Part shown: positions 1 to 64,000 of the stretch, piece after piece | Position numbering within the stretch: the stretch's first letter is position 1 | Layout of the letters: every line of letters starts with the position of its first letter | Assembly (NCBI RefSeq): GCF_019649055.1 | Contig: NW_026570223.1 | Location: 1,364,001 to 1,428,000 of the forward strand | Source: Paramacrobiotus metropolitanus | Taxonomy: Eukaryota; Tardigrada; Eutardigrada; Parachela; Macrobiotidae | Reading direction: 5' to 3' | DNA: 64,000 bases | Notes under the pieces: generated by a model | Seen by the model: the letters and a program-made list of their open reading frames with translations, nothing else | The model's database searches: none | What the model was told of the DNA's origin: nothing | Program-made: the position numbers and the translations under genes

Positions 1-90
1 AAAGCTCAGTGTAAAGAGCATGATCTCACTCCGGTATATGAAGTGGTGGAGGTGGTCTATTCGTTGCCGGCGAAAGAGAACCTGATTTGA
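1..90 (+). CDS. C-terminal end of an unidentified gene (partial)
   Basis: Frame 1 is open from the first base to a TGA at 88-90 and encodes about 29 residues, rich in Val, Glu and Lys and ending in PAKENLI. The composition looks like coding sequence, and the stop is followed by AT-rich DNA. The rest of the gene would lie left of the window. There is no family assignment, and a chance open stretch of this length is possible. Confidence 0.3.
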   Translation, partial: KAQCKEHDLTPVYEVVEVVYSLPAKENLI

Positions 91-1529
91 TGACTGCACA
101 TATATAGAAGTCAGTTGGTTCCAGTTATTGTTTAAAACTTACTCTCTTGTTTGACTGCGGCCGGTCATAATGCCTTCGAGGAACGCCTCACCGGATTAGG
201 TTTGTCGCATGCTCTCTTTGTTATTTCGTTGTTAAAGGTTGATGTTTTTGTAAGCAATTTGTTTATCATCAGTGCTGTATTTTTTGTTATGACGTTTTGT
301 TAGTTCCGGTCTTTGAACAGCACTGATTTCGAGATACCTTTCCAGACTTACCTACGAGTAGTGTCTAGAAAATCTTGTCATATGTATGCAAAGATCGTAA
401 GCTTTGTTACATGTTTTCTTTGCAATTTCTTTACAATTGTTAAAAGTCTAAACGACTCCGCATGCGGTAGTGATATTTGGGATGATCGTATGAGAGTAAA
501 TCGTACTATTGTTAACCTTCTGTAATTACATAATTTTGCCGCTGTTTCATCAATGAATGGCATTTGGATCTACGGTTTGCTGCGCTGCGGTTGATAAAAT
601 ACATTAACAGTCCTATTCCCAGTTATTAGATCTAGGAAATGATCTTATTACGAGTATCTATTGCACGTACAATACGTAATAATTTTCTGTTTTTTAGCAT
701 GCACTCGTTTAGGCAATGTGTCCAGTGCGGTATTGTTTTATACTAACAATTAACAAATAACTTGTTAAATTTATACAGTAGCTAGCGCTTGGCTAATTAT
801 CAAAACACAGTTACTTAATAAATACGCCTCCGCGCTATTCTTGCACTGTTTTCAGCATTAATTTTTGACTTTGAGTTTTTGAGTTTACAGTATCTATAGT
901 CATTAAATTTTGTCTCGTCGTGGAGACTTTTACTTAATTACTTACTGTACATTGCACATTTCAGACTTGTGGTTATTATCAAATGCACAATCTTGACATA
1001 ATAACGATAATCGATAATTTAAAACGTATTTAATCGTTACCTCATTACTTTTCCCATTCACAGTACAAAATTAACGGAATTTTAATTAAACAGACACATT
1101 AGAAAAAAGTGAAAAACACAGTCATACTGCTACTTATCGTTACTATGTGTTAGTCCGTCTCGCGGTGAAAGCTGTTACCGGACATTTGGCCGTGCACCAC
1201 TGTCGCTCGCGCCGATTACGCTAATTGTGAACGGTTAATCTGCCGAAATCAGTCTGGTGAAAAATGAGAAATTCCATCATCTGGAACTGTTTATTTACGG
1301 TCCAGCTGCGTTATGAGAAAACATTCTCCGCGTCGCGTCTACTTACGCTATTCTCCTCTGGCCTGATTTCTCAGTGGGGGAAAGTTTAAAAGATTAATTA
1401 GACCACATTGGCAAGTGGCGTCTGTTTACGGTGATTAATCTGGCGCTGGCACGTCGGGGTGTCTTGCACTGCATTTGCATCGGAGTCTGGCCACGCACGA
1501 TCAGCTTATTCAGACACCAGCGAGCCACC
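91..1529. other. Intergenic, nothing recognised
   Basis: AT-rich sequence with only short open frames of no recognisable similarity (for example 70 codons at 313-525). It probably holds the 3' end of the preceding gene and the promoter and 5' UTR of the TatD gene. No repeat or RNA gene was recognised. Confidence 0.4.
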
Positions 1530-3871
1530 ATGGCGAACCTGCATTCGCCAACTAAACCCCTCTACCAACTGGTCGACATTGGGGCCAATCTGACCAGTGG
1601 GAAATTCGGCCGGGAACTCGATCAAGTGGTGGAACGGGCCGCGGAGGCCGGAGTTTTTAAGATTATGGTCACTGGATCGTCCATTGAGAGCAGTAAAGAC
1701 GGTGAGTTTGGCTGCTTTTTAAGTATAGCTGTAGAAGCTTCGACAGTTTGGATTCTTTAAGACTGTAAACCGTGAACGTCTGACACTATTTACTTTTTTT
1801 TAAATATTCAGAGGAAAATCCTTATACTGATTTTCTAATGAAGCTCTTTTTTGTCTGTAAATGAATCTGTAAAAAGTTCAGAATCAGACTGCCAACTTGA
1901 CAAGTACCTATAAAAATTTGTTTTGCAATCTGATGGTTTTGTTACGTTTTAATTTTGTAGATTATTTAAATTTTAATCGTAAGTACTTTGTGCCGTTGCG
2001 CGTACTAGTTCGTCTTTGGTATTTTATTTATACTATTTTTAATTTTATATAAAAAAAATATGATTCTGCAGCTAGCTGCTAATCGATTGCGGTAATTTGC
2101 GGATACTGTTCTCATCGTTTTTAACTTTAAAAATTTTTTAAAAGTATTTGGTTTACCGTTTACGTTTACCTGATCGTTGCCGTGTCCGTATTGTTTATGC
2201 TCGTACAGTACGCACCCTTTAGTTTTTTTTTATAATAGTTTTTTTGGTTATTTTTGAGTAATAACTTATAACTGATAACTTTCTTCTAAGTTGTACTCAT
2301 ACCTCATACAACTGGGATACGGTGGAGGTATAAAATGTCATGATAGTGATTGATGGGATTTTTTGCTGTGCTTTTTAGCGTTGAGATTATCAAGATTATA
2401 CCCGAATCATTTATATTCTACGGCCGGTGTTCATCCGCACGAAGCCAAGGACTGGGATGATACGTGCGCGGAGAATATCATCGAACTGGCCAAGAACCCC
2501 GAGTGCGTCGCTATCGGTGAGTCGGCACACTTCCGGTCGATATCTAGACATGATGAATGAAGCTTTCTTTGTGACTGTGACTTGTGAGTGAATGATCTCA
2601 TAGGTTTTACGCTAATTTTGATTTCTGAGATTATTTTAATAAGAATTCGTTTGGAAATCGCGTAACAATGATTTATTTTGTTTGAATGCATTTACTTTAT
2701 TTGAATGAATTGATCATTTAATGACTATTTGAAATTCGCTTTGACGCAGATTTTTGTCTGAACAGCAACTATTTTGTGAGGTGAGCTAAAGCAGTACTGC
2801 GTATTGCTGCACTGATAATTTGCTTTTGTTTAATTATGGTCTGATGCATATTAAAAGAAATGCTAATAGTACGATATGTTCAGTATAACACTGCTGCAAT
2901 AAAGTAAAGTAGTACTGTAAGTATTGCTATTGCACACCGTACGCCGTTAGCACAGCACTTTGTGATGAAATCGTAATTGAGCGGCATGTCTTCGAGCCCA
3001 TAGTGTCCCGACTTGTACTGTGCCAGTTATGCTCCGGTGTCTTGACGGTACTTCTGATTTTACTATTTTTAAGGCAGTATTATTCAGGTAATGAACATTA
3101 TTGAGGTCACACTTTTGGGGCTCCTTGTAAAAGCGAGTCGGAAGGCATCGATTTATGGTTATTTATTGATGCAGTTCTTACAGGTACCTACGTTAAATGG
3201 CCAACTTAAAAGTGTTATCTTTAGACAATAATTTATCTTCGCTAAATTATATTTATCACTGGCGGGCGTCCTTTTCATTAAGAATTTGTTGTAGGTGAAT
3301 GTGGTTTAGACTTCAACCGCAACTTTTCCCCCAGGACGCCCAGATCAGCGTCTTCGAGAAGCAAGTCCAACTAGCCTGCCAGCTAAAGAAGCCCTTGTTC
3401 GTCCACGAACGGGAAGCCAGCGACGCCCTGCTCAAAGTCCTCCTGCAGTACCGCAGCCAACTCCCGCCCACCGTCATCCACTGCTTCACCGGCACCAAGG
3501 CGGAAGTACAACGTTACCTAGATCTGGGTTTCTACATCGGTCTAACCGGATTCCTGTGGAAGGATAAATCCGTGGACGGCGTGCGCTGTATCCTGGAGGA
3601 ACGGATCATTCCGTTGGATCGGCTGCTGGTGGAGACCGACGCGCCCTACATGTTCCCCAACGTCAAAGCCTCCAAGGTGCCCAAACCCATACGGGAGGCG
3701 CTGACCGAGCAGAGCACCGGCTGGCTGAACCGGTATTGTAGTTTTCAGCGGAATGAGCCGTGCTCGCTGCCGGTGACGGTGGAGATGGTCGCGGCTTATA
3801 TGAAGACGGTGCCCGGTGTGGTAGCTATGAGCACGACGCAGAATGCGTTGAAAGTCTTTGGTTTGATGTGA
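1530..3871 (+). CDS. TatD-family metal-dependent deoxyribonuclease, 3 exons, apparent 1-nt frameshift
   Basis: TatD enzymes are TIM-barrel metal-dependent DNases of the amidohydrolase superfamily. Exons are 1530-1701, 2379-2516 and 3295-3871, with GT-AG introns and matching phases (GAC G|CG, ATC G|GT). The start ATG sits in a GCCACCATGG Kozak context. Visible landmarks are DIGANL near the N-terminus, GVHPHEA, VAIGECGLDFNRN (the glutamate is a metal ligand), HCFTGT, and ETDAPY followed by RNEP near the C-terminus. The expected length is about 295 aa, normal for the family. The frame breaks inside exon 3 at about 3332-3336: the C5 run gives NFS then a wrong frame, and one more C would restore a continuous TatD sequence. 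The summed exon length (887 nt) is likewise one short of a multiple of three. This may be a homopolymer error or a real lesion. The E. coli-like GLDFNRN motif is normal for TatD proteins. Confidence 0.85.
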
Positions 3872-5026
3872 AAATTGGGTGGAGCTGGGATTTTTTTTAT
3901 AATGGTTCGATGAATTTCGTTTTATGTTTGAATCGACTTCGATCTTTAAAATTAACAATAATTATTAAATTTGGAAACATTCTAAAACATGAGCCACAAA
4001 ATGGGTAATAAATAAATTGTGCCTTTACATTTGGCTTTGTACGAGGAAAGAATAGACCGAAATTTTAATACCTCTTTTTTCGACCCGAATGGCTTGTAAA
4101 AGAAGAGGAACATCTACAAGTATTTCCTTTTTGACTGTTTCACGTTCCATTTACTTTCAATACGCTGCATCTTTCTATCGGAAAGGCAGATTAGTTTAAA
4201 ATCCCATGATAGCTATCATCCTAGCCGGATATGGGCTACCTGCACTGACTCAAATTAAATTAAAATTGAATTAAAAATAGCTGGGATTACGCGGGTTTCG
4301 ACGATATAGTTTCCACTTTGAAAATAGATGATTCCCCACGACTTTTTCTTAGGTTTTAGTGAACAACCGCAGAAAAAAATTCTTGTGGGCAAAATCAAAA
4401 GGCAAAGAATGGGGACTGTCGGAAACTTACCATATAAAAACTGCATTACGCTGCCAAACTCGGCGGTTGCAGTTGCTGTGAGCGCCGGAAGTTCTTCAAT
4501 TCCCTTTCAATTTTTCAGCGTGAACGTTTTCGTGAAATGTAAATGAAATCGGATAGATTAAAGATAATGCTGTACAGGTTAACCTAGAAAGCCTCATGTG
4601 CGTTACGAGCCTAGAAGTATTCTAAATCTTGATACTTGCCTCAAAAGGAGGGAATATAGGGCTTGAAAATACATACAGTACTGACGTGTATCAATCAGAA
4701 TGATAAAACCATTGAATTGTTTCAGGGAGTTTGTCATTCGTTTTTATGACAGCTTTATACACACACAAAACCCAGCTTCAGTTTTCTTCTCACGTAACAA
4801 ATTAAAGTCAGCTTACGTTACAATAACCGGAAAGCTGCGAAGACAACTATTTCCGTTCAAACAGATGTACAATATTTAGAAAACATAAGACATATAAAAA
4901 CAAATACATTTGCTCTGAAATTCTGCAGACGAGTAGTAAAATATGGACTTTCTCCACCAGTCCGTATTCACAGGTAAGAAACACACCGTTGCCATCAAAG
5001 TAAAAAACCGTTGTGCAGCTTAATCC
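3872..5026. other. Intergenic region between convergent genes
   Basis: This lies between the TatD stop and the stop of the minus-strand transporter, so it should contain two 3' UTRs. AATAAA-type signals follow the TatD stop (about 4006-4016). No other gene or repeat was recognised. Confidence 0.4.
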
Positions 5027-8000
5027 TTAGGTCATGGCGGTGTCGGCTCGGTCGAACTCTGAATGCCGATTATATAGTCCATTTTCGACGGACAGCGCTC
5101 CCGTCCGGCGTGACGCTACCGTATCCCGCCAGTGCTTGACGATGGCCAAGAGCACAAGCAGTCCCGAGATCACCGTAATCGCTCCACCCACGATAAATTT
5201 CGACCCGTCCGCCAATTTCGCTAAAAAAGATTCAACACGGACAAAATTAATTCTGGAATGATAATAGTTTGTTCGTTATGCAACTTCTATCAACCCTGAC
5301 CATCGGTGACTGCCCAAACGCCGAAATCAAAAATATAAATACATTGTACCCATATGGCAAAAAATTGAAATATCTACAGTACGAGTATCTGTATCTTCAA
5401 TAAGCATCATTCGCAATTAGCGTCGCATTTCGGTTATAACAGCGGAGACTAAGGTTGTTAACGGTGCGATTTTGCACCGGTGCACCGGTGAAATTCGAGA
5501 AAATCGCGGTGAAATTTCGGGGAAAAGTTCATGTAGTCGGTGCGATTTTTGGGAAAAATTTGTACTGACCTCCACCGGTGCGAGGAAAAAGTCACACCGT
5601 TCGAAACCGGTGAAATCGACGGTGCACCGGTGTCAAAAGTACTGGAAAAAAACGATAAAAATGTACAGAAAAAATGATTTTTTGGTTTAACTTCTCGGAT
5701 TTTTGAGCTGTTTTCCACAAATTTTTGCATGGACGCATGTAATGAGTGAACAAATCATTGTTTTGGGTGTCGTTTTTCGTTAGTTTCAGCAAAAATAGCT
5801 TGTTTTACTTAAACTTGTTAGCCATTTTACTATATTTTAACGTAACCGGTGGACACCGAGGTGCATCGGTGCGGTGCGGTGAAAAACACCGCGGTGCGGT
5901 TTTATAAACCGCTCCGCAACGGCGGTGAAAATTATAAGAAATCACCACTAGAGTCGGTGCGATTTTAGAGAAAAATCGCACCGCGGCTGCACCGCACCGC
6001 ACCAAATTGCACCATTAACAACCCTAGCGGAGACCACAAAACCGTTTCAGTACGACATCCATATAACGAGACTATGAATGCAGTTTTAACATATATCACC
6101 ATGAAGAAATTTAAGAAAACTATAAAATTCGGCTATAAATCTTGGTTACCGCCAATACCACTTCACTTCCGCGAAGTATATCGAAATAAGAACTAAACGG
6201 ACTTCCGCTAGGGATGTAATTACCGCGTTCAGAAAAACTACATAATTTTGCATGCTTTACCTAGAGTAGGTGGCCCGATGAGCCCACCAATGCCCTGTGC
6301 AAAATTCGAGTATCCCAAGGCTGGCGTCAGATTCTCGAAGCCGACCAGCTCACCCACAACGGCAACAAAATAGCAAATCTGCAAGAATTAAGAAGCCCAT
6401 GTTCACAACCGTGTGGTCGGTCTCTACGGTAATTATTTACCTAAAATCGTAGAAGCTGGTAAAAGCAGAAATACTTAAAGCATTTCTACTTGTACCGGTT
6501 CATTCAATCTTCATTTTAAATTCGTCCAGATTATAACAGAATGCAGCTAAAATCTATAGAAGCATTGGTATGCGTACCATAATCCCGAAACTCAGGCCCA
6601 GCAAGGAACTAATAGTGGCCAACCCGGCCACATCCCATCCCGACGGGAGCAGCATCTCGAACACTCCCATGAGGATGGACATGATGACGTACACTTTCAT
6701 GGGACTGGCCACGCGTTCCACCGGAATGGATGCCACCCGGCCGACGGTATTGGCGATGCCCAGCATCATCACCACAAAATTGGCCTGATCATCATCCAGG
6801 AACTTGTACTCCGATAAATACTTTTGCAGCAGGATAAAGACAATCACTAAACCGACATTCCACAGGACTACATGGCTGAGAAAGAGCAAATATTTGCTGG
6901 ATTTCAGGACATGGGTGGCCATCAGCTCGGTGAGTGTCGGCAGTCGGACGGAAGGATCACGGGGACGCGGGCGCATACAGATGCCCAAGAGGATGAGATT
7001 CAAGCAGATGCCGGCGGTTATCAACATGGCATCCCGCCAGCCTGCAATTTGCAACATTAATTTCAATAAACCAAGAATGAACGTATCCACGTATCTTCAA
7101 CTAGATCCATTCTGGGAAACGTAGGTTAATTTTGATAAGCGTCAATAAAAAATATTCCATGTTCCCGGCAATCAAAATTAGTACGAGTATCTTATACAAA
7201 TTCAATCAACTAATAAACAAGCTAATTTAATCAATTTAAGCTAATTATTCAGCAAATTACTCGTACATAACAGAGACGATATAGATTATAGATGAAGTAC
7301 CTATGTTAAATGCTATATGTTAAAGAAATATAATACAAAATACAGTGAACTTAAAAACACACACATCGAAAATTATATTTTGATCTTTAACATTACCGGT
7401 ATACAATCACAACTTATTGTTAGACACGGATACAAAAATAAAGCAAAAAAACCCAACAGGTTTCATGAGATGACATCAATTCATAACGCACCAAGATAAT
7501 CTTCAACAAAATGCTGGAACAGCTTTGTGAACAAGAACAGCCCCACTCCACCGCCCACGGCGACGACAATGGATGCCAGTCGAATGTACTGCTTGAAGTA
7601 GTCGCCCAGAATGGCGAAGCTAGAGAGGAAAGCGATTCCCATTCCGGAACCTAAAAAATATATGAAAACGCCGCTAATTAAGCCTACTGGACGGCATTAC
7701 ACAGCAGACCTGTCACCGCAGGGCAAAGTCGCAATCAAAAGAAGCAAATCCATTTTCGTGTTTAAGAGTTAGTCAATTAAAATGTGTGTTACGCATGATT
7801 TGATAAAAGTACACACAATAATTACCGCAAGATTTCAATTTTCATTTACCGCTTTAAAACGATTAAACCGGTAGATATCAAGTGAGTGACTCAACCATGC
7901 AATAGCACAGACAAAAACAGCGAATACTAAATCTTAACAAGAAACACAGAACCGAAGCCATTAACCAATAACTGAAAACTCCGTTTCTCAATCAAAATAA

Positions 8001-9586
8001 TGCTCCTAAAACAGATTATTACATTACGAAATGCGTGCACCGAATTTTATCTTCAACGATGCACCAGCATGACTTCATGCTGAACGATGCACAAGTAAGC
8101 TAACAAAAATTAAGAATACGAAAGTATTCGAATTCGCTGTTAACACCTAACACTATAAGATCATTTTGATTAATTTTCTTCAAAATGTACGCTTTCGTTT
8201 AGCTTGTATCCATGTGTCAAGTCGTAAACTTACCAACAAGCAATCCATAGCTGATGTAAAGATAATACACATCGGTGGCAAACCGTGATGAGAGAAAACC
8301 GAGGCAGGATAACACGCCGGAAATTATCACTGCGTACATCGTGCCAACTCGCGATATGAGTAAACTGGCCAAGGGACCTGTAATTGCAAAACAGCCGTAA
8401 AAGCAATAAATCTGGAAAATGCCATAAAAACCACTGATGTTGTTTTATATGGTTGACACTTAAGATCGCCTTAAAACTGCAGTGTGCAGACTACATTACA
8501 CTACAGAGCCTAAGAAAGGTTCCTTATATCGCGTACTTTCACACTGAAAATATCACAACTAAAAATACAAATGATATTCACTTCAGTTAGTTTTCATTAT
8601 GACGGATAAGTTGCGTTACCTCGTATTTTCCATTATCTTCGTAAACCATATTGTGCTGTTTTCTATAAATACCACAATATAAAAATTTCCCTTATTTAAT
8701 TTTTGGTCGAAAAATTCTATCTTAAATTTTTTGCTAACAGTGGGAGACAACCAATACAAACATCTTCTGCAGCGCAAAACCGAAGCATTTCATTAAAGCG
8801 ATACTGTACTTCAACCATAATTACTAAACACCGTAGCGCAAATACGTTTATCGCTCTGTCAATGTAATCACTCATCGCCAAAGTAAATACACTTTCATCA
8901 CACCGCGGTACTTCAAATTTACATCATGCTGATATCAGACCGACTACAAAATACGCCATTATCACACGTCGTTTGTGTCATTATTGTCGCCATTCAAATG
9001 GTTTATCAGCAAAACACTTTCGCCAAGGGCCAAGGCATCGTTAGTTTTTTTCAAATTTAACAACTCTATCCAGCAAAAAATTCACTCCCAGTACTAATTC
9101 CTTTAAGATTCGTCGGTCAAACAAACTAAAAAAAATCACGAAACTAAGCTCATAGTTTTACGAATAAAACCTGTGCAACACAAGGATACATAATTTTCGA
9201 ATTTTTATTTTATTAAATTAGAAATATGTTATCACCTGATTTACTAATCAAAATTATCACAGCTCACCGATTAAAAACATCACTCCATAGGAAATGGCTC
9301 CAATCCACGCCACATCACTGGCATCATGGGCCGGGAATTCTTCTAGCAGCGGCCTCATGAAAACATTGAAATTCAACTCGACTCCGAAGACAAGAACATT
9401 AGTGAGGAAACCGGCCGCAAGGACCAGCCAGGCGCGCCCTGAATCGTAATCGGCCTCGACGACTTTCTTCGGCTGCACTTCGCCGATGGGCCGCGATGTG
9501 TAGGGATGGGGCATCTCCTCTTCCTCAGGGTAGAGTTCATCCGTGGGATTATGAGGCACTATGACGATCGGCTTGGCAGCAGCCAT
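5027..9586 (-). CDS. Monocarboxylate transporter-like MFS protein (SLC16 family), 6 exons
   Basis: Predicted plasma-membrane proton-linked transporter of the major facilitator superfamily, SLC16 type. Minus-strand exons: 9586-9268, 8377-8234, 7650-7492, 7041-6578, 6378-6261 and 5220-5027. All introns are GT-AG and all phases agree, giving 465 aa with ATG at 9586. Family landmarks: an acidic, Pro-rich cytoplasmic N-terminus, then TM1 with the GRAWLVLAAGFLTNVLVFGVE segment, GPLASLLISRVGT after TM2-3, GWRDAMLITAGICLNLILLG around TM6, a long loop with CMRPRPRDP, ELVGFENLTPALGYSNFAQGIGGLIGPP around TM10-11, and TM12 near the end. The SLC16 loop-and-helix order is complete. The tail after TM12 is short and charged. 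The substrate cannot be predicted from sequence. The last intron carries a hAT-type MITE. Confidence 0.88.
5450..6026. mobile_element. hAT-type MITE in the last intron of the transporter gene
   Basis: Termini are imperfect inverted repeats, TAAGGTTGTTAACGGTGC at the left and TAGGGTTGTTAATGGTGC read inward from the right. They are flanked by a perfect 8-bp direct repeat, GCGGAGAC, at 5442-5449 and 6027-6034. An 8-bp target duplication with TA(A/G)GG-like ends is the signature of the hAT superfamily. The 577-bp interior has no coding capacity and is packed with GGTGCGGT/ACCGGTG words that can fold back on themselves. This is a non-autonomous copy; the transposase source is not in the window. 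Confidence 0.85.
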
Positions 9587-10526
9587 GGCTGGAAGGCAGG
9601 ATTAATTTCGGAAGCAGATCAACACAACCGGCTGTTTAACGAAATGTGGAGTATTTTTCGCCAGTGCAGTGACGAAAAGACCAATTACGTAGTAATGGGA
9701 ACGATGATCATCGTTAAGTCGCGTTGAGTATGTTTAGCTAAAGGAATTTGAATAATCGGGACGCTAATGACAACAAACCGTGGATGATATTACACATTTC
9801 AGGATCTACGCGTCTGTCACTGCTGGAGCCTGGATGGAATGAAAACGCAAGGTGTGCCGTAGTGCCGTTGCCGTAACTTAACGTTTGACAGGTGGGTTGG
9901 GCAGTGGCTGTATTATCTGACTCGTCCAATTCCATTAAGTTTTCACCGCTTTCTTTCTCACATTCCCCATTTCGTGCCGGCACTTTGTAGCTGTGTCAGC
10001 CTGTGTGCCTGAACTCTAAGTGCTTTATTTAATCCGGGAAGCCTTTAATAAAAAGGTATTTCTTCAGTTAAATAAATTAAAAATTACACTGAAGTGGGGT
10101 CAATAGAATTTAAGAAAATTTGGAAAACAGCGACTGAGTAGCCAGTGGCCCAGTTGACAGCTGACAGCAAGCATCCGGTTCCATTTCCGACTGGCTTTAT
10201 GCGAAGCATTCCATTAGCACTTCCGCTGGAAGTGCTGCTGATTGGAAGTCGTACTGTGATACTTCAAGAAATTTTCGATGTTTGGGAAATTTTGGACAAT
10301 TTTTGGTTTATCCTTTTTATTTCAGTTTTATTTTGTCTGTTGATTTTCACTTGTGACTTTGGAACCTTAGAAAAACTGCATCTTGTTACTTGCAGAAGTT
10401 TATCAGCGCTTTCCAATTTTTGGTCAGTTAGAATCCGATCCGATTTTGGTGGTGTTTTGTTTTGACATATCATCTTTGCGTGTCTATTGAGTTTGAGTCG
10501 GACTGTTTCAGTTGATTTCTGGCCAA
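9587..10526. other. Divergent intergenic region (transporter / LYRM7-WRAP53 promoters)
   Basis: The two flanking genes are transcribed away from each other, so both promoters should lie here. Only short open frames without recognisable similarity are present. No clear TATA box or repeat was identified. Confidence 0.4.
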
Positions 10527-10865
10527 ATGTCCCTTCGCAGACAGGTCTTCGCTATATACCGCCAGCTGCTTCGCACCACTGATTCCGTCTTCGGTGACGA
10601 CCACTACGCCCGCTGCAAAGCCAAGGACGAGATTAAGGACGAAATCCGTAAGAACCGTGAGGAAACGGATAAGGAGAAAGTGCTGGAACTGATTAAAGTC
10701 GCTATCCAAGTGGATCGCGTGCTGCGCTTCGGAGTCCTCCAGGGACGCCTGAACGACAAGGGCAACTACGAAGTCAAGTTCCCCGCCGGTTTCGCGGATA
10801 TCGAGGGCACGACGGGAACGACGACGGCCCAGATGCTGAAGAAGACACCGGTGGAGAAATCATGA
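10527..10865 (+). CDS. LYRM7: LYRM7/MZM1-like complex III assembly factor
   Basis: A 112-aa LYR-motif protein encoded in one exon. LYRM7 (yeast Mzm1) is a mitochondrial-matrix chaperone that stabilises the Rieske iron-sulfur protein before it enters respiratory complex III. The N-terminal helix has LRRQVFAIYRQLLRTTDSVF (IYR in place of LYR). This is followed by charged helices (KDEIKDEIRKNREETDKEKV) and LIKVAIQVDRVLRFGVLQG, which aligns well with the conserved middle of human LYRM7 as I recall it. ATG 10527 was chosen because it begins just before the family's conserved helix. The stop TGA overlaps the next gene's ATG (ATGA, 10862-10865), so both proteins may come from one transcript. Confidence 0.8.
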   Translation: MSLRRQVFAIYRQLLRTTDSVFGDDHYARCKAKDEIKDEIRKNREETDKEKVLELIKVAIQVDRVLRFGVLQGRLNDKGNYEVKFPAGFADIEGTTGTTTAQMLKKTPVEKS

Positions 10866-13385
10866 CGGAGACGGAGGACGCAGCCGCTGTTGGGAATGCT
10901 GCGGTGTCGTTGTATGATTTTTCGCGTCCGCCCTACCTCACCCATGTGGCGGATGAATACGGGAAGGGAAAACCTGCAAATAATTTCCTTAAGGGCTGTA
11001 AATGGTAAGCAAAGTGCGGTCTGCGCCTTTTTTGATTGAGTTTAGATCGGCGCGATTAGAGTACTTCGTGGAAAGTTAGCGAGCCACAGTACTACGTTTT
11101 ACGCTACGATGTCTTGATGATAACAATATAAAGGTTTAAAAAGTGTACTTACAGTACTGAGCCAGTAGAACGCTACGCATGAGTAAGGTTTACAGGAATG
11201 CACGCAAAGGGAGCTGCTCAAGTCAAACTGAAAATCTTTTCCAATTTTTATGTGAAAGCGGAAGGGCGCAACTAATTGTTAATTGTAACTTGTAAGCTTT
11301 AAATTGTCTAGCTTATGTGAAACTGTGAAAGTAATCAATTTCTTTTTGCTTCTCTTGTCTGTCCGCTTTTTATGACGTCGTGTTTTTACGAGGTCCAGTT
11401 AAATTGCTGTAATGATCCTAGCGGAAGCTGTTCGGGTGGGGTTTTTTGCGTGCGATGCTTTTTCGTTTGTGTGGTTTATTGTAATTAATTTGTATCTGAT
11501 GTTCTTAACCGAGCATCTGCTGTTCTAACTGCTGAAAATTTTCACTGCTCATTCGAGTACGGTAGTGATGCCTCAAATTGATCTTATTTGATACAGTTTG
11601 CGTGTAAGTTTGTAACAGATTTTGACACATTTGATATATTGTACATACTGCATTTTGACTTTTGTAGTGTGTTACTATGAATTGCACAGCGTATTATTTT
11701 TTTATTAGGGCTCCCGACGGTTCGTGTGTGCTGACCAACTCCTCCGATTGTGTGCTGCGCATTTTTAACGCTCCCGACTTAAGCTCTTTACCCGCGGAAG
11801 CCCAGCCATGGACTTCGGCGTTGTGTGTGCGTGAAGTGGATTTAGTGTATGATTATGTGTGGTATCCCAAGATGAGCTCTCTCCACCCGGAAACGGCTTG
11901 TTTCATCACGACGGCCAAGACCGCTCCTGTACATTTATGGGACGCTTTTACGGGTGCACTGCGCGCTAGTTATATTGGAAAGATTATGCTGATGCGGTTA
12001 TTGCGGCGCATAGTGTAGGCGTGGATCCGAGCGGGGAAATCATTTATGCCGGATACAAGAATACGCTGAGATTATTCGATATTTCTTGTCCAGGTAACTG
12101 GTAATTCGCATAATAAGCTCGAAAGTATGTGGGAAAGTGCCTGCTTGTGCTGCATGAACTTCTTATCAGCTGAAGGAGTGAAGTTATCCCAGAATTTGAA
12201 ACTTTGAAATGGGTCGGCTGCTTTAATTCTCAACATGAAGCATTTTGTGTGTTTAAATCGACGTAAGAAATCATAGTCAGCACTATCGTATAAAACATTT
12301 GTGTTTGGTTTTTAACTTTGCATGACATTTCCTTGTAAAAGTTCATTTAGATGAATATTTACGTTAGTTGGCTACTTTGCTTGAACAGGTTCGTTTCTTA
12401 CATTAGCGTTAAAAATCAGCAAAACAATCTGCGTATTCTTATGGCATGTTTAGGTAAATGTTGTTGTGGTAGTTTTGTAGTAGTGTGGCTTTTAATTGGT
12501 ATCACCTTCAACGGAGTTGGTGAATAAATCGCAGCACAAATAAGCACTCGATGCAGTACGATTCTCTGTGAACATTCTTTATTTTAAATAGAGTATTCGT
12601 TCAAATATTTGAAAATAAAATATTTGTGTCTTGCTGTGTCTGTTCTATAACAGTTGATATGACATTGATATGAGTTTCGTTATTTCGATTTCCAGATAAA
12701 CTTATCGCTTTCTGTCGTATATTTTTACCGAATTACTGCGGCCTTTAATTGGTATTCTCTTGCCGCAGTGTGAAATCAAAATGTTTTTGTGGCAGGTGAT
12801 CAGTGTACAACCATCGGATTAAGCGCCAAACAATCCCAACAAGGCGGTATCATCTCCAGCATCGCCTTCGATTCGAGCGGCGTGGATCTCATCGCTCTGG
12901 GCTCTTACAACCGCACCATCGGGATCTACAGCGCCGACTGCGAAGTCATGAGCCTGCTGCAGTCCCACACCGGCGGCATCACCCAGCTGACCTTCTCCAG
13001 GGACGGACGCCGGCTGTACAGCGGCGCCCGCATGGATCCGTCCATCTTCTGCTGGGATCTGCGGATGGGGAAGGTGCTGCGAGAATTTCGACGGAATATC
13101 AATACCAATCAGCGGGTGACGTTCGACATGGATCCCAGTGAGACGTTCCTGGTCTCTGGGATGCAGAACGGCGTCCTGGGGGTGTGGGAGTTGCAGGGGG
13201 AGAAAGCCTGGACGTTTCCCGTGCATGCTGATATGGTTAACGGGGTCAGCTGGCATCCTGCCTGGCCGGTACTGGTCACGGCGTCCGGACAGCGGCATCT
13301 GACGGAAATGGACGATGATGACAGCGGGGATGTTATCGCTCAAGGAACGCAGGATAATACGCTCAAGTTGTGGTATGTTGGTTGA
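10862..13385 (+). CDS. WRAP53: WRAP53/TCAB1-like WD-repeat protein, 3 exons, apparent 2-nt frameshift
   Basis: TCAB1 binds the CAB box of scaRNAs and telomerase RNA and delivers them to Cajal bodies. Exons are 10862-11004, 11709-12093 and 12796-13385, with correct GT-AG junctions. Landmarks: YDFSRPPYL and NNFLKGCKW|APDGSCVLTNSSD, YDYVWYPKMSS, HLWDAFTGALRAS, then QGGIISSIAF, GGITQLTF, NTNQRVTFDMDPS, VSGMQNG, and LVTASGQR near the end, closing with LKLWYVG. All match the human protein in order. The N-terminal disordered region is much shorter than in vertebrates. At 11971-11976 (TATATT) the frame breaks after RAS. Removing two bases would join it to WKDYADAVIAAHS, and the summed exon length is two above a multiple of three. 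With that change it would be about 371 aa. Confidence 0.85.
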
Positions 13386-14398
13386 GTGAGAGAAAGAATG
13401 CCTTTTGCATCATTTGTGAGTGTGAATAGCTGCAGTGATATGTAAGTGTTTGTTAAAAACAGTTTTACTGGTTTATTGTTGCTGTGCGCAGTGCAGCTGT
13501 TTGTATACTTAATCCAAAGTGGTTGTAAACGAGTGTGATGAAATGTCTTCCCCTTGTTTTTGTGCAAGATATGGCGGGTGCTGCCTTTCATCGATTTATT
13601 TTGCCTGATGGCGTTAAAACTGGATATCTTGAACTCAATAGCTGCAGGTAATAATATACTGCAAGGAGTAGTATAAGTAAATTTTACTCATAAAATTACG
13701 CGAATATAAGAGGAATGTGAAATTTTCAAAATTAATCAGCAGCTTTCTTAGTTTTGTTCAATACGAACAGATAATAGGAACGCTAACTCTTTGTAAGTTA
13801 TATGGACGCGGCTTTTTTCGGTCATCCCCAAATCACGGAGCAGTTCATTGCGCCGTGAATTGTAAGCCTTTTTCTGCGTACAAATCTACAGCTGTTAGAG
13901 GAATTGGCGTGACTACTGTACTTCTATACATGCAGTTTTTTCTTTATCGATTCTCGCAACCTACTGGTGTGTTGGGCTACCTTCTGAAAACTAAAATTAT
14001 GTCTGCTGCAAATGCTTGGAAGTACGATCGTAATCTTACCTACCGTCCGACCACACTGATGCAGATTTAATTTTTTATATCAAGTATGTGATCTTTTTCC
14101 GGTAATAGGAGGAGTGCATTAATTATTTTACCGTACTAAAATTCCAGTACGAAGTAAACGCAGTCTGTTAAATGGAAATCTGATTATCGCCTTTATGGGC
14201 CATAGTCCAGAAGTAACGAAACACCTACTGTATGTAGTATATATACAGTACGATATATGCCGCTGCGACACCGGTTGTGCACGTATTTTAATCTGCTTTG
14301 TGCTTCTGCGCGGGTCTGCGTTAATTAACGGATAAGCGTTTCGGTGGATAAATTTCTGGATTACGAAAACGTAGTGCTTTACATACACCTGTACAACT
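13386..14398. other. Intergenic, nothing firmly recognised
   Basis: A 117-codon open frame at 13717-14070 has no recognisable similarity and low-complexity flanks. A TATATATA run near 14236 lies about 160 bp upstream of the defensin ATG. Nothing else is supported. Confidence 0.35.
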
Positions 14399-14701
14399 AT
14401 GCAGGCCTTAATTTTGGTATCTTTCGCGGTGTGCTTAATAGCAGTGGTTAATGGCTATCCTTATTATTTTGGAGAAAACGCAGCTGCCGACGAGGTGTCA
14501 GTCCAGCGTTACCGGCGCAGTGCTCTGCATGATCTGTGTGATCCCCAACTGAATTCCGCGGATGCTTGCAACAGAATGTGCACGCGGAATAGGTTTGGCC
14601 CGGGTAGTTGTCGTGGAACATCTTCCAAATGCTATTGCCAGATACTGGATATTGTTCGCGGCATTAATAACGACCTGGATGATTTAAATAATAGTCTGTG
14701 A
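14399..14701 (+). CDS. Secreted invertebrate defensin (CS-alpha-beta peptide precursor)
   Basis: A 100-aa single-exon precursor. Residues 1-19 form a typical signal peptide (MQALILVSFAVCLIAVVNG). A short pro-region follows, ending in the dibasic site RYRR at about residue 40. The mature part has six cysteines spaced C-x9-C-x3-C-x9-C-x6-C-x1-C, the CxxxC...CxC framework of invertebrate defensins (three disulfides, one helix packed on a beta hairpin). Such peptides are released into haemolymph or onto epithelia and act on bacterial membranes or lipid II. Unlike most insect defensins, it has an acidic, helical-looking tail of about 20 residues after the last cysteine (LDIVRGINNDLDDLNN). An AATAAA lies about 110 bp after the stop. 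The fold assignment is firm; activity is inferred. Confidence 0.8.
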   Translation: MQALILVSFAVCLIAVVNGYPYYFGENAAADEVSVQRYRRSALHDLCDPQLNSADACNRMCTRNRFGPGSCRGTSSKCYCQILDIVRGINNDLDDLNNSL

Positions 14702-15865
14702 ATATTTCCGCATTAAAAGTTGGCCTTCGAGTTTTTCTTGAAAGGTTCTCACTCTGAAGTGTTGTCTGTGTTGCAGTAAGCTGTTCGCGGTAAACCGCAG
14801 ATTACAGTAAATAAATCAGAAATATAGAACTCGTATTTTTTCCGCTACGTGCCTACAGTGCAGTCACTTTGGCTGTATATGCGCTTATTGGTCTGCCAGA
14901 TGATTCATCATTTGATTACTCGTATTATTATACTTGCTAAAAAAACTGCGATCGCTGATATGAAGTGTGGAATCAAAATATGGAATTAAAAGCCATTCAA
15001 GCATTTGTATTTTTATAAAACGAATTTGCAAACGCCTTGTTGCTATATTGACAGGCATCGTACGATTCTACGCGTAGAATCATTAGAATGATGGCGCTTG
15101 CAGCACAGATGGGAATGTGGTCATGGCTCATGAATAGCAAACCAGTGAATATATAAAAATGCACTTCTGGAAATTTTTCAGAAAAAAAATGATAAGAATA
15201 GCTGTTGTTGCTGCGTGACCGTCACACGGTTTCTGCAGCATGCACTTTCATAATTACTAATATTATTAAGTATGTGTAACATTAATCTACAACCTACCGG
15301 GCTGGAAAATAAGTTTTTACTCGTACTGTCGCACATTACGCTTAAGAATAACTGAATAAGTACAGTAAGTACTGTAATTAAAAATGAATAGTATGCTCCA
15401 TTATAGGCGTTCATTATTTATTCTGTATTTTGGCTTTTCTAGTTGCATTGGATTACTAGATTTAACCTGAAAATCCAGTTTTCAAGGCTTACATTCCAGT
15501 AACGGCAGTGTAAAAAAAAGATGTGTACTTGAATTTAACTGGCTGTTTTAGCGCAATTGTTAATATATTATAACAGGCAGTTTGTATAATTACATGCTGT
15601 ACATATTTACTGAGCCTTTGTTATTTTATTTATTGGGGAACAGGCATAAATTGTGGATAGCTTAATTATAATTGCATTAAATTTCTTTAGCAAAGTACGA
15701 GTATGTTTATAACACTTGTAAATGTGCAGTGTAAACGCATGAAATCAGCAGACAGATTTTGCGTAATTGATTAATGTTCGTATCATGGCGTCGTTTGCGA
15801 CTGTAATTTGCTTCCTGTAATTTTTTCGTAAGCCAAGACAATTTATAACAAACCGCCCTTCTCAC
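14702..15865. other. Intergenic, nothing recognised
   Basis: AT-rich sequence holding the defensin 3' UTR and the DRC7 upstream region. Open frames on both strands are short and unrecognised. Several ACGAGTA/TACTCGT words occur (for example near 14920, 15317 and 15700). Confidence 0.35.
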
Positions 15866-18800
15866 ATGGATCCCCGGCAGTCCAGCGATAAACAGACTGT
15901 GGCAGGTCATTCGGACAGCCGCAAGAAATTTGTTGACCTGGTCAGTAATGACGTCAGTGATCAGCCAAGCGACGCCCACCAGTCTGTCACTATCGACCAG
16001 CTGGGCATGCTGGATGCGGCGGATCTCCAGGATCCGTATCTGAAGGAACTCCTCGATGTTCTGGATCGTGTGGAGAATGAAGGTACATGTCCGTAGACAA
16101 ACAAATTTTTTGCGCGAAACAGCACATCTATATGCTGCTGGCTAATGTATGCAAGTTCTGAGTATTTATATTGTTTTTATTTTAAAAAAACTTAACAGTT
16201 CCTTATTTTAAGTTGCTTGTTGAAGTTTTTTTTTGTCGCGTGGTATTTATCAACAATCGCTTTGCTTTTTTTTCGTATTGAGTGGTGATTTTGGTAGTGT
16301 AACGGTTTGTTTCCCTTTGGGTTCTTTGACGATTATGGTATTAATTGGTGCTGGTATTAATAATCCATACAAAATCCGCTAGCTTTTGTAACATTTTCTG
16401 ATATCCATGTTTTTACTGTTGGGATTAATCTTCTGTTAACAAGTACCCGCGAATTGAAATGGTGTTATTTTTTATGCTACATGTAATTTCATCTCTTATG
16501 GTTAGGTCTATCCTGTGCTAGAATTGTAAATTTGACATACCGGTACTTTCGGTCCGATAAATTGATCGATGAAATTTTGAATTTGCAACATGCGAAAGCA
16601 ATATATTTCGTTTTCTAAAATTCTCAAGGTGAACCATATTTGGAGAAATTGATCGTGCAAGCGGGACTAGAACTTTCGTCGCCGTCTGAGGCTGAAAGCG
16701 ATAAGAAGCGGCAGAAAGATGACAAATACTCCCGCTTGCGGCTGGCCCGATCGAAAGGTCACGTCCGCAAAGATTCGCCCCGGCAGACCAAACTGGGCCG
16801 TGTCCAGCCGGCATCCGAGGATAACTATCGGGGACTGTATGGGACGTATGAGGAGGCCGGGGGCACGATCTCGCCCGAAGAAACACCCACCGATTCATCC
16901 ACAACGTCCACGGAGAGCTTAGTGGAAAGCTTGGCTGAAATGATTGCCAAAGGTATTCGATATTAGTGAGGAGGAAACAGTTTTTGTACGTTCTTGATTT
17001 CTACTCTGATATATTGTGCATTAATTAACTGAAGAATCGGATACCACAGCTGGTATCAGTAAACTTTTGAAAATCAGCTAAAAAATAATCGTCAACGCTA
17101 CGGCGTTAAATGCCGTTAATCGACGTACAACCCATAATTATGGGATACCATATATTATGGGATACCATGGGATACCATGCCATAAGTTGCAGTACGAGTA
17201 CCGAACAAAAATTTTTGAAAAGAATGGTTGAATTATTTGAGCTATTACTCATCGTTGTGCAGTACATCAAGTCTCGGGACGGTTACGCGGCGGCGAGATT
17301 TAACCCTTATTCTACGAGCACATGACTTTTGGTACTTCGCATGGGGCCTTAAGTTTTCCCCTCATGCAGCACGGGAAACTTTGTTTTCCCCGCACATGTG
17401 CCGCTTAGTCGCTTACACGCTTAAAGCTGACTGCAGTTTAAAGCCGCGTGCGCTGCGGCAACACGTTTGCCTTCATCTGAGTTGCGCAACTGGATATGCC
17501 GAGTTGGCCAGAAACCGGTTTTTTAGCTGCAGCCAACTTTAGGCTGCATTCGTGTAAGCGACTAAGCGGCACATATGCGGGGGAAAACGAAATTTCCCGT
17601 ACTATATGAGGGGAAAACTTAAGGCCCCATGCGAAGTACAAGGTTTACTTCTGTTTCGTTAGTCAGTTGATGGGCATTTCATTTACCTAATGAAATTGCA
17701 ATATAATATGTTTTAAAACCTACGAGTACACTTTTCACTAGAATAATACTGCGTATTTGTTTGCACGTAATTTTGTAAAGATAAACATTTATATTTTATC
17801 TGGAGTTTGTGTTCTATTTAATTTTATTTTTTTGGTTTTTCGTAGTTTCTTTCGTTTTTCAAATCTTTTCTACCTTAGGTGAGCCGCCGATCGTAAAGCC
17901 CGATGCGGAGTTAACCACGTACGGCACCCGCATCATTCCCTACGGTTCCTTCGTCGGAGGCGAGACAGATGCCGGTCTGACCAAACCCACCAAATCCGAC
18001 GCCCTCCTGCGTTCCACCAAGCCCGGTGATGCACTGGATCTCGATGACGAAGAGACGGAAGCCGCTCACGAGGCGGAGTGCGTCGAAGTAGACTCGACGC
18101 CCAGCGTCACCTCTATCCAGGAGTCGGAGGATTATTACGATGAAGGGAAGTTGGGAGTGGAGGATGCCGGGGAGACCGCGCCGGAAATGGTGCTGGTGGC
18201 GCCGTCGGATGACGAGGATCTGCCGCCGCCGCCGCATTATTATGAGTATACGCAGAAGGAGAGTCAGTGCCTGGCCATCGTCAGTAACTTTCGACGACAA
18301 TTTACCGACGCCTATCCCGACCGGAAGCCGCTGTTTTTGACGCCTGTTAATGTAAGCTAAACCAGCAGGTAAGCGAGGAAACGAAAAATTATAGACGTTG
18401 TGTTCAGAAATATCATTGTATTACTCGAAAAATGTTAGTAGATTGTGTCGTTACAGCAGTAATAACAGGAAAGTGCACCGCTGTTGGCTTGCACTAAAAG
18501 GCCGAAGCGAAGCGGGAAACCAAGTTTAACAAACTGTTTTAAAAATATTTTTTTATATTTAAAAAAGATTTTTTCTTTTATTTTTATTATTTTTTGGTGT
18601 GCTCTTCCATATTTTATTTAAAATTGTAAATGCGTGACTGACATGACCGATGTGACCGAAAAATTTTTGGTTTCGTGGAAATCGACCTTCGCTTAGCTTC
18701 GCTCGATTAGATTTTTAAAACGTTCTTGAAGCGCTGAAGGAAATTACGATTTTATTTGTTCAGAGAGAAAAATATATTTTTTTACGCGTCTTTGAAAAAA

Positions 18801-21800
18801 CTTATTGCAAGAACTAAGCACCTAATACGAGCCATTGAAATTGTTTTCTAAGCTGGCGTACAACATTTGGTCCTTATTATGCTTTTTGCCGTTATACTAC
18901 AATTCTTGCCAGTATACAGACACATTTTCGATTCATTCATAACGTACGTTACAATGCAGTGGTCACTGATCCGCAGTTCAAGAATTCCGCTTACAGGAAG
19001 TTGGCGTACCGCGATTTGTCTGCACAACCATCCGTCCGACCATATTCAGTTATCACGATCTCTTCCAATGGGATGGTGAGTTTCCCACAATAATTATTTT
19101 AATATCGTTTCACTAATACTAATAGCAAAAAGCAATTTATGCTTAGATTTTTGCTGATTTGTCTTTTGTTTAGCTATTCTTACTGGGCGTGCATTACTAC
19201 CGACCAGACGTTGAAGTCCCGTTTAGCGGGTTGTCTGCTCCTGATGTAATAATAATAATAATAAGGAGTTTGTGTATTGTTAATTGTTCGTAGCATTTTC
19301 GTCTTTTTATTGTGGTTTCCTTTCTGGTGAATTTTGTTTGTCCGCAGTGATAGCGGTCATCTTGTAGGGATTGCCAGATTTTTCGCCTACCAGCTGGAAT
19401 ACATCTTCCTCAACCCGCCCGATATTCCGCCGACCGTCGTCATGTCCCCGAGTTTTGTGTTGCGGGAGCGACAAGGCAACTGTTTCGACTACTGCTTCCT
19501 ACTGGCGTCGGTACTGATCGGTGTGGGCTACGACGCGTACATCGTCGTCGGTTACGCCAGCGCAGCTATCTGTACCGGCGACGAGAGCCACCGGGTGTGT
19601 CCCTGTGTACCACAGGAACCGCTGCCCACGATCATTCCGCAGTACGAACAGGATTTTGATTTTGCTGATCTGCATTCGGAAATTGCCTGTGAAGTGTTTA
19701 AGGATACGATCAACCGGCAGAGAGCGGCGCGCATTAAGGAGCGCAATGCCAACATTAAAGGTTACAAAGATTTTGACGTTGCTTGTAGTGTAGTGGCTGT
19801 TAGTACAAGTCAATGCTCTTTGCAAATACACTGCAGTAAATAAGTGGCAGTTGCGATACCCTGTTGAATTAATTTTTTTCTGCTGTATATTTTATTTTAT
19901 GATAATGAATTAGTAACATTGTTTTGAAATACTATAGTACCTAATAAATTATGATCCTTATTCAAAATAGTTTTTTGTGATACCATAATAATTAAACTTT
20001 GTGATACTGAATGCATACCAATTTGTGTGATGCTATAGTTGATGGTTTTTTATGCTGGACTATTAATCGAATATAGGCCTCGCGGAGTTGTTGGCCAACG
20101 AGAAAGAACGCGCCGGTCCGCAGCCCGACGTGGACAACGAGGAGAATCCAGAGACGGATCCGTATTTCCACCGGCGCGTCCACGCCTGGATCGTGATTGT
20201 TCCCGGGAAGCGTGACATTGCCGATGCGTTCTTCATTGAACCGCTGACCGGCACCGCCTTCCCGGCCACCCACTCGGAATTCTACGACATTGAGAGCATC
20301 TTCAATCACCGTCAGTACTATGTCAACATGCAACCGCGGCCGACGGGGGAACAGCTACTCAGCTGGGATGTCAGCGATATCCAGAAATGGGAGCCGGTGT
20401 TCCGGGAGACAGCAGCCGACGCCGGAAAGGGGTCCGCTAGTATTGTAAGTCGCATTTCTTTATAAACCCAGATGTGGTACGGAAACATAGTGTCACTTTG
20501 TGCTACAATGCTAGTGCGAAAACTTACCGAGGAAAAGCTTCCGTTCAAAATAAAACCACCTCGGTGTTTGCTATTTGAATAAAAATTTGAGACTTTTCCT
20601 ATGGAAGACATTCATAAAAAACTTACTAAATCAGTAGTCCAAAACTAGTATTAATTATTTATCTTCAGCGTGCTTGATTTTGGGTAGACGTCTGAGTGCT
20701 TTAGCCATTGCACTACGCAGCAACGCATCGGAAGTACAGGCACGTAATTAGGAGAAAAGATACGGTTTACACTTTGCCACGTGTTAAACAACTTAAACTG
20801 CATGATAACGTTAAAGATGCTGGCTGCTTTAATTCTACAAAACTTAATCTGATTTTTTAAGCCGTACTCGTGGTGCCGGGTTGTAACCATGAGCATCGTG
20901 AAATAAAGCACTGGTGTACATAAATAACATAATTATAATTGTAAATGTTGTCAGATTCATAATAGATTATCAGGACATGCGTTGCAGACTGATGGGACCA
21001 CGGATTCCGAAGACTTATTGGCCACAGTGGGATGTAAACTTTTCGCCGAAGACATCCAGGGCGCTCCGTCGCAGTGCCAGGTGGCAGCATGGCCGTTTCG
21101 CGGTTTCGAGATGCCGCGACCGTGGAGTGAGCCGCTAGTGATTTCTCGGCGACGATATTTACGGTATTGTAAGAATGGATACCGTCTGCATCGCTACCTG
21201 AAATGCGATATGGAATATTATCATCAGTACGAACGGAAAGATGGACTGGTCAATAAGTTTATCATCTTCAGCAACCGCAAGAAAACGGTACGATACTGCC
21301 GGCTAATTTTAATGCCGGCTGATTTTTTATTGTTACTATCAAGAACTTACTATAGGTAGTTATATAGGTAGTATATCAAGAACTTACTTACTTACCTCAC
21401 ACTATAGTAAGTACTTGTTACTATCAAAACTTAACTTCTTTGTTGCAATTGAGAAGTTTAAGGGTAGCACATTGATTTTTTCCTTAGCATTTTGCTATTT
21501 ATTTTTGTGCTTCGGACATTGTAGACCAAGTATCATAAACTTTAATTGTTATATTTTATTTTTGACTTGACGCTTGCATGCATACACCGTGGATTTAGAT
21601 AAAAATAAAAGTAAAATTAAAATGTAAAGTAAAAAGATCTGCGTGTTAAAACTGCGTTATTATAATTTAATTTACGCAGGGGAACTATTTTATTCCGTAT
21701 AGCACATTATGGAAGTAAAGGAATTGTACGAAAACCGGCGTGACCGTCTGAAATATCGTAAACACACGATCCGCGACGGTATACTCCGGGAATACTTTGC

Positions 21801-24065
21801 ACCCGGCCACACCAAAGCCATCCGCATGCACGACGTCCAAATCCACTCGGAAAAACCGCCAAAATTCAGTGAACTGTACCGGTCCATTAACACCTATGAC
21901 GTCCACGAGAACACCCTCCGCATGATGACCTATTACCACCAGTACCGTAACGACGGCCTGGAACGTCTGGAACAACGCTCCGACGGCATCCACTGGTTTT
22001 ACCGGGGTCGTCGGGATCGTCTGGTGGAGCGTTATATCAGCTACGGCACCCAAATTGACCGTTCGTACGCCGTGGAAGCATTGAAGTGCAAAGGGGATCA
22101 GCGTCCGGTGGCGGTGGTGCGGGAGAAGTTTGACCGGGATCCGCAGTGTCAGGATCCGGATGTGGATATCTATATTCGGGAGTATCATGTCGGGGAGAAT
22201 AAGCTGTTGCTGGTGTTTCAGCCGGGGAAAGATCTGGTGACCAGTACACAGCGCCGGTTTATTCTGCCGGATTTTAGTGAGACGCCGCAAGCCGGGTCGG
22301 AGTTGCCGGCGGGATATCTGCGGATGAACGAGGATGTTATGATGGGTTAGTAAGTTAGTACCTATGATAGTACGCCTACACCTTGTTATATCAAATTTTT
22401 TAATTTTTTTTAACGGTTCAGCGCAAGAATGCAAAAGCTTGGCCATATGTAGAGGAATACAGCTTAAAACAGTTTTTAATATTTCTGTCGCAGGTTCTTG
22501 CTGCAATAAAGAATCCAAAACTGAGAGTACTTACTCGTATACGTAAGCCGTATAAACGCAAATTCAAAGCATTTATAACGTGCACCTGTATGCCATGTTT
22601 TAAAATACTTACTGCATTGTTTTTTCTTCTGGCCATTGTAAGCAAGTAAATTATTCTATAACAAATACGAGTATAGATATAATGTACTCTGTTACTGTAG
22701 AGTCGATTTTGTGCTGTAAAAATTAAATTGTAATTAAATTGTGATCTCTTTTGTTTTCTTATTTAAATGCCGTAAATGAGTAATACTTGTTAAGTTATGG
22801 CGATATCTCAAAGCACTGTTAAAAGTGGCTGCCCATTATTGTGGCAGCTGATCTTCTACGTTTGTCTACAACCTCGTGCAGGTTTCTCCTGATCGTTGTA
22901 GACGTTAAGCTGATTAAACAACAAAGTAATATTTATATATATTTTCATAATACACGATTGTGATTGCTTTTCCTTTGGATTGATTTGAAACTGTAGTGAA
23001 GAGGCGCGCTGCTCTGCGTTATTGCCATTGCAGTTTATGCACGATTTGAGTTTAACTCTTTTAATTCAAACCTACCGTAATTTTTTTGTACACATACAGA
23101 GTTCAAGCGTCAAAAATAGATAGACAGATTCAAGCGACAAATATATTTTAATGATATTACTTTCTGCTCGAATGGAAAACATGATACAGTAACCATACGT
23201 TTTTGCAGCTGTTTTCCGTGACCAGCTGAAGGAAGAGAAACGTGTACCTATCGATATCTGGGACGAAATGGTCCACCATTACAAGCAATCCCTCAACGCC
23301 ATCATCAGCGTGCGCCGGTCCGAGGACGACTTCCACGACGAGATCAATCAGCGTATTGAAGAGGAACAAGACCCGGCATTGTGGCACTCCATCTACGACA
23401 TTGAGCGGCACCCGCGGGCCGCCGCCGTCCTACGCAAAACCGAACAAGCCTCCATCGCGCCGCAGCCGAAGAAAGAAGAATCCCAACCCACCTTCGACCC
23501 GACAACCTTCGACTGGGCGGCGCCCTACATGGCCGCTTACGGCGACAACCAGATCGCTTCCGTGGACGACGCACTGGCCATCCGCCAAGCGGTACTCGAA
23601 GACATCAAAGAGCGTCTCCTCTACACCGCCAACTCGTTGCAAAAGAATCATGAAGATGAATTTCATAAACTGCAGATCCTAAACGAGAAATTCCGCAAAG
23701 CCCAGGTCACCGGCGAAGTGACCCCGAAAGAGTACACTCTATATGAGAACGAGAAGAGTGCCATCCAGTTCCGGATGCATCTGCTGGAGCGCCGGCAGGA
23801 GTTGCTGCAGTACCATGGACCGGCCAAGTTGAAGCGGGCCAATGAGTGGTTGCTGCGCGATCCGCGTTTTGCGGACTGGTTGCGGGGCATGCATCTGGAG
23901 ACACGCGAGCAGGTGATTGATGGGGATCTGCGGGGGAAGGGGAAGGGTACCGGAAAGGGGAAGAAGGAGTGGAAGGTGGATTCGGATGAAGGCGAGGTGG
24001 AGGTGCAGTCCTGGGAGGGGACGAAGGATGGTGGGCGCAGCTCTAGTATGGGTCACAAACGATGA
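15866..24065 (+). CDS. DRC7: Dynein regulatory complex subunit 7 (DRC7/CCDC135, lobo orthologue), 9 exons
   Basis: DRC7 is part of the nexin-dynein regulatory complex of motile axonemes and is needed for sperm and ciliary motility. Exons: 15866-16082, 16629-16952, 17879-18351, 18997-19075, 19368-19760, 20077-20444, 20988-21287, 21703-22345 and 23209-24065. All junctions are GT-AG, phases agree, and the product is 1,217 aa (human about 874). Conserved blocks in order: FRRQFTDAYPDRKPLFLTP, a transglutaminase-like region with RERQGNCFDYCFLLASVLIGVGYDAY and SHRVCPCVP, HAWIVIVPGKRDIADAFFIEPLTG, HIMEVKELYENRRDRL, a GLERLEQR..RRDRLVERYISYG segment, and a C-terminal coiled-coil ending LLRDPRFADWLRG. 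The first 350 residues are acidic and Ser/Thr-rich with no counterpart I recognise, and a Lys/Gly-rich tail extends the C-terminus. The exon 5 acceptor (19367) was chosen because it preserves frame and alignment; the stronger-looking upstream AG does not. Confidence 0.9.
17142..17178. repeat. Short GGGATACCAT repeats
   Basis: Three copies of GGGATACCAT at 17142-17151, 17159-17168 and 17169-17178, inside DRC7 intron 2 (16953-17878). A minor tandem-like repeat of no evident function. Confidence 0.6.
17332..17639. mobile_element. Foldback/MITE-like inverted-repeat element in DRC7 intron 2
   Basis: The left arm (about 17332-17418) and right arm (about 17553-17639) are inverted copies over roughly 85-90 bp with a few mismatches. 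Each begins GTACTTCGCATGGGGCC at the outer end and runs inward to GCTTAGTCGCTTACAC. About 130 bp of unrelated sequence separates the arms. No coding capacity is seen. I could not identify a convincing target-site duplication, so the superfamily is unassigned. Confidence 0.7.
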
Positions 24066-24743
24066 TGAGCGAAGCCACAACACTCCAACAGATTGTTAAA
24101 GTTAGTTACAGCACATAATCTTCCCGAAACATTTTTTTTGCTACATTTGCTTTCAACCCATGTGTTAGTTCTTTTAGAAGAAGTATTCATCGGCTGCCTC
24201 TTTTTTTCTACTTCTTAAAGTGTTTCTAAGTTAACTAAGCATTTGCATTCTGTGGATAAAAGAAAGATCAAGGAAGCTCCGTACTTCTGAACACGTATAA
24301 TATGAAAACGCTCAGTTCCATCAACCGTTTCCGGCCTGCTCCGCTCCGTTTCCTAGTTAAAAATTAAGATCAGAGTAGTACTTCGTACTACTGTACTTTA
24401 ATAAAAATGTTAACAAAAAATAATAATTTATGTGCAGTGAAATGCTTAATTTTGTAGGTACTGTATTTCGTATGTACATTGTACAGCCAGTGTACGAGTA
24501 TTTCATCAGAACCAGGCTTTGGTTGTATCGAGCATTACGCAAAGTCAAACCCCATCTTGGGCGGGTGGCTTTGCGACGCAAGTTGTAGGAGTACTGTACT
24601 GTAGTGATTGTGCTCGTAAAAAACGGTAAAATGAAAATGATGCACCATGAATGTGTTATCTGATCACGATGGATGAATAATTTATTGGGAATTTATTTGA
24701 GTCATCGGTGATCGGTTTATTGCGGTGAAGTTTTCGATTGAAC
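24066..24743. other. Intergenic, nothing recognised
   Basis: Short region between the DRC7 stop and the PAW-domain gene. It contains AT-rich DNA with repeated GTACTGTAC-like words and no supported feature. Confidence 0.4.
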
Positions 24744-26212
24744 ATGAACATCATACCTTGTATAAGTTGTAGAAATCGGAAAAGCTGTAACAGTGACTCT
24801 GAAGGAGCGTATCTAATATCTAAGGACTGCAAGCCACTGAAGCAGCATCCACTGACTGGAATCTGCAGCTGGAAACAGCGGACCATGTCGTTTTTCTTCC
24901 CTGGCGATCGCTTCCCCGTCTTCGATGCCGTCGCCATCCCCGGAATCCCCCCGGAAAAATTCGGTCCCCCCTTACGCTTTAATCCCTACTGCCAGGATTA
25001 CGAGCAGTATGTGTCGGGAATCGACTGCGTGGGCTATGAGTTTGTGCCCAAAGGCGAGGAAGTGAACCAGCACCGAATGGAAGTGCTGTACAATGTGGTG
25101 AACGATGCCTATTTCCGTACAGTCTGTCAGAACGATGCGAATCTGAAGCGCACATCGCGGTGGAAGAGCTGCGTATGGCGCTGCTGTAACGTGGATCGGA
25201 AGGTGGAAGACGACTGGGGGATGGCCTATCTGGCACGGAGAGATCTCGTTCTGCGGGACCCGAATCGGGATAAATCGCAGAATCTTCTCCAGGGTGTTGT
25301 GGAATGGAAATTCAATCTGAAAAAAGCTGGTAAGCCGGTGTCTTGGTTTTAGAAATCTTTGTCCTGGAAGCAGCCGTGAGTTGTTTTGGAGATCTGCTTT
25401 AACTTTTTTGCGGACAATTTATTATTTTATTAATTTTAAATTGCCTTTTGAAACCTTGGAGATCTTTAATTTCTGAATTTCAAGCGATTACATGCTGTCT
25501 TATTGGGCTAAAATGTTTTAGATGTATAAACTGATTTGGAAATCAATGCGTTCTCGAGTATTAGCGTTTATCAATAACGGTTCTTTTCAAAATTTTGCAG
25601 CAAAATTTACGTCTGTGTTATTGCAGTTTATTGGTCAGTTTTATAATATTATTTAAATGGAAAGGAAGCAAACACGAAGAAATTTATAGATGAGAAATTT
25701 AAAGTTGCAATCTGATTGGTAGACAGTGAGATTAAAATTCATTAAAACGAATTTGCCCGGTTGTATACATACAATTTAATTTGAAGGAATCTGTACTCAT
25801 GTGCAATCTCATCCGAAATAAATTCATCGTGTATGTACGCTGTACGACATATCTATAATTATACAGTACATACATTTTATTTCCAGGATTACAAGTGAAA
25901 AATCTGCAAGTCCGCGTACCCCATAAACTATACCGTGACGGGGTTGTTGTTGTCACCATCTGCTCGCGCGATGATTACACCGTTCTTCTGGATGCGCAAA
26001 ACCTGAAATCCGTCTCCCGAGCGGTGGGATGGGATGAATTTATCATACGGGCGGAATTATCGGGTGCACAGGCGTCCGGTGGATATCAGAATGCCTATCA
26101 GAACGCGCAGCTCTTTCGGCAGCCACTGTCCACGGATCGGATGTTTGTGAATGAAGACTGGAAGAATCCTTTCAAAGTGGTGATCGAGATGGAGAAAGCA
26201 TCAGAGCAGTAA
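24744..26212 (+). CDS. Stand-alone PAW-domain protein (PNGase/NGLY1 C-terminal domain), 2 exons
   Basis: Exons are 24744-25329 and 25887-26212, with a phase-1 GT-AG intron (GCT G|GA). If translation starts at ATG 24744 the product is 303 aa; ATG 24885 would give 256 aa and has an acceptable context (GACCATGT). Residues after FVPKGEEVNQH align with the PAW domain that ends animal peptide:N-glycanase: MEVLYNVVNDAYFR, W..CVW, RKVEDDWGMAYLARR, GVVEWKFNLKKAGLQVKNLQVRV, EFIIRAELSG and NAQLFRQPLS. In NGLY1 this domain binds mannose chains of misfolded glycoproteins. The PUB and transglutaminase-like catalytic domains are absent, and no exon for them is visible between DRC7 and this gene, so the protein is probably a lectin-like relative rather than an enzyme. 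The N-terminal Cys-containing stretch is unrecognised. Confidence 0.72.
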
Positions 26213-28346
26213 ATGTGTCTATGTTCTAGTCGTGTTTGCGTTGTGATCTCGGTAAGGTTGTCTCATGGTGATTTCTGTTTATCTTTGTAAACAAGTATTA
26301 GTTCAGTCACTGCAGTGTGCTTGTGTCATAATGTTTTTTGTCAGATACAGTAGTTTAGAAAGCGCAGAATGTTGATGGATTAAAAGATATCTTTGTTTCA
26401 ATTAGTCAGTGATTTCAGTGTGAAAATGCATCGCTGCTGCTGTTTTCTTTGTTCCGAAAATGCCTGTTTACGATTCTAATATTTTTCATTTGTCAGTACA
26501 ATAGTAGCCTTTCTGTTTAACAGGATCGTTTTTCGTGATGTAGGAAATAACACACTAAACACAGTGTTAAAAATAATTATTATTGATAGAGTTTGTCGCG
26601 AATTGGATATTTACGCTTAAAAGTCGGAATACGTACTAGTACATCGGTATACCTGTACGACGTATGCTTATTTAGATTTTAGACTATCTACTCAGTACTA
26701 AGTACTCTACTCTAGACTTGAGTAGTGTAGCATGGGCCAATGTCAAAACGACGGCGGAATTTTCTGCCGGCGGAAATTTTTTGTGGTCAAAACGACGGCG
26801 GAATTTTCTGCCGGCGGAAATTTTGTGTGGTCAAAACGCCGGCGGAAATTCTCGTGGTTAAACTGCCGGCGGAATTTCCTGAACATGCATTTTTTTTACG
26901 GAAATCACAAATTGATACAAAACCAACTTATTAGTAAACTAATTCACGCAGTAAAATACACGCTGGACATTCTACAGTATGTATTATGTATCTATGCATT
27001 CTTGTCAAACAAACTTCTGCTAATGCTAGTTTCAAAACATGCTTCATCGTTCTGCAGATAAACAGTCAACAATGACAAACGAACACTACAACTTTAAAAA
27101 AGTTGAAAAATTAAAAAAAGCACAAGAAAACAAAAACACAATGATAAAAGAACATACGTACGTGCTCGAATACCAATCAGTTAATCCGCCGGCAGTTTGA
27201 CCACGAGATCTCTGCGCGTAGAGATTCTTCGTCTGAGTTGGCTCTGCCAGTCTGTGTTCAGAGAACTTGTGAGTCTTCCCAGGAACGGCTCCAAAGGGAT
27301 CAGACTAGATCGCACCTCAGTGTCATTGCCGCAGTGCCATTGTCAAACACCTTGTTTGTCTCTTTTGCGCGGCTCAGGTATTCACTTGAACTTGTTCGCG
27401 CGTTCTGTGCAACTGCCGACGCCACAACGCCCATACATACTGTACATACATGCGGCCCGATAAAGAGATTTATATTGATAAGGGGGCGCCCAGTTCTACG
27501 TATGTAAGATACATTTTTCCTGCAAAATCGTTTTTAAAAACGCATAGAAAATGAAATTAAAAGTTACAAAAATTCCGCCGGCAGTTTGACCACGAGAATT
27601 TCCGCCGGCGTTTTGACCACACAAAATTTCCGCCGGCAGAAAATTCCGCCGTCGTTTTGACCACAAAAAATTTCCGCCGGCAGAAAATTCCGCCGTCGTT
27701 TTGACATTGTATTTACAGTACATGCACACCTTTATTTACAAAATTAACGACAAGCATGCTTTATTGTACCATAGTCACCTCAGTTTATAATAAGTAAAAA
27801 AAATATGTAAAAGTTATAATTATAGATATAGATATGCATACATTATGATACATAAGTACGAAAATTTAATTATGCCTGCTCTATACATAGGATTATGGTA
27901 GTTCACCGTAGTTGTACTTTCGTATTCCATACTTGTCTGCGAGTAAAACTTATCGCCATTGACCCAGTATTAGCGGTTGAATTCGGGGTATCCATGAAAA
28001 TGATAACGAAATATCGTTTGAGGGAAACCTTAAAATTTTACAATGCATTGTTTAGAAATTTCAAGTACACCACGTGCGTCTATTGTAATTTGTTCCACTT
28101 AACAGCGATAAGAAAAATCAAAAGGTAAAAACGGGTCCAAAATACTTGCGCACTCTACTTAATTCCGCAAGATATCATGCGGATTGCTGATAATTCCTAC
28201 CATGAATAAAAATCTTATAAAGGCCAGACCGCGGCGTCTTAACTCGCTAATCAATCCCCCGTTAATTGCGGACCGTGGAAGAAAAATTATAGTTACACCT
28301 GTTTTCCACTGTCGTCGCATCGGAGGAGAATTCGGTGGGGGTTACA
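26213..28346. other. Intergenic region, mostly transposon-derived
   Basis: Apart from the inverted-repeat element at 26738-27709 this stretch is AT-rich, with only short unrecognised open frames (for example 27895-28128). It should include the promoter of the GH3-domain gene. Confidence 0.4.
26738..27709. mobile_element. Inverted-repeat DNA element with internally repeated termini
   Basis: Each end carries about 140 bp of inverted repeat starting CAATGTCAAAACGACGGCGG. Each arm is itself built of about 44-bp subrepeats (TCAAAACGACGGCGGAATTT...), two full and two shortened. An additional partial copy of the innermost subrepeat (CCGCCGGCAGTTTGACCACGAG) sits at 27188-27209. The interior contains no intact transposase. 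No target duplication is obvious (left flank GGGC, right flank TATT). The structure is that of a foldback-type non-autonomous DNA transposon. Confidence 0.75.
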
Positions 28347-31300
28347 ATGGCTTTCACTATGAAAACAACATTTCTGCTGACCGCTGCCGCCATCGTGCCG
28401 GCATGGACGCTGTCGGTACTCCAGTTCGGATTACTATACAGCCTTTTCCACAATGGTGAGCGTATATATATACACAGTACAGAGTTACTGCATGATACAT
28501 TTTGTAGTTTGTTAGTCTAATTTTCACTGTATAAATTTTACTATTTGAATTTACTTCTCCAGTACAATTTTGATGTATTTTCTGAATAAATTATTTTTTA
28601 TAATTTTGTTCTTCGAAATACAGCAGTGAAAAGTAAATTAAAAAAACCTTACTTAGCATTTTAAAAAAACGTTTCCTCTTGTTGCAGTCATTGCCGGTGT
28701 GTTGTTTTTCGTTGGAGTCGACTTTCTGATCAACCGCGAAAAAGACTTCCCGCTGTATGTGTCATGGAATAAATATCTAAAATGGCGCAAGGATTACTTT
28801 GCCGGTTGGTATTATCATCGGAAACTCGACGAAAGCACAAAGGATATTAGACAGCTGCAAACCGATCAGCTGCTGAGAATTCTCAAATACAACTCGGACA
28901 CGGCATATTACAAAGACGCCAAATTGGAACAAGTGCAGAGCCGTGAAGATTACATCCGCGTGCATCCACTGATCAAGTATGCCCATTCCGCAGAGTATTT
29001 TGAGCGCATGGTCGGGAAGGCGGAGGAAAAGGTCATGACGTCGGAGTCGCCCATTTACTACGGGGAGACATCGGGAACGACCGGAAAGCCCAGCCGGATT
29101 CCATTGGTGGATTACCAGCGAAAGGAATTTGAGAAAATCAAAGCGATTTTCGCTAACGTCGTCTCTGATGATGTGCCGACCTCCAGAAACGTCAAAAAAG
29201 TAAATACCACTCTTTAACAAACCGTCTTTTACTTATCATTATTCTCTATCCAGGATTTGTTAATTAAAAAATTGTTAACTAATGTTGTACTCTGGATTTG
29301 TACAGCGTTGCATTTTATTATGAATAGAAATCATAATTCGTAATCAATTGTAACATGCAGTGATATTATAGATTTCAGATTAAAATACTGTAATTTTACA
29401 ATTAACGTTTTATACATTTACATATACACTTTAGTGTTTATATTTATTTGAGTACATCATTTGAATAAATTTACGTTAAATTATTCGTATTTTACATGCA
29501 TTTTATATACACGTGTTTATATACTATTTGCATTTTTATTACTGGGATGCGTTTGTATTTCAGTGTATGAGAATCTACTACAACGTCCGTCGGCTGCTGG
29601 ATAAATCTGCCAACGGCACGCAGATCGGACCGGTCAGTGCTTCGTCCGCCGTATTCGAGTACGCCGACATCTTCACGACGCCACCAGCGGGATACGATAT
29701 TCCCCACGAAGAGTCTACCCGCTACATCCATCTGTTATTTGGACTCCGGTATAAAAATTTAACAAAAATAGAGACACTTTTCGTGTCGTTGGTGTATTTT
29801 GCCTTTATCGAGCTGGAGGCGGAATGGAAGACCTTAGTCAAGGACATTCGTGACGGTACTTTGAACTCAGCACTGCAAATCACACCGGAAACCAGAAAGA
29901 CATTGATGCAATATTTAACACCCGATCCGGAGCGTGCTAGTGAACTAGAGGCCGAATTCTCCAAAGGTACACATATACTATTTGCACCAGTTTCCATAAA
30001 AGTATTGGTTTATTTTGTTTAATCTCGGTATTTATCCACTGTAACTGTAGATCTGAATTTATTGCGTGCCTATGTGGTCCAGCATCGTTCAGTCCCAATG
30101 CACAGCAATACCACATTACAACATTAAAGCAGTTTTACAAGTAGCAACTTTAAATATTGTACATAGTTTTATGGGTACTAATTATCAGTTATTAATGCAG
30201 TATTTGGATATTAATTCATATGATAAATTTTTGTCCTACGCTTATGACGACATGTACAATGCATTTCACAACCATTTTCTTTTGAAGGGATGAAAAATAT
30301 CGCCAAGCGAATATGGCCAAAACTCAGCGTGATCGAGTGCATCACATCCGGACCGTTTGTTCATTATGCTGATGCACTGCGGCAGCAGTACACCGGAGGT
30401 ATTTACTACACATTTACTGAACATTGTTGATAGTTTGGCAAAAAAATTTGATATGTTCAGTAGATATATCCAGTTCTTATTATTTATTCTTACTATTCAG
30501 AAAATCCTGTGTTAATTCTTTAGATGTCACGTTGTACAGTCCTTTTTACGGTGCCAGTGAAGGCTTTCTGGGAATCAATCTATGGCCGTTTCGTTCCTCC
30601 GTTAATTACATTCTGTGGCCATGCGGAATTTTTTGGGAATTTATTCCCTTGGAAAATGTCACAGACACCAATCCAAAGACCTACTTTATGGACCAGGTTA
30701 GCTGATGTCTTTATCACATTGTTCTCACAATAATCATGTGGTATAACACCACTAATAAAAATTAACCTTGCTTTTTAGGTTAAAAAGGGCGAAACTTATG
30801 AAGCGGTATTAACCACACCAGCCGGCTTGTACCGGTACCGTCTGGGCGATGTTGTCAAAGTGGTGGACTTCTACAACCAGTGTCCAGTCATCGAATTCCA
30901 GTACCGGTACATTTCTGCGCTTGGAAATAACCGAAACAGTTGGGTACCGTTTTTCTTGTTCTGTTGCTTAGATCGGGTCAACTGCTCAACATCAAAGCCG
31001 AAAAAGTGTCAGAAGTTGTTATGCTGGATGCCATTAAGGAGGTCATCACCACCGTTGACTACAGTATTGATCGTGTGGTGGACTTCACGGCATGCGAAAG
31101 CCTGGCCAGGGATACGGCTAATATACCTGATGGTACGTTTAGTTTGTAGTTTTGCATTCATAAAATATTTCAAGCTGTAAAACAGTTATTTTTTACTTAT
31201 GTATATGCCTGTTGACAGTTGTTGCGAAATCCAGTACGCCCTGTTATGTGGTCTTTTTGGAGCTAAGTATCGACGGCGACTGCGATCTCCTAGCGCTCCA

Positions 31301-31719
31301 AAAAGAATTTTCGGAAAAGGTAGAGTAACTTTTGCGGTAGTGCCCTGCTTGGTGATGTGGTCACTGCGATCAAAATAAATAGCACATAAAACAATAATTG
31401 TAATTATGCAACACAACACATATTTGTAATTATGCAACTAATACTTCCTTTCGCAATTACTTCGGCACCAACGTAAAGGCGGTTACAATTTCTTTCTCAG
31501 CTGGATGAAACTCTACGGAAGAATCACAGTGACTATCATCTCTACCGCAAGAAAGGCGCCATTGACGCGTTGGACTTGCATTTGGTTAAGCCGGGCGCTT
31601 TTCAAAGGCTGCGCCGCTACATGCTGGATAACTCATCCACCTCGCCGACACAGCTGAAGATCCCACGGGTACTGCGTAAAACCGAATTGGTGCAGTACAT
31701 GTGGAGCGAAAGAGTGTAA
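28347..31719 (+). CDS. GH3-domain protein (animal GH3/GHDC-like acyl-adenylate-forming family), 9 exons
   Basis: Exons: 28347-28455, 28688-29199, 29564-29966, 30288-30398, 30524-30696, 30779-30906, 30972-31132, 31219-31319 and 31501-31719. Phases agree and give 638 aa. GH3 proteins in plants conjugate amino acids to jasmonate or auxin through an acyl-AMP intermediate; the animal members are largely uncharacterised. Visible signatures: YYGETSGTTGKPSRIPL (ATP-binding motif 1 with the SGTTG core), LFGLRYKNLTKIETLFVSL, WKTLVKDIRDGTL, LYSPFYGASEGFLGINLWP (motif 2), LYRYRLGDVVKVVDFYNQCPVIEFQYR|SGQLLNIKAEK (motif 3) and the C-terminal HLVKPGAFQRLRRYM. Two hydrophobic stretches near residues 5-52 suggest membrane anchoring, as in GHDC. 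All motifs needed for adenylation look present. The substrate is unknown. Confidence 0.85.
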
Positions 31720-32180
31720 AGAAGTAGCAGATCAAACAGCGGAAATTGTATTATTCCTTAAAAGTTAATGCACTGATCAACTGTAGTTGTACAAGTGTTC
31801 AAGAATGCGCGCCTCCTCGTATTTCCCCACTTGCTCGAAACTGTTAACTGTACCATTTCCGTTTCGTTCTGGATGCGCTATCACTATGCCTGCTGTAATA
31901 TGTAACTGCATTCACAGCAAGAAGTTTGCTCTATATAACAAGGACCGTGAAAGATTTCGGTTTACTGAGATTGCTTCATTCCGATATAAATAAATTATGT
32001 ACAAAAAAAACAACACTTTGCAAGTATCTTACTATTAGCGATAAAAATAACAATATGCGTACATACAAATTGTACTGTACTCGTATATTACTACAGTGAC
32101 TTTAATACTTACTTGTGCAAATATACTTTCTGTTAAAACGCATTACCATTTACCACCATCATAAGCAAAGCCAAGTCTTA
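31720..32180. other. Intergenic between convergent genes
   Basis: Contains the 3' ends of the GH3-domain gene (+) and the multicopper oxidase pseudogene (-). No other feature is supported. Confidence 0.4.
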
Positions 32181-34240
32181 TTAATGCCAGTAATGTAGTA
32201 CACGTGGTGCGAATGTGGCATTCCCGTAGGCCGATCCACCGTAAGAGAGATACCCTCTCACTAAGTGCGCCGGCAGCGGCGTTAGATGCTCCAGTTCCCC
32301 AAACACCCATCCTGTCTGCAGTCCCATCAGCATGGGGAACAGCAGGTGACAGTGAATCATCCACATACCAGGATTCTGCACCCGCAACCGCATGGCCCTC
32401 CAGGTAAACACCTTCCCGGGAACCGGTGTTACTGCACTGGGATCCTGTCGGTACAGGTTGGACGTAATAATTCGTCCGTGTCGCTCCAGCAGTCTGGCCT
32501 TATTGGCCATGGGATCGTACGTGCCCAGACCGGTGCCGCAGTCGTAATAATGGTCACCGTGGGCGTGCCACGCATGCGGATACACATCACCGTACTGGCT
32601 GCCGCCCACCAGATACCAGACAATCTCCAGCACTTCGCCGATCCTTGCTGGAAAGGATTTCGTCACATTGTCCAAACCGTTACCCTGAATGGCGCGCTGA
32701 TAGTTCGGGAAATTATTATAATTTCTGCGGTACAGTGACACTAAATACGGCTCATGCGGCATGTCTTTTATGAAAGCTACGGGTCGTTCATACCAGGGTG
32801 CGCCATTCTGGAAGTAGTACTCGGTCTCGCCGCCCGACATCGTCTTGGCATCGATCGCTTGGACATTAACGTACGCTCTGCGTGTTGAACGGATTGGACG
32901 GATGCGGTTTCAACGGCTGCAGCTGATCTTCCAGCCAACCGTCGGCAAATGTCTCGTGCGGCAAGGTCAGCACTTTTTCAGCTGGTAAGGTGAAGGTGTC
33001 CACCGGCTCGGCACGGACATTATAGTAGTGCAATATCCCATACCCTCGTACATCATCGGAATCTGCTGAACGGATTCAAATTGCATAAAAAACCGGCTCC
33101 GACCGGCTAATTCAGCACCAGTCTTGGCATACAGAAGGACACTGTACCGCTGCCCTGAGCTGATCTCCAAATGGTCACCCACATACGGCTTAATGTATTT
33201 CCCGTCAACTTCAATCAGAACTAAATCTGGGTGGTCCTCAAAAGCAATAAACACCTGCGAGTAGCTGCTACGTGGCGCCGATGAAGCGTAGCCGATAGAC
33301 ACCGCCCGCTGCAACGTCAATCACGCCCATCTCACACCCTGGCCCCGGCCGGGCGTACGTCTCATTCATGGGGCGTGATTTACCGTTAAAGGCCACGTTT
33401 TTCGGATTACCGGGCCAGAGGAGATTGTTCGGATTCTGTATGTTGAACTTGATCCGGTCGTCTGTTTCGTAGTAAACATCTTGAAACACGATCGTCCGCT
33501 CGTCGTCATAATCAAACGGCGGACGCCCGTAGGTTTCGTCGACAATCAAGGCGCCGTACGCGGTGTTCGCCTGGAAGCCGACATGTGAGTGGTAGAAACA
33601 GGTGCCGGCATCTCCGGGTTGTAGCTGGAACTCATAGTCGAAGTAGTGATACGGTGGGATTGGCCACTAGCTGGCCATTGGTGTGTCATCTGACAAGGGC
33701 GCCATGCGCTGAGTTAGACCGTGCCAATGCTAAATAACAAAAACTCAGCATGTCTCCAACATATGGTATATTATGGAAGGTTTAATTTGTGCATGCATTT
33801 GAAAAATAAAGCGTTCGTACGCATAACTTTAGATATGGTACTATAGCCTCTAAGCACAGATGAGTCGACTTGCAATTGTCAAATTCGGTTCGTCCATATC
33901 ATTTAACACCCGGCAATGTTCCATTGACCAGCGTAGATAATCGGGTGGTACAGTCAATGGCAACGATCTCCGATGTAACGCGCAAAATATAGTCACCTCG
34001 AAAACGGCCATCGTGGATAGTTGTGTATGGTTTCCCTCTTGGTCTGAAACGCTCCCGGGTATACACGTGCTGACCTTTCCGGTATCGGTGCTCAAAACCG
34101 GCGCCCGGGCTGCCCTCATACGGGGGCGTGCTCTTTTTATACTGTGGGAATTTTTTCGGAATTCGTACCCGTCCGGAGCCACCGCTGTAAGGCTGGCCTC
34201 GGCGAGAAAGACTGGCATTGAAGTTCAGTCCCGACTGACC
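32181..34240 (-). pseudogene. Multicopper oxidase (fungal laccase/ascorbate-oxidase type) pseudogene
   Basis: Intact multicopper oxidases couple one-electron substrate oxidation to reduction of O2 to water using four copper ions. Copper-ligand motifs remain: HWHGLTQ, FYHSHVGFQ, a YPHAWHAHGDHYYDCG segment, and WMIHCHLLFPMLMGLQT. The C-terminal GYLSYGGSAYGNAT and the internal GTYDPMANKARLL resemble ascomycete enzymes rather than insect laccases. Lesions: an in-frame TAG at 33667-33669 where SQWPIPP is expected; frame breaks near 33267, 33042 and 32868-32874; and a gap of roughly 15 codons between NGTLPG and NDMDEPNLTI near 33910. One intron (33730-33873) is supported and has a GC donor. The 5' end is uncertain; coding similarity fades upstream of about 34240. 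No signal peptide was found. Confidence 0.8.
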
Positions 34241-35448
34241 GCGGTAGTCAACGGAAGATCTGGAATAGGCATTGCAGTTTACCCTTGACGGAATATAGCC
34301 GTACTCGCAGTGATTAGTACGTACGTTAATATCTTTACTCGTACTTGCTCATATTCCTTCTACTTTCTAGAATGTTCTCTTTTGTTTTGAGTTGAGTTTG
34401 GTTTTCTACGCGGATATGCTTTGCGCCTATATAAGTCCGTGTGTGGCAGTACTTTGGGGGGTCAGTTCTCTGATTACGAGTTTTGGCAGTGTCGGAGTTT
34501 ATAATTAAAATATCGGTCGGAGATGCAGTTCTCGCATCGCGTAGATTCGTAGACTTAGCTATGCCACATTGAGATACCAGCTCATTCTCTGTCGTTGAGT
34601 TAGGTCGGTAGGATAGATTATTTACGGTAATTATTCCTATCGTACTGATCTCTCCGTCACCCTTGCATTTCCTTCGTCAACGAGAACCTGCATGATATTG
34701 CGTCGCACAAAATCGCAAACCCGTCGGACACAGGTCATACGTACGCGGTTAAGAGACAAAAATATGGGTGTCGTTTACAGAAGGCGGACTACCGCTACTA
34801 CGGACTACAGTACTGTATACCCGTTGCAAGTACCCGCGCGTGGGCAGCGGACAAAACCTGTTGTGACACAATAGTTACTGAATTTGGCGGACACATTTTT
34901 CTGGATAGACGGTGGTTATCATAAGCACAAGGACCGCACAAAAAACTTCAAACGTTCGTCGTTGAACATTTTACCGAATTGTAGTACTGTATTATGTAGT
35001 ATGTATTGTAGTATTGTAGTATTTTACCGAATTGTATTTTACCGAATTGTATTGTAGCATGTATTAAAACAGACTAGCAACCAGCACTCACTAGTCTATC
35101 CATGCAGTCACCGTTAGTACGATGAAAGCAAAAACAATCTGTAATGGTAGAACTGATGCAACCATATCTGTTTCAAATGTGAACTAGCTAGGAAGCAATC
35201 ATATACTGTACAATTTATGTATATAAGTGCAGCATGAATTGCATAATCATCTCCAATTATTTGCAAGTTACCACATGTTATTTGCAATTCTGATAGTGGT
35301 ATTGAGTAATGTAAAATGCTGCTGGACGTTACTGCTAAATGTCAGGAACATTACGTGCACTTGTACTGGCGGGGTCATGCTCGAACTTCGAATGTTGTTA
35401 CCGTTGTCCGTTGATAACACGCAACAATGAAAGCCGATGAGAATCTAA

Positions 35449-35612
35449 GGCCTTGTCCCGAATTCAAAGCGAATCTCGCTTTGGTACGGTTGCTCAACCG
35501 CACGAGGTGGCTGTACGCAGTGGCCACGCCTACAGATACGGTACGCGAAGCCACCTCGCGAGGTGGAGTTGCTGTATCGCAACGAGATTCGCTTCGAATT
35601 CGGGACGAGGCC
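35449..35612. mobile_element. Tourist-like MITE (PIF/Harbinger superfamily)
   Basis: A 164-bp near-palindrome. The left end reads GGCCTTGTCCCGAATTC and the right end, read inward on the other strand, GGCCTCGTCCCGAATTC. Both are flanked by the trinucleotide TAA (35446-35448 and 35613-35615). A GGCC...GTCC terminus with a 3-bp TAA/TTA target duplication is characteristic of Tourist/Harbinger MITEs. Most of the element can fold into a single hairpin. No coding capacity. Confidence 0.85.
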
Positions 35613-36844
35613 TAAGTGACTATGACCTCGCATCGGTTACTTGGTGTGATACTTGTATATACGTAGTAATATTATTATGTTGGGCGTCTCGTGTTGCCGC
35701 CGTTCGACATGTTTACAAAATTTAGATGTTTCCCGTTTTTGATGATTGAATGCGTAAATAAAAATACCTATGTAGAGATATTTTCTCGCTTTATGACACC
35801 GCTCGGTTGCAGGCAGAATTTTCGCAATAATAACCTCCATACCTCTATACCGGCATACCTTCTCAAAGATACTCATCGTTCGTATATTAATTTTGAGGTT
35901 AGCATAAACCGATATGTACATGTACCACGACTGTGCACACAACCGATGACGGAAAGTTATGCAATAAAGTTGTACGTCGAGGTGTTTCGCTTTTTACGTA
36001 AAAGTTAAAAGGTGATTGTAAGCCGCAATGATAGCGCCAATCGAAGGCTTTTTATTATTTTCCGACTAATGTTCTCCATCATAACGCTAAAAATAAGTTA
36101 GCCAATACACCAGAATTCAACTTACCTGGTTCCAAAAATCTCGATTTTTCAACACCAGTTCGCATGCAAAACGAATACCGCTCATTCTGGTCTGTGCACG
36201 GTATTGGATCAAAAATTGGAACCTCGCATGCGAATTGTATCAGAATTTGGAACCCTTTTTTGTTGTGAAAATAGCTGCTTTCTAATCGCGACTAACAACT
36301 GTTTTAATATCAGCTCGCTGCAGTTTCAGTAACGACTGACACGAAAACAAATTTTGGTATCCTTTTCGGGTAATAAATTATCCAGTTTGTATTACAAATG
36401 ACGCCTGCGTAAATCCGCTAAACTCAGCCCTGAGAATTAAGTAAGAGGCGCAGCACATCCTTATTCAGTTTTGGTCTCAAATGATCATTCTGAAAAGGCT
36501 TTTGGAACCGGGAATTAATGTACGTACCAGAAACAACTCTAAGGTCACGAATGGGTGATGCGTAAGTCTGACAGTTTTAGAGCGCAGATATAAAAGTCCT
36601 ACAATTACAGTATAGCACATTATCCTCAGCAGGGCTGAACTTCTGATCTGCCCTAACTCTAAAATTCTGAATGCTACAAAGTGCTGCAGATATCACTATA
36701 AGAACACTTAATAAAACTACTGTGAAATTTTTGGGTCGCTACTCTTGCGATTTCTGGTCACTGGTGTCCCTACATCCGAAGTAGCACCTCACTCTAAAGT
36801 ACGAGTACTGTATCTAGCAAGCCAACAGCTCGTCTGACATCATT

Positions 36845-36862
36845 TTCCAGAAGGTTCCAGAA
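36845..36862. promoter_or_regulatory. Perfect four-unit heat-shock element
   Basis: The sequence TTCcaGAAggTTCcaGAA is a perfect alternation of four nGAAn/nTTCn units, the binding site of trimeric HSF1. It lies 439 bp upstream of the polyubiquitin-like ATG, consistent with the known stress induction of polyubiquitin genes. No other gene starts nearby. Confidence 0.7.
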
Positions 36863-37300
36863 ACTGCCGTACTGGCCACATTAGTGTCGTACAGAGTAAA
36901 GAACCGACCGACCCTGGTATGTAAGCCCAGTAGAAACCCGGTAACGCTGGCATTATGACTAAGTCCTTCGAAGTATGGTATAAGTATAAGTATAAGTAAG
37001 TGTACGTGCTCCATGAATCATAAAAAGCACAGCTCCGATTGGACGACCTTCGTTTAGTTTCCCTGTATGCGGCTTTTTTGCGCTTGTAGGTGTCGCGTGA
37101 CTGCTCTCTGAAACCAGCATTTGGTCAAGCAAGTTGATGCAGGTACTTAGTTTCATGCATTGTGCGGCGAACTCCAGTCAGTCAAGAGTTTCCAGTTCGA
37201 TTACTTATACATACGGTTTCCACTTTCCAGTTTGTTTAATAATTTTATACTTATACGGGTTACTGATTTTTCCATTCAGTTCTCGTTAGTCGTCGACAAA

Positions 37301-38509
37301 ATGCAGATCTTCGTGAAAACGTTGACCGGGAAAACCATCACTCTGGATGTGGATTCTGCCGATACCATTGAAAACGTCAAGGCCAAGATCCAGGACAAGG
37401 AAGGAATCCCTCCCGATCAGCAGCGTCTGATCTTTGCTGGAAAGCAGCTGGAAGATAAACACACTCTGGGTGACTACAACATCCAGAAAGAGTCAACCAT
37501 CCACTTGGTCCTGCGTCTACGCGGAGGCATGCTCATATACATCAAGGTTCTTACAGGAAAGACCGTCGCGCTGGACGTGGAACTGTCGGACACGGTGGAA
37601 ATCATGAAAAAGAAAATCGAAGATGTGCTGTATATGCCTCCCGACCAACAGCGTCTGATTTTCGATGGTAAGGTTTATTAGTATGAAAATAAGGAATCGC
37701 AACGAATTCCAAATTACGAATTAGGTCTCTGTTTTGCGTTGGCAGCTAGCGTTGCTGCCCTTGACTTATTGTCGGTTGACTGGATATGAGCAACCTGCGC
37801 AAGGCCAGTTCTCTCGTTTTTACAAAGTATCTGGTTTCCGTATGACATGCTTGGTGTAGCGGTTCTTGTAAAATTATGTTTAACGCCATGATATATTAGT
37901 AGGAATATAATATTAGTAGTGATATATTAGTAGGGATTTGCGTTAAGCATTTGTGTATGTAGTAATTGTAGTTAAGGAAATAATAATAAATTATAATATT
38001 ACTTGTTTAACTTCTACATACGAAACTGATAGCGGTACTTACGCGGGTGCTACAGTCTACACTGATATGCTTCACTTAAGCGGGTAGTACGGGTTCTTCC
38101 CTTCTATCTCCTGTGCATTACACTGTAGTCTTGTAAACTGCTTTAGCTTTGACCTTACGCGAAACTGATCGTTCTGTCGTTTGCAGGTAAGCAGCTCGAG
38201 GACAATCGTACCTTGTCCCAGTATAACCTGCATGCCGGCGCTGTGGTTCATCTGGTCCTACGTCTGCGCGGTGGCATGCAGATCTTCATCAAGACCCTGG
38301 CAGCGGGAAAATCCATCAGCTTGATTGCGGACGCTGAGGACACCATAGCCAGTGTGAAGCGCAAGGTTCATGATCGTGAAGGACTCCCGTATGAAACACT
38401 GCGCCTGATCTTCAACGGGAAGGAGCTGGTCGGTGACCGGACGCTGCAGGACTACAATATCCGCCCGGAGGCCACGCTGTTCCTGGCTCTAAAGCTGCCG
38501 GGAGGATAA
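37301..38509 (+). CDS. Polyubiquitin-like protein: one ubiquitin plus two divergent ubiquitin-like units, 2 exons
   Basis: Exons are 37301-37667 and 38187-38509, with a phase-1 GT-AG intron inside unit 2. The product is 229 aa in three head-to-tail beta-grasp units. Unit 1 is near-canonical ubiquitin (76 aa, ending RLRGG) with scattered changes such as LDVDSAD and DKHTLGD. Unit 2 starts [11 protein letters not shown], keeps Lys6, 11, 27, 29 and 48 but loses Lys33 and Lys63 (YNLHAG), and ends RLRGG. Unit 3 (77 aa) starts [12 protein letters not shown], has Arg at the Lys63 position, and ends exactly at KLPGG with no extra residue. Ordinary polyubiquitin repeats are identical through concerted evolution; these are not. 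Deubiquitinases could release unit 1 as free ubiquitin and units 2-3 as separate modifiers, or the chain could act as a fused ISG15-like modifier. A heat-shock element lies upstream. Confidence 0.88.
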
Positions 38510-39875
38510 GGAATTGTAAATTTACTTGTGGCGTTTCGGTTTTGTATCCCGGGTAGGCAGGTTATGATGTGCATCTTTGGTTTTTCTTTTGTTCTTGCAG
38601 TTATGCTTCGTATCTTTATAACGGTATTGTAGCTGTTTTTAAGTTTTATGGTTAGCATTATGTTGAATACATTTAGGATTTGCTCCGGCTTTGGGCACAG
38701 TAGATGTGCCGCGTGCGATGATTGTTGCAGTTTTATGTAGCTTCGATTCTTTGCAGATTTTACAGTTACTGTACTTTCTTTTATGCTGATATTGCAATAT
38801 TGTGCCTAATGATTTGTACAGTGTTCGAAGTTCCATCTTCTGTTAATAGAGTTTAGCTATCGATTGGTTTTAGCAAGGTACTAGTATTAGTACTTCATTT
38901 CATGCTGAACAATAAACGTTTGTGGTCAGTCAAAATATAATATGTGCTTTTCAGGCATTGTCGATTGGTAGTTCGTATTTCGAGGCATGTGCGCTATCTC
39001 ATCTCTCACAAGCAGGCAAAAGCTCCGAACTAGGGAGTGGAAATCTAGCATACTGTGCATCACTGCATAGTGCCACTGCAAACTTGAAGTACTCGTATCA
39101 GTATTAGATAACATTGTGTACTGACACTGGAGTAGAAGGAAAAGGTTACTTACATCCAGACAGTGGCAGACACTACTGTTCATACTTTCGTACTACAGCT
39201 GCATTTTGGAGGTACTTACTGTAATTGAAACAATGTTAATTTTAATCTTCTCTATCGTTGACGTTTCGTAAAACTCGTGGTTTCTGTTTCCTTTCAGAAA
39301 TCTGGATAAGCTCAAGAAGTGCATGAAACTAATGGATGTGCATTTGAATGTGCCTGTAAGGCACTAAGGCAGAGTCCAACTTCACAAGAGCGCATGCAAA
39401 ATTATGCTAATAGGGTAACAGGCCGCGCAATCATTTGTTTATCTGTTTATCGGAATTTGCTTAATCGTTATTTGAGAAGGAACTAGGAAGTTCAGGGCAC
39501 GACGATTACCAGACAAGCACAACATAACATGCTTTGAGGTAAGAAATATTATTCTGCGAATTGTATTAAAAAGATTATGGCATATCAAAACGATAATCCG
39601 AACAATATTAATGGAGCGGAATCAGTCCACAAAATGGTATATCATGTGGACCGACACCGTTTGTTGAACGAAAATGATAACGGAAACCAACTGTTATCAT
39701 GAACCGAGATAAAGAACGTTGGATGTAGAATTAATTACATATCCAGTTTTAAAATGTCCATAGGAGTACGTTGAGGAGCTACGCACTTGCTTCGATCTGA
39801 CTTTGCCGGGCCTGTTTGATTTGGACTGTTTTTGATGTTTTGTTAATTTACATTTTACTTTTGCCATCTGGGAAA
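38510..39875. other. Intergenic, nothing firmly recognised
   Basis: Holds the ubiquitin-gene 3' UTR and the lipase upstream region. A short exon-like stretch at about 39299-39356 (CAG before, GTAAGG after, 19 codons open) has no partner exon that I can find. No repeat or RNA gene was recognised. Confidence 0.35.
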
Positions 39876-42800
39876 ATGCTCACTCACTTTCTAGTGTTTA
39901 GTCTACTCGGTAGGTAAGCTGATCTCCATCAAAACCCGAATACCAGAATTGTACACGTTAAAGTGGTTGCATTTTATTGCTAGACTATGCGCTGACCGGC
40001 TGACGTCAAGCGCTATAATCTTAAGTTAAGTGACAAGTAAAGCGTCACAATACGGTAATAAGGTTTTCTAACGCTGTAATAACTCCATTTGCATCCACAT
40101 AAAGTCGTATGTGATTTTTAAAAATTTATTTTTGGTTACTGATCAACTTTCAGGTTTGCTTTGTTTCGTGAGCGCTGTTCCGTACCGCACCCGAACGATC
40201 CACATTGGTCCGCAAGATGAAGTGGAAGATCCGATGTACCTGTACCGCAGCATGGTGGCCTCGGTTGCCGAATACAAAGCCGCCAAGGCATTCGAGGAAT
40301 CCCGAGCTAAACTGGGCGTGCGGTCAACTACGCGCGATGATCATGTCTGCTACGGCGATTTAGGATGTTTCTTCAAGAACGGTACCTACGGAAATTTCTG
40401 GATGTTACCATATTCACCGGAATATCTGGAAACGAAATTCCTGCTGTACACGAGCGCTGGCCAGAAAGATCCACAGCTGCTGCAGTACGATAAACCGGAG
40501 ACGTTGACTGGGTCGGCGTTTCGTGCTGATTGGCCGACGACTGTCTTTATGCATGGCTTTGGCAATGGACCGCACACGGCATGGACACCAAGCTTTCAGG
40601 CTGCTATTTTCCACTCGGTACGTAAGTTACAGTAACTGTACTAGTGAATAGTGACACCAACTATATTACCTACTCTAGCTTTAAACGTAATTATTTAGTA
40701 AGGAAATATGAAACAAGCGTGTTTGAAAAGGAATAACGCATAATGAATAAAATTTATTTCGATTACACAATTTATCGAATCGTTCTTACTAATAAAGTTA
40801 AATTAGTGTGGCTAGCGTTTAATATTATTAATTAAAGCCGAGGCTGGATTTGAAAGGCTGTATTACTCAGGTGTTGATGATTTGTTTTGACTGCAGATTC
40901 CGCAAGGAAATTACATTTTTGTCGATTGGAGCATCGGTGCTAGGCCGCCAAACTACTGGGCAGCGTCCGCCAACACCCAAGTTGTTGGAGCGCAAGTGGC
41001 CAAACTTATTGCGGCTCTCAAGTAAACTGCATTTCAAAATGTTTAAATGGCCATGATAACAATAAGATAAATATGCAACTCGTACTTACATACGTGTAAA
41101 TTCAAGCCCTGTGCACTGTTTAATCCGCTGAAGCGGTAACACAGATGTGCATGATCGTAGAGTAGCGGCTAAAAGTGTTGCGTAACGATTCCATCGGATG
41201 AGTCCTGCTTGCTGTTATTTGAAAGTGAACAATTAATAATTGCGGTATTCCTTTTCAATAGCATCACCATCACCAAAATATTGACCTTTAGGTAACTAGA
41301 ACATTTTTTTCAGCACACATACAGGAACAACATCAGATAAATTCCATATCGTGGGATATTCACTGGGAGCCCATGCTGCCGGTTTCACTGGACACCGACT
41401 TGTCCAATACGGCCATAAGCGGGCTGGTCGCATCACCGGTCTGGACCCGGCTGGACCGATTTTTGAAGATGGGCATGGTGATGCAATTTTAAGCAGTGGC
41501 GACGCCGATTTTGTTGCCGGCTTGCACGCCAATGGGGCCACGCTGACCAATGGTGGATTTGGATTGTACAAACGCGTCGGAGACATTGACTGTAAGTGCG
41601 CCAGAGCTCGACGATAAAACTTAATTTCGCTATTTCATTGCTGCAAAAGAGCGATCACCGGTGCAAACAGTGAGTTTGTATCACTTTGTACCTAGTTTAA
41701 TCTACTTTGTAGCTTAATCAGTCTGTGAGTAACCATTCATAATGCCGCTCCTAATTAACGGAACTGGGTGATCCTTAGTTTATCCCAACGGAGGACAATA
41801 TCAACCTGGATGTCCCCATGCCATCTGGGGAACGTTAGGCAATTTGCTGACCTTTAATTGTAAGGGCTCATCGTGGTCTGTTATACTTGATATATTTGCA
41901 TCAGTTTTCCAAAACGTTTTGTGCAAAACTTATTGATTTGTGGGGCGTTTCATTTACGTCGTACTGCTTTTAGTTGGCGATATGCCGGAGTCAGTGAAAT
42001 GCAACCATCATCGTGCCATCGAATTAATCATGGAAGCCTTGGATCCACACTGCAGTCATCACAGTTATGCGTGCGAAAACTGGGAGTCTTTTAAAGAAGG
42101 CCAGTGCGATCCCGAACCAGACGGCAATATGGGCATTTTCTTCACCCATACCAAATCCGATCTACAGCACTTCCTGCTTACCAAGGACGCAGACGGATTT
42201 TGTGGTATGTACGGGTGGTGTATATGTCTTTTGGGTGCTGCGCTTTCTTTATAAGCAAGCGTATTTCGTACTGCGCAACGGCGCAGTTCTTCTTTTCAAA
42301 CGTGACAATCTGTACTGAGTAGTCGTACATTATTCACGGATATTGATTTTCAATCCCCGATCTACTTTTTTTAGCAAATGCTGTAAAAATCTCACTGGAA
42401 ATTGCCTCAACATCAGAAGATTCCGAAGGCAGTCTGACAGTAATCTTCGTCCATAACGATGGTAGAGTGGAAACAGTAGAACAGCTAGCGTAAGCGGTCA
42501 TGTCGTTGTCTGAAGTGTTTGTACAATATTCGCAATCTTGTTCTGTCTCCTCAGAAAATGACGAAGTGTTGTAATGCACGGGCGTTACAAGGACATACGT
42601 AGATATGAAAATTAATTCCGATAGCAGGAACTAGAAAAATATGCACAGACTGCATAGTATTGTTCGTCGTACGTATGACCAACAAAAATACTTCGTAGTC
42701 AAGTTAAGCTTTGATTGCAGGAAGGACGAAGGATTACCAGCCGGAAAGATTGTGACGGAAGTAGTGCCCAGTCGTTTCCCTGTGGCCGATATTGCTCAAA

Positions 42801-43060
42801 TTAAAATCGAATACACACCCGATTGTGGATGGATCTGGTGCAGCGCAGACCGGATAAATATGGAGCGTATTACTGTGGAAAATTTAGCTGTTTCAGGGTT
42901 AGTACTTGTAATCCTTTCCCGAAAGCGTACACATCATTAGCCGGTTGTTTTAACATACATCTTTGGGCGATGCATGTACAGAAACAAGAAGTGCGGAGGA
43001 TACGAAATCTTGTACAAAGAAGATGTGACGACAATCTACCTTTCACCGTGCACAGCTTAA
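39876..43060 (+). CDS. Secreted pancreatic-type triacyl/phospholipid lipase with C-terminal PLAT domain, 9 exons
   Basis: Exons: 39876-39909, 40154-40617, 40897-41021, 41314-41591, 41779-41859, 41974-42204, 42375-42489, 42721-42897 and 42982-43060. Phases all agree, giving 527 aa. Exon 1 plus the start of exon 2 make a signal peptide (MLTHFLVFSLLGGLLCFVSA). The alpha/beta-hydrolase domain shows VCYGDLGCF, TTVFMHGF, IFVDWSIGA, the nucleophile elbow GYSLGAHAAG (Ser), RITGLDPAGP (Asp), DFYPNGG and CNHHRAIELI (His), so the catalytic triad is complete. The last three exons (NAVKISLEIA..., AGKIVTEVV..., the terminal TTIYLSPC) form a PLAT/lipoxygenase-homology domain like the colipase-binding domain of pancreatic lipase. 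It probably hydrolyses dietary or yolk lipid esters extracellularly. The donor at 40617 (GTACGT) was preferred to a stronger GTAAGT four bases on because only it keeps frame. Confidence 0.9.
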
Positions 43061-43884
43061 CGCGACGTGGAATGCAATTAAGACCAGCAGCAACCTAACG
43101 ATATGTCAAAACACCGGCCATAGTGTAGAAACTGTTTATAACACCGAGCTTAAAGCTTCAAACGTTAAAGATTTTACGCACTGATTTTGTATCTAAATTA
43201 ATTTTGACAATGACAATTTCCTAAATGCTTGTACTGTGAAAGACTGAAGAAAACTGCTTTGCAGTGCGTAACTCATGCGTTCGATGCAAAACCACAATGG
43301 TCCATCGACATGACAGTAAATACCAGTCAAGAGTTGGTTTTTGTGAAGATGAATAACTTCGGAATTTTGTGACAAGGGGTAACTGCATCCGACGTTTCTC
43401 ATTTTTACCGCTTTCAGTCAGAAAAAGACTGATGTACTTACCTCTGGTATCACTACATTTGCATTTAAGTACAGTATCCCATGAGCGCGTGGTTTGTCGC
43501 GTTTTTGCTGTATGATGCCTGCAAAACTTATGCGGTTACTTATCTAATTGCTTTTTCGGTGTGATGTTTTCCTGAAAATTGAATTTAAAAGAAATGTAAT
43601 CCAATCCTGTGGTATATATGCCGGGTTTCCCTTAGAGATTTGTTCGAACCGTATGCAAAGGTCACGGTTGCTTTTGCTATTCCATCGCTTAGTAATTAAC
43701 AACTACTTGTGGAAACCTCATACCTGCTGTTTGAGTTAAGATTTTGATACTAATATTTTTCTTTTCTATATTCGTAAACCAACCCCTGTAAAACCAATTT
43801 ATTTTTTTCAATTTAACGGAGTGCTATAACCGTTCAACAATCAAACTAGCACAAAAGAAACTACAAAGTACTTAACTCAAAATC
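43061..43884. other. Intergenic; upstream region of receptor 1
   Basis: No gene seen. Contains a block (CTTAGAGATT at 43631, ATGCAAAGGTCACG at 43653) that is repeated upstream of receptor 2. Confidence 0.5.
43653..43666 (+). promoter_or_regulatory. Conserved upstream block of receptor 1 (AAAGGTCA-containing)
   Basis: ATGCAAAGGTCACG, 232 bp upstream of the receptor 1 ATG. It is preceded by CTTAGAGATT at 43631-43640 with 12 nt between. The same pair in the same order and nearly the same spacing lies upstream of receptor 2. The core AAAGGTCA is a monomeric nuclear-receptor half-site (NR4A type). It could be a shared regulatory element or simply residual duplication identity. Confidence 0.4.
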
Positions 43885-45621
43885 ATGGATTTCGAAGCCA
43901 AACAACGCGGTTGTATTAAAACCTGCTTAAGTTTTTATTCAGCCGTTTTAAAAGCTGTTGGATATGGGTGTTTTCCTCTTCCTCAAGCTGTTCCAGGCGA
44001 ATCCATCTGGAAGCGCATTCTGCAAATTCTTTGGAGAGTCATCATCATGATTTATACTGTGCTGCTGATAGGTTTCGGGATTTGCAACACCATTCGCCGC
44101 ATTGCCGCTATAACACAGGAAAACACCGCATCACCGCAAAGTACGACGAGCATGATGGGCCATATTTTTGCGACTGTTAGCCATCTTGGTATGTGCACTT
44201 TAAGCCTGTACACGATGTGTGTCCATAACAAGATTATGATACTGATGGATAAAATTGAAGTTTTGGGCGTCCAGTACTTCACAAAGCGCGACGAACGGTG
44301 GTTTTACGCTTTAGTATTTACAGTATCGGTGGTTTCTATTGCAAACTTTCTATGGCGTTTCTGGCCAATCTTCAAAGGGACATTGATTGTTGGGGACGGG
44401 AGTGATATTTCTGGATTCATATGGATACTACGGCATCTGAAATACAGCCATCCATTCACGTTTCTCTGCATTCGCAGCCTCTTTGTTGCTCAAAATTTCG
44501 TCTATATGTTCTCTTTGTCTTTTTTCCAGCTCTTCTTGGTGACGATAATGATAAGTGTGTCGTTTTGCTTTTACGCTATCCAACGTTCTTTAAAGAATGC
44601 AGTCGAAAAGGACAACATTAAGCTGGTGAGATCTGTAATGAGTGACCACACGGCAGTAGGTGATGCAGTTTCCGAACTGGACAACATTTTGTGCTTTCCA
44701 AGTCCCATATTGTTCATATACTTCCTACTGTGCATACTCGTGGGCATATCGGTGTTCACTGGCGGTATCGGGGAACCCGGCGCGATTGAAGTTTTCGGAG
44801 TTGCGACTGCCACTGTTATCGTTATGACAACATGCTTTGTCACCGTCACCAACCAGGTACCGAAGTGCTTAATTTTTGCCGTCTGCATTTATTTGAACAA
44901 ATTGGGTTACGTGCAGTATTTGCATACCCACCATTACATTATTACTGTACAGAGCACTACTGTATTTTTCTTTTCTACAAGCTGCTGATTTTGCAGACAG
45001 TTGCAAACGAGCATCTATGAGTTTGACACAAGACATTAAAGTCTAGCAAATAAATCTATGATTTGCAGGCCGAGGCTGTGGTACCAGTGTTGTTGAAATT
45101 TCTCCGCACCGTTGATGATTGCAAGGAGCATTACCGGTTGTCCTTTTACATTACCAGTCTCCAGACAAACCGAGTAGGATTCACGTTCGGAAAGTTTTTT
45201 ACTATAGACCGGACATTTGTCATATCGGTAAGTGTTTAGCGTTGCTAACAGGCTATAAACCATAAGTTTACCGGGAGGCAAATGCAATGAGGCGGTGGAA
45301 TCGAGCACACCGCATCAGAGCGAAGCTGGAAGCGTCGTTTTTTTTGCGGTGTATATGTGAAATATTCCTTTGCGTCGGTTTTTTAAACCAAAAATTACCA
45401 GGACAAACGATATACAAAAACAATTAAGTACCCAACAAAAAGATTTATGCGTGTTACCTGTTAGCGATTATCTGGGACTATTGTTGCAGCTTACTGGTGC
45501 CCTTATCACGTACGCATTGATAATGTGGGAACTGGGTGATAAAGGGGAGTCAATGGAATCTCTATCAGATTGTGCAGTTCTTTGGAAGAAATGTGGAAAC
45601 TTCTCGTTCGGTTCAACATAA
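43885..45621 (+). CDS. Seven-transmembrane gustatory-receptor-like chemoreceptor 1, 3 exons
   Basis: Exons 43885-44856, 45069-45227 and 45490-45621 encode 420 aa. At least six hydrophobic segments are clear in exon 1 (for example VIIMIYTVLLIGFGICN, VFTVSVVSIANFLWRF, ILFIYFLLCILVGISVF). The short last two exons encode the region before and within the final helix: GFTFGKFFTIDRTFVIS|LTGALITYALIMWEL. A phase-0 intron just before a last helix containing TY is characteristic of the insect gustatory-receptor/GR-like superfamily, whose members are ligand-gated channels with inverted topology. The tail is unusual in having three cysteines after the last helix. The tandem paralogue shares exon structure. 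The ligand is unknown; family assignment rests on the C-terminal signature and exon layout. Confidence 0.72.
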
Positions 45622-46743
45622 ATAACCGGCAAAATTGCACCTCCAACGCTGGCTTCGAGATCGATAAGCTCGTTATGTCGGCCAATTTTCCAATGAAAAG
45701 CCGCCATTTTAATTTGCAATATATTTTTTTACATATTTCCCTTAAACAGTTGTTTACTGAATTCGAGCATATCTGCAGATATGTAAAAAAATATTTTATT
45801 TTGCTGTAAAAAAATAATATTTTAATAAAAATAATTCGTACTTTATTTGCTTTCCATGTTGATACCATAACAGTTAATATTATTCCCCTTTATTATTCGT
45901 ATTTCAGAACTGTGTAAGCGTACATGTTTAATTAAGATGGTGAGCATAGAAAGCACGACAACTACCGCCTCAGAGAGAACGCAATCCCGAAATGCGACGC
46001 GTATTGTTCCAACAGTTGTCACCCATATTAACTGATTGTCTCATACGAGATATCCTACAGTCACATTTATCCAGGAGGAAAACTGGAAACAGAAATTTCC
46101 CCAGGAACGTACGGAGGTAACGGTAACCCCACGGGGAAATTAAGGTGAAGCTTGGGGAGCGGGCTACGACACACCTTATGATTGATATCGCCTATGGAAA
46201 TTTATGGTTAATTTGATAATCTCAACTTCAAGCCATGCCCATTAGTAACAGCTGGCAAATCCTACGATGATTGATGCAGCTAAAAAATACATTACACTGT
46301 GCCTAATACTACGGTAGTTTAATCAATATTTTACGAACTTGTATTGTATATTTTATAAATACCTATTCTTACGAAGTTTTGTGCCAGAGTGGAAATGTTT
46401 GATGAAACGGTCGAGACGTCTCTCGAGACTTTCCACTCATACTATTACGTAACTGAGTACATAAATATTTAGCCCAAGTGGGTTTACAACACTGTTCTGA
46501 AAGCTCAAGCTCAACAGAATTTTAGAACAACACTGCCGCAAACACCGAATTTCTCCTTAGAGATTTTGCACGAGTTGAATGCAAAGGTCACGTCTACCCC
46601 GGTAATTTAGCGAGTACAGTTAAAACCAAACCGTTGCCGCTGCTATTTGCAGAAGTTTTCTCATACAGATAGATCTTATTATTTTTGACGCCGACTCGCA
46701 AAACAGCTCTTCATTTATCCCGATTGCAGATAGAGCAGAAAAA
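45622..46743. other. Intergenic; upstream region of receptor 2
   Basis: No gene seen. Carries the CTTAGAGATT / ATGCAAAGGTCACG block shared with receptor 1. Confidence 0.45.
46579..46592 (+). promoter_or_regulatory. Conserved upstream block of receptor 2 (AAAGGTCA-containing)
   Basis: ATGCAAAGGTCACG, 165 bp upstream of the receptor 2 ATG. It is preceded by CTTAGAGATT at 46556-46565 with 13 nt between. It matches the receptor 1 block exactly over 14 bases, while the surrounding intergenic sequence has diverged considerably. Confidence 0.4.
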
Positions 46744-48451
46744 ATGGGTATCTATATCAAGCGACGCGGTTGTATTGCAAACACTATCAGCTTTTATTCC
46801 GCTGTTTTAAAGTTTGGTGGATATGGGTGTCTTTCTCTTCAAAAAGCACTTCCAAACGAATCCATTTGGAAACGTGTTTGGCAAATTCTTTGGAGAGTAA
46901 TTATCATTGCTTATACCGTGATATTAATATTTTTCGCGGTTTGCAATACCATTCGCCGCATTGCGGCTGTATCGCAGCACAACAGCGTGTCGTCGCAGAA
47001 TATGATGAGCCACATTTTTGCAATAGTTAGCCACTTGGGTATGTGCACTTTATGCCTGTACACCATGTGTGCTCACAATAAAATAATGGATTTAATGGGA
47101 AAGATTGACCTTTTTGGCGTCAAGTACTTCACAAAACGCAGCGAACGGTCGTTTTATGCTTCAGTGATTCTACTATCGGTGATTTTTACTGCGAACTTTC
47201 TTTGGCGTTTCTGGCCAACATTCAAAGAAACACTGATTACCAGAGACGGGAGCGATATTTCGGGATTCATATGGATGTTCCGGCATTTTAAATACAGCCA
47301 TCCGTCCATGTTTCTCTTCTTACGTTGGCTATTTATTGCACATAACTTTGTATACATATTTTCTTTATCGTTCTTCCAGCTCTTATTAGTTATCATAATG
47401 ATAAGTGTGTCATTTTGCTTTTACGCTATTAACCAATCTTTAACAATGGCAGTAAAAGAGGACAGTATAAAATTAGTTAGAGCAGTAATGACTGACCACA
47501 CGGCACTGAGCAATGAAATCTCCCAACTGGACAATTTACTGAGTTTGCCAAGCTTCTTATTATTCGTATACTACATCCTGGTTTTACTCTCGGGAATAAC
47601 CGCGTTTACTGGCAGCTACACTGAACCGGGAACGGTGGAGCTTTTTGGAGTGTCGGCTGTTATTATTATCGTTATGACAGCATGCTTTGTCGCCGTTGCC
47701 AATCAAGTAATCAATCTAAAATCATGATTATTGTGTAGTTTTTGCAGCGCGCTAGGGCATTCCGTTTTGCTTACTTGTACAAACAGAACTTAGCACGTAC
47801 AAAAGACTGATAAGAGCATCGAAAACTTGGGTTCTGGCACATGACAATAAGACCCAACAAATGATGCATGTTTTGCAGGCCGATGCTGTGGTACCGCTGT
47901 TGCTGAAATTCCTCCACACTATTGATGACTGCAAGGAACATTACAGGCTGTCCTTTTACGTTACCAGTCTTCAGATAAGAAAAGTAGGGTTCACATTCGG
48001 AAAATTTTTCCTAATCGACCGAACATTTGTCTTATCGGTGAGTGTCACCTAAATGCATCAAGCATTCACAAACCATTTTAAAACCATACGGGAAAACCAT
48101 TATAAAATCACGGTCGAATGGCAGAAGGAATTGAAAGTATTTTCCGGTTTTGAATTTGTTGCATTGTTACATACCGTAGGAAGTTTTCATATGTGTCGCA
48201 ATTTGTACAGTAATATAACTATTAGCACATCGTACTGGAATGTAAGAAAATCGTGATAATTTTAGTTGAAGTTGCGTGTTTGTCTGATAAAACCTGTCTT
48301 GGACTTTTGTTTGCAGCTTACTGGTGCCCTTATCACGTATGCACTGCTAATGTGGGAACTGGGTGAGAAAGGGAAGTCAGCGGAATCTATATGTAATTGT
48401 TCGGCAGTTCTCCAGGAAAAATGTGGAAATTTCTCTCTTGGCTCAGCGTAA
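46744..48451 (+). CDS. Seven-transmembrane gustatory-receptor-like chemoreceptor 2, 3 exons
   Basis: Tandem paralogue of receptor 1 in the same orientation. Exons are 46744-47706, 47879-48037 and 48317-48451; exon 2 is the same length in both genes (159 nt) and introns fall at identical codons. The product is 418 aa. Well-conserved blocks include GYGC.SL...P.ESIWKR, CNTIRRIAA, HLGMCTL.LYTMC.HNKIM, DGSDISGFIW, and the last helix LTGALITYALLMWEL. Divergence is concentrated in the predicted loops and the C-terminal tail, as expected for chemoreceptor paralogues. No lesions seen. Confidence 0.72.
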
Positions 48452-49284
48452 TACAAGTACACTGGCAAGTATACTTTACCGCCGGATTCAAGTCGAAGAT
48501 GTCGGCTACCAACATCCATAGGGAAAGACGAAATACAATCACAATTTTTCCTGAATATTCGAAGCAGTTGTTTTTTCAGTTCGAGTATATCTTGCAGTGA
48601 AAGTCCATGGCTTTGCTTATTGCTTTGCAGTTTTGCATGCATATATGCACTGCTTCGTGCTACCAAAATTGTTTATGTAAAGCATTTGATCTTGGTGCTG
48701 ATGTGGATTCGTGAATATTATTCATGTTTTACTCGTTTCATTTATGTATTGTAGCTACGGTATTATTGCACCTCAAGAGTCTGTAAGAACACATGTTCAA
48801 ATAAAGCTACTAGTTAGCGAAGAAACAAGGAGCATTAGTCCAGGGGGAACGAAGTCCCATGTTGGGGGGCGCAATGTTTATACAGTGTTATGCCATATCC
48901 TAGCAATACTGATCCGTGAGGAAATATCTCCGGACCAAACGGAGGTCAATGGCCATTCTGGGGGAAAATTATGGGAATGCATGAGTTGCGGCGCAAGCAG
49001 GATGCACCCTGCATCGGTGTTTGGCAAAAGAATGAAATTGTTTGCGCAAGAAACGGGACTGTATGTTGTAACTCAGGAGTTTTACCGAAGCACGTTAATG
49101 ATTAATTTGTGGTATTGCTTATTTCATGTATAATGGATTTCTTTCTGCCTTTCCAAGCTGATGTACTCTGTACGTGTATCATATAATATAGATATTATAA
49201 TCCCATTAAACTAATGATGAGCTTGTACTTGAACTGTCACAATACATCAATAATAATTAATGATCTCTACTGAACATCGGTGAA
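48452..49284. other. Intergenic between receptor paralogues
   Basis: A 140-codon open frame at 48711-49133 has no recognisable similarity and poor coding character. Nothing else is supported. Confidence 0.35.
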
Positions 49285-50165
49285 ATGGGTGTCCGCCAAA
49301 GCTGTCTCAGGTTATGTCTGGCTCCTGGCTATCATATTCTTCGTATTTGTGGATACGGATGTCTTTCCGTTGGACAGCAAACCTCATCAAAGTCCTTATG
49401 GAGTATCGTGAGAATTATCTAGAGGCTGTGGATAATACTTTATATGGTTATGATTCCGGTGCTGATCAGTGTAACTTTTTACATGTACTTTACAACGACA
49501 GAATCGATACAAAACAAGCCGGTCCAAATGTTGGTTAGCGGATATCTAACTAGCGTGCAAAAGGGCTTCTTGTGGTTCGCCTGTAACATATTCGATTTGA
49601 TCGCACAATGGTGCGCTGAGTGTGATAAGACAATTTGACCTTTATAGCGCAAATTACTTTAGTGAACGCAGCAAAAACCGGCTTTACATTATAACTGTTA
49701 TCTCGTATCTCGGTGCATTTGGTATTTGGTTGAGTTACATGTACCCGAATTTTATTTCCTTGTTTCTGAGTGGGAAAGAAACTGAGACCATAGGATTTCT
49801 TTGGATAATCAGGGAGCAGCAATATTGCTATCCCACGTGGTTCTTTTGTGCAAAGATATTGCTTTTCTGCATTACGGCTACTATATCGCGCATACGACTG
49901 TTCTCCAGATGTTAATTAATCTTGTAATCGTTATCATTGCAATCTTTGTGCATGCATTTAAATGCGCTCTGGAGAAAACAGCGCTGCAGAAAGAGAAATT
50001 CCATGCAGTGGAAAGGTTACTCATTGCCTATGCGGCATTCACCGAAGACATTGCCCACCTGGATTCCGTGCTAAATGTCCCTAATTTCCTCTTGTACGTC
50101 TACTACTTGGCCTGCATCATGACGGGTATAACGGGTTTAAATTTGATAACGGCTTTACCGCCGAA
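49285..50165 (+). pseudogene. Decayed third gustatory-receptor-like paralogue
   Basis: The start ATG at 49285 opens a frame containing GYGCLSVGQQTSSKSLWSIVRII, clearly related to GYGCLSLQKALPNESIWKR in receptor 2. It then meets an in-frame TAG at 49420-49422. The frame continues with a membrane helix and later shifts near 49615 (to IRQFDLYSANYFSERSKNRLY) and again near 49870 (to LVIVIIAIFVHAFKCALEK...LNVPNFLLYVYYLACIMTGITG). Each piece matches the paralogues in order. The final two short exons (TY helix) were not found. With a nonsense codon and at least two frameshifts it is best read as a pseudogene more distant than the two intact copies are from each other. Confidence 0.7.
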
Positions 50166-50645
50166 TACTCGTAAACAAAAGGAAAAAATGCATGGAAATG
50201 TTCGAAGAAATGGCAACGTTTGAACTTACTGTGTCTAACCGTTACCGTCTGTATTCTAGAAGCCCTACTATGGCTATAAGCGGTACTCGTAGCAAACATA
50301 ATAAACATGCTAAAAAACACACACATTAGCTTAAGAAAACTGTGCTGTGAATAACAAACATTAAGGATAATCAAACACGAAGAACGAGTCAATTCTTTAT
50401 AGATTTCTAATAGATTTCTTATCGCGCATTTCTCAAATAAATAACCATCCCATACATATAGCCATCTGTCGTATAAACCCAAAAAAATTTACCGAGTGAA
50501 AGGGCACAGCACACTCAACACAGCACCAATACTATCACTTGCCAAAAGGCAATACAGTTTAAAATATAAAACACTAAAACCCTTTAGTAATTTTAGTGCA
50601 TCTTAAAAACTATAAACCGCCATTTTCATACGTAACGCTCACATT

Positions 50646-52235
50646 TCAAGACTTAACGACTGCACTACGTCTTTTCCCTTGAACAACATATTTTAATGTG
50701 AGACGGGCAAAGTCCACCGACATCTCTCGTAAGTGCGGATAACGTTGGACAACGTACTGCTCACCGTTGGCTCGGCGGTACGTAGCGTCATAGAACTCTC
50801 CCTCAATTTCCACCTGCAGCTTTCGGCCCGGCTTCAAGACAACGGCCGCTCGCACGATCCGTTCACTGTCGCCACTCTCTTCAGCCGCTGGTTGAGTCAG
50901 ACAGCGCCACAAGATTTCCCCCTGCCGGATGCCGATGATCATCGCCGGCGTCCAGATAACCGGACGCGAACTGGACTTAATAAAGACTTTTTCCTCATGC
51001 TGGAACTTGATGTCCCCGATACGGTGGACGGGTCCGAAATCGGGATGGATGGGGCCGGTGCGCGGCTCCGTGGGGAACGGCAGCTGTGGTTTTACCTCGG
51101 ACTGGGTGTGCTTGTACTTGTACAGCTCGTACCCCTCAGACGCAAGCAGGAGGCCACTCTGCAAGCAAATACACAGCTTCAACAGTGAACACAAGCTAAC
51201 CGCCGTATACTTAGAGGATCTCCGTATTAGAAACGTTGTCGCCACTTTGAGATTTAATGTGCAAACACTCAGCTATTTTAGGTTGTGACTGGAGCAATTC
51301 GACAAGATTCAACGCTTAATTCGAGAGTGATCGTACGAGTAACATTCGCGTAACATTAGCTGATGCACATTATTATGACTACTACCGGGTTTGCTGTATA
51401 TTTTGGCTAACGCACTGACCTTTAAGGGCCCATCAACCAGCTGCGTATCGGTCAGCAGGGGAAACCGCACGAGGAACAGCGCATCTCCTAGCATCGCACG
51501 CCGATTGGCGGCGGACGGATCCAAGTTGTTCGATTCGCATGCGTTTCGCGCCCATCTAGAGGAAAAAACAAGAATTCTAGGTGATCGCACAATCATGGCC
51601 GGACCAGCACCGTCCGCCGTATGTACCTCTCAACTGCCAGATAGATGTTATGTTCCTCGGCCGACAGTGTATTACGCAATAGAATCATCTCGAGCATCTC
51701 CTTTCCAACGGCCGCAAAATCTCCCAACGCGATGACATCGTCCGCGGATCGGTCGATGAACTGCAGACAACTCTCTGCAATCTTTTCAGCACGACGTTCA
51801 ACGCCCTACAACCGATATACAACCGTATAAATATTAGGCTAGAATGATCGTACAGATATAACAGGGATAGGACTAATTTAAGCAATTACAGAAGTTTGAC
51901 CAACATTTTTCAGGAAAATCAGACAGTTCTCCGTATTCAGCTGGGTGCTAACGAATTCACAGCACTTGTCCACTAGCAGCGGCACTTCGTACTTGTCCGC
52001 GCACAGCAGTGTCTGGATGACGACGTCCACACGCAGATCGACCGTGTCAGTGTACAGGAAACTGCAGTCGAGTAAATACAGTCAGGATGTACTTCTGCGT
52101 AATCATAATATGTTGATAACCAACGTTACGATAATCTCTAACCTGAGCATATTGGCAAACGCATCGGGAAGAACATCCGGAATGTCGATCACCTGGCGTT
52201 TCTCAGGCAGACTGCCATAGAACATGGTATATCCT
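50646..52235 (-). CDS. BTB-BACK domain protein (BTBD1/2/3/6-like with PHR-type C-terminus), 5' truncated
   Basis: Minus-strand exons: 52235-52143, 52061-51890, 51805-51627, 51555-51420 and 51158-50646. Phases agree throughout. The order matches BTBD proteins, which are usually Cul3 substrate adaptors: the second half of a BTB domain (MFYGSLPEKRQVIDIPDV..FLYTDTVDL, ADKYEVPLLVDKCCEFV), a BACK domain (IAESCLQFIDRSADDV..., ERWARNACESNNL, NRRAMLGDALFLVRFPLLTD), then a C-terminal region with IKFQHEEKVFIKSSSRPVIWTPAMIIG in the place of the PHR domain. The N-terminal half of the BTB domain is missing. Upstream of 52235 lie a tRNA-like insertion, a duplicated exon and an LTR retrotransposon. Either the 5' exons lie beyond the retroelement or the gene is a truncated copy. 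The 51890 donor (GTAATT) is the least certain boundary. Confidence 0.68.
51561..51851. repeat. 291-bp direct repeat, copy 1 (contains BACK exon)
   Basis: Identical by eye to 52661-52951, at an offset of exactly 1,100 bp. It covers BACK-domain exon 51627-51805 with parts of both flanking introns. Confidence 0.9.
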
Positions 52236-52246
52236 CTGTTATATGG

Positions 52247-52648
52247 TAGCAGATCAAGCAGCGTTGGCTCGGACGGTACCAGACTGCCTACTGCAGAAGT
52301 CAGTATGGCCCCGCCTCCCCACCGCGTGGAGTGCGGATCCTCCGAATCCTGGGATGTTTCGCTCCGAGGACGTAGCGAAGCCTGCAACAGGGGTGTAAGA
52401 GGAGAATCCTCTTTACACACAGCAGCCGCCCATCCGCCGCCTACCTGGTTGGCTCAAGCTCAAGCACAAATATCTTGATCTTCGCCAACAGCGGTGATGG
52501 CACAGTGGCTGTGCTACGTGGATCTCACTCGGTAGCCAGCGGTTCGATTCCGCTCCATCGCCATTTTTCGGAATTTCCTCAACAGACAGGATCTTCATCT
52601 GACCGCCCTCCCTCGCTGAGATCATCACGGACAGCCGACTTATGGCTG
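52247..52648 (+). mobile_element. tRNA-like (SINE-type) insertion flanked by a 14-bp direct repeat
   Basis: The 14-mer CCTCTGTTATATGG occurs at 52233-52246 and 52649-52662 and brackets about 402 bp, as expected for a target-site duplication. The insertion contains a tRNA-like unit with Pol III A and B boxes (52491-52562). Removing it rejoins a convincing intron end (a T-rich tract, then CCATATAACAG) ahead of the BTB exon, which supports the reading as an insertion. Sequence upstream of the tRNA-like unit is unrecognised, so the element may be composite. Confidence 0.55.
52491..52562 (+). repeat. tRNA-derived sequence with intact A and B boxes
   Basis: The A box TGGCACAGTGG and B box GGTTCGATTCC are both consensus. 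The acceptor arms (GCGGTGA / CCATCGC) pair at six of seven positions, the D stem (GCAC/GTGC) and T stem (AGCGG/CCGCT) are perfect. The anticodon stem is broken and position 33 is not T, so it is unlikely to be a working tRNA. It is better viewed as a SINE head or tRNA pseudogene. Confidence 0.6.
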
Positions 52649-52660
52649 CCTCTGTTATAT

Positions 52661-52951
52661 GGAAAAAACAAGAATTCTAGGTGATCGCACAATCATGGCC
52701 GGACCAGCACCGTCCGCCGTATGTACCTCTCAACTGCCAGATAGATGTTATGTTCCTCGGCCGACAGTGTATTACGCAATAGAATCATCTCGAGCATCTC
52801 CTTTCCAACGGCCGCAAAATCTCCCAACGCGATGACATCGTCCGCGGATCGGTCGATGAACTGCAGACAACTCTCTGCAATCTTTTCAGCACGACGTTCA
52901 ACGCCCTACAACCGATATACAACCGTATAAATATTAGGCTAGAATGATCGT
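52661..52951. repeat. 291-bp direct repeat, copy 2, abutting the LTR
   Basis: Perfect copy of 51561-51851. It includes a duplicate BACK exon (52905-52727 on the minus strand), now positioned upstream of the BTB exon instead of downstream. Its right edge coincides with the first base of the LTR. Confidence 0.9.
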
Positions 52952-53280
52952 GAGCGCAGGCGTACATGCGTACACCCTCGCTTTGGCAGTCTGTTGTGTA
53001 TTCATTGCGCGCCCGCCTTACGCGTGGCGAAAGCATGGTGTTCTGCGCGCACCCGCACTGTGTGGCGGCTACGTGCACATTTTCACGCTTGCTGCAGTCA
53101 GCAATGCGGAGTTGTCCACGAGGAAATTCTATCGAATTTAGTCTGGTTATAAATTTCTAGCAATCACGCCGTTTCTCGCTTTCTGTAGCGTAGGCGTATT
53201 TATAGCATTGCTAGTCTTTTGGTAGGCAGAATTCCGTCAATTCTGTTCCTACGCGTGAACCTTCATCAGGTCCACGCTCA
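52951..53280 (+). repeat. 5' long terminal repeat
   Basis: Begins TGAGCG and ends CGCTCA, a perfect 6-bp terminal inverted repeat of the TG...CA type, and is followed after two bases by a primer-binding site. TATAAA (about 53147) and TATTTATA (about 53198) are candidate core promoters. The 3' LTR, needed to prove the boundaries, lies outside the window. Confidence 0.75.
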
Positions 53281-53282
53281 TA

Positions 53283-53290
53283 TGGTAGCA
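53283..53290 (+). promoter_or_regulatory. Primer-binding site for initiator tRNA-Met
   Basis: TGGTAGCA is complementary to the last eight bases (TGCTACCA) of animal initiator tRNA-Met and is followed by AGAG. It lies two bases after the LTR's CA end, the normal position for priming minus-strand cDNA. Confidence 0.65.
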
Positions 53291-54709
53291 AGAGTCGTGT
53301 TTCTCCAGGATAATCTGTGAGTTTTTTCCGTCCATCCGACGAGGTGTGGAAGAAGTCTCGCGAGAAAGGGCTCGCGTACGGTCCAGTGGCGAAGGAGCGT
53401 TTGGATCTCGACAGCAGATCAGCACCAGTGTGTCTCTACTGAGTAGAGCACGCTGTACTGACCTGACGCGATCAAGGCTACTGAAGTAGCTCTGATCGGA
53501 GGGGCACAAGCGCCGAAAAAGATCGCCGCAAGAGGCAGAAGCCCGAAGGGGGGCACGAGTGGGCAAGCCACTTTTGGCTGTCGGGTGTGGAGTTTTCAGG
53601 TGCGTCTCTACTGAGTAGAGCGCACACACATTATACGCGCTCCCCCAAAAAGGAGGTCGAGCGCCCCTGTCGTTGCTAACGTCAAGGCACGACAGAAGAC
53701 CCGCAGCCAGCAAGTCTTTTGGTCGACGCACCGCTGCGTCCTGTCGCATCGAGACAGAAGGGGTTAGCGACTGGCCCAGGAGAAGTCAGTATAATCGTTG
53801 GAGGAACTGGAGGATTCGCGGAAGGACGCGCAGGATCGATTTCTGGATCACGGAGACGATCAGGTCAGATTTTCGTTTATTAATTTCGCCATTGGCGTAA
53901 GGGTAAAATTTGCAATTCTGATTGGTCGGTGATGAGCTGAGCAGAAAAGTAGGCGGCACTTTTGCACACGGCGCGCTAGCGAAAATTTTCGGATTTTGAC
54001 GTGACGTCACTCTGCCTTATAATTTGAAAAACAACTCACCTGATTGGTCGTTTATAAACGCTGTGATTGGCGCAGACGTAAAGCTAAAGTTAGCTTAGAA
54101 GTAAGCCAATTAGAAGCTGAGATTTCGTAAGGAGGCGGAGTTTTTGCGCACGGCACTCAAGATTGTGACGTAGCTAACCAAGAAAATTTTCTGAACCAAC
54201 TGACGAGAAGTTGACCTTTACCAAAAATTTTGACGAGATTGATGACCTTTAGCAAAAGCTAAAAGCTGAAGAAATAACGTTCATTCTGAGGAAATCTAAG
54301 TTGATTTCTTAATAAAATCGAAAAATATTCTCAGGTTAGACATTTCTGACCGAAGTTGATAGTGACCTTTAAAAACGAAAAATTCGGGAGAAAAAGTGAC
54401 CTTTAACAAAGTCGGAGTAAGCGTTAAGCTGAAACAGTTGATGACCTTATTGAGTTGAGTTTTGCTGAAGGAAGAGACCTTTACGAGAACTTAGTTAAAT
54501 TTCTGAAGAGAAAAGTGACCTTTAGAAAGGACTTAGATCTTTTAAAGGCAGAGTGACCTTTAGCAACTGAGCTCGTACGATACGAAGTGACCTTTAGGCC
54601 AGTGCTTGTTACTGTTCACGTGTAAAAGTCGCGTAACGTAATCTAACACACGTGTCAGAAACATTATTAGCATCGTCCAAGTTATCCGATCATCAATAAA
54701 CCCAAAGAC
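53291..54709 (+). other. Retroelement leader with hairpins and AAAGGTCA/TGACCTTT words
   Basis: Non-coding leader between primer-binding site and gag. Two nearly identical hairpins with core CTCTAC-TGA-GTAGAG lie at 53431-53452 and 53600-53625. TGACCTT occurs about eight times between 54211 and 54600. Open frames on the minus strand (for example 53249-53749) have no similarity I recognise. Confidence 0.6.
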
Positions 54710-55840
54710 ATGGATCAAGATACAGACGGTAATGAACCGGTCTCAGCGGGTAGTCAGAGAGAACGGTCAGAAAACCCTTACGAGCGGAAATTAAAGCCGT
54801 TCACACGTCCAGTGGAACATGAAAGAGCAACTCGAGCTCAGAAGACCTTTGGGAGGAAGGACACCAAAGGTTCAGAAGCCACATACCAAAAGGCTCTGAA
54901 GGAAACCTTGAACAAAGAGAGCTCGAGTGATGGAAGTCAAAACTCTGGACGGCACGCCGATGACGGCACGGTAGACCAGTCAAAGGTCACCGAAGAGAGA
55001 ACGGCTACGGATGGACAGAATAAAGATGACTTGAAGGCCGAGACCGGAGGAATGGCACGGTCGGCCGAAAAGGTCAAGGAGGAAAACGCGGACCAAGCTG
55101 AGAAGGGAAATACCGAAGTCAGCCAAAAGGTCACCGAAGGTGGTGGCGCCGTCAGCAGCGACATGCTGATTGACGAAGGAAAGGTCAAACAGGATGACCT
55201 TTCGGAAAACTCACTGTTCTTACAAGAACAGCTGGAAGAGAACGGTACCAGCCCCACGTCAAGTGACAAGTTTTACACTGACGATGAAGACGAAACGACG
55301 GTACAGACGTCTTTCCATACGGCAATGAAGGAGGCAAACTTAACGAAAGGAATGTTTGATACGACCCTCCAGGACAAGCCAGAAGAGACCTTTGAAGGAA
55401 TGGCGTCAGGAAGAGCCGACGACCGGGACCAAAGGTCACCATCACCAAAAACATCCGTAATGAATGGATTAAAGCAGCGTGTCAAGGAACTCGAGCAGTT
55501 ACTTGACGAGAAGGAGAGCCAAGCATTCGCTGCCATTCGAGAACAACGGAATAAAACTATCGAAGTCGAAGCAAGGCTGTATGTGATGGAGCAAGAAAAG
55601 GTCACGCTCGAAGACGAAGCGCAACAATGGAAAGTCAGATTTGAAGTTCAGAAACAAGCAGCGGAAGATCTAAGGAAAATGGTCGAAGATCGAGACGCGG
55701 AAGGCATACTCATCGCAGAAGAAGACGGTCTGTCCGAGGAAGCAGCTGAAAGGTCACAGGAAATAGCAGAATTGAAAATGAGCGTGACCTTTTACAGTCA
55801 AAGGTCAAGGAGGCCGAGAAAAAACGTGACGAATCTCTAG
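54710..55840 (+). CDS. Retroelement gag, N-terminal ORF (disordered plus coiled coil)
   Basis: A 376-aa ORF from ATG 54710. The first 230 residues are charged, Glu/Lys/Asp-rich and probably disordered. From SVMNGLKQRVKELEQLL onward (about residue 245) a heptad-rich coiled coil begins and runs into the next ORF. The last 20 residues in this frame (MSVTFYSQRSRRPRKN) do not look like coiled coil. The -1 frame at the same place does (NERDLLQSKVKEAEKKRDE) and continues into 55876-58812. A slippery heptamer A AAA AAC lies at 55819-55825, five codons before the TAG. Either programmed -1 frameshifting or a single-base loss (perhaps in the GAAAATG run near 55778) joins the two. Confidence 0.75.
   Translation: MDQDTDGNEPVSAGSQRERSENPYERKLKPFTRPVEHERATRAQKTFGRKDTKGSEATYQKALKETLNKESSSDGSQNSGRHADDGTVDQSKVTEERTATDGQNKDDLKAETGGMARSAEKVKEENADQAEKGNTEVSQKVTEGGGAVSSDMLIDEGKVKQDDLSENSLFLQEQLEENGTSPTSSDKFYTDDEDETTVQTSFHTAMKEANLTKGMFDTTLQDKPEETFEGMASGRADDRDQRSPSPKTSVMNGLKQRVKELEQLLDEKESQAFAAIREQRNKTIEVEARLYVMEQEKVTLEDEAQQWKVRFEVQKQAAEDLRKMVEDRDAEGILIAEEDGLSEEAAERSQEIAELKMSVTFYSQRSRRPRKNVTNL
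55819..55825 (+). promoter_or_regulatory. Possible -1 frameshift site A AAA AAC
   Basis: The heptamer is in the correct register (AGA AAA AAC) in the upstream gag ORF. A -1 slip enters exactly the frame of the downstream gag ORF, and the zero-frame stop TAG follows five codons on. No strong downstream stem was found at the usual 5-9 nt spacing, and a simple indel further upstream is a competing explanation. Confidence 0.35.
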
Positions 55841-58812
55841 CAAATGCGACGAAGTTCACCGGAAAGGTCACCAGCTTGACGGCTGACATCTCGAAACTGA
55901 AGGATGACCTTAAATTACGCGAAGACCTTGTCAACACGTTACAAACAGAATTAAAAGAGATGAAAAGGAAACACAACGAAGCGGAAAGCCAGAGAGATCA
56001 AGCAGCAAAGGAACTGCTTGAACTGGCTGAAAAAACAAAAACTGAATTCAAGCGACTCAATGACGAAATCGACAACCGAAAGAAAGAAGCAAAGAAGTGG
56101 TTGAAGGAAGCACAACGGTGTGACGAACGGGTCACTGTGCTAGAAGTCGTGAATAAAGAAGGAAAGACAGAAAATGAAAAACAAAAAGAAGAGATCGCCA
56201 AATTGAGCGACGAATCAGTCGGATTGGCTACTTCCGTAATGGAAAAGGATGATAAAATTACGGAACTAAAAGCCCAACTGAAAGCAGTTGAGGAAGAATG
56301 CCAAGCGAGAGGAAGGACCCTCGCAGACAGAGCGGATCGTATTACACGATTGGAAGCAGAAGCTGAGATCCTAAAAGCAGCGAAAATGGATCTCGATAAG
56401 ACCCTTGATAACAGGGCCAGTACAATCCTCGAGCAAATGAGAAAGGTCACCGAAGCAAACAACGATTACGAGAAACTGCGGAAGGACGCAAATGAAACCG
56501 TGAGACAGCTACAAGAAACAATCAAACAAAAAGACGAAGAAATCAAGACTCTCAAACGCTCGGCAAAACAGAAGGAAACTGAGATCCAACAGCCGGAACG
56601 AATCGAATCTCCGCCCCCTGGATATGGCGAAGTCCACACCGTCGAAGGTAGCTTCCATTTCCAAGCTCCCTTAAAGACGGGGACTGGCCGAAGCGACGGC
56701 CGTGATGAAGATAAGGTCAAAGCTGAAAAGGTCACCGACGATACTGAGTTGGCGAAGGGGCACTCAGGACCGATCGGTGGGGTCAATCCCCGGCAACAAG
56801 AAACAGGACCGAGGGAAACAATCGTCTACAAATCTGACCATCAGCCAGACAATCATGAAGATCCACGAGTTCGCCAAAACGAGCAGGAAAGGGTAGCTCG
56901 TGAAGAGGAGAGGCGAGAAAGAGAATACCGCGCGGAATACCACGCTGAAGCACAGCGACTCCGTCGCGAAGAAAGGGAATTCAGAGGGATCATGAGAGCC
57001 ATGTCCCGGAAATCCGCACTGATTGACTTCAATGGCAACCGAGAAGCCTTACTCGGTTGGATCCGTCAGGTCAAGGAGACTCAGAAGACGTATGACCTTT
57101 CGGATGCAGCAATGATGCTGGAAGTCGCCAACGCAGTCAAAGGGGACGCGAAGGCATGGTTTGACGCGGAAAGAGAAATCGATGACGAAGAAGAGGCGGA
57201 AGAGTTAACCGTCGATGAATGGATGACAAAGTTCAAAGAACATTTTGGCGATCGTGACGAAGGGGTCAACGCCTTACGAGAAGCGATGACGAGAAAGTTC
57301 GAGGCTGGCAAAGAAACGCTTGACCAGTTCTATCAGGCGATCATGCGCTTCAAATCGAAACGGATCATTACAGAGAAGCAGGCCATCGGATTCCTAATTC
57401 AAGGATGTAAGAATGACAGTGACCTTTATAAGGCACTCCGAGCACAGAAATTCCATAACCCAATGGATATCAAGGAATTCTTCCGCACCTGGTCGACTGG
57501 CGAAGAAAAGTATAAGGTCACGAGAGGCAATCGAGTCCAAGATGATTGCGTGATCATCCGATCGGGCCAGATCGAAGAAGTCGCGAATGGGCGAAAGAAC
57601 CAGTCGTGCTCGGCGCAGGCGTCAGGATACAATACGGAATTTCCGCCGTTAGGCACTCAAGAAGTGACCTTTGGCAACGGTCGAAATGAAGGTCAAGTAT
57701 CGTACGCGACGATCGCGGCGATACAAACAGCTGTTCAGGAAGTAGCCAAGCCTGCGATTGCGGCGATCCAAGCATCAGCTCAGCAAGCGGCAAGACCGAA
57801 ACAGAATCCACAAGGAAACGCGCAAAGGAATGCCCTGAATGGAGGGCTCGGTGGTCAAGGAATGGCTCAGGCGAATCCGGGCTTTGCTGGCCAGGGATTC
57901 AACGGCGGCGGGGGAAACCAAGGAAACTTCCGACCGAACCGTGGACAAGGAAATCAAGGACCACGATACGGGTCGCGAGTAGAGCGCCTGTTCACCATGA
58001 TCGACGGATGGGTGGCCAATAACGCGCTGACATGCCAGAATTGCATGTACGGCAACCACTATACGCAAGCGTGCTCGTTCGCGGGAACACCGTGGAATCA
58101 GAACCCCAACCGGGTCGTGTATGAAGAATGGTTGATGCTGCGTAATAATCATGGCGGATGGCGCAACGCAATGGCAAATGGTTATGTGCCACAATCACGC
58201 CAAGGCGGACGGTATGCTGGTCAAGGTGGCCAAGGGAACTTCGCCGGTCAAGGTGGCCAGGCCAACTACAACAATCAAGGAGGCCAGGGCAATTTTGGTG
58301 GCCAAGGGAATTTCGCTGGTCAAGGTGGCCAGTGGAACAACGCTGGTCAAGGTGGCCAGTGGAACAACGGAGGTCAAGGTGGCCAGGATAACTTCGGAGG
58401 CCAAGGCAACTTCGCCGGTCAAGGTGGCCAAGGCGGAGGAAACGGCGGATATGGCCCGGTTAGAGGCGGCTTCCGAGGTAGAGGCAGAGGCCGCGGCGGA
58501 AATCGCGGAAATTACGGCGGCGGCCAATGGAATGGTGGTGGTCAAGGTGGCCAATGGAACGGTGCTGGTCAAGGAGGCCAGTGGAATAACGGTGGTCAAG
58601 GTGGCCAGAATTTTGCCGGTCAAGGTGGCCAGGGCAATTTCGCCGGTCAAGGTGGCCAGGGCGATTTCGGCGGGCAGCAAGGCGGCTTCGTCGGTGGAAA
58701 CGGTTTCGGTCAGCAAGGCGGAGGCTTTAATTTCGCCCCGGCGAATGGTGCCGGTCAGGCGCAAGGTGCGCCGGTTCAGGGAATGGCCCAGGGAAACGCT
58801 CAAGGTCAGTAG
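55826..58812 (+). CDS. Retroelement Gag: coiled coil, retrotransposon gag core, CCHC zinc knuckle, Gly-rich tail
   Basis: The frame is open well upstream of the first candidate start and continues the coiled coil of the preceding ORF, so I take entry by frameshift. Domains in order: about 350 residues of Glu/Lys-rich coiled coil; a conserved capsid-like gag core from GNREALLGWIRQVKETQ (about 57040) through DAKAWFDAER, WMTKFKEHFGDR and TLDQFYQAIMRFKSKR to IQGCKNDSDLYKAL (about 57440); a zinc knuckle C-QN-C-MYGN-H-YTQA-C (58033-58074) of the C-x2-C-x4-H-x4-C type; then about 200 residues of repeated GGQGGQW/NFAGQ and an RGRGRGRGG patch. Gag forms the particle that packages element RNA. The RG/GQ tail is an unusually long RNA-binding, phase-separation-like region. 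It ends at TAG 58810-58812, inside the frameshift hairpin. Confidence 0.85.
58195..58690 (+). repeat. Coding minisatellite encoding GQGGQ repeats
   Basis: Roughly 14-bp words GGTCAAGGTGGCCA recur with variation and encode the GQGGQ tail of Gag. The repeats lack stop codons in several frames on both strands, which creates long spurious overlapping ORFs here. Confidence 0.8.
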
Positions 58813-61800
58813 GCGCCGGTGAGCCTACTGATCGTCCGGAACCGAAACCACCGGATATAGAGGAGCAAGGTGCTCCGCTGCAGGCAAGGACCGCAGCGAG
58901 AAAGGGATGCTGCGAAAGTAACGCAAAGACCCGGAAAAGAAATCCGAGGATTCGGGAAAGTAACTCGAAATCGAGCGAAGGGGCTCGTAAAGGCCAAGAG
59001 AAGGGTTTAAAAAGATTGCCGCAAGGACGGAAGAATTTGACCGAAAGGTCACCGCAGAAAGTAACTGCGGGAAGTCAAGAAAGTAACTTGACTCATCCGG
59101 GGCTGACCCAAAGGTCACCGCAGAAAGTAACTGCGGGGAACAGGGTTGACGGAAGGGCCTCAACTCTGCATCCGGGACAGCAGAAAGTAACTGCAAATCA
59201 AGATTGTCACGAAAGTAACGTGACGCTGCAAGGACAGCAGACCCAAAGGTCACCGCAGAAAGTAACTGCAAAGAAAGGTCACGGAAGTAACGTGACGCTG
59301 CAAAGACAGCAGACCGAAAGGTCACCACAACAAACGGAGAGTTTAACGACGAGGAGAAAGAAACTCTTCGCGAATGCAGTAGCAAAGCTGAAAGGCGGAT
59401 CATCAGCAGAAGAAGATGATGAAGTTCACCACTCGAAGTTCCGAGAGCATATGGAGAAAGTAACCCGAGAAAACGCTGCCGAAGGTCACGGAAAGGCCGT
59501 GACTGCGCAAGGAGCGCAAGAGACCGAAAGGTCACCTCAAGCGAGAGTTGAAGAAGTGAAAGGTCACGAGAGATTGCCAGTGCAGCAGACTCAAGAGTCA
59601 CTGAAAGAGAAAGGTCACGGTGAAGTCGCCGATGAACCGAAAGGTCAAGAAAGTAACTTGACTCTGCGAATGGCGCAGCAAACAGTGAAACAGAGCGAAG
59701 GGGCACAGCAAATCTCAGATGACTCTCTCGATGAGGCAAACACTCTACAACAGAAGATGGAGTGGCAAAAAGTCGCTTACAGGCCGAATGGACGGCACGG
59801 TATGTGGAAACCAGTTCTTCCGCCACAAAGGTCACCGCAAGACGTGAGAATTCCCAGAGAAGCTTACTGGGAAGAAAGAGAGAAACAAGATTGGCGGATG
59901 AGAAAGCATCTCGAGGAAATGGTAAAAGCTTCACAACCGAAAGTTCAAGAGTACTGGAAAGAGAAGAACCAATGTGACGAAAATAACCGTCAGTTTCGAG
60001 AGCGGATTGAGAAGGGTGAATTACCGCCTCAGTATGGTGAGAAAGTGCCTTTACAAAGGTCACTAAATGGTGGATTTTTCATGTCAAGACCGGAAAGGTC
60101 ACCGGACTTAGCGCAAACTCCGCAGAAGGAGAAGTCGTATGACATGACAGAAGCAATCCGGAATGACAACGAAAGGTCACCGCCAAGAACTGACGGATTA
60201 TCATCTCAAATCGATCCAACTCGCACGAATAACGAAATTGCGAAGAAAATTACCGATTGGATGAAAGAAAACGACCATAAGATGGTTGTGTACGAAAGGT
60301 CACCAGAGAAGAAGAGTGAAGATGACGAGATGACCTTTGCGGATGAAATCACGCAAGAGATAATGGCAAAGTTGCAGGAAAAGCCGTCTAAAGACGTGCG
60401 CAATGAAAAGTCACAATACGAAGTTATTGCGCAAGTGATAAAAGGTCACGAGAACGCACAAGAGAAGGGTTTGACGTGCGAAGTGGCAAAGGTCACGGGT
60501 AAAGAAAACGCTGCGAAGGAGCAAGCGAATATCTTACCGAAGTCAAAAAGGATCGAAAAGTTCTCAGATGTGCGACCCGACGTACCGAAACGGATAGATC
60601 GTTGGAGCTCAAAAGGTCTGATAGAGAGCAAGCATGCTGCACCAATCCCAGTCAAGTGTAGAATAAGAGTCTTGAAACTCGAAGATGGAAATTTACCGAA
60701 ACGGATCGAAGCTTATACACATGAAGTCAAAATTGGAAATAAAAAGGTCATGGCGATGCTTGACACTGGCGCAGAGACGTCTTTGATTTGTCAACAGTTC
60801 TGTGAAAGGAATGGCCTCCAGACTGTAAGACTACCACCGAAAAAGAAGGTGATGATCAAAGGGATCAGTGGAACGTCAGGCTTTGAAGTGACGCACTACT
60901 GCGTAGCACCAGTGACCTTAAGACGGAAAACGAGTCAACACTCGTTCTACGTCAGACCAGCGTCAGACGATGTCCAAGTCCTACTGGGATTCGACTTCCT
61001 CGCAAAGAAATTCATCCTGATAGACGGGGATGACGAGGAAGAACGAGAAACTGAGGCCGAAGATGACGAGCCGAAATCCTCTGCAAAAGTCAATGCAGGA
61101 AAGGTCACCGAACTTCAACAAAGAAATAATTCGGGGCAAACGGCTATCCCAGTACCAGAGGCACAGGGATCGAATGATAAGGAACAAAATCAGAATGGTG
61201 AAAATCTAATCCCAGTACCAGAGGCACAGGGATTAAAAAAGGCTGAAAGAAGCAAAAGGTCACTGAAGTCGAAAGGGACACAAAGGTCACCAACGATGAA
61301 ACAAATCAAGATAATGCAAGCAGAAGCACTGATTGCAAAGAAACAGTCGCTAGTGCCAGGAATGGAGTGGTCAAGGCTACTCCCAGTACCAGAGGCACTG
61401 GGCACGAGAATGGTTGGGCCCAGGACAGAGCCAGGACTGATGAACAGCGACGAAAGAGCACTATTCTCGGAAATACGAGATCAAGCCATAAAGCAACTGG
61501 ATGCAAGCCATAAAGCAACTGGATGCAAGGAAAACGGAGCATGGTGCAAGGAAAACGGAGCATGCAAGGAAAACGGAGCACCCTCTTGCTTTATCACGTG
61601 GTTCGAAAAACGGAGCACTTTCGAGCCACGTGATAAGGCAAGAGGGCGGATGAAAGGTCGAGACACGCGCCTGCGCAAAGAGGTAGCAGAGAGTAGTCGT
61701 CGTCTTACTTCCGAACCACGCTCTGCAGATGAAGAAATCGAAGTCATCGAAATATCATCAGATAACAGCGTAATCGAATTCATAAACGATGACGAATGGA

Positions 61801-62492
61801 CAGATACCGATTCCGGAGAAACGGATAAGCGAGTTATCGTCCGTCCTGAACCGAGACAACGGATGCCGGAAGGGAACAATCGCGTCATTTCCCGCAAACC
61901 AAGAGAATGGACTGCGGAAGAGAGAGCAACCTCTTGCCATCACGATTGGCACGACAGCGATGACCTTTCGATAGCGCGACCTCAAGAAAGATGTGCAAAA
62001 TGCATGCAAGAAATGACACAAGATGACCTTTCGGAATGGCCGAAATGCAATGCAGCAATTGCACGTCATAATAGACAAGAAGAAAAAGAGGTCAAATCGA
62101 TCATCAGAACACTTCCCATGCCGGAGCTGTCAAAAGCAACTTACCTTTGGCAATGTTATCGAGAATGGTTATCGGTAGTCAAGAACTACATCATCTCCAG
62201 AGGAAAGTGGCTCCATCATTGGCAGCAAGAAGCGGATAACTTCATTCCCGAAAAGGCGGATAAAAGCGACCCGTGGTATACAAACCCGATTACAAAGCTC
62301 GACAGAGAAAGGCGACGAGCAATGGAAGAGAACGAAATATGGGAGCAAGCGAGAGTTGACTTATTTTGGGAATTCAGAGTCAATTATCTATGGAAAGGTC
62401 AAGGACGAGCAATCATTTTCCCAATCGGACTCGGCACAGTAGTGTACGAATTATTTGACCTTTACCAGGCCTGCCTCAAAAGGGAAATTTAA
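58728..62492 (+). CDS. Retroelement protease ORF (-1 frame relative to gag)
   Basis: The frame is open from just after a stop at 58725-58727 and overlaps the end of gag. It is entered by -1 frameshifting at GGGAAAC (58791-58797), after which the protein continues KRSRSVGAGEPTDRPEPKPPD. There is no obvious ATG at the start. A long low-complexity region with ERSPQKVTAG, QESNLT and KGH motifs precedes a retropepsin-type aspartic protease: KVMAMLDTGAETSLICQQF (catalytic Asp, about 60750-60800) with VQVLLGFDFLAKKFILIDGD as the C-terminal part (about 60970-61030). After the protease come repeats of PVPEAQG, a 28-bp hairpin region, and a possible metal-binding segment CHHDWH...ERCAKCMQE (about 61933-62010). 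It ends at TAA 62490-62492. No reverse transcriptase motif is present in this ORF. Confidence 0.8.
58791..58839 (+). promoter_or_regulatory. gag-pro -1 ribosomal frameshift signal (slippery site plus stem-loop/pseudoknot)
   Basis: The heptamer G GGA AAC (58791-58797) is in gag register. After an 8-nt spacer, TCAGTAGGC (58806-58814) pairs perfectly with GCCTACTGA (58823-58831), a 9-bp stem that contains the gag stop codon. The loop's CCGG (58816-58819) can pair with CCGG at 58836-58839, forming an H-type pseudoknot. A -1 slip leads directly into the protease ORF. Confidence 0.85.
58862..59678 (+). repeat. Tandem hairpin array with near-invariant AAAGTAA loops
   Basis: At least ten short perfect or near-perfect hairpins share the heptaloop AAAGTAA (once GAAGTAA) but have different stems: TGCG/CGCA 58911-58925, TCGGG/CTCGA 58952-58968, CCGCAG/CTGCGG 59052-59070 and 59118-59136, GTCAAG/CTTGAC 59074-59092 and 59644-59662, GCAG/CTGC 59180-59194 and 59255-59269, GTCACG/CGTGAC 59206-59224 and 59278-59296. 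Further hairpins with other purine-rich loops are interspersed, for example GTCACGG-AAAGG-CCGTGAC 59485-59503, TGCGC-AAGGA-GCGCA 59504-59518, CTGCG-AATGG-CGCAG 59664-59678 and GGAGC-AAGGT-GCTCC 58862-58876. Confidence 0.85.
61149..61403 (+). repeat. Coding repeats encoding PVPEAQG / PVPEALG
   Basis: The word CCAGTACCAGAGGCAC occurs at about 61152, 61213 and 61387, each preceded by CCC or TCC and followed by (A/T)GGG. Each copy can fold, the third perfectly (CCCAGT...ACTGGG). A degenerate fourth copy occurs near 62998. Confidence 0.7.
61581..61646 (+). repeat. 28-bp hairpin within the protease ORF
   Basis: The arms 61581-61608 and 61619-61646 are complementary over 28 positions around a 10-nt loop (AACGGAGCAC). 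Every position pairs if two G.U wobbles are allowed. It follows a set of tandem GCAAGGAAAACGGAGCA repeats (about 61525-61580). Confidence 0.85.
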
Positions 62493-63058
62493 GAGAATGG
62501 AACAAACAATGGGGCAAAATCCTCGAAGAAGTACCGATATATACAGGAGAAATCCCTGAATTAAAGGTCACGCGAAAAAGACGCGAACTCGGATTATTTG
62601 GCTATCTGAGAAAAAAGGTGACCTTTGCACCAGATCCAGATGGAGTGGAGTATCCCGAAAGAGGCGGAGATACTTGGTGCATGTATGAGACGGTACCGAA
62701 CAATGACTGGACTACAGAAGAACTGATGGCAAATTGCGTCTTTATCGGCGATAAGAGACCGAAAGGTCACAGCACAAGCGCTGAAAAAGAAAGCGGCACA
62801 AGCGCCGAAGAAGAAAAGAACAAAGATAACGGCACAAGCGCCGAAGAAACCAAAGAAAGAGAACAAGAGGTCAGCACAAGTGCTGCTCAAGAAAACGGCA
62901 CAGGCGCCGAAGAAGAGGAACCAACGCACACGGCGTATGAGTTGGCTCAGATGATCAAGGAACTGAACCAGGCGTTTCGGGATAAGGAAAACGGAATCCC
63001 GGTAACAGAGGCAAAAAGGCTCAAATGTCGCCGCAAGAGAAGAAAGCAGCGTCGTTAG
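62459..63058 (+). CDS. Retroelement downstream frame A (unidentified, -1 relative to protease ORF)
   Basis: This frame opens 34 nt before the protease ORF stop and encodes GNLREWNKQWGKILEEVPIYTGEIPELKVTRKRRELGLFGYLRKKVTF and onward, then GTSAEE repeats, ending in a basic CRRKRRKQRR tail at TAG 63056-63058. No canonical slippery heptamer was found at the junction, so it may instead reflect an indel in this copy. Function unknown; a linker region of pol is possible. Confidence 0.5.
   Translation, partial: PLPGLPQKGNLREWNKQWGKILEEVPIYTGEIPELKVTRKRRELGLFGYLRKKVTFAPDPDGVEYPERGGDTWCMYETVPNNDWTTEELMANCVFIGDKRPKGHSTSAEKESGTSAEEEKNKDNGTSAEETKEREQEVSTSAAQENGTGAEEEEPTHTAYELAQMIKELNQAFRDKENGIPVTEAKRLKCRRKRRKQRR
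62779..62915 (+). repeat. GTSAEE-encoding coding repeats
   Basis: Five spaced units of (A/C)(A/G)GCACA(A/G)GCGC(C/T)G-type sequence encode (S/G)TSAE or GTGAE. Each unit is self-complementary (for example AGCAC-AA-GTGCT near 62876), so they add to the hairpin-rich character of the element. Confidence 0.6.
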
Positions 63059-63252
63059 TGGCTTCACTACAAAGGTCACTCGGTAACGGTGAGGAAGGGC
63101 CACCAACCGAGAAGAACGAAAGGTCACTAAACGCGATGCTGGAAGAGGAGCCAGAAAGGTCAGTTCCGAAAGTTGACGAAGGGTCACCTGAAACTGGCGA
63201 GGAAGGGCCGCCAGTTGGAAAAGCAAAAGGTCACAGAATACCGCTCAAGTAG
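63025..63252 (+). CDS. Retroelement downstream frame B (unidentified)
   Basis: A 75-codon frame from ATG 63025 overlapping the previous frame by 34 nt, again shifted by -1. It has GNGEEGPP and TGEEGPP repeats with AAAGGTCAC-encoded ERS motifs. It is too short and repetitive to assign; probably part of the same polyprotein interrupted by frameshifts. Confidence 0.35.
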   Translation: MSPQEKKAASLVASLQRSLGNGEEGPPTEKNERSLNAMLEEEPERSVPKVDEGSPETGEEGPPVGKAKGHRIPLK

Positions 63253-63256
63253 ATGA

Positions 63257-64000
63257 TAGCTCGGAAGACGATGAAAGGGATAGGTCACGAGCAAGGATTC
63301 GTGCAACACGAACAAATCCGAGGATAGCAGCACGAAACGGACGAAAGTCCAAGGAAACGGACAAACCTCTGCCCGAAAAGCGAAAAGCGAAAAACTTAGC
63401 GCTTCCAAGGATGAAGGCGATGACCTTTCAACAGAAAGTGAAGACGAGGGCGTCGATGAACGACCAATCGGAAAAAGGAGTGAAGGTCAAGCGCTTGAGG
63501 TTAATAATAGCAGCGAATCCGACTCGGAATTCTCGAGCACAAGTGACAACTCGACCACTTCTGAAGATTCTGGAGTGAGTGACCTTTCGGATCAAGAAGA
63601 TCTGCTTGACCTCGACGAAGACGATGAAAAGAACGAACAACAAGAGAAAGAGATCATTGTTCGAAGAATTAAAGTGCAGAAAGCAAGAATCCCAGAAGGA
63701 GCGATCAAGGTTTACAGCGATCAACGAGTTAAGCTGAGACCAAACCTTGGCACTCGCGTGAAGGTCAAGATGGGCGTTCATGTGCCACGGAATCAGAAGC
63801 TGATGTATACAGCAACTCCTCAAAAGGATAATGAAGTCCAACCGAGAACGGGAGTCACGGACCATAACGGCACTCGATTCGAAATCATTATCGAAAACCG
63901 AAGCAAAAGCCGAAAGACCGTAAGGAAGGGCCAATTTCTCGGTTACGTAGAACATTACGAACACCTCGAGAATGTAAAGGTCAACTCGGCTACTGTCGTG
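63257..64000 (+). CDS. Retroelement downstream frame C, start of pol linker (partial, runs off the window)
   Basis: After one or more frame changes near 63257-63400, a frame open to the window end encodes an acidic Ser/Asp-rich stretch (SESDSEFSSTSDNSTTSEDSG), then KVQKARIPEGAIKVYSDQRVK, RVKVKMGVHVPRNQKLMYTA and RKGQFLGYVEHYEHL. The last part resembles the beta-strand-rich linker between protease and reverse transcriptase of Gypsy-type polyproteins. The exact start is uncertain. Confidence 0.45.

Follow-up and report, generated by a model that had tools for sequence, protein, structure and literature searches.

An array of hairpins with a shared purine-rich loop in the gag-pro linker of a tardigrade Ty3/gypsy LTR retrotransposon

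In the window, that is the whole stretch of 64,000 nucleotides of Paramacrobiotus metropolitanus DNA that was analysed, the linker between gag and protease of a retrotransposon carries an array of hairpins which display one purine-rich loop word on several different stems. Coding for protein does not by itself account for this array, nor does tandem duplication; orthologous stems are kept through compensatory changes, some of which alter the protein. We tentatively propose, at somewhat less than an even chance, that the array would act in cis as a multivalent platform of RNA hairpins with purine-rich loops, to which Gag would most likely bind for packaging.

The host of the array is a Ty3/gypsy LTR retrotransposon. 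Its domains follow the Ty3/gypsy order (gag-asp_proteas/RVP, RVT_1, RT_RNaseH, Integrase_H2C2, rve) and stretches on its 5' side match C3:1438516-1439434 (L052 1516-2434) at 98.8-99.8%, which marks them as long terminal repeats. The copy present in the window is a damaged one, with pieces in irregular order on the 5' side and with both the gag and pol frames broken. The protein relatives found were two Paramacrobiotus metropolitanus proteins only, one of which (P0001) belongs plainly to subfamily 2 of the element as judged from its peptide motifs. The coding frames and the signals between them are the following.

54671 to 55840, + strand: N-terminal part of gag in one open frame; in the window copy the frame changes near 55750-55840
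55750 to 58812, + strand: gag with zinc knuckle and Gly-rich tail, ending at a TAG stop (58810-58812)
58033 to 58074, + strand: single CCHC zinc knuckle of Gag (CQNCMYGNHYTQAC), from a pattern scan
58791 to 58797, + strand: slippery heptamer GGGAAAC of the -1 frameshift signal, from the sequence and from comparison of copies
58804 to 58833, + strand: frameshift hairpin of 11 bp with an 8-nt loop, containing the gag stop codon, from folding and from comparison of copies
58731 to 62492, + strand: pro(-pol) open frame, -1 relative to gag, with the aspartic protease domain at about 60723-61004

The CCHC pattern recurs in 18 of 20 relatives included in the scan (L053-L072), the stretches of L059 and L067 being those where it is absent. 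The heptamer, read as G GGA AAC, is followed by a six-nucleotide spacer and the 11-bp hairpin, so that slippery site, spacer and structure are all present, and 85 of 93 copies retain GGGAAAC. Judged by its sequence, this appears to be a real -1 programmed frameshift signal that would join gag to pro. The frameshift anchor was missing in 3 of the 40 loci of a later set. In the window copy the first AAAGTAA hairpin starts about 80 bases 3' of the frameshift hairpin, which agrees with a reading made earlier from the sequence alone, where the array had been placed just downstream of the gag-pro frameshift site.

Within the 64-kb window the string AAAGTAAC occurs ten times, always on the + strand and always within 58915-59657, with no occurrence on the - strand. 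When the first base is allowed to be A or G, the string [AG]AAGTAAC has 11 sites in this same interval, one of them being the GAAGTAA variant. With G.U pairs allowed, the stems at these 11 sites measure 4, 6, 6, 7, 6, 4, 7, 4, 6, 1 and 7 bp, and the site at 59457 is thus a loop word without a stem. The hairpins of the array and the further hairpins of the same region are listed below with the loop in square brackets or named as such.

58911 to 58925, + strand: array hairpin TGCG[AAAGTAA]CGCA (stem scan)
58951 to 58969, + strand: array hairpin TTCGGG[AAAGTAA]CTCGAA with one G.U pair (stem scan)
58972 to 58987, + strand: further hairpin CGAGC[GAAGGG]GCTCG (hairpin scan)
59052 to 59070, + strand: array hairpin CCGCAG[AAAGTAA]CTGCGG (stem scan)
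59073 to 59093, + strand: array hairpin AGTCAAG[AAAGTAA]CTTGACT (stem scan)
59118 to 59136, + strand: array hairpin CCGCAG[AAAGTAA]CTGCGG (stem scan)
59141 to 59168, + strand: further hairpin with arms CAGGGTTGA and TCAACTCTG around the loop CGGAAGGGCC (hairpin scan)
59180 to 59194, + strand: array hairpin GCAG[AAAGTAA]CTGC (stem scan)
59206 to 59224, + strand: array hairpin GTCACG[AAAGTAA]CGTGAC (stem scan)
59255 to 59269, + strand: array hairpin GCAG[AAAGTAA]CTGC, of 5 bp in many other copies (stem scan)
59278 to 59296, + strand: array hairpin GTCACG[GAAGTAA]CGTGAC (stem scan)
59485 to 59503, + strand: further hairpin GTCACGG[AAAGG]CCGTGAC (hairpin scan)
59644 to 59662, + strand: array hairpin GTCAAG[AAAGTAA]CTTGAC, with an ortholog in every subfamily examined (stem scan)
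59664 to 59678, + strand: hairpin CTGCG[AATGG]CGCAG, with an ortholog in every subfamily examined (hairpin scan)

The sequence-only reading had counted at least ten hairpins with the same 7-nt loop. Ten of the 11 sites do have stems of at least 4 bp, but nine of them bear the exact AAAGTAA loop and one bears GAAGTAA, so the loop is not identical in all ten. Every stem listed in that reading is present, including the one with a G.U pair (58951-58969). It had also noticed that the loop nucleotides are translated in at least two ways and, indeed, in the pro frame of the window copy they give KVT at 5 sites and ESN or GSN at 6. Repeated hairpins with a common loop motif, as described for dispersed packaging signals, are therefore found in this array. 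In the window copy and in other copies, five or so different stems surround the one loop word; that ten hairpins amount to only about five different stems is due to tandem duplication, by which the number of modules varies. Hence the recent duplication considered in the sequence-only reading is real, but it is not the sole cause, given that whole units are not alike once their stems are compared. An Rfam search of 53200-64000 returned 3 sub-threshold microRNA-like matches, none of them inside the array, and no family's gathering threshold was reached. Kissing of the AAAGTAA loop with the 5' leader was considered and set aside as unlikely, because that part of the element which lies in the window has no TTACTTT, the complement of the loop, and the 12 kb of downstream sequence has it three times.

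Folding energies were next compared with those of shuffled sequences. The array (58863-59678) has a local MFE of -237.4 against a mean of -176.5 for 200 synonymous-codon shuffles (sd 9.2, best -202.0), that is z = -6.6 in sense, and the fold is equally strong in antisense (z = -6.57). Of the eight segments of the element tested in all, the seven others give z from -0.9 to -4.3 in sense and from -0.2 to -5.1 in antisense, so the element is structured elsewhere too, although less than in the array. Folding was extended to 9 arrays out of 58 that are open and to 7 of the 13 open segments that follow such arrays: the arrays, drawn from three groups, outdo their synonymous shuffles in 9 of 9 cases (z -2.8 to -7.5), and the following segments give z from -0.2 to -4.3, the strongest being that of a copy with a longer array. 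Perfect hairpins with a stem of at least 6 bp reach 11.3/kb in the array (10 in 888 bases), compared with a mean of 0.8 and a maximum of 2 hairpins in 20 shuffles of it. Seven further pieces taken at the element, of which the last (L052) includes flank, have 2.1-4.2/kb, and the five 10-kb bins of the first 50 kb of the window have 2.1-3.9/kb.

A search of the genome with the array gave at least 83 matches. Around these, 35 of 40 loci carry 4-13 sense-strand copies of GAAAGTAAC and 5 of 40 carry none; thus other copies do not lack the hairpins, an outcome that the sequence-only reading had named as one that would speak against it. The distance from anchor to anchor is 786-1303 bases in 30 of these 35 subfamily-1 copies, which were aligned with the 5 copies without anchor left out, and the alignment displays modules duplicated or lost. 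A search with the protease gave at least 150 matches among 693 candidates, and 60 further loci were taken around protease matches and another match set. The other subfamilies in this genome have homologous arrays with other repeated loops, namely AATGGTA, AATCGGA, TATAAGGAT and TAATAAGAT. Hairpins of subfamily 2 include CGCAG[AATGGTA]CTGCG and one with arms ACGGC and GCCGT around TATAAGGAT, and those of subfamilies 3 and 4 include CAG[AATCGGA]CTG and one with arms GATGGC and GCCATC around TAATAAGAT. The words are partly held in common, AATGGTA by subfamilies 2 and 3 and AATCGGA by 3 and 4. The constancy of the loop claimed from the window alone consequently holds within a subfamily but not between related subfamilies.

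The pairing of the arms was examined without any predicted structure, by picking sites in a set of 60 loci by their loop alone and permuting the 3' arms 2000 times. For AAAGTAA, 78 distinct arm pairs have 4.49 of 6 positions paired, compared with 3.00 after permutation (maximum 3.51). The corresponding values are 3.68 versus 2.78 (maximum 3.48) for the 31 arm pairs around AATGGTA, 3.97 versus 3.03 (maximum 3.69) for the 32 around AATC[AG]GA and 3.17 versus 2.42 (maximum 2.80) for the 109 around 9-nt loops. Real arms hence outpair every one of the 2000 permutations in all four loop classes.

Covariation was then followed at orthologous positions, for the first two hairpins in 62 copies with identical rows collapsed. 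The first hairpin after the frameshift site occurs as CACTGCAG/CTGCAGTG, as GAACGCAG/CTGCG.. or as GAACACAG/CTGTGTTC, and its cells with two-sided change number 15 against 6.0 in shuffles (0 of 500 as high; 24 distinct sequences). The second hairpin is either GATGGC/GCCATC or AACGGC/GCCGTC, a difference which by hand translation amounts to a Met/Thr exchange, with 11 such cells against 4.6 (0 of 500; 25 distinct sequences). The double hairpin at 59644-59678 is present in 94 of 97 loci, the other 3 being without a gapless match; among 36 of its 37 distinct strings (L032 left out), 17 have A-U and 16 have G-C as the fifth pair, through two synonymous changes. In a trio of hairpins, the two commonest subfamily-2 strings (8 and 7 of 29 copies) have CTGCG[AACAG]CGCAG and CTGCA[AAAAG]TGCAG as the third hairpin, and by hand translation the changes of paired bases cost R>Q and A>V while that of the loop costs T>K. 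At the first, second and double hairpins, neither the number of pairs with two-sided change nor that of further pair types was in excess over shuffles. When the register was slid, a shift of +1 equalled the true covariation score at the double hairpin and a shift of +3 came near it at the second hairpin. The covariation rests on few phylogenetic events, independent ones being small in number.

The most telling point is that stems stay while loops move to the local word. At three orthologous hairpins most subfamily-2 copies have the loops AATGGTA, ACGGTAG and AAACAGA, and at these same positions most subfamily-1 copies have AAAGTAA on the same or compensated stems, the middle one being GAAGTAA in the window copy. 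The piece with the trio can be aligned between the subfamilies with a score of 59, against at most 34 in 500 shuffles. Subfamily labels in this comparison, as in those of peptides and folds, rely on one marker string, by which a few rows (e.g. L072) are misplaced. Tandem duplication alone fails here because it would carry the stem along, and an explanation by the encoded protein breaks down on the two main phases, KVT and ESN, in which the word is translated in subfamily 1.

Selection was also sought column by column in 26 of the 30 aligned rows (without L024, L032, L038 and L040), with 59330-59490 excluded as misaligned. Changes shared between copies are found in 9 of 114 stem columns versus 93 of 466 columns elsewhere (p = 0.0016). 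Singletons, which are mostly changes after insertion, are not fewer in stem columns (p = 0.31). Loop columns go in the same direction (10 of 70 with shared changes, p = 0.33), and since they are not significantly depleted, the constancy of the loop rests on the comparison of hairpin with hairpin and not of copy with copy. Restricting the columns to those where the window copy has the majority base gives p = 0.0053 for stems, 0.39 for loops and 0.00029 for the word AAAGGTCA discussed below. A version of the test on 29 of the 30 rows (without L040), with the misaligned stretch left in, overstated the hairpin signal and was discarded. Together, the arm permutations, the orthologous covariation and the stem columns support the earlier suggestion that selection acts on folding and not on the protein.

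This bears directly on the idea that protein repeats (QKVTA / QNGTA / QNRTA, MANKMPS) are what is selected, with the hairpins arising as a side effect of codon choice. Outside subfamily 1, the 7-nt loops are indeed nearly one-phase (AATGGTAC 124/139 and AATCGGAC 58/59, with alignment gaps taken as they stand) and the peptide GQ..xLTLR is kept among copies. However, the two main phases of the subfamily-1 loop, the fold excess that remains after synonymous-codon shuffling and the compensatory changes that by hand translation alter amino acids make this idea most improbable, and for subfamily 1 it is already largely refuted. It is also highly improbable that the role of the array is to adjust the -1 frameshift or to slow down ribosomes afterwards: the proximity of the array to the frameshift hairpin and the conservation of GGGAAAC would suit such a role, but one downstream structure suffices and is present, and constant loops would not be expected. 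A functionless, mutational origin, in which hairpin-templated strand switching by reverse transcriptase perfects quasi-palindromes and tandem duplication multiplies them, is unlikely although part of the data look that way. One copy (L061) has GAACACAG/CTGCGAAA where five others have GAACACAG/CTGTGTTC, a series in which the 3' arm copies the 5' arm past the old stem in one block, as in a template switch during reverse transcription, and for this reason some of the stem perfection may be mutational. Furthermore, the module number varies between copies, and perfect hairpins are mildly in excess in the 0-50 kb part of the window too (1.0-1.7 times shuffled). Such an origin nevertheless leaves unexplained the constant loops where stems differ, the single word shared in subfamily 1 by three orthologous stems which elsewhere have different loops, and the deficit of shared changes in stems.

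The molecule that acts is a further point. It is very unlikely that single-stranded DNA does so, as minus-strand cDNA or a cruciform that is bound or that pauses synthesis. The equally strong antisense fold agrees with it and also counts against a platform made of RNA; by folding alone, either strand, as RNA or as DNA, could be the one that acts. Moreover, of 100 stems with one mismatch 43 have A.C and 21 have G.U, the opposite of what a sense RNA would lead one to expect. Yet perfect stems fold equally on either strand whatever their cause, and the spectrum of singletons in the 26 rows is skewed, with G>A in 54 instances over 260 G columns versus C>T in 20 over 189 C columns, a bias that can account for the excess of A.C over G.T on the sense strand. 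A host RNA-binding protein reading the loops for nuclear export, germ-granule targeting or translation control, in the manner of a constitutive transport element, seems fairly unlikely. Arm matching, covariation and the trio would fit it equally and a repeated purine-rich loop suits such a protein, but the loops differ among subfamilies living in one host, which a single host protein would not predict.

In the Gag-bound platform that we tentatively favour, selection would keep the hairpins as a display of many copies of one purine-rich loop, read by a protein indifferent to the sequence of the stem. The likeliest reader would be Gag of the element itself, by way of its one zinc knuckle and its Gly-rich tail, a choice that stems from the precedents below and from the divergence of loops among lineages sharing one host; many weak sites would then gather Gag on the genomic RNA and favour its packaging. 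Because it lies downstream of the gag stop, the array would form part of the genomic RNA and be missing from any spliced RNA made for the third ORF. Amino-acid changes are tolerated in the stretch that links Gag to protease, which can therefore host RNA signals; the array displays selection on RNA structure overriding protein sequence in a coding linker.

MS2 has dispersed packaging-signal hairpins on its genome RNA. The tardigrade array resembles these and those of satellite tobacco necrosis virus in having many hairpins on genome RNA, with a common loop motif and free stem sequence. In the latter virus the coat protein is reported to favour a certain sequence in the loop, whatever that of the stem (PMC3593212). 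Unlike in these two viruses, where binding is established, binding to the tardigrade array is presumed, its sites lie within 0.8 kb and its host is an LTR retrotransposon. A purine-rich loop as the proposed ligand of Gag is shared with the packaging signal of MMTV, whose Gag is reported to need looped purines (PMC8096270). That loop is, however, a single site, located in the dimerization stem-loop next to the primer binding site, whereas the array has at least ten in the gag-pro linker. The order gag-pro-RT-RNaseH-integrase, the zinc knuckle and the frameshift are as in yeast Ty3 and the Metaviridae. In Ty3, RNA packaging is reported to depend on UTRs or POL sequences, and retrotransposition can do without nt 429-4979 if proteins are supplied in trans (PMC4974528), so that internal signals are disfavoured in this relative. 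The literature searched, which mostly did not extend to subscription papers, yielded no description of a comparable hairpin array in LTR retrotransposons. How LTR retrotransposons choose their own RNA is poorly defined, and this genome offers at least 100 copies, in which stems match and loops have been exchanged, as a panel for loop-specific RNA recognition and for its divergence between co-resident lineages. As a doubtful extension, the loop may be a subfamily address, each lineage's word being matched to its own Gag for self-packaging among co-resident relatives, with the word changing at many hairpins while stems stay, and with AAAGGTCA and its leader complement as a second layer of identity.

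This second word is itself strongly repeated. In the 53-64 kb part of the window there are 46 copies of AAGGTCA and 22 of its complement TGACCTT, compared with 6 and 8 in the first 52 kb, and the complement is gathered in the leader as follows.

54212 to 54595, + strand: 5' leader array of TGACCTT, 8 copies, 7 of them as TGACCTTT (word scan)

All eight leader copies are oriented as TGACCTT, with AAGGTCA repeated in the coding region. AAAGGTCA falls into each of the three phases of the pro frame (12, 6 and 3 times), and within the array its columns have a shared change in 1 of 63 cases versus 93 of 466 elsewhere (p = 6e-5), with singletons equal. Three subfamily-2 leaders also have the TGACCTT array; in two leaders from subfamily 3 and three from subfamily 4, different words are repeated, with 0-3 words of the TGACCTT type. 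The repeats of AAAGGTCA, a word that equals the NR4A monomer site, could serve either as DNA sites or in RNA pairing between leader and coding region. The insulator of Drosophila gypsy consists of repeated protein sites in the 5' leader, and it resembles the TGACCTT leader array of the tardigrade element, a likeness that concerns the AAAGGTCA word and not the hairpins.

The AAGGTCA word, which matches the NR4A/NBRE site, occurs 46 times on the forward strand between window positions 54212 and 63977 against 22 occurrences of TGACCTT, and several reading frames are used for it. The features that bear on the word and on the rest of the element, together with two arrays elsewhere in the window, are the following.

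Window 54212-54588: 5' leader copies of the word, eight in number, every one TGACCTT
Window 52491-52562: tRNA-Arg(tct) gene, between copies of a 291-bp repeat
Window 61591-61636: hairpin of 18 bp with a 10-nt loop, within the pol frame
L050 1101-2999 and L051 1-822 (further stretches of the same genome): third ORF region, 3' of pol
Window 26742-26878 and 27566-27705: a pair of tandem arrays built of 44-bp units

The leader form is RNA-complementary to the AAGGTCA of the coding region. Within the hairpin array, the aligned copies show a stronger deficit of shared changes in the AAGGTCA word than in the hairpins. The leader words also vary between subfamilies, since in subfamilies 3 and 4 the 5' leaders (stretches L113-L117) carry other repeated words, AACGATCT, TGAGCTGA and AACGAACT, and few or no TGACCTT.

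Mutation in the array copies is strand-asymmetric: in the alignment of subfamily-1 arrays (26 of 30 copies used), G>A singletons number 54 per 260 G columns compared to 20 C>T per 189 C columns. This asymmetry could result from deamination of minus-strand cDNA.

Repeated hairpins are also found within the Gly-rich Gag repeats (window 58216-58673), for example CTGGTC[AAGGT]GGCCAG, and the folding energy of segment 58153-58806 gives z = -4.3 relative to synonymous shuffles. For the pol-frame hairpin, an Rfam scan returned only sub-threshold microRNA matches. The third ORF region contains Q/M-rich repeats and matches the linker-histone-like winged-helix family PF00538 (E 4e-5).

On the 5' side, the LTR pieces (window 51561-53283), among which the 291-bp repeat lies, are ordered differently from the 3' LTR (L052 1516-2434). 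Elsewhere in the window, the two tandem arrays are separated by ~ 0.7 kb, and the unit of one is nearly the reverse complement of the unit of the other.
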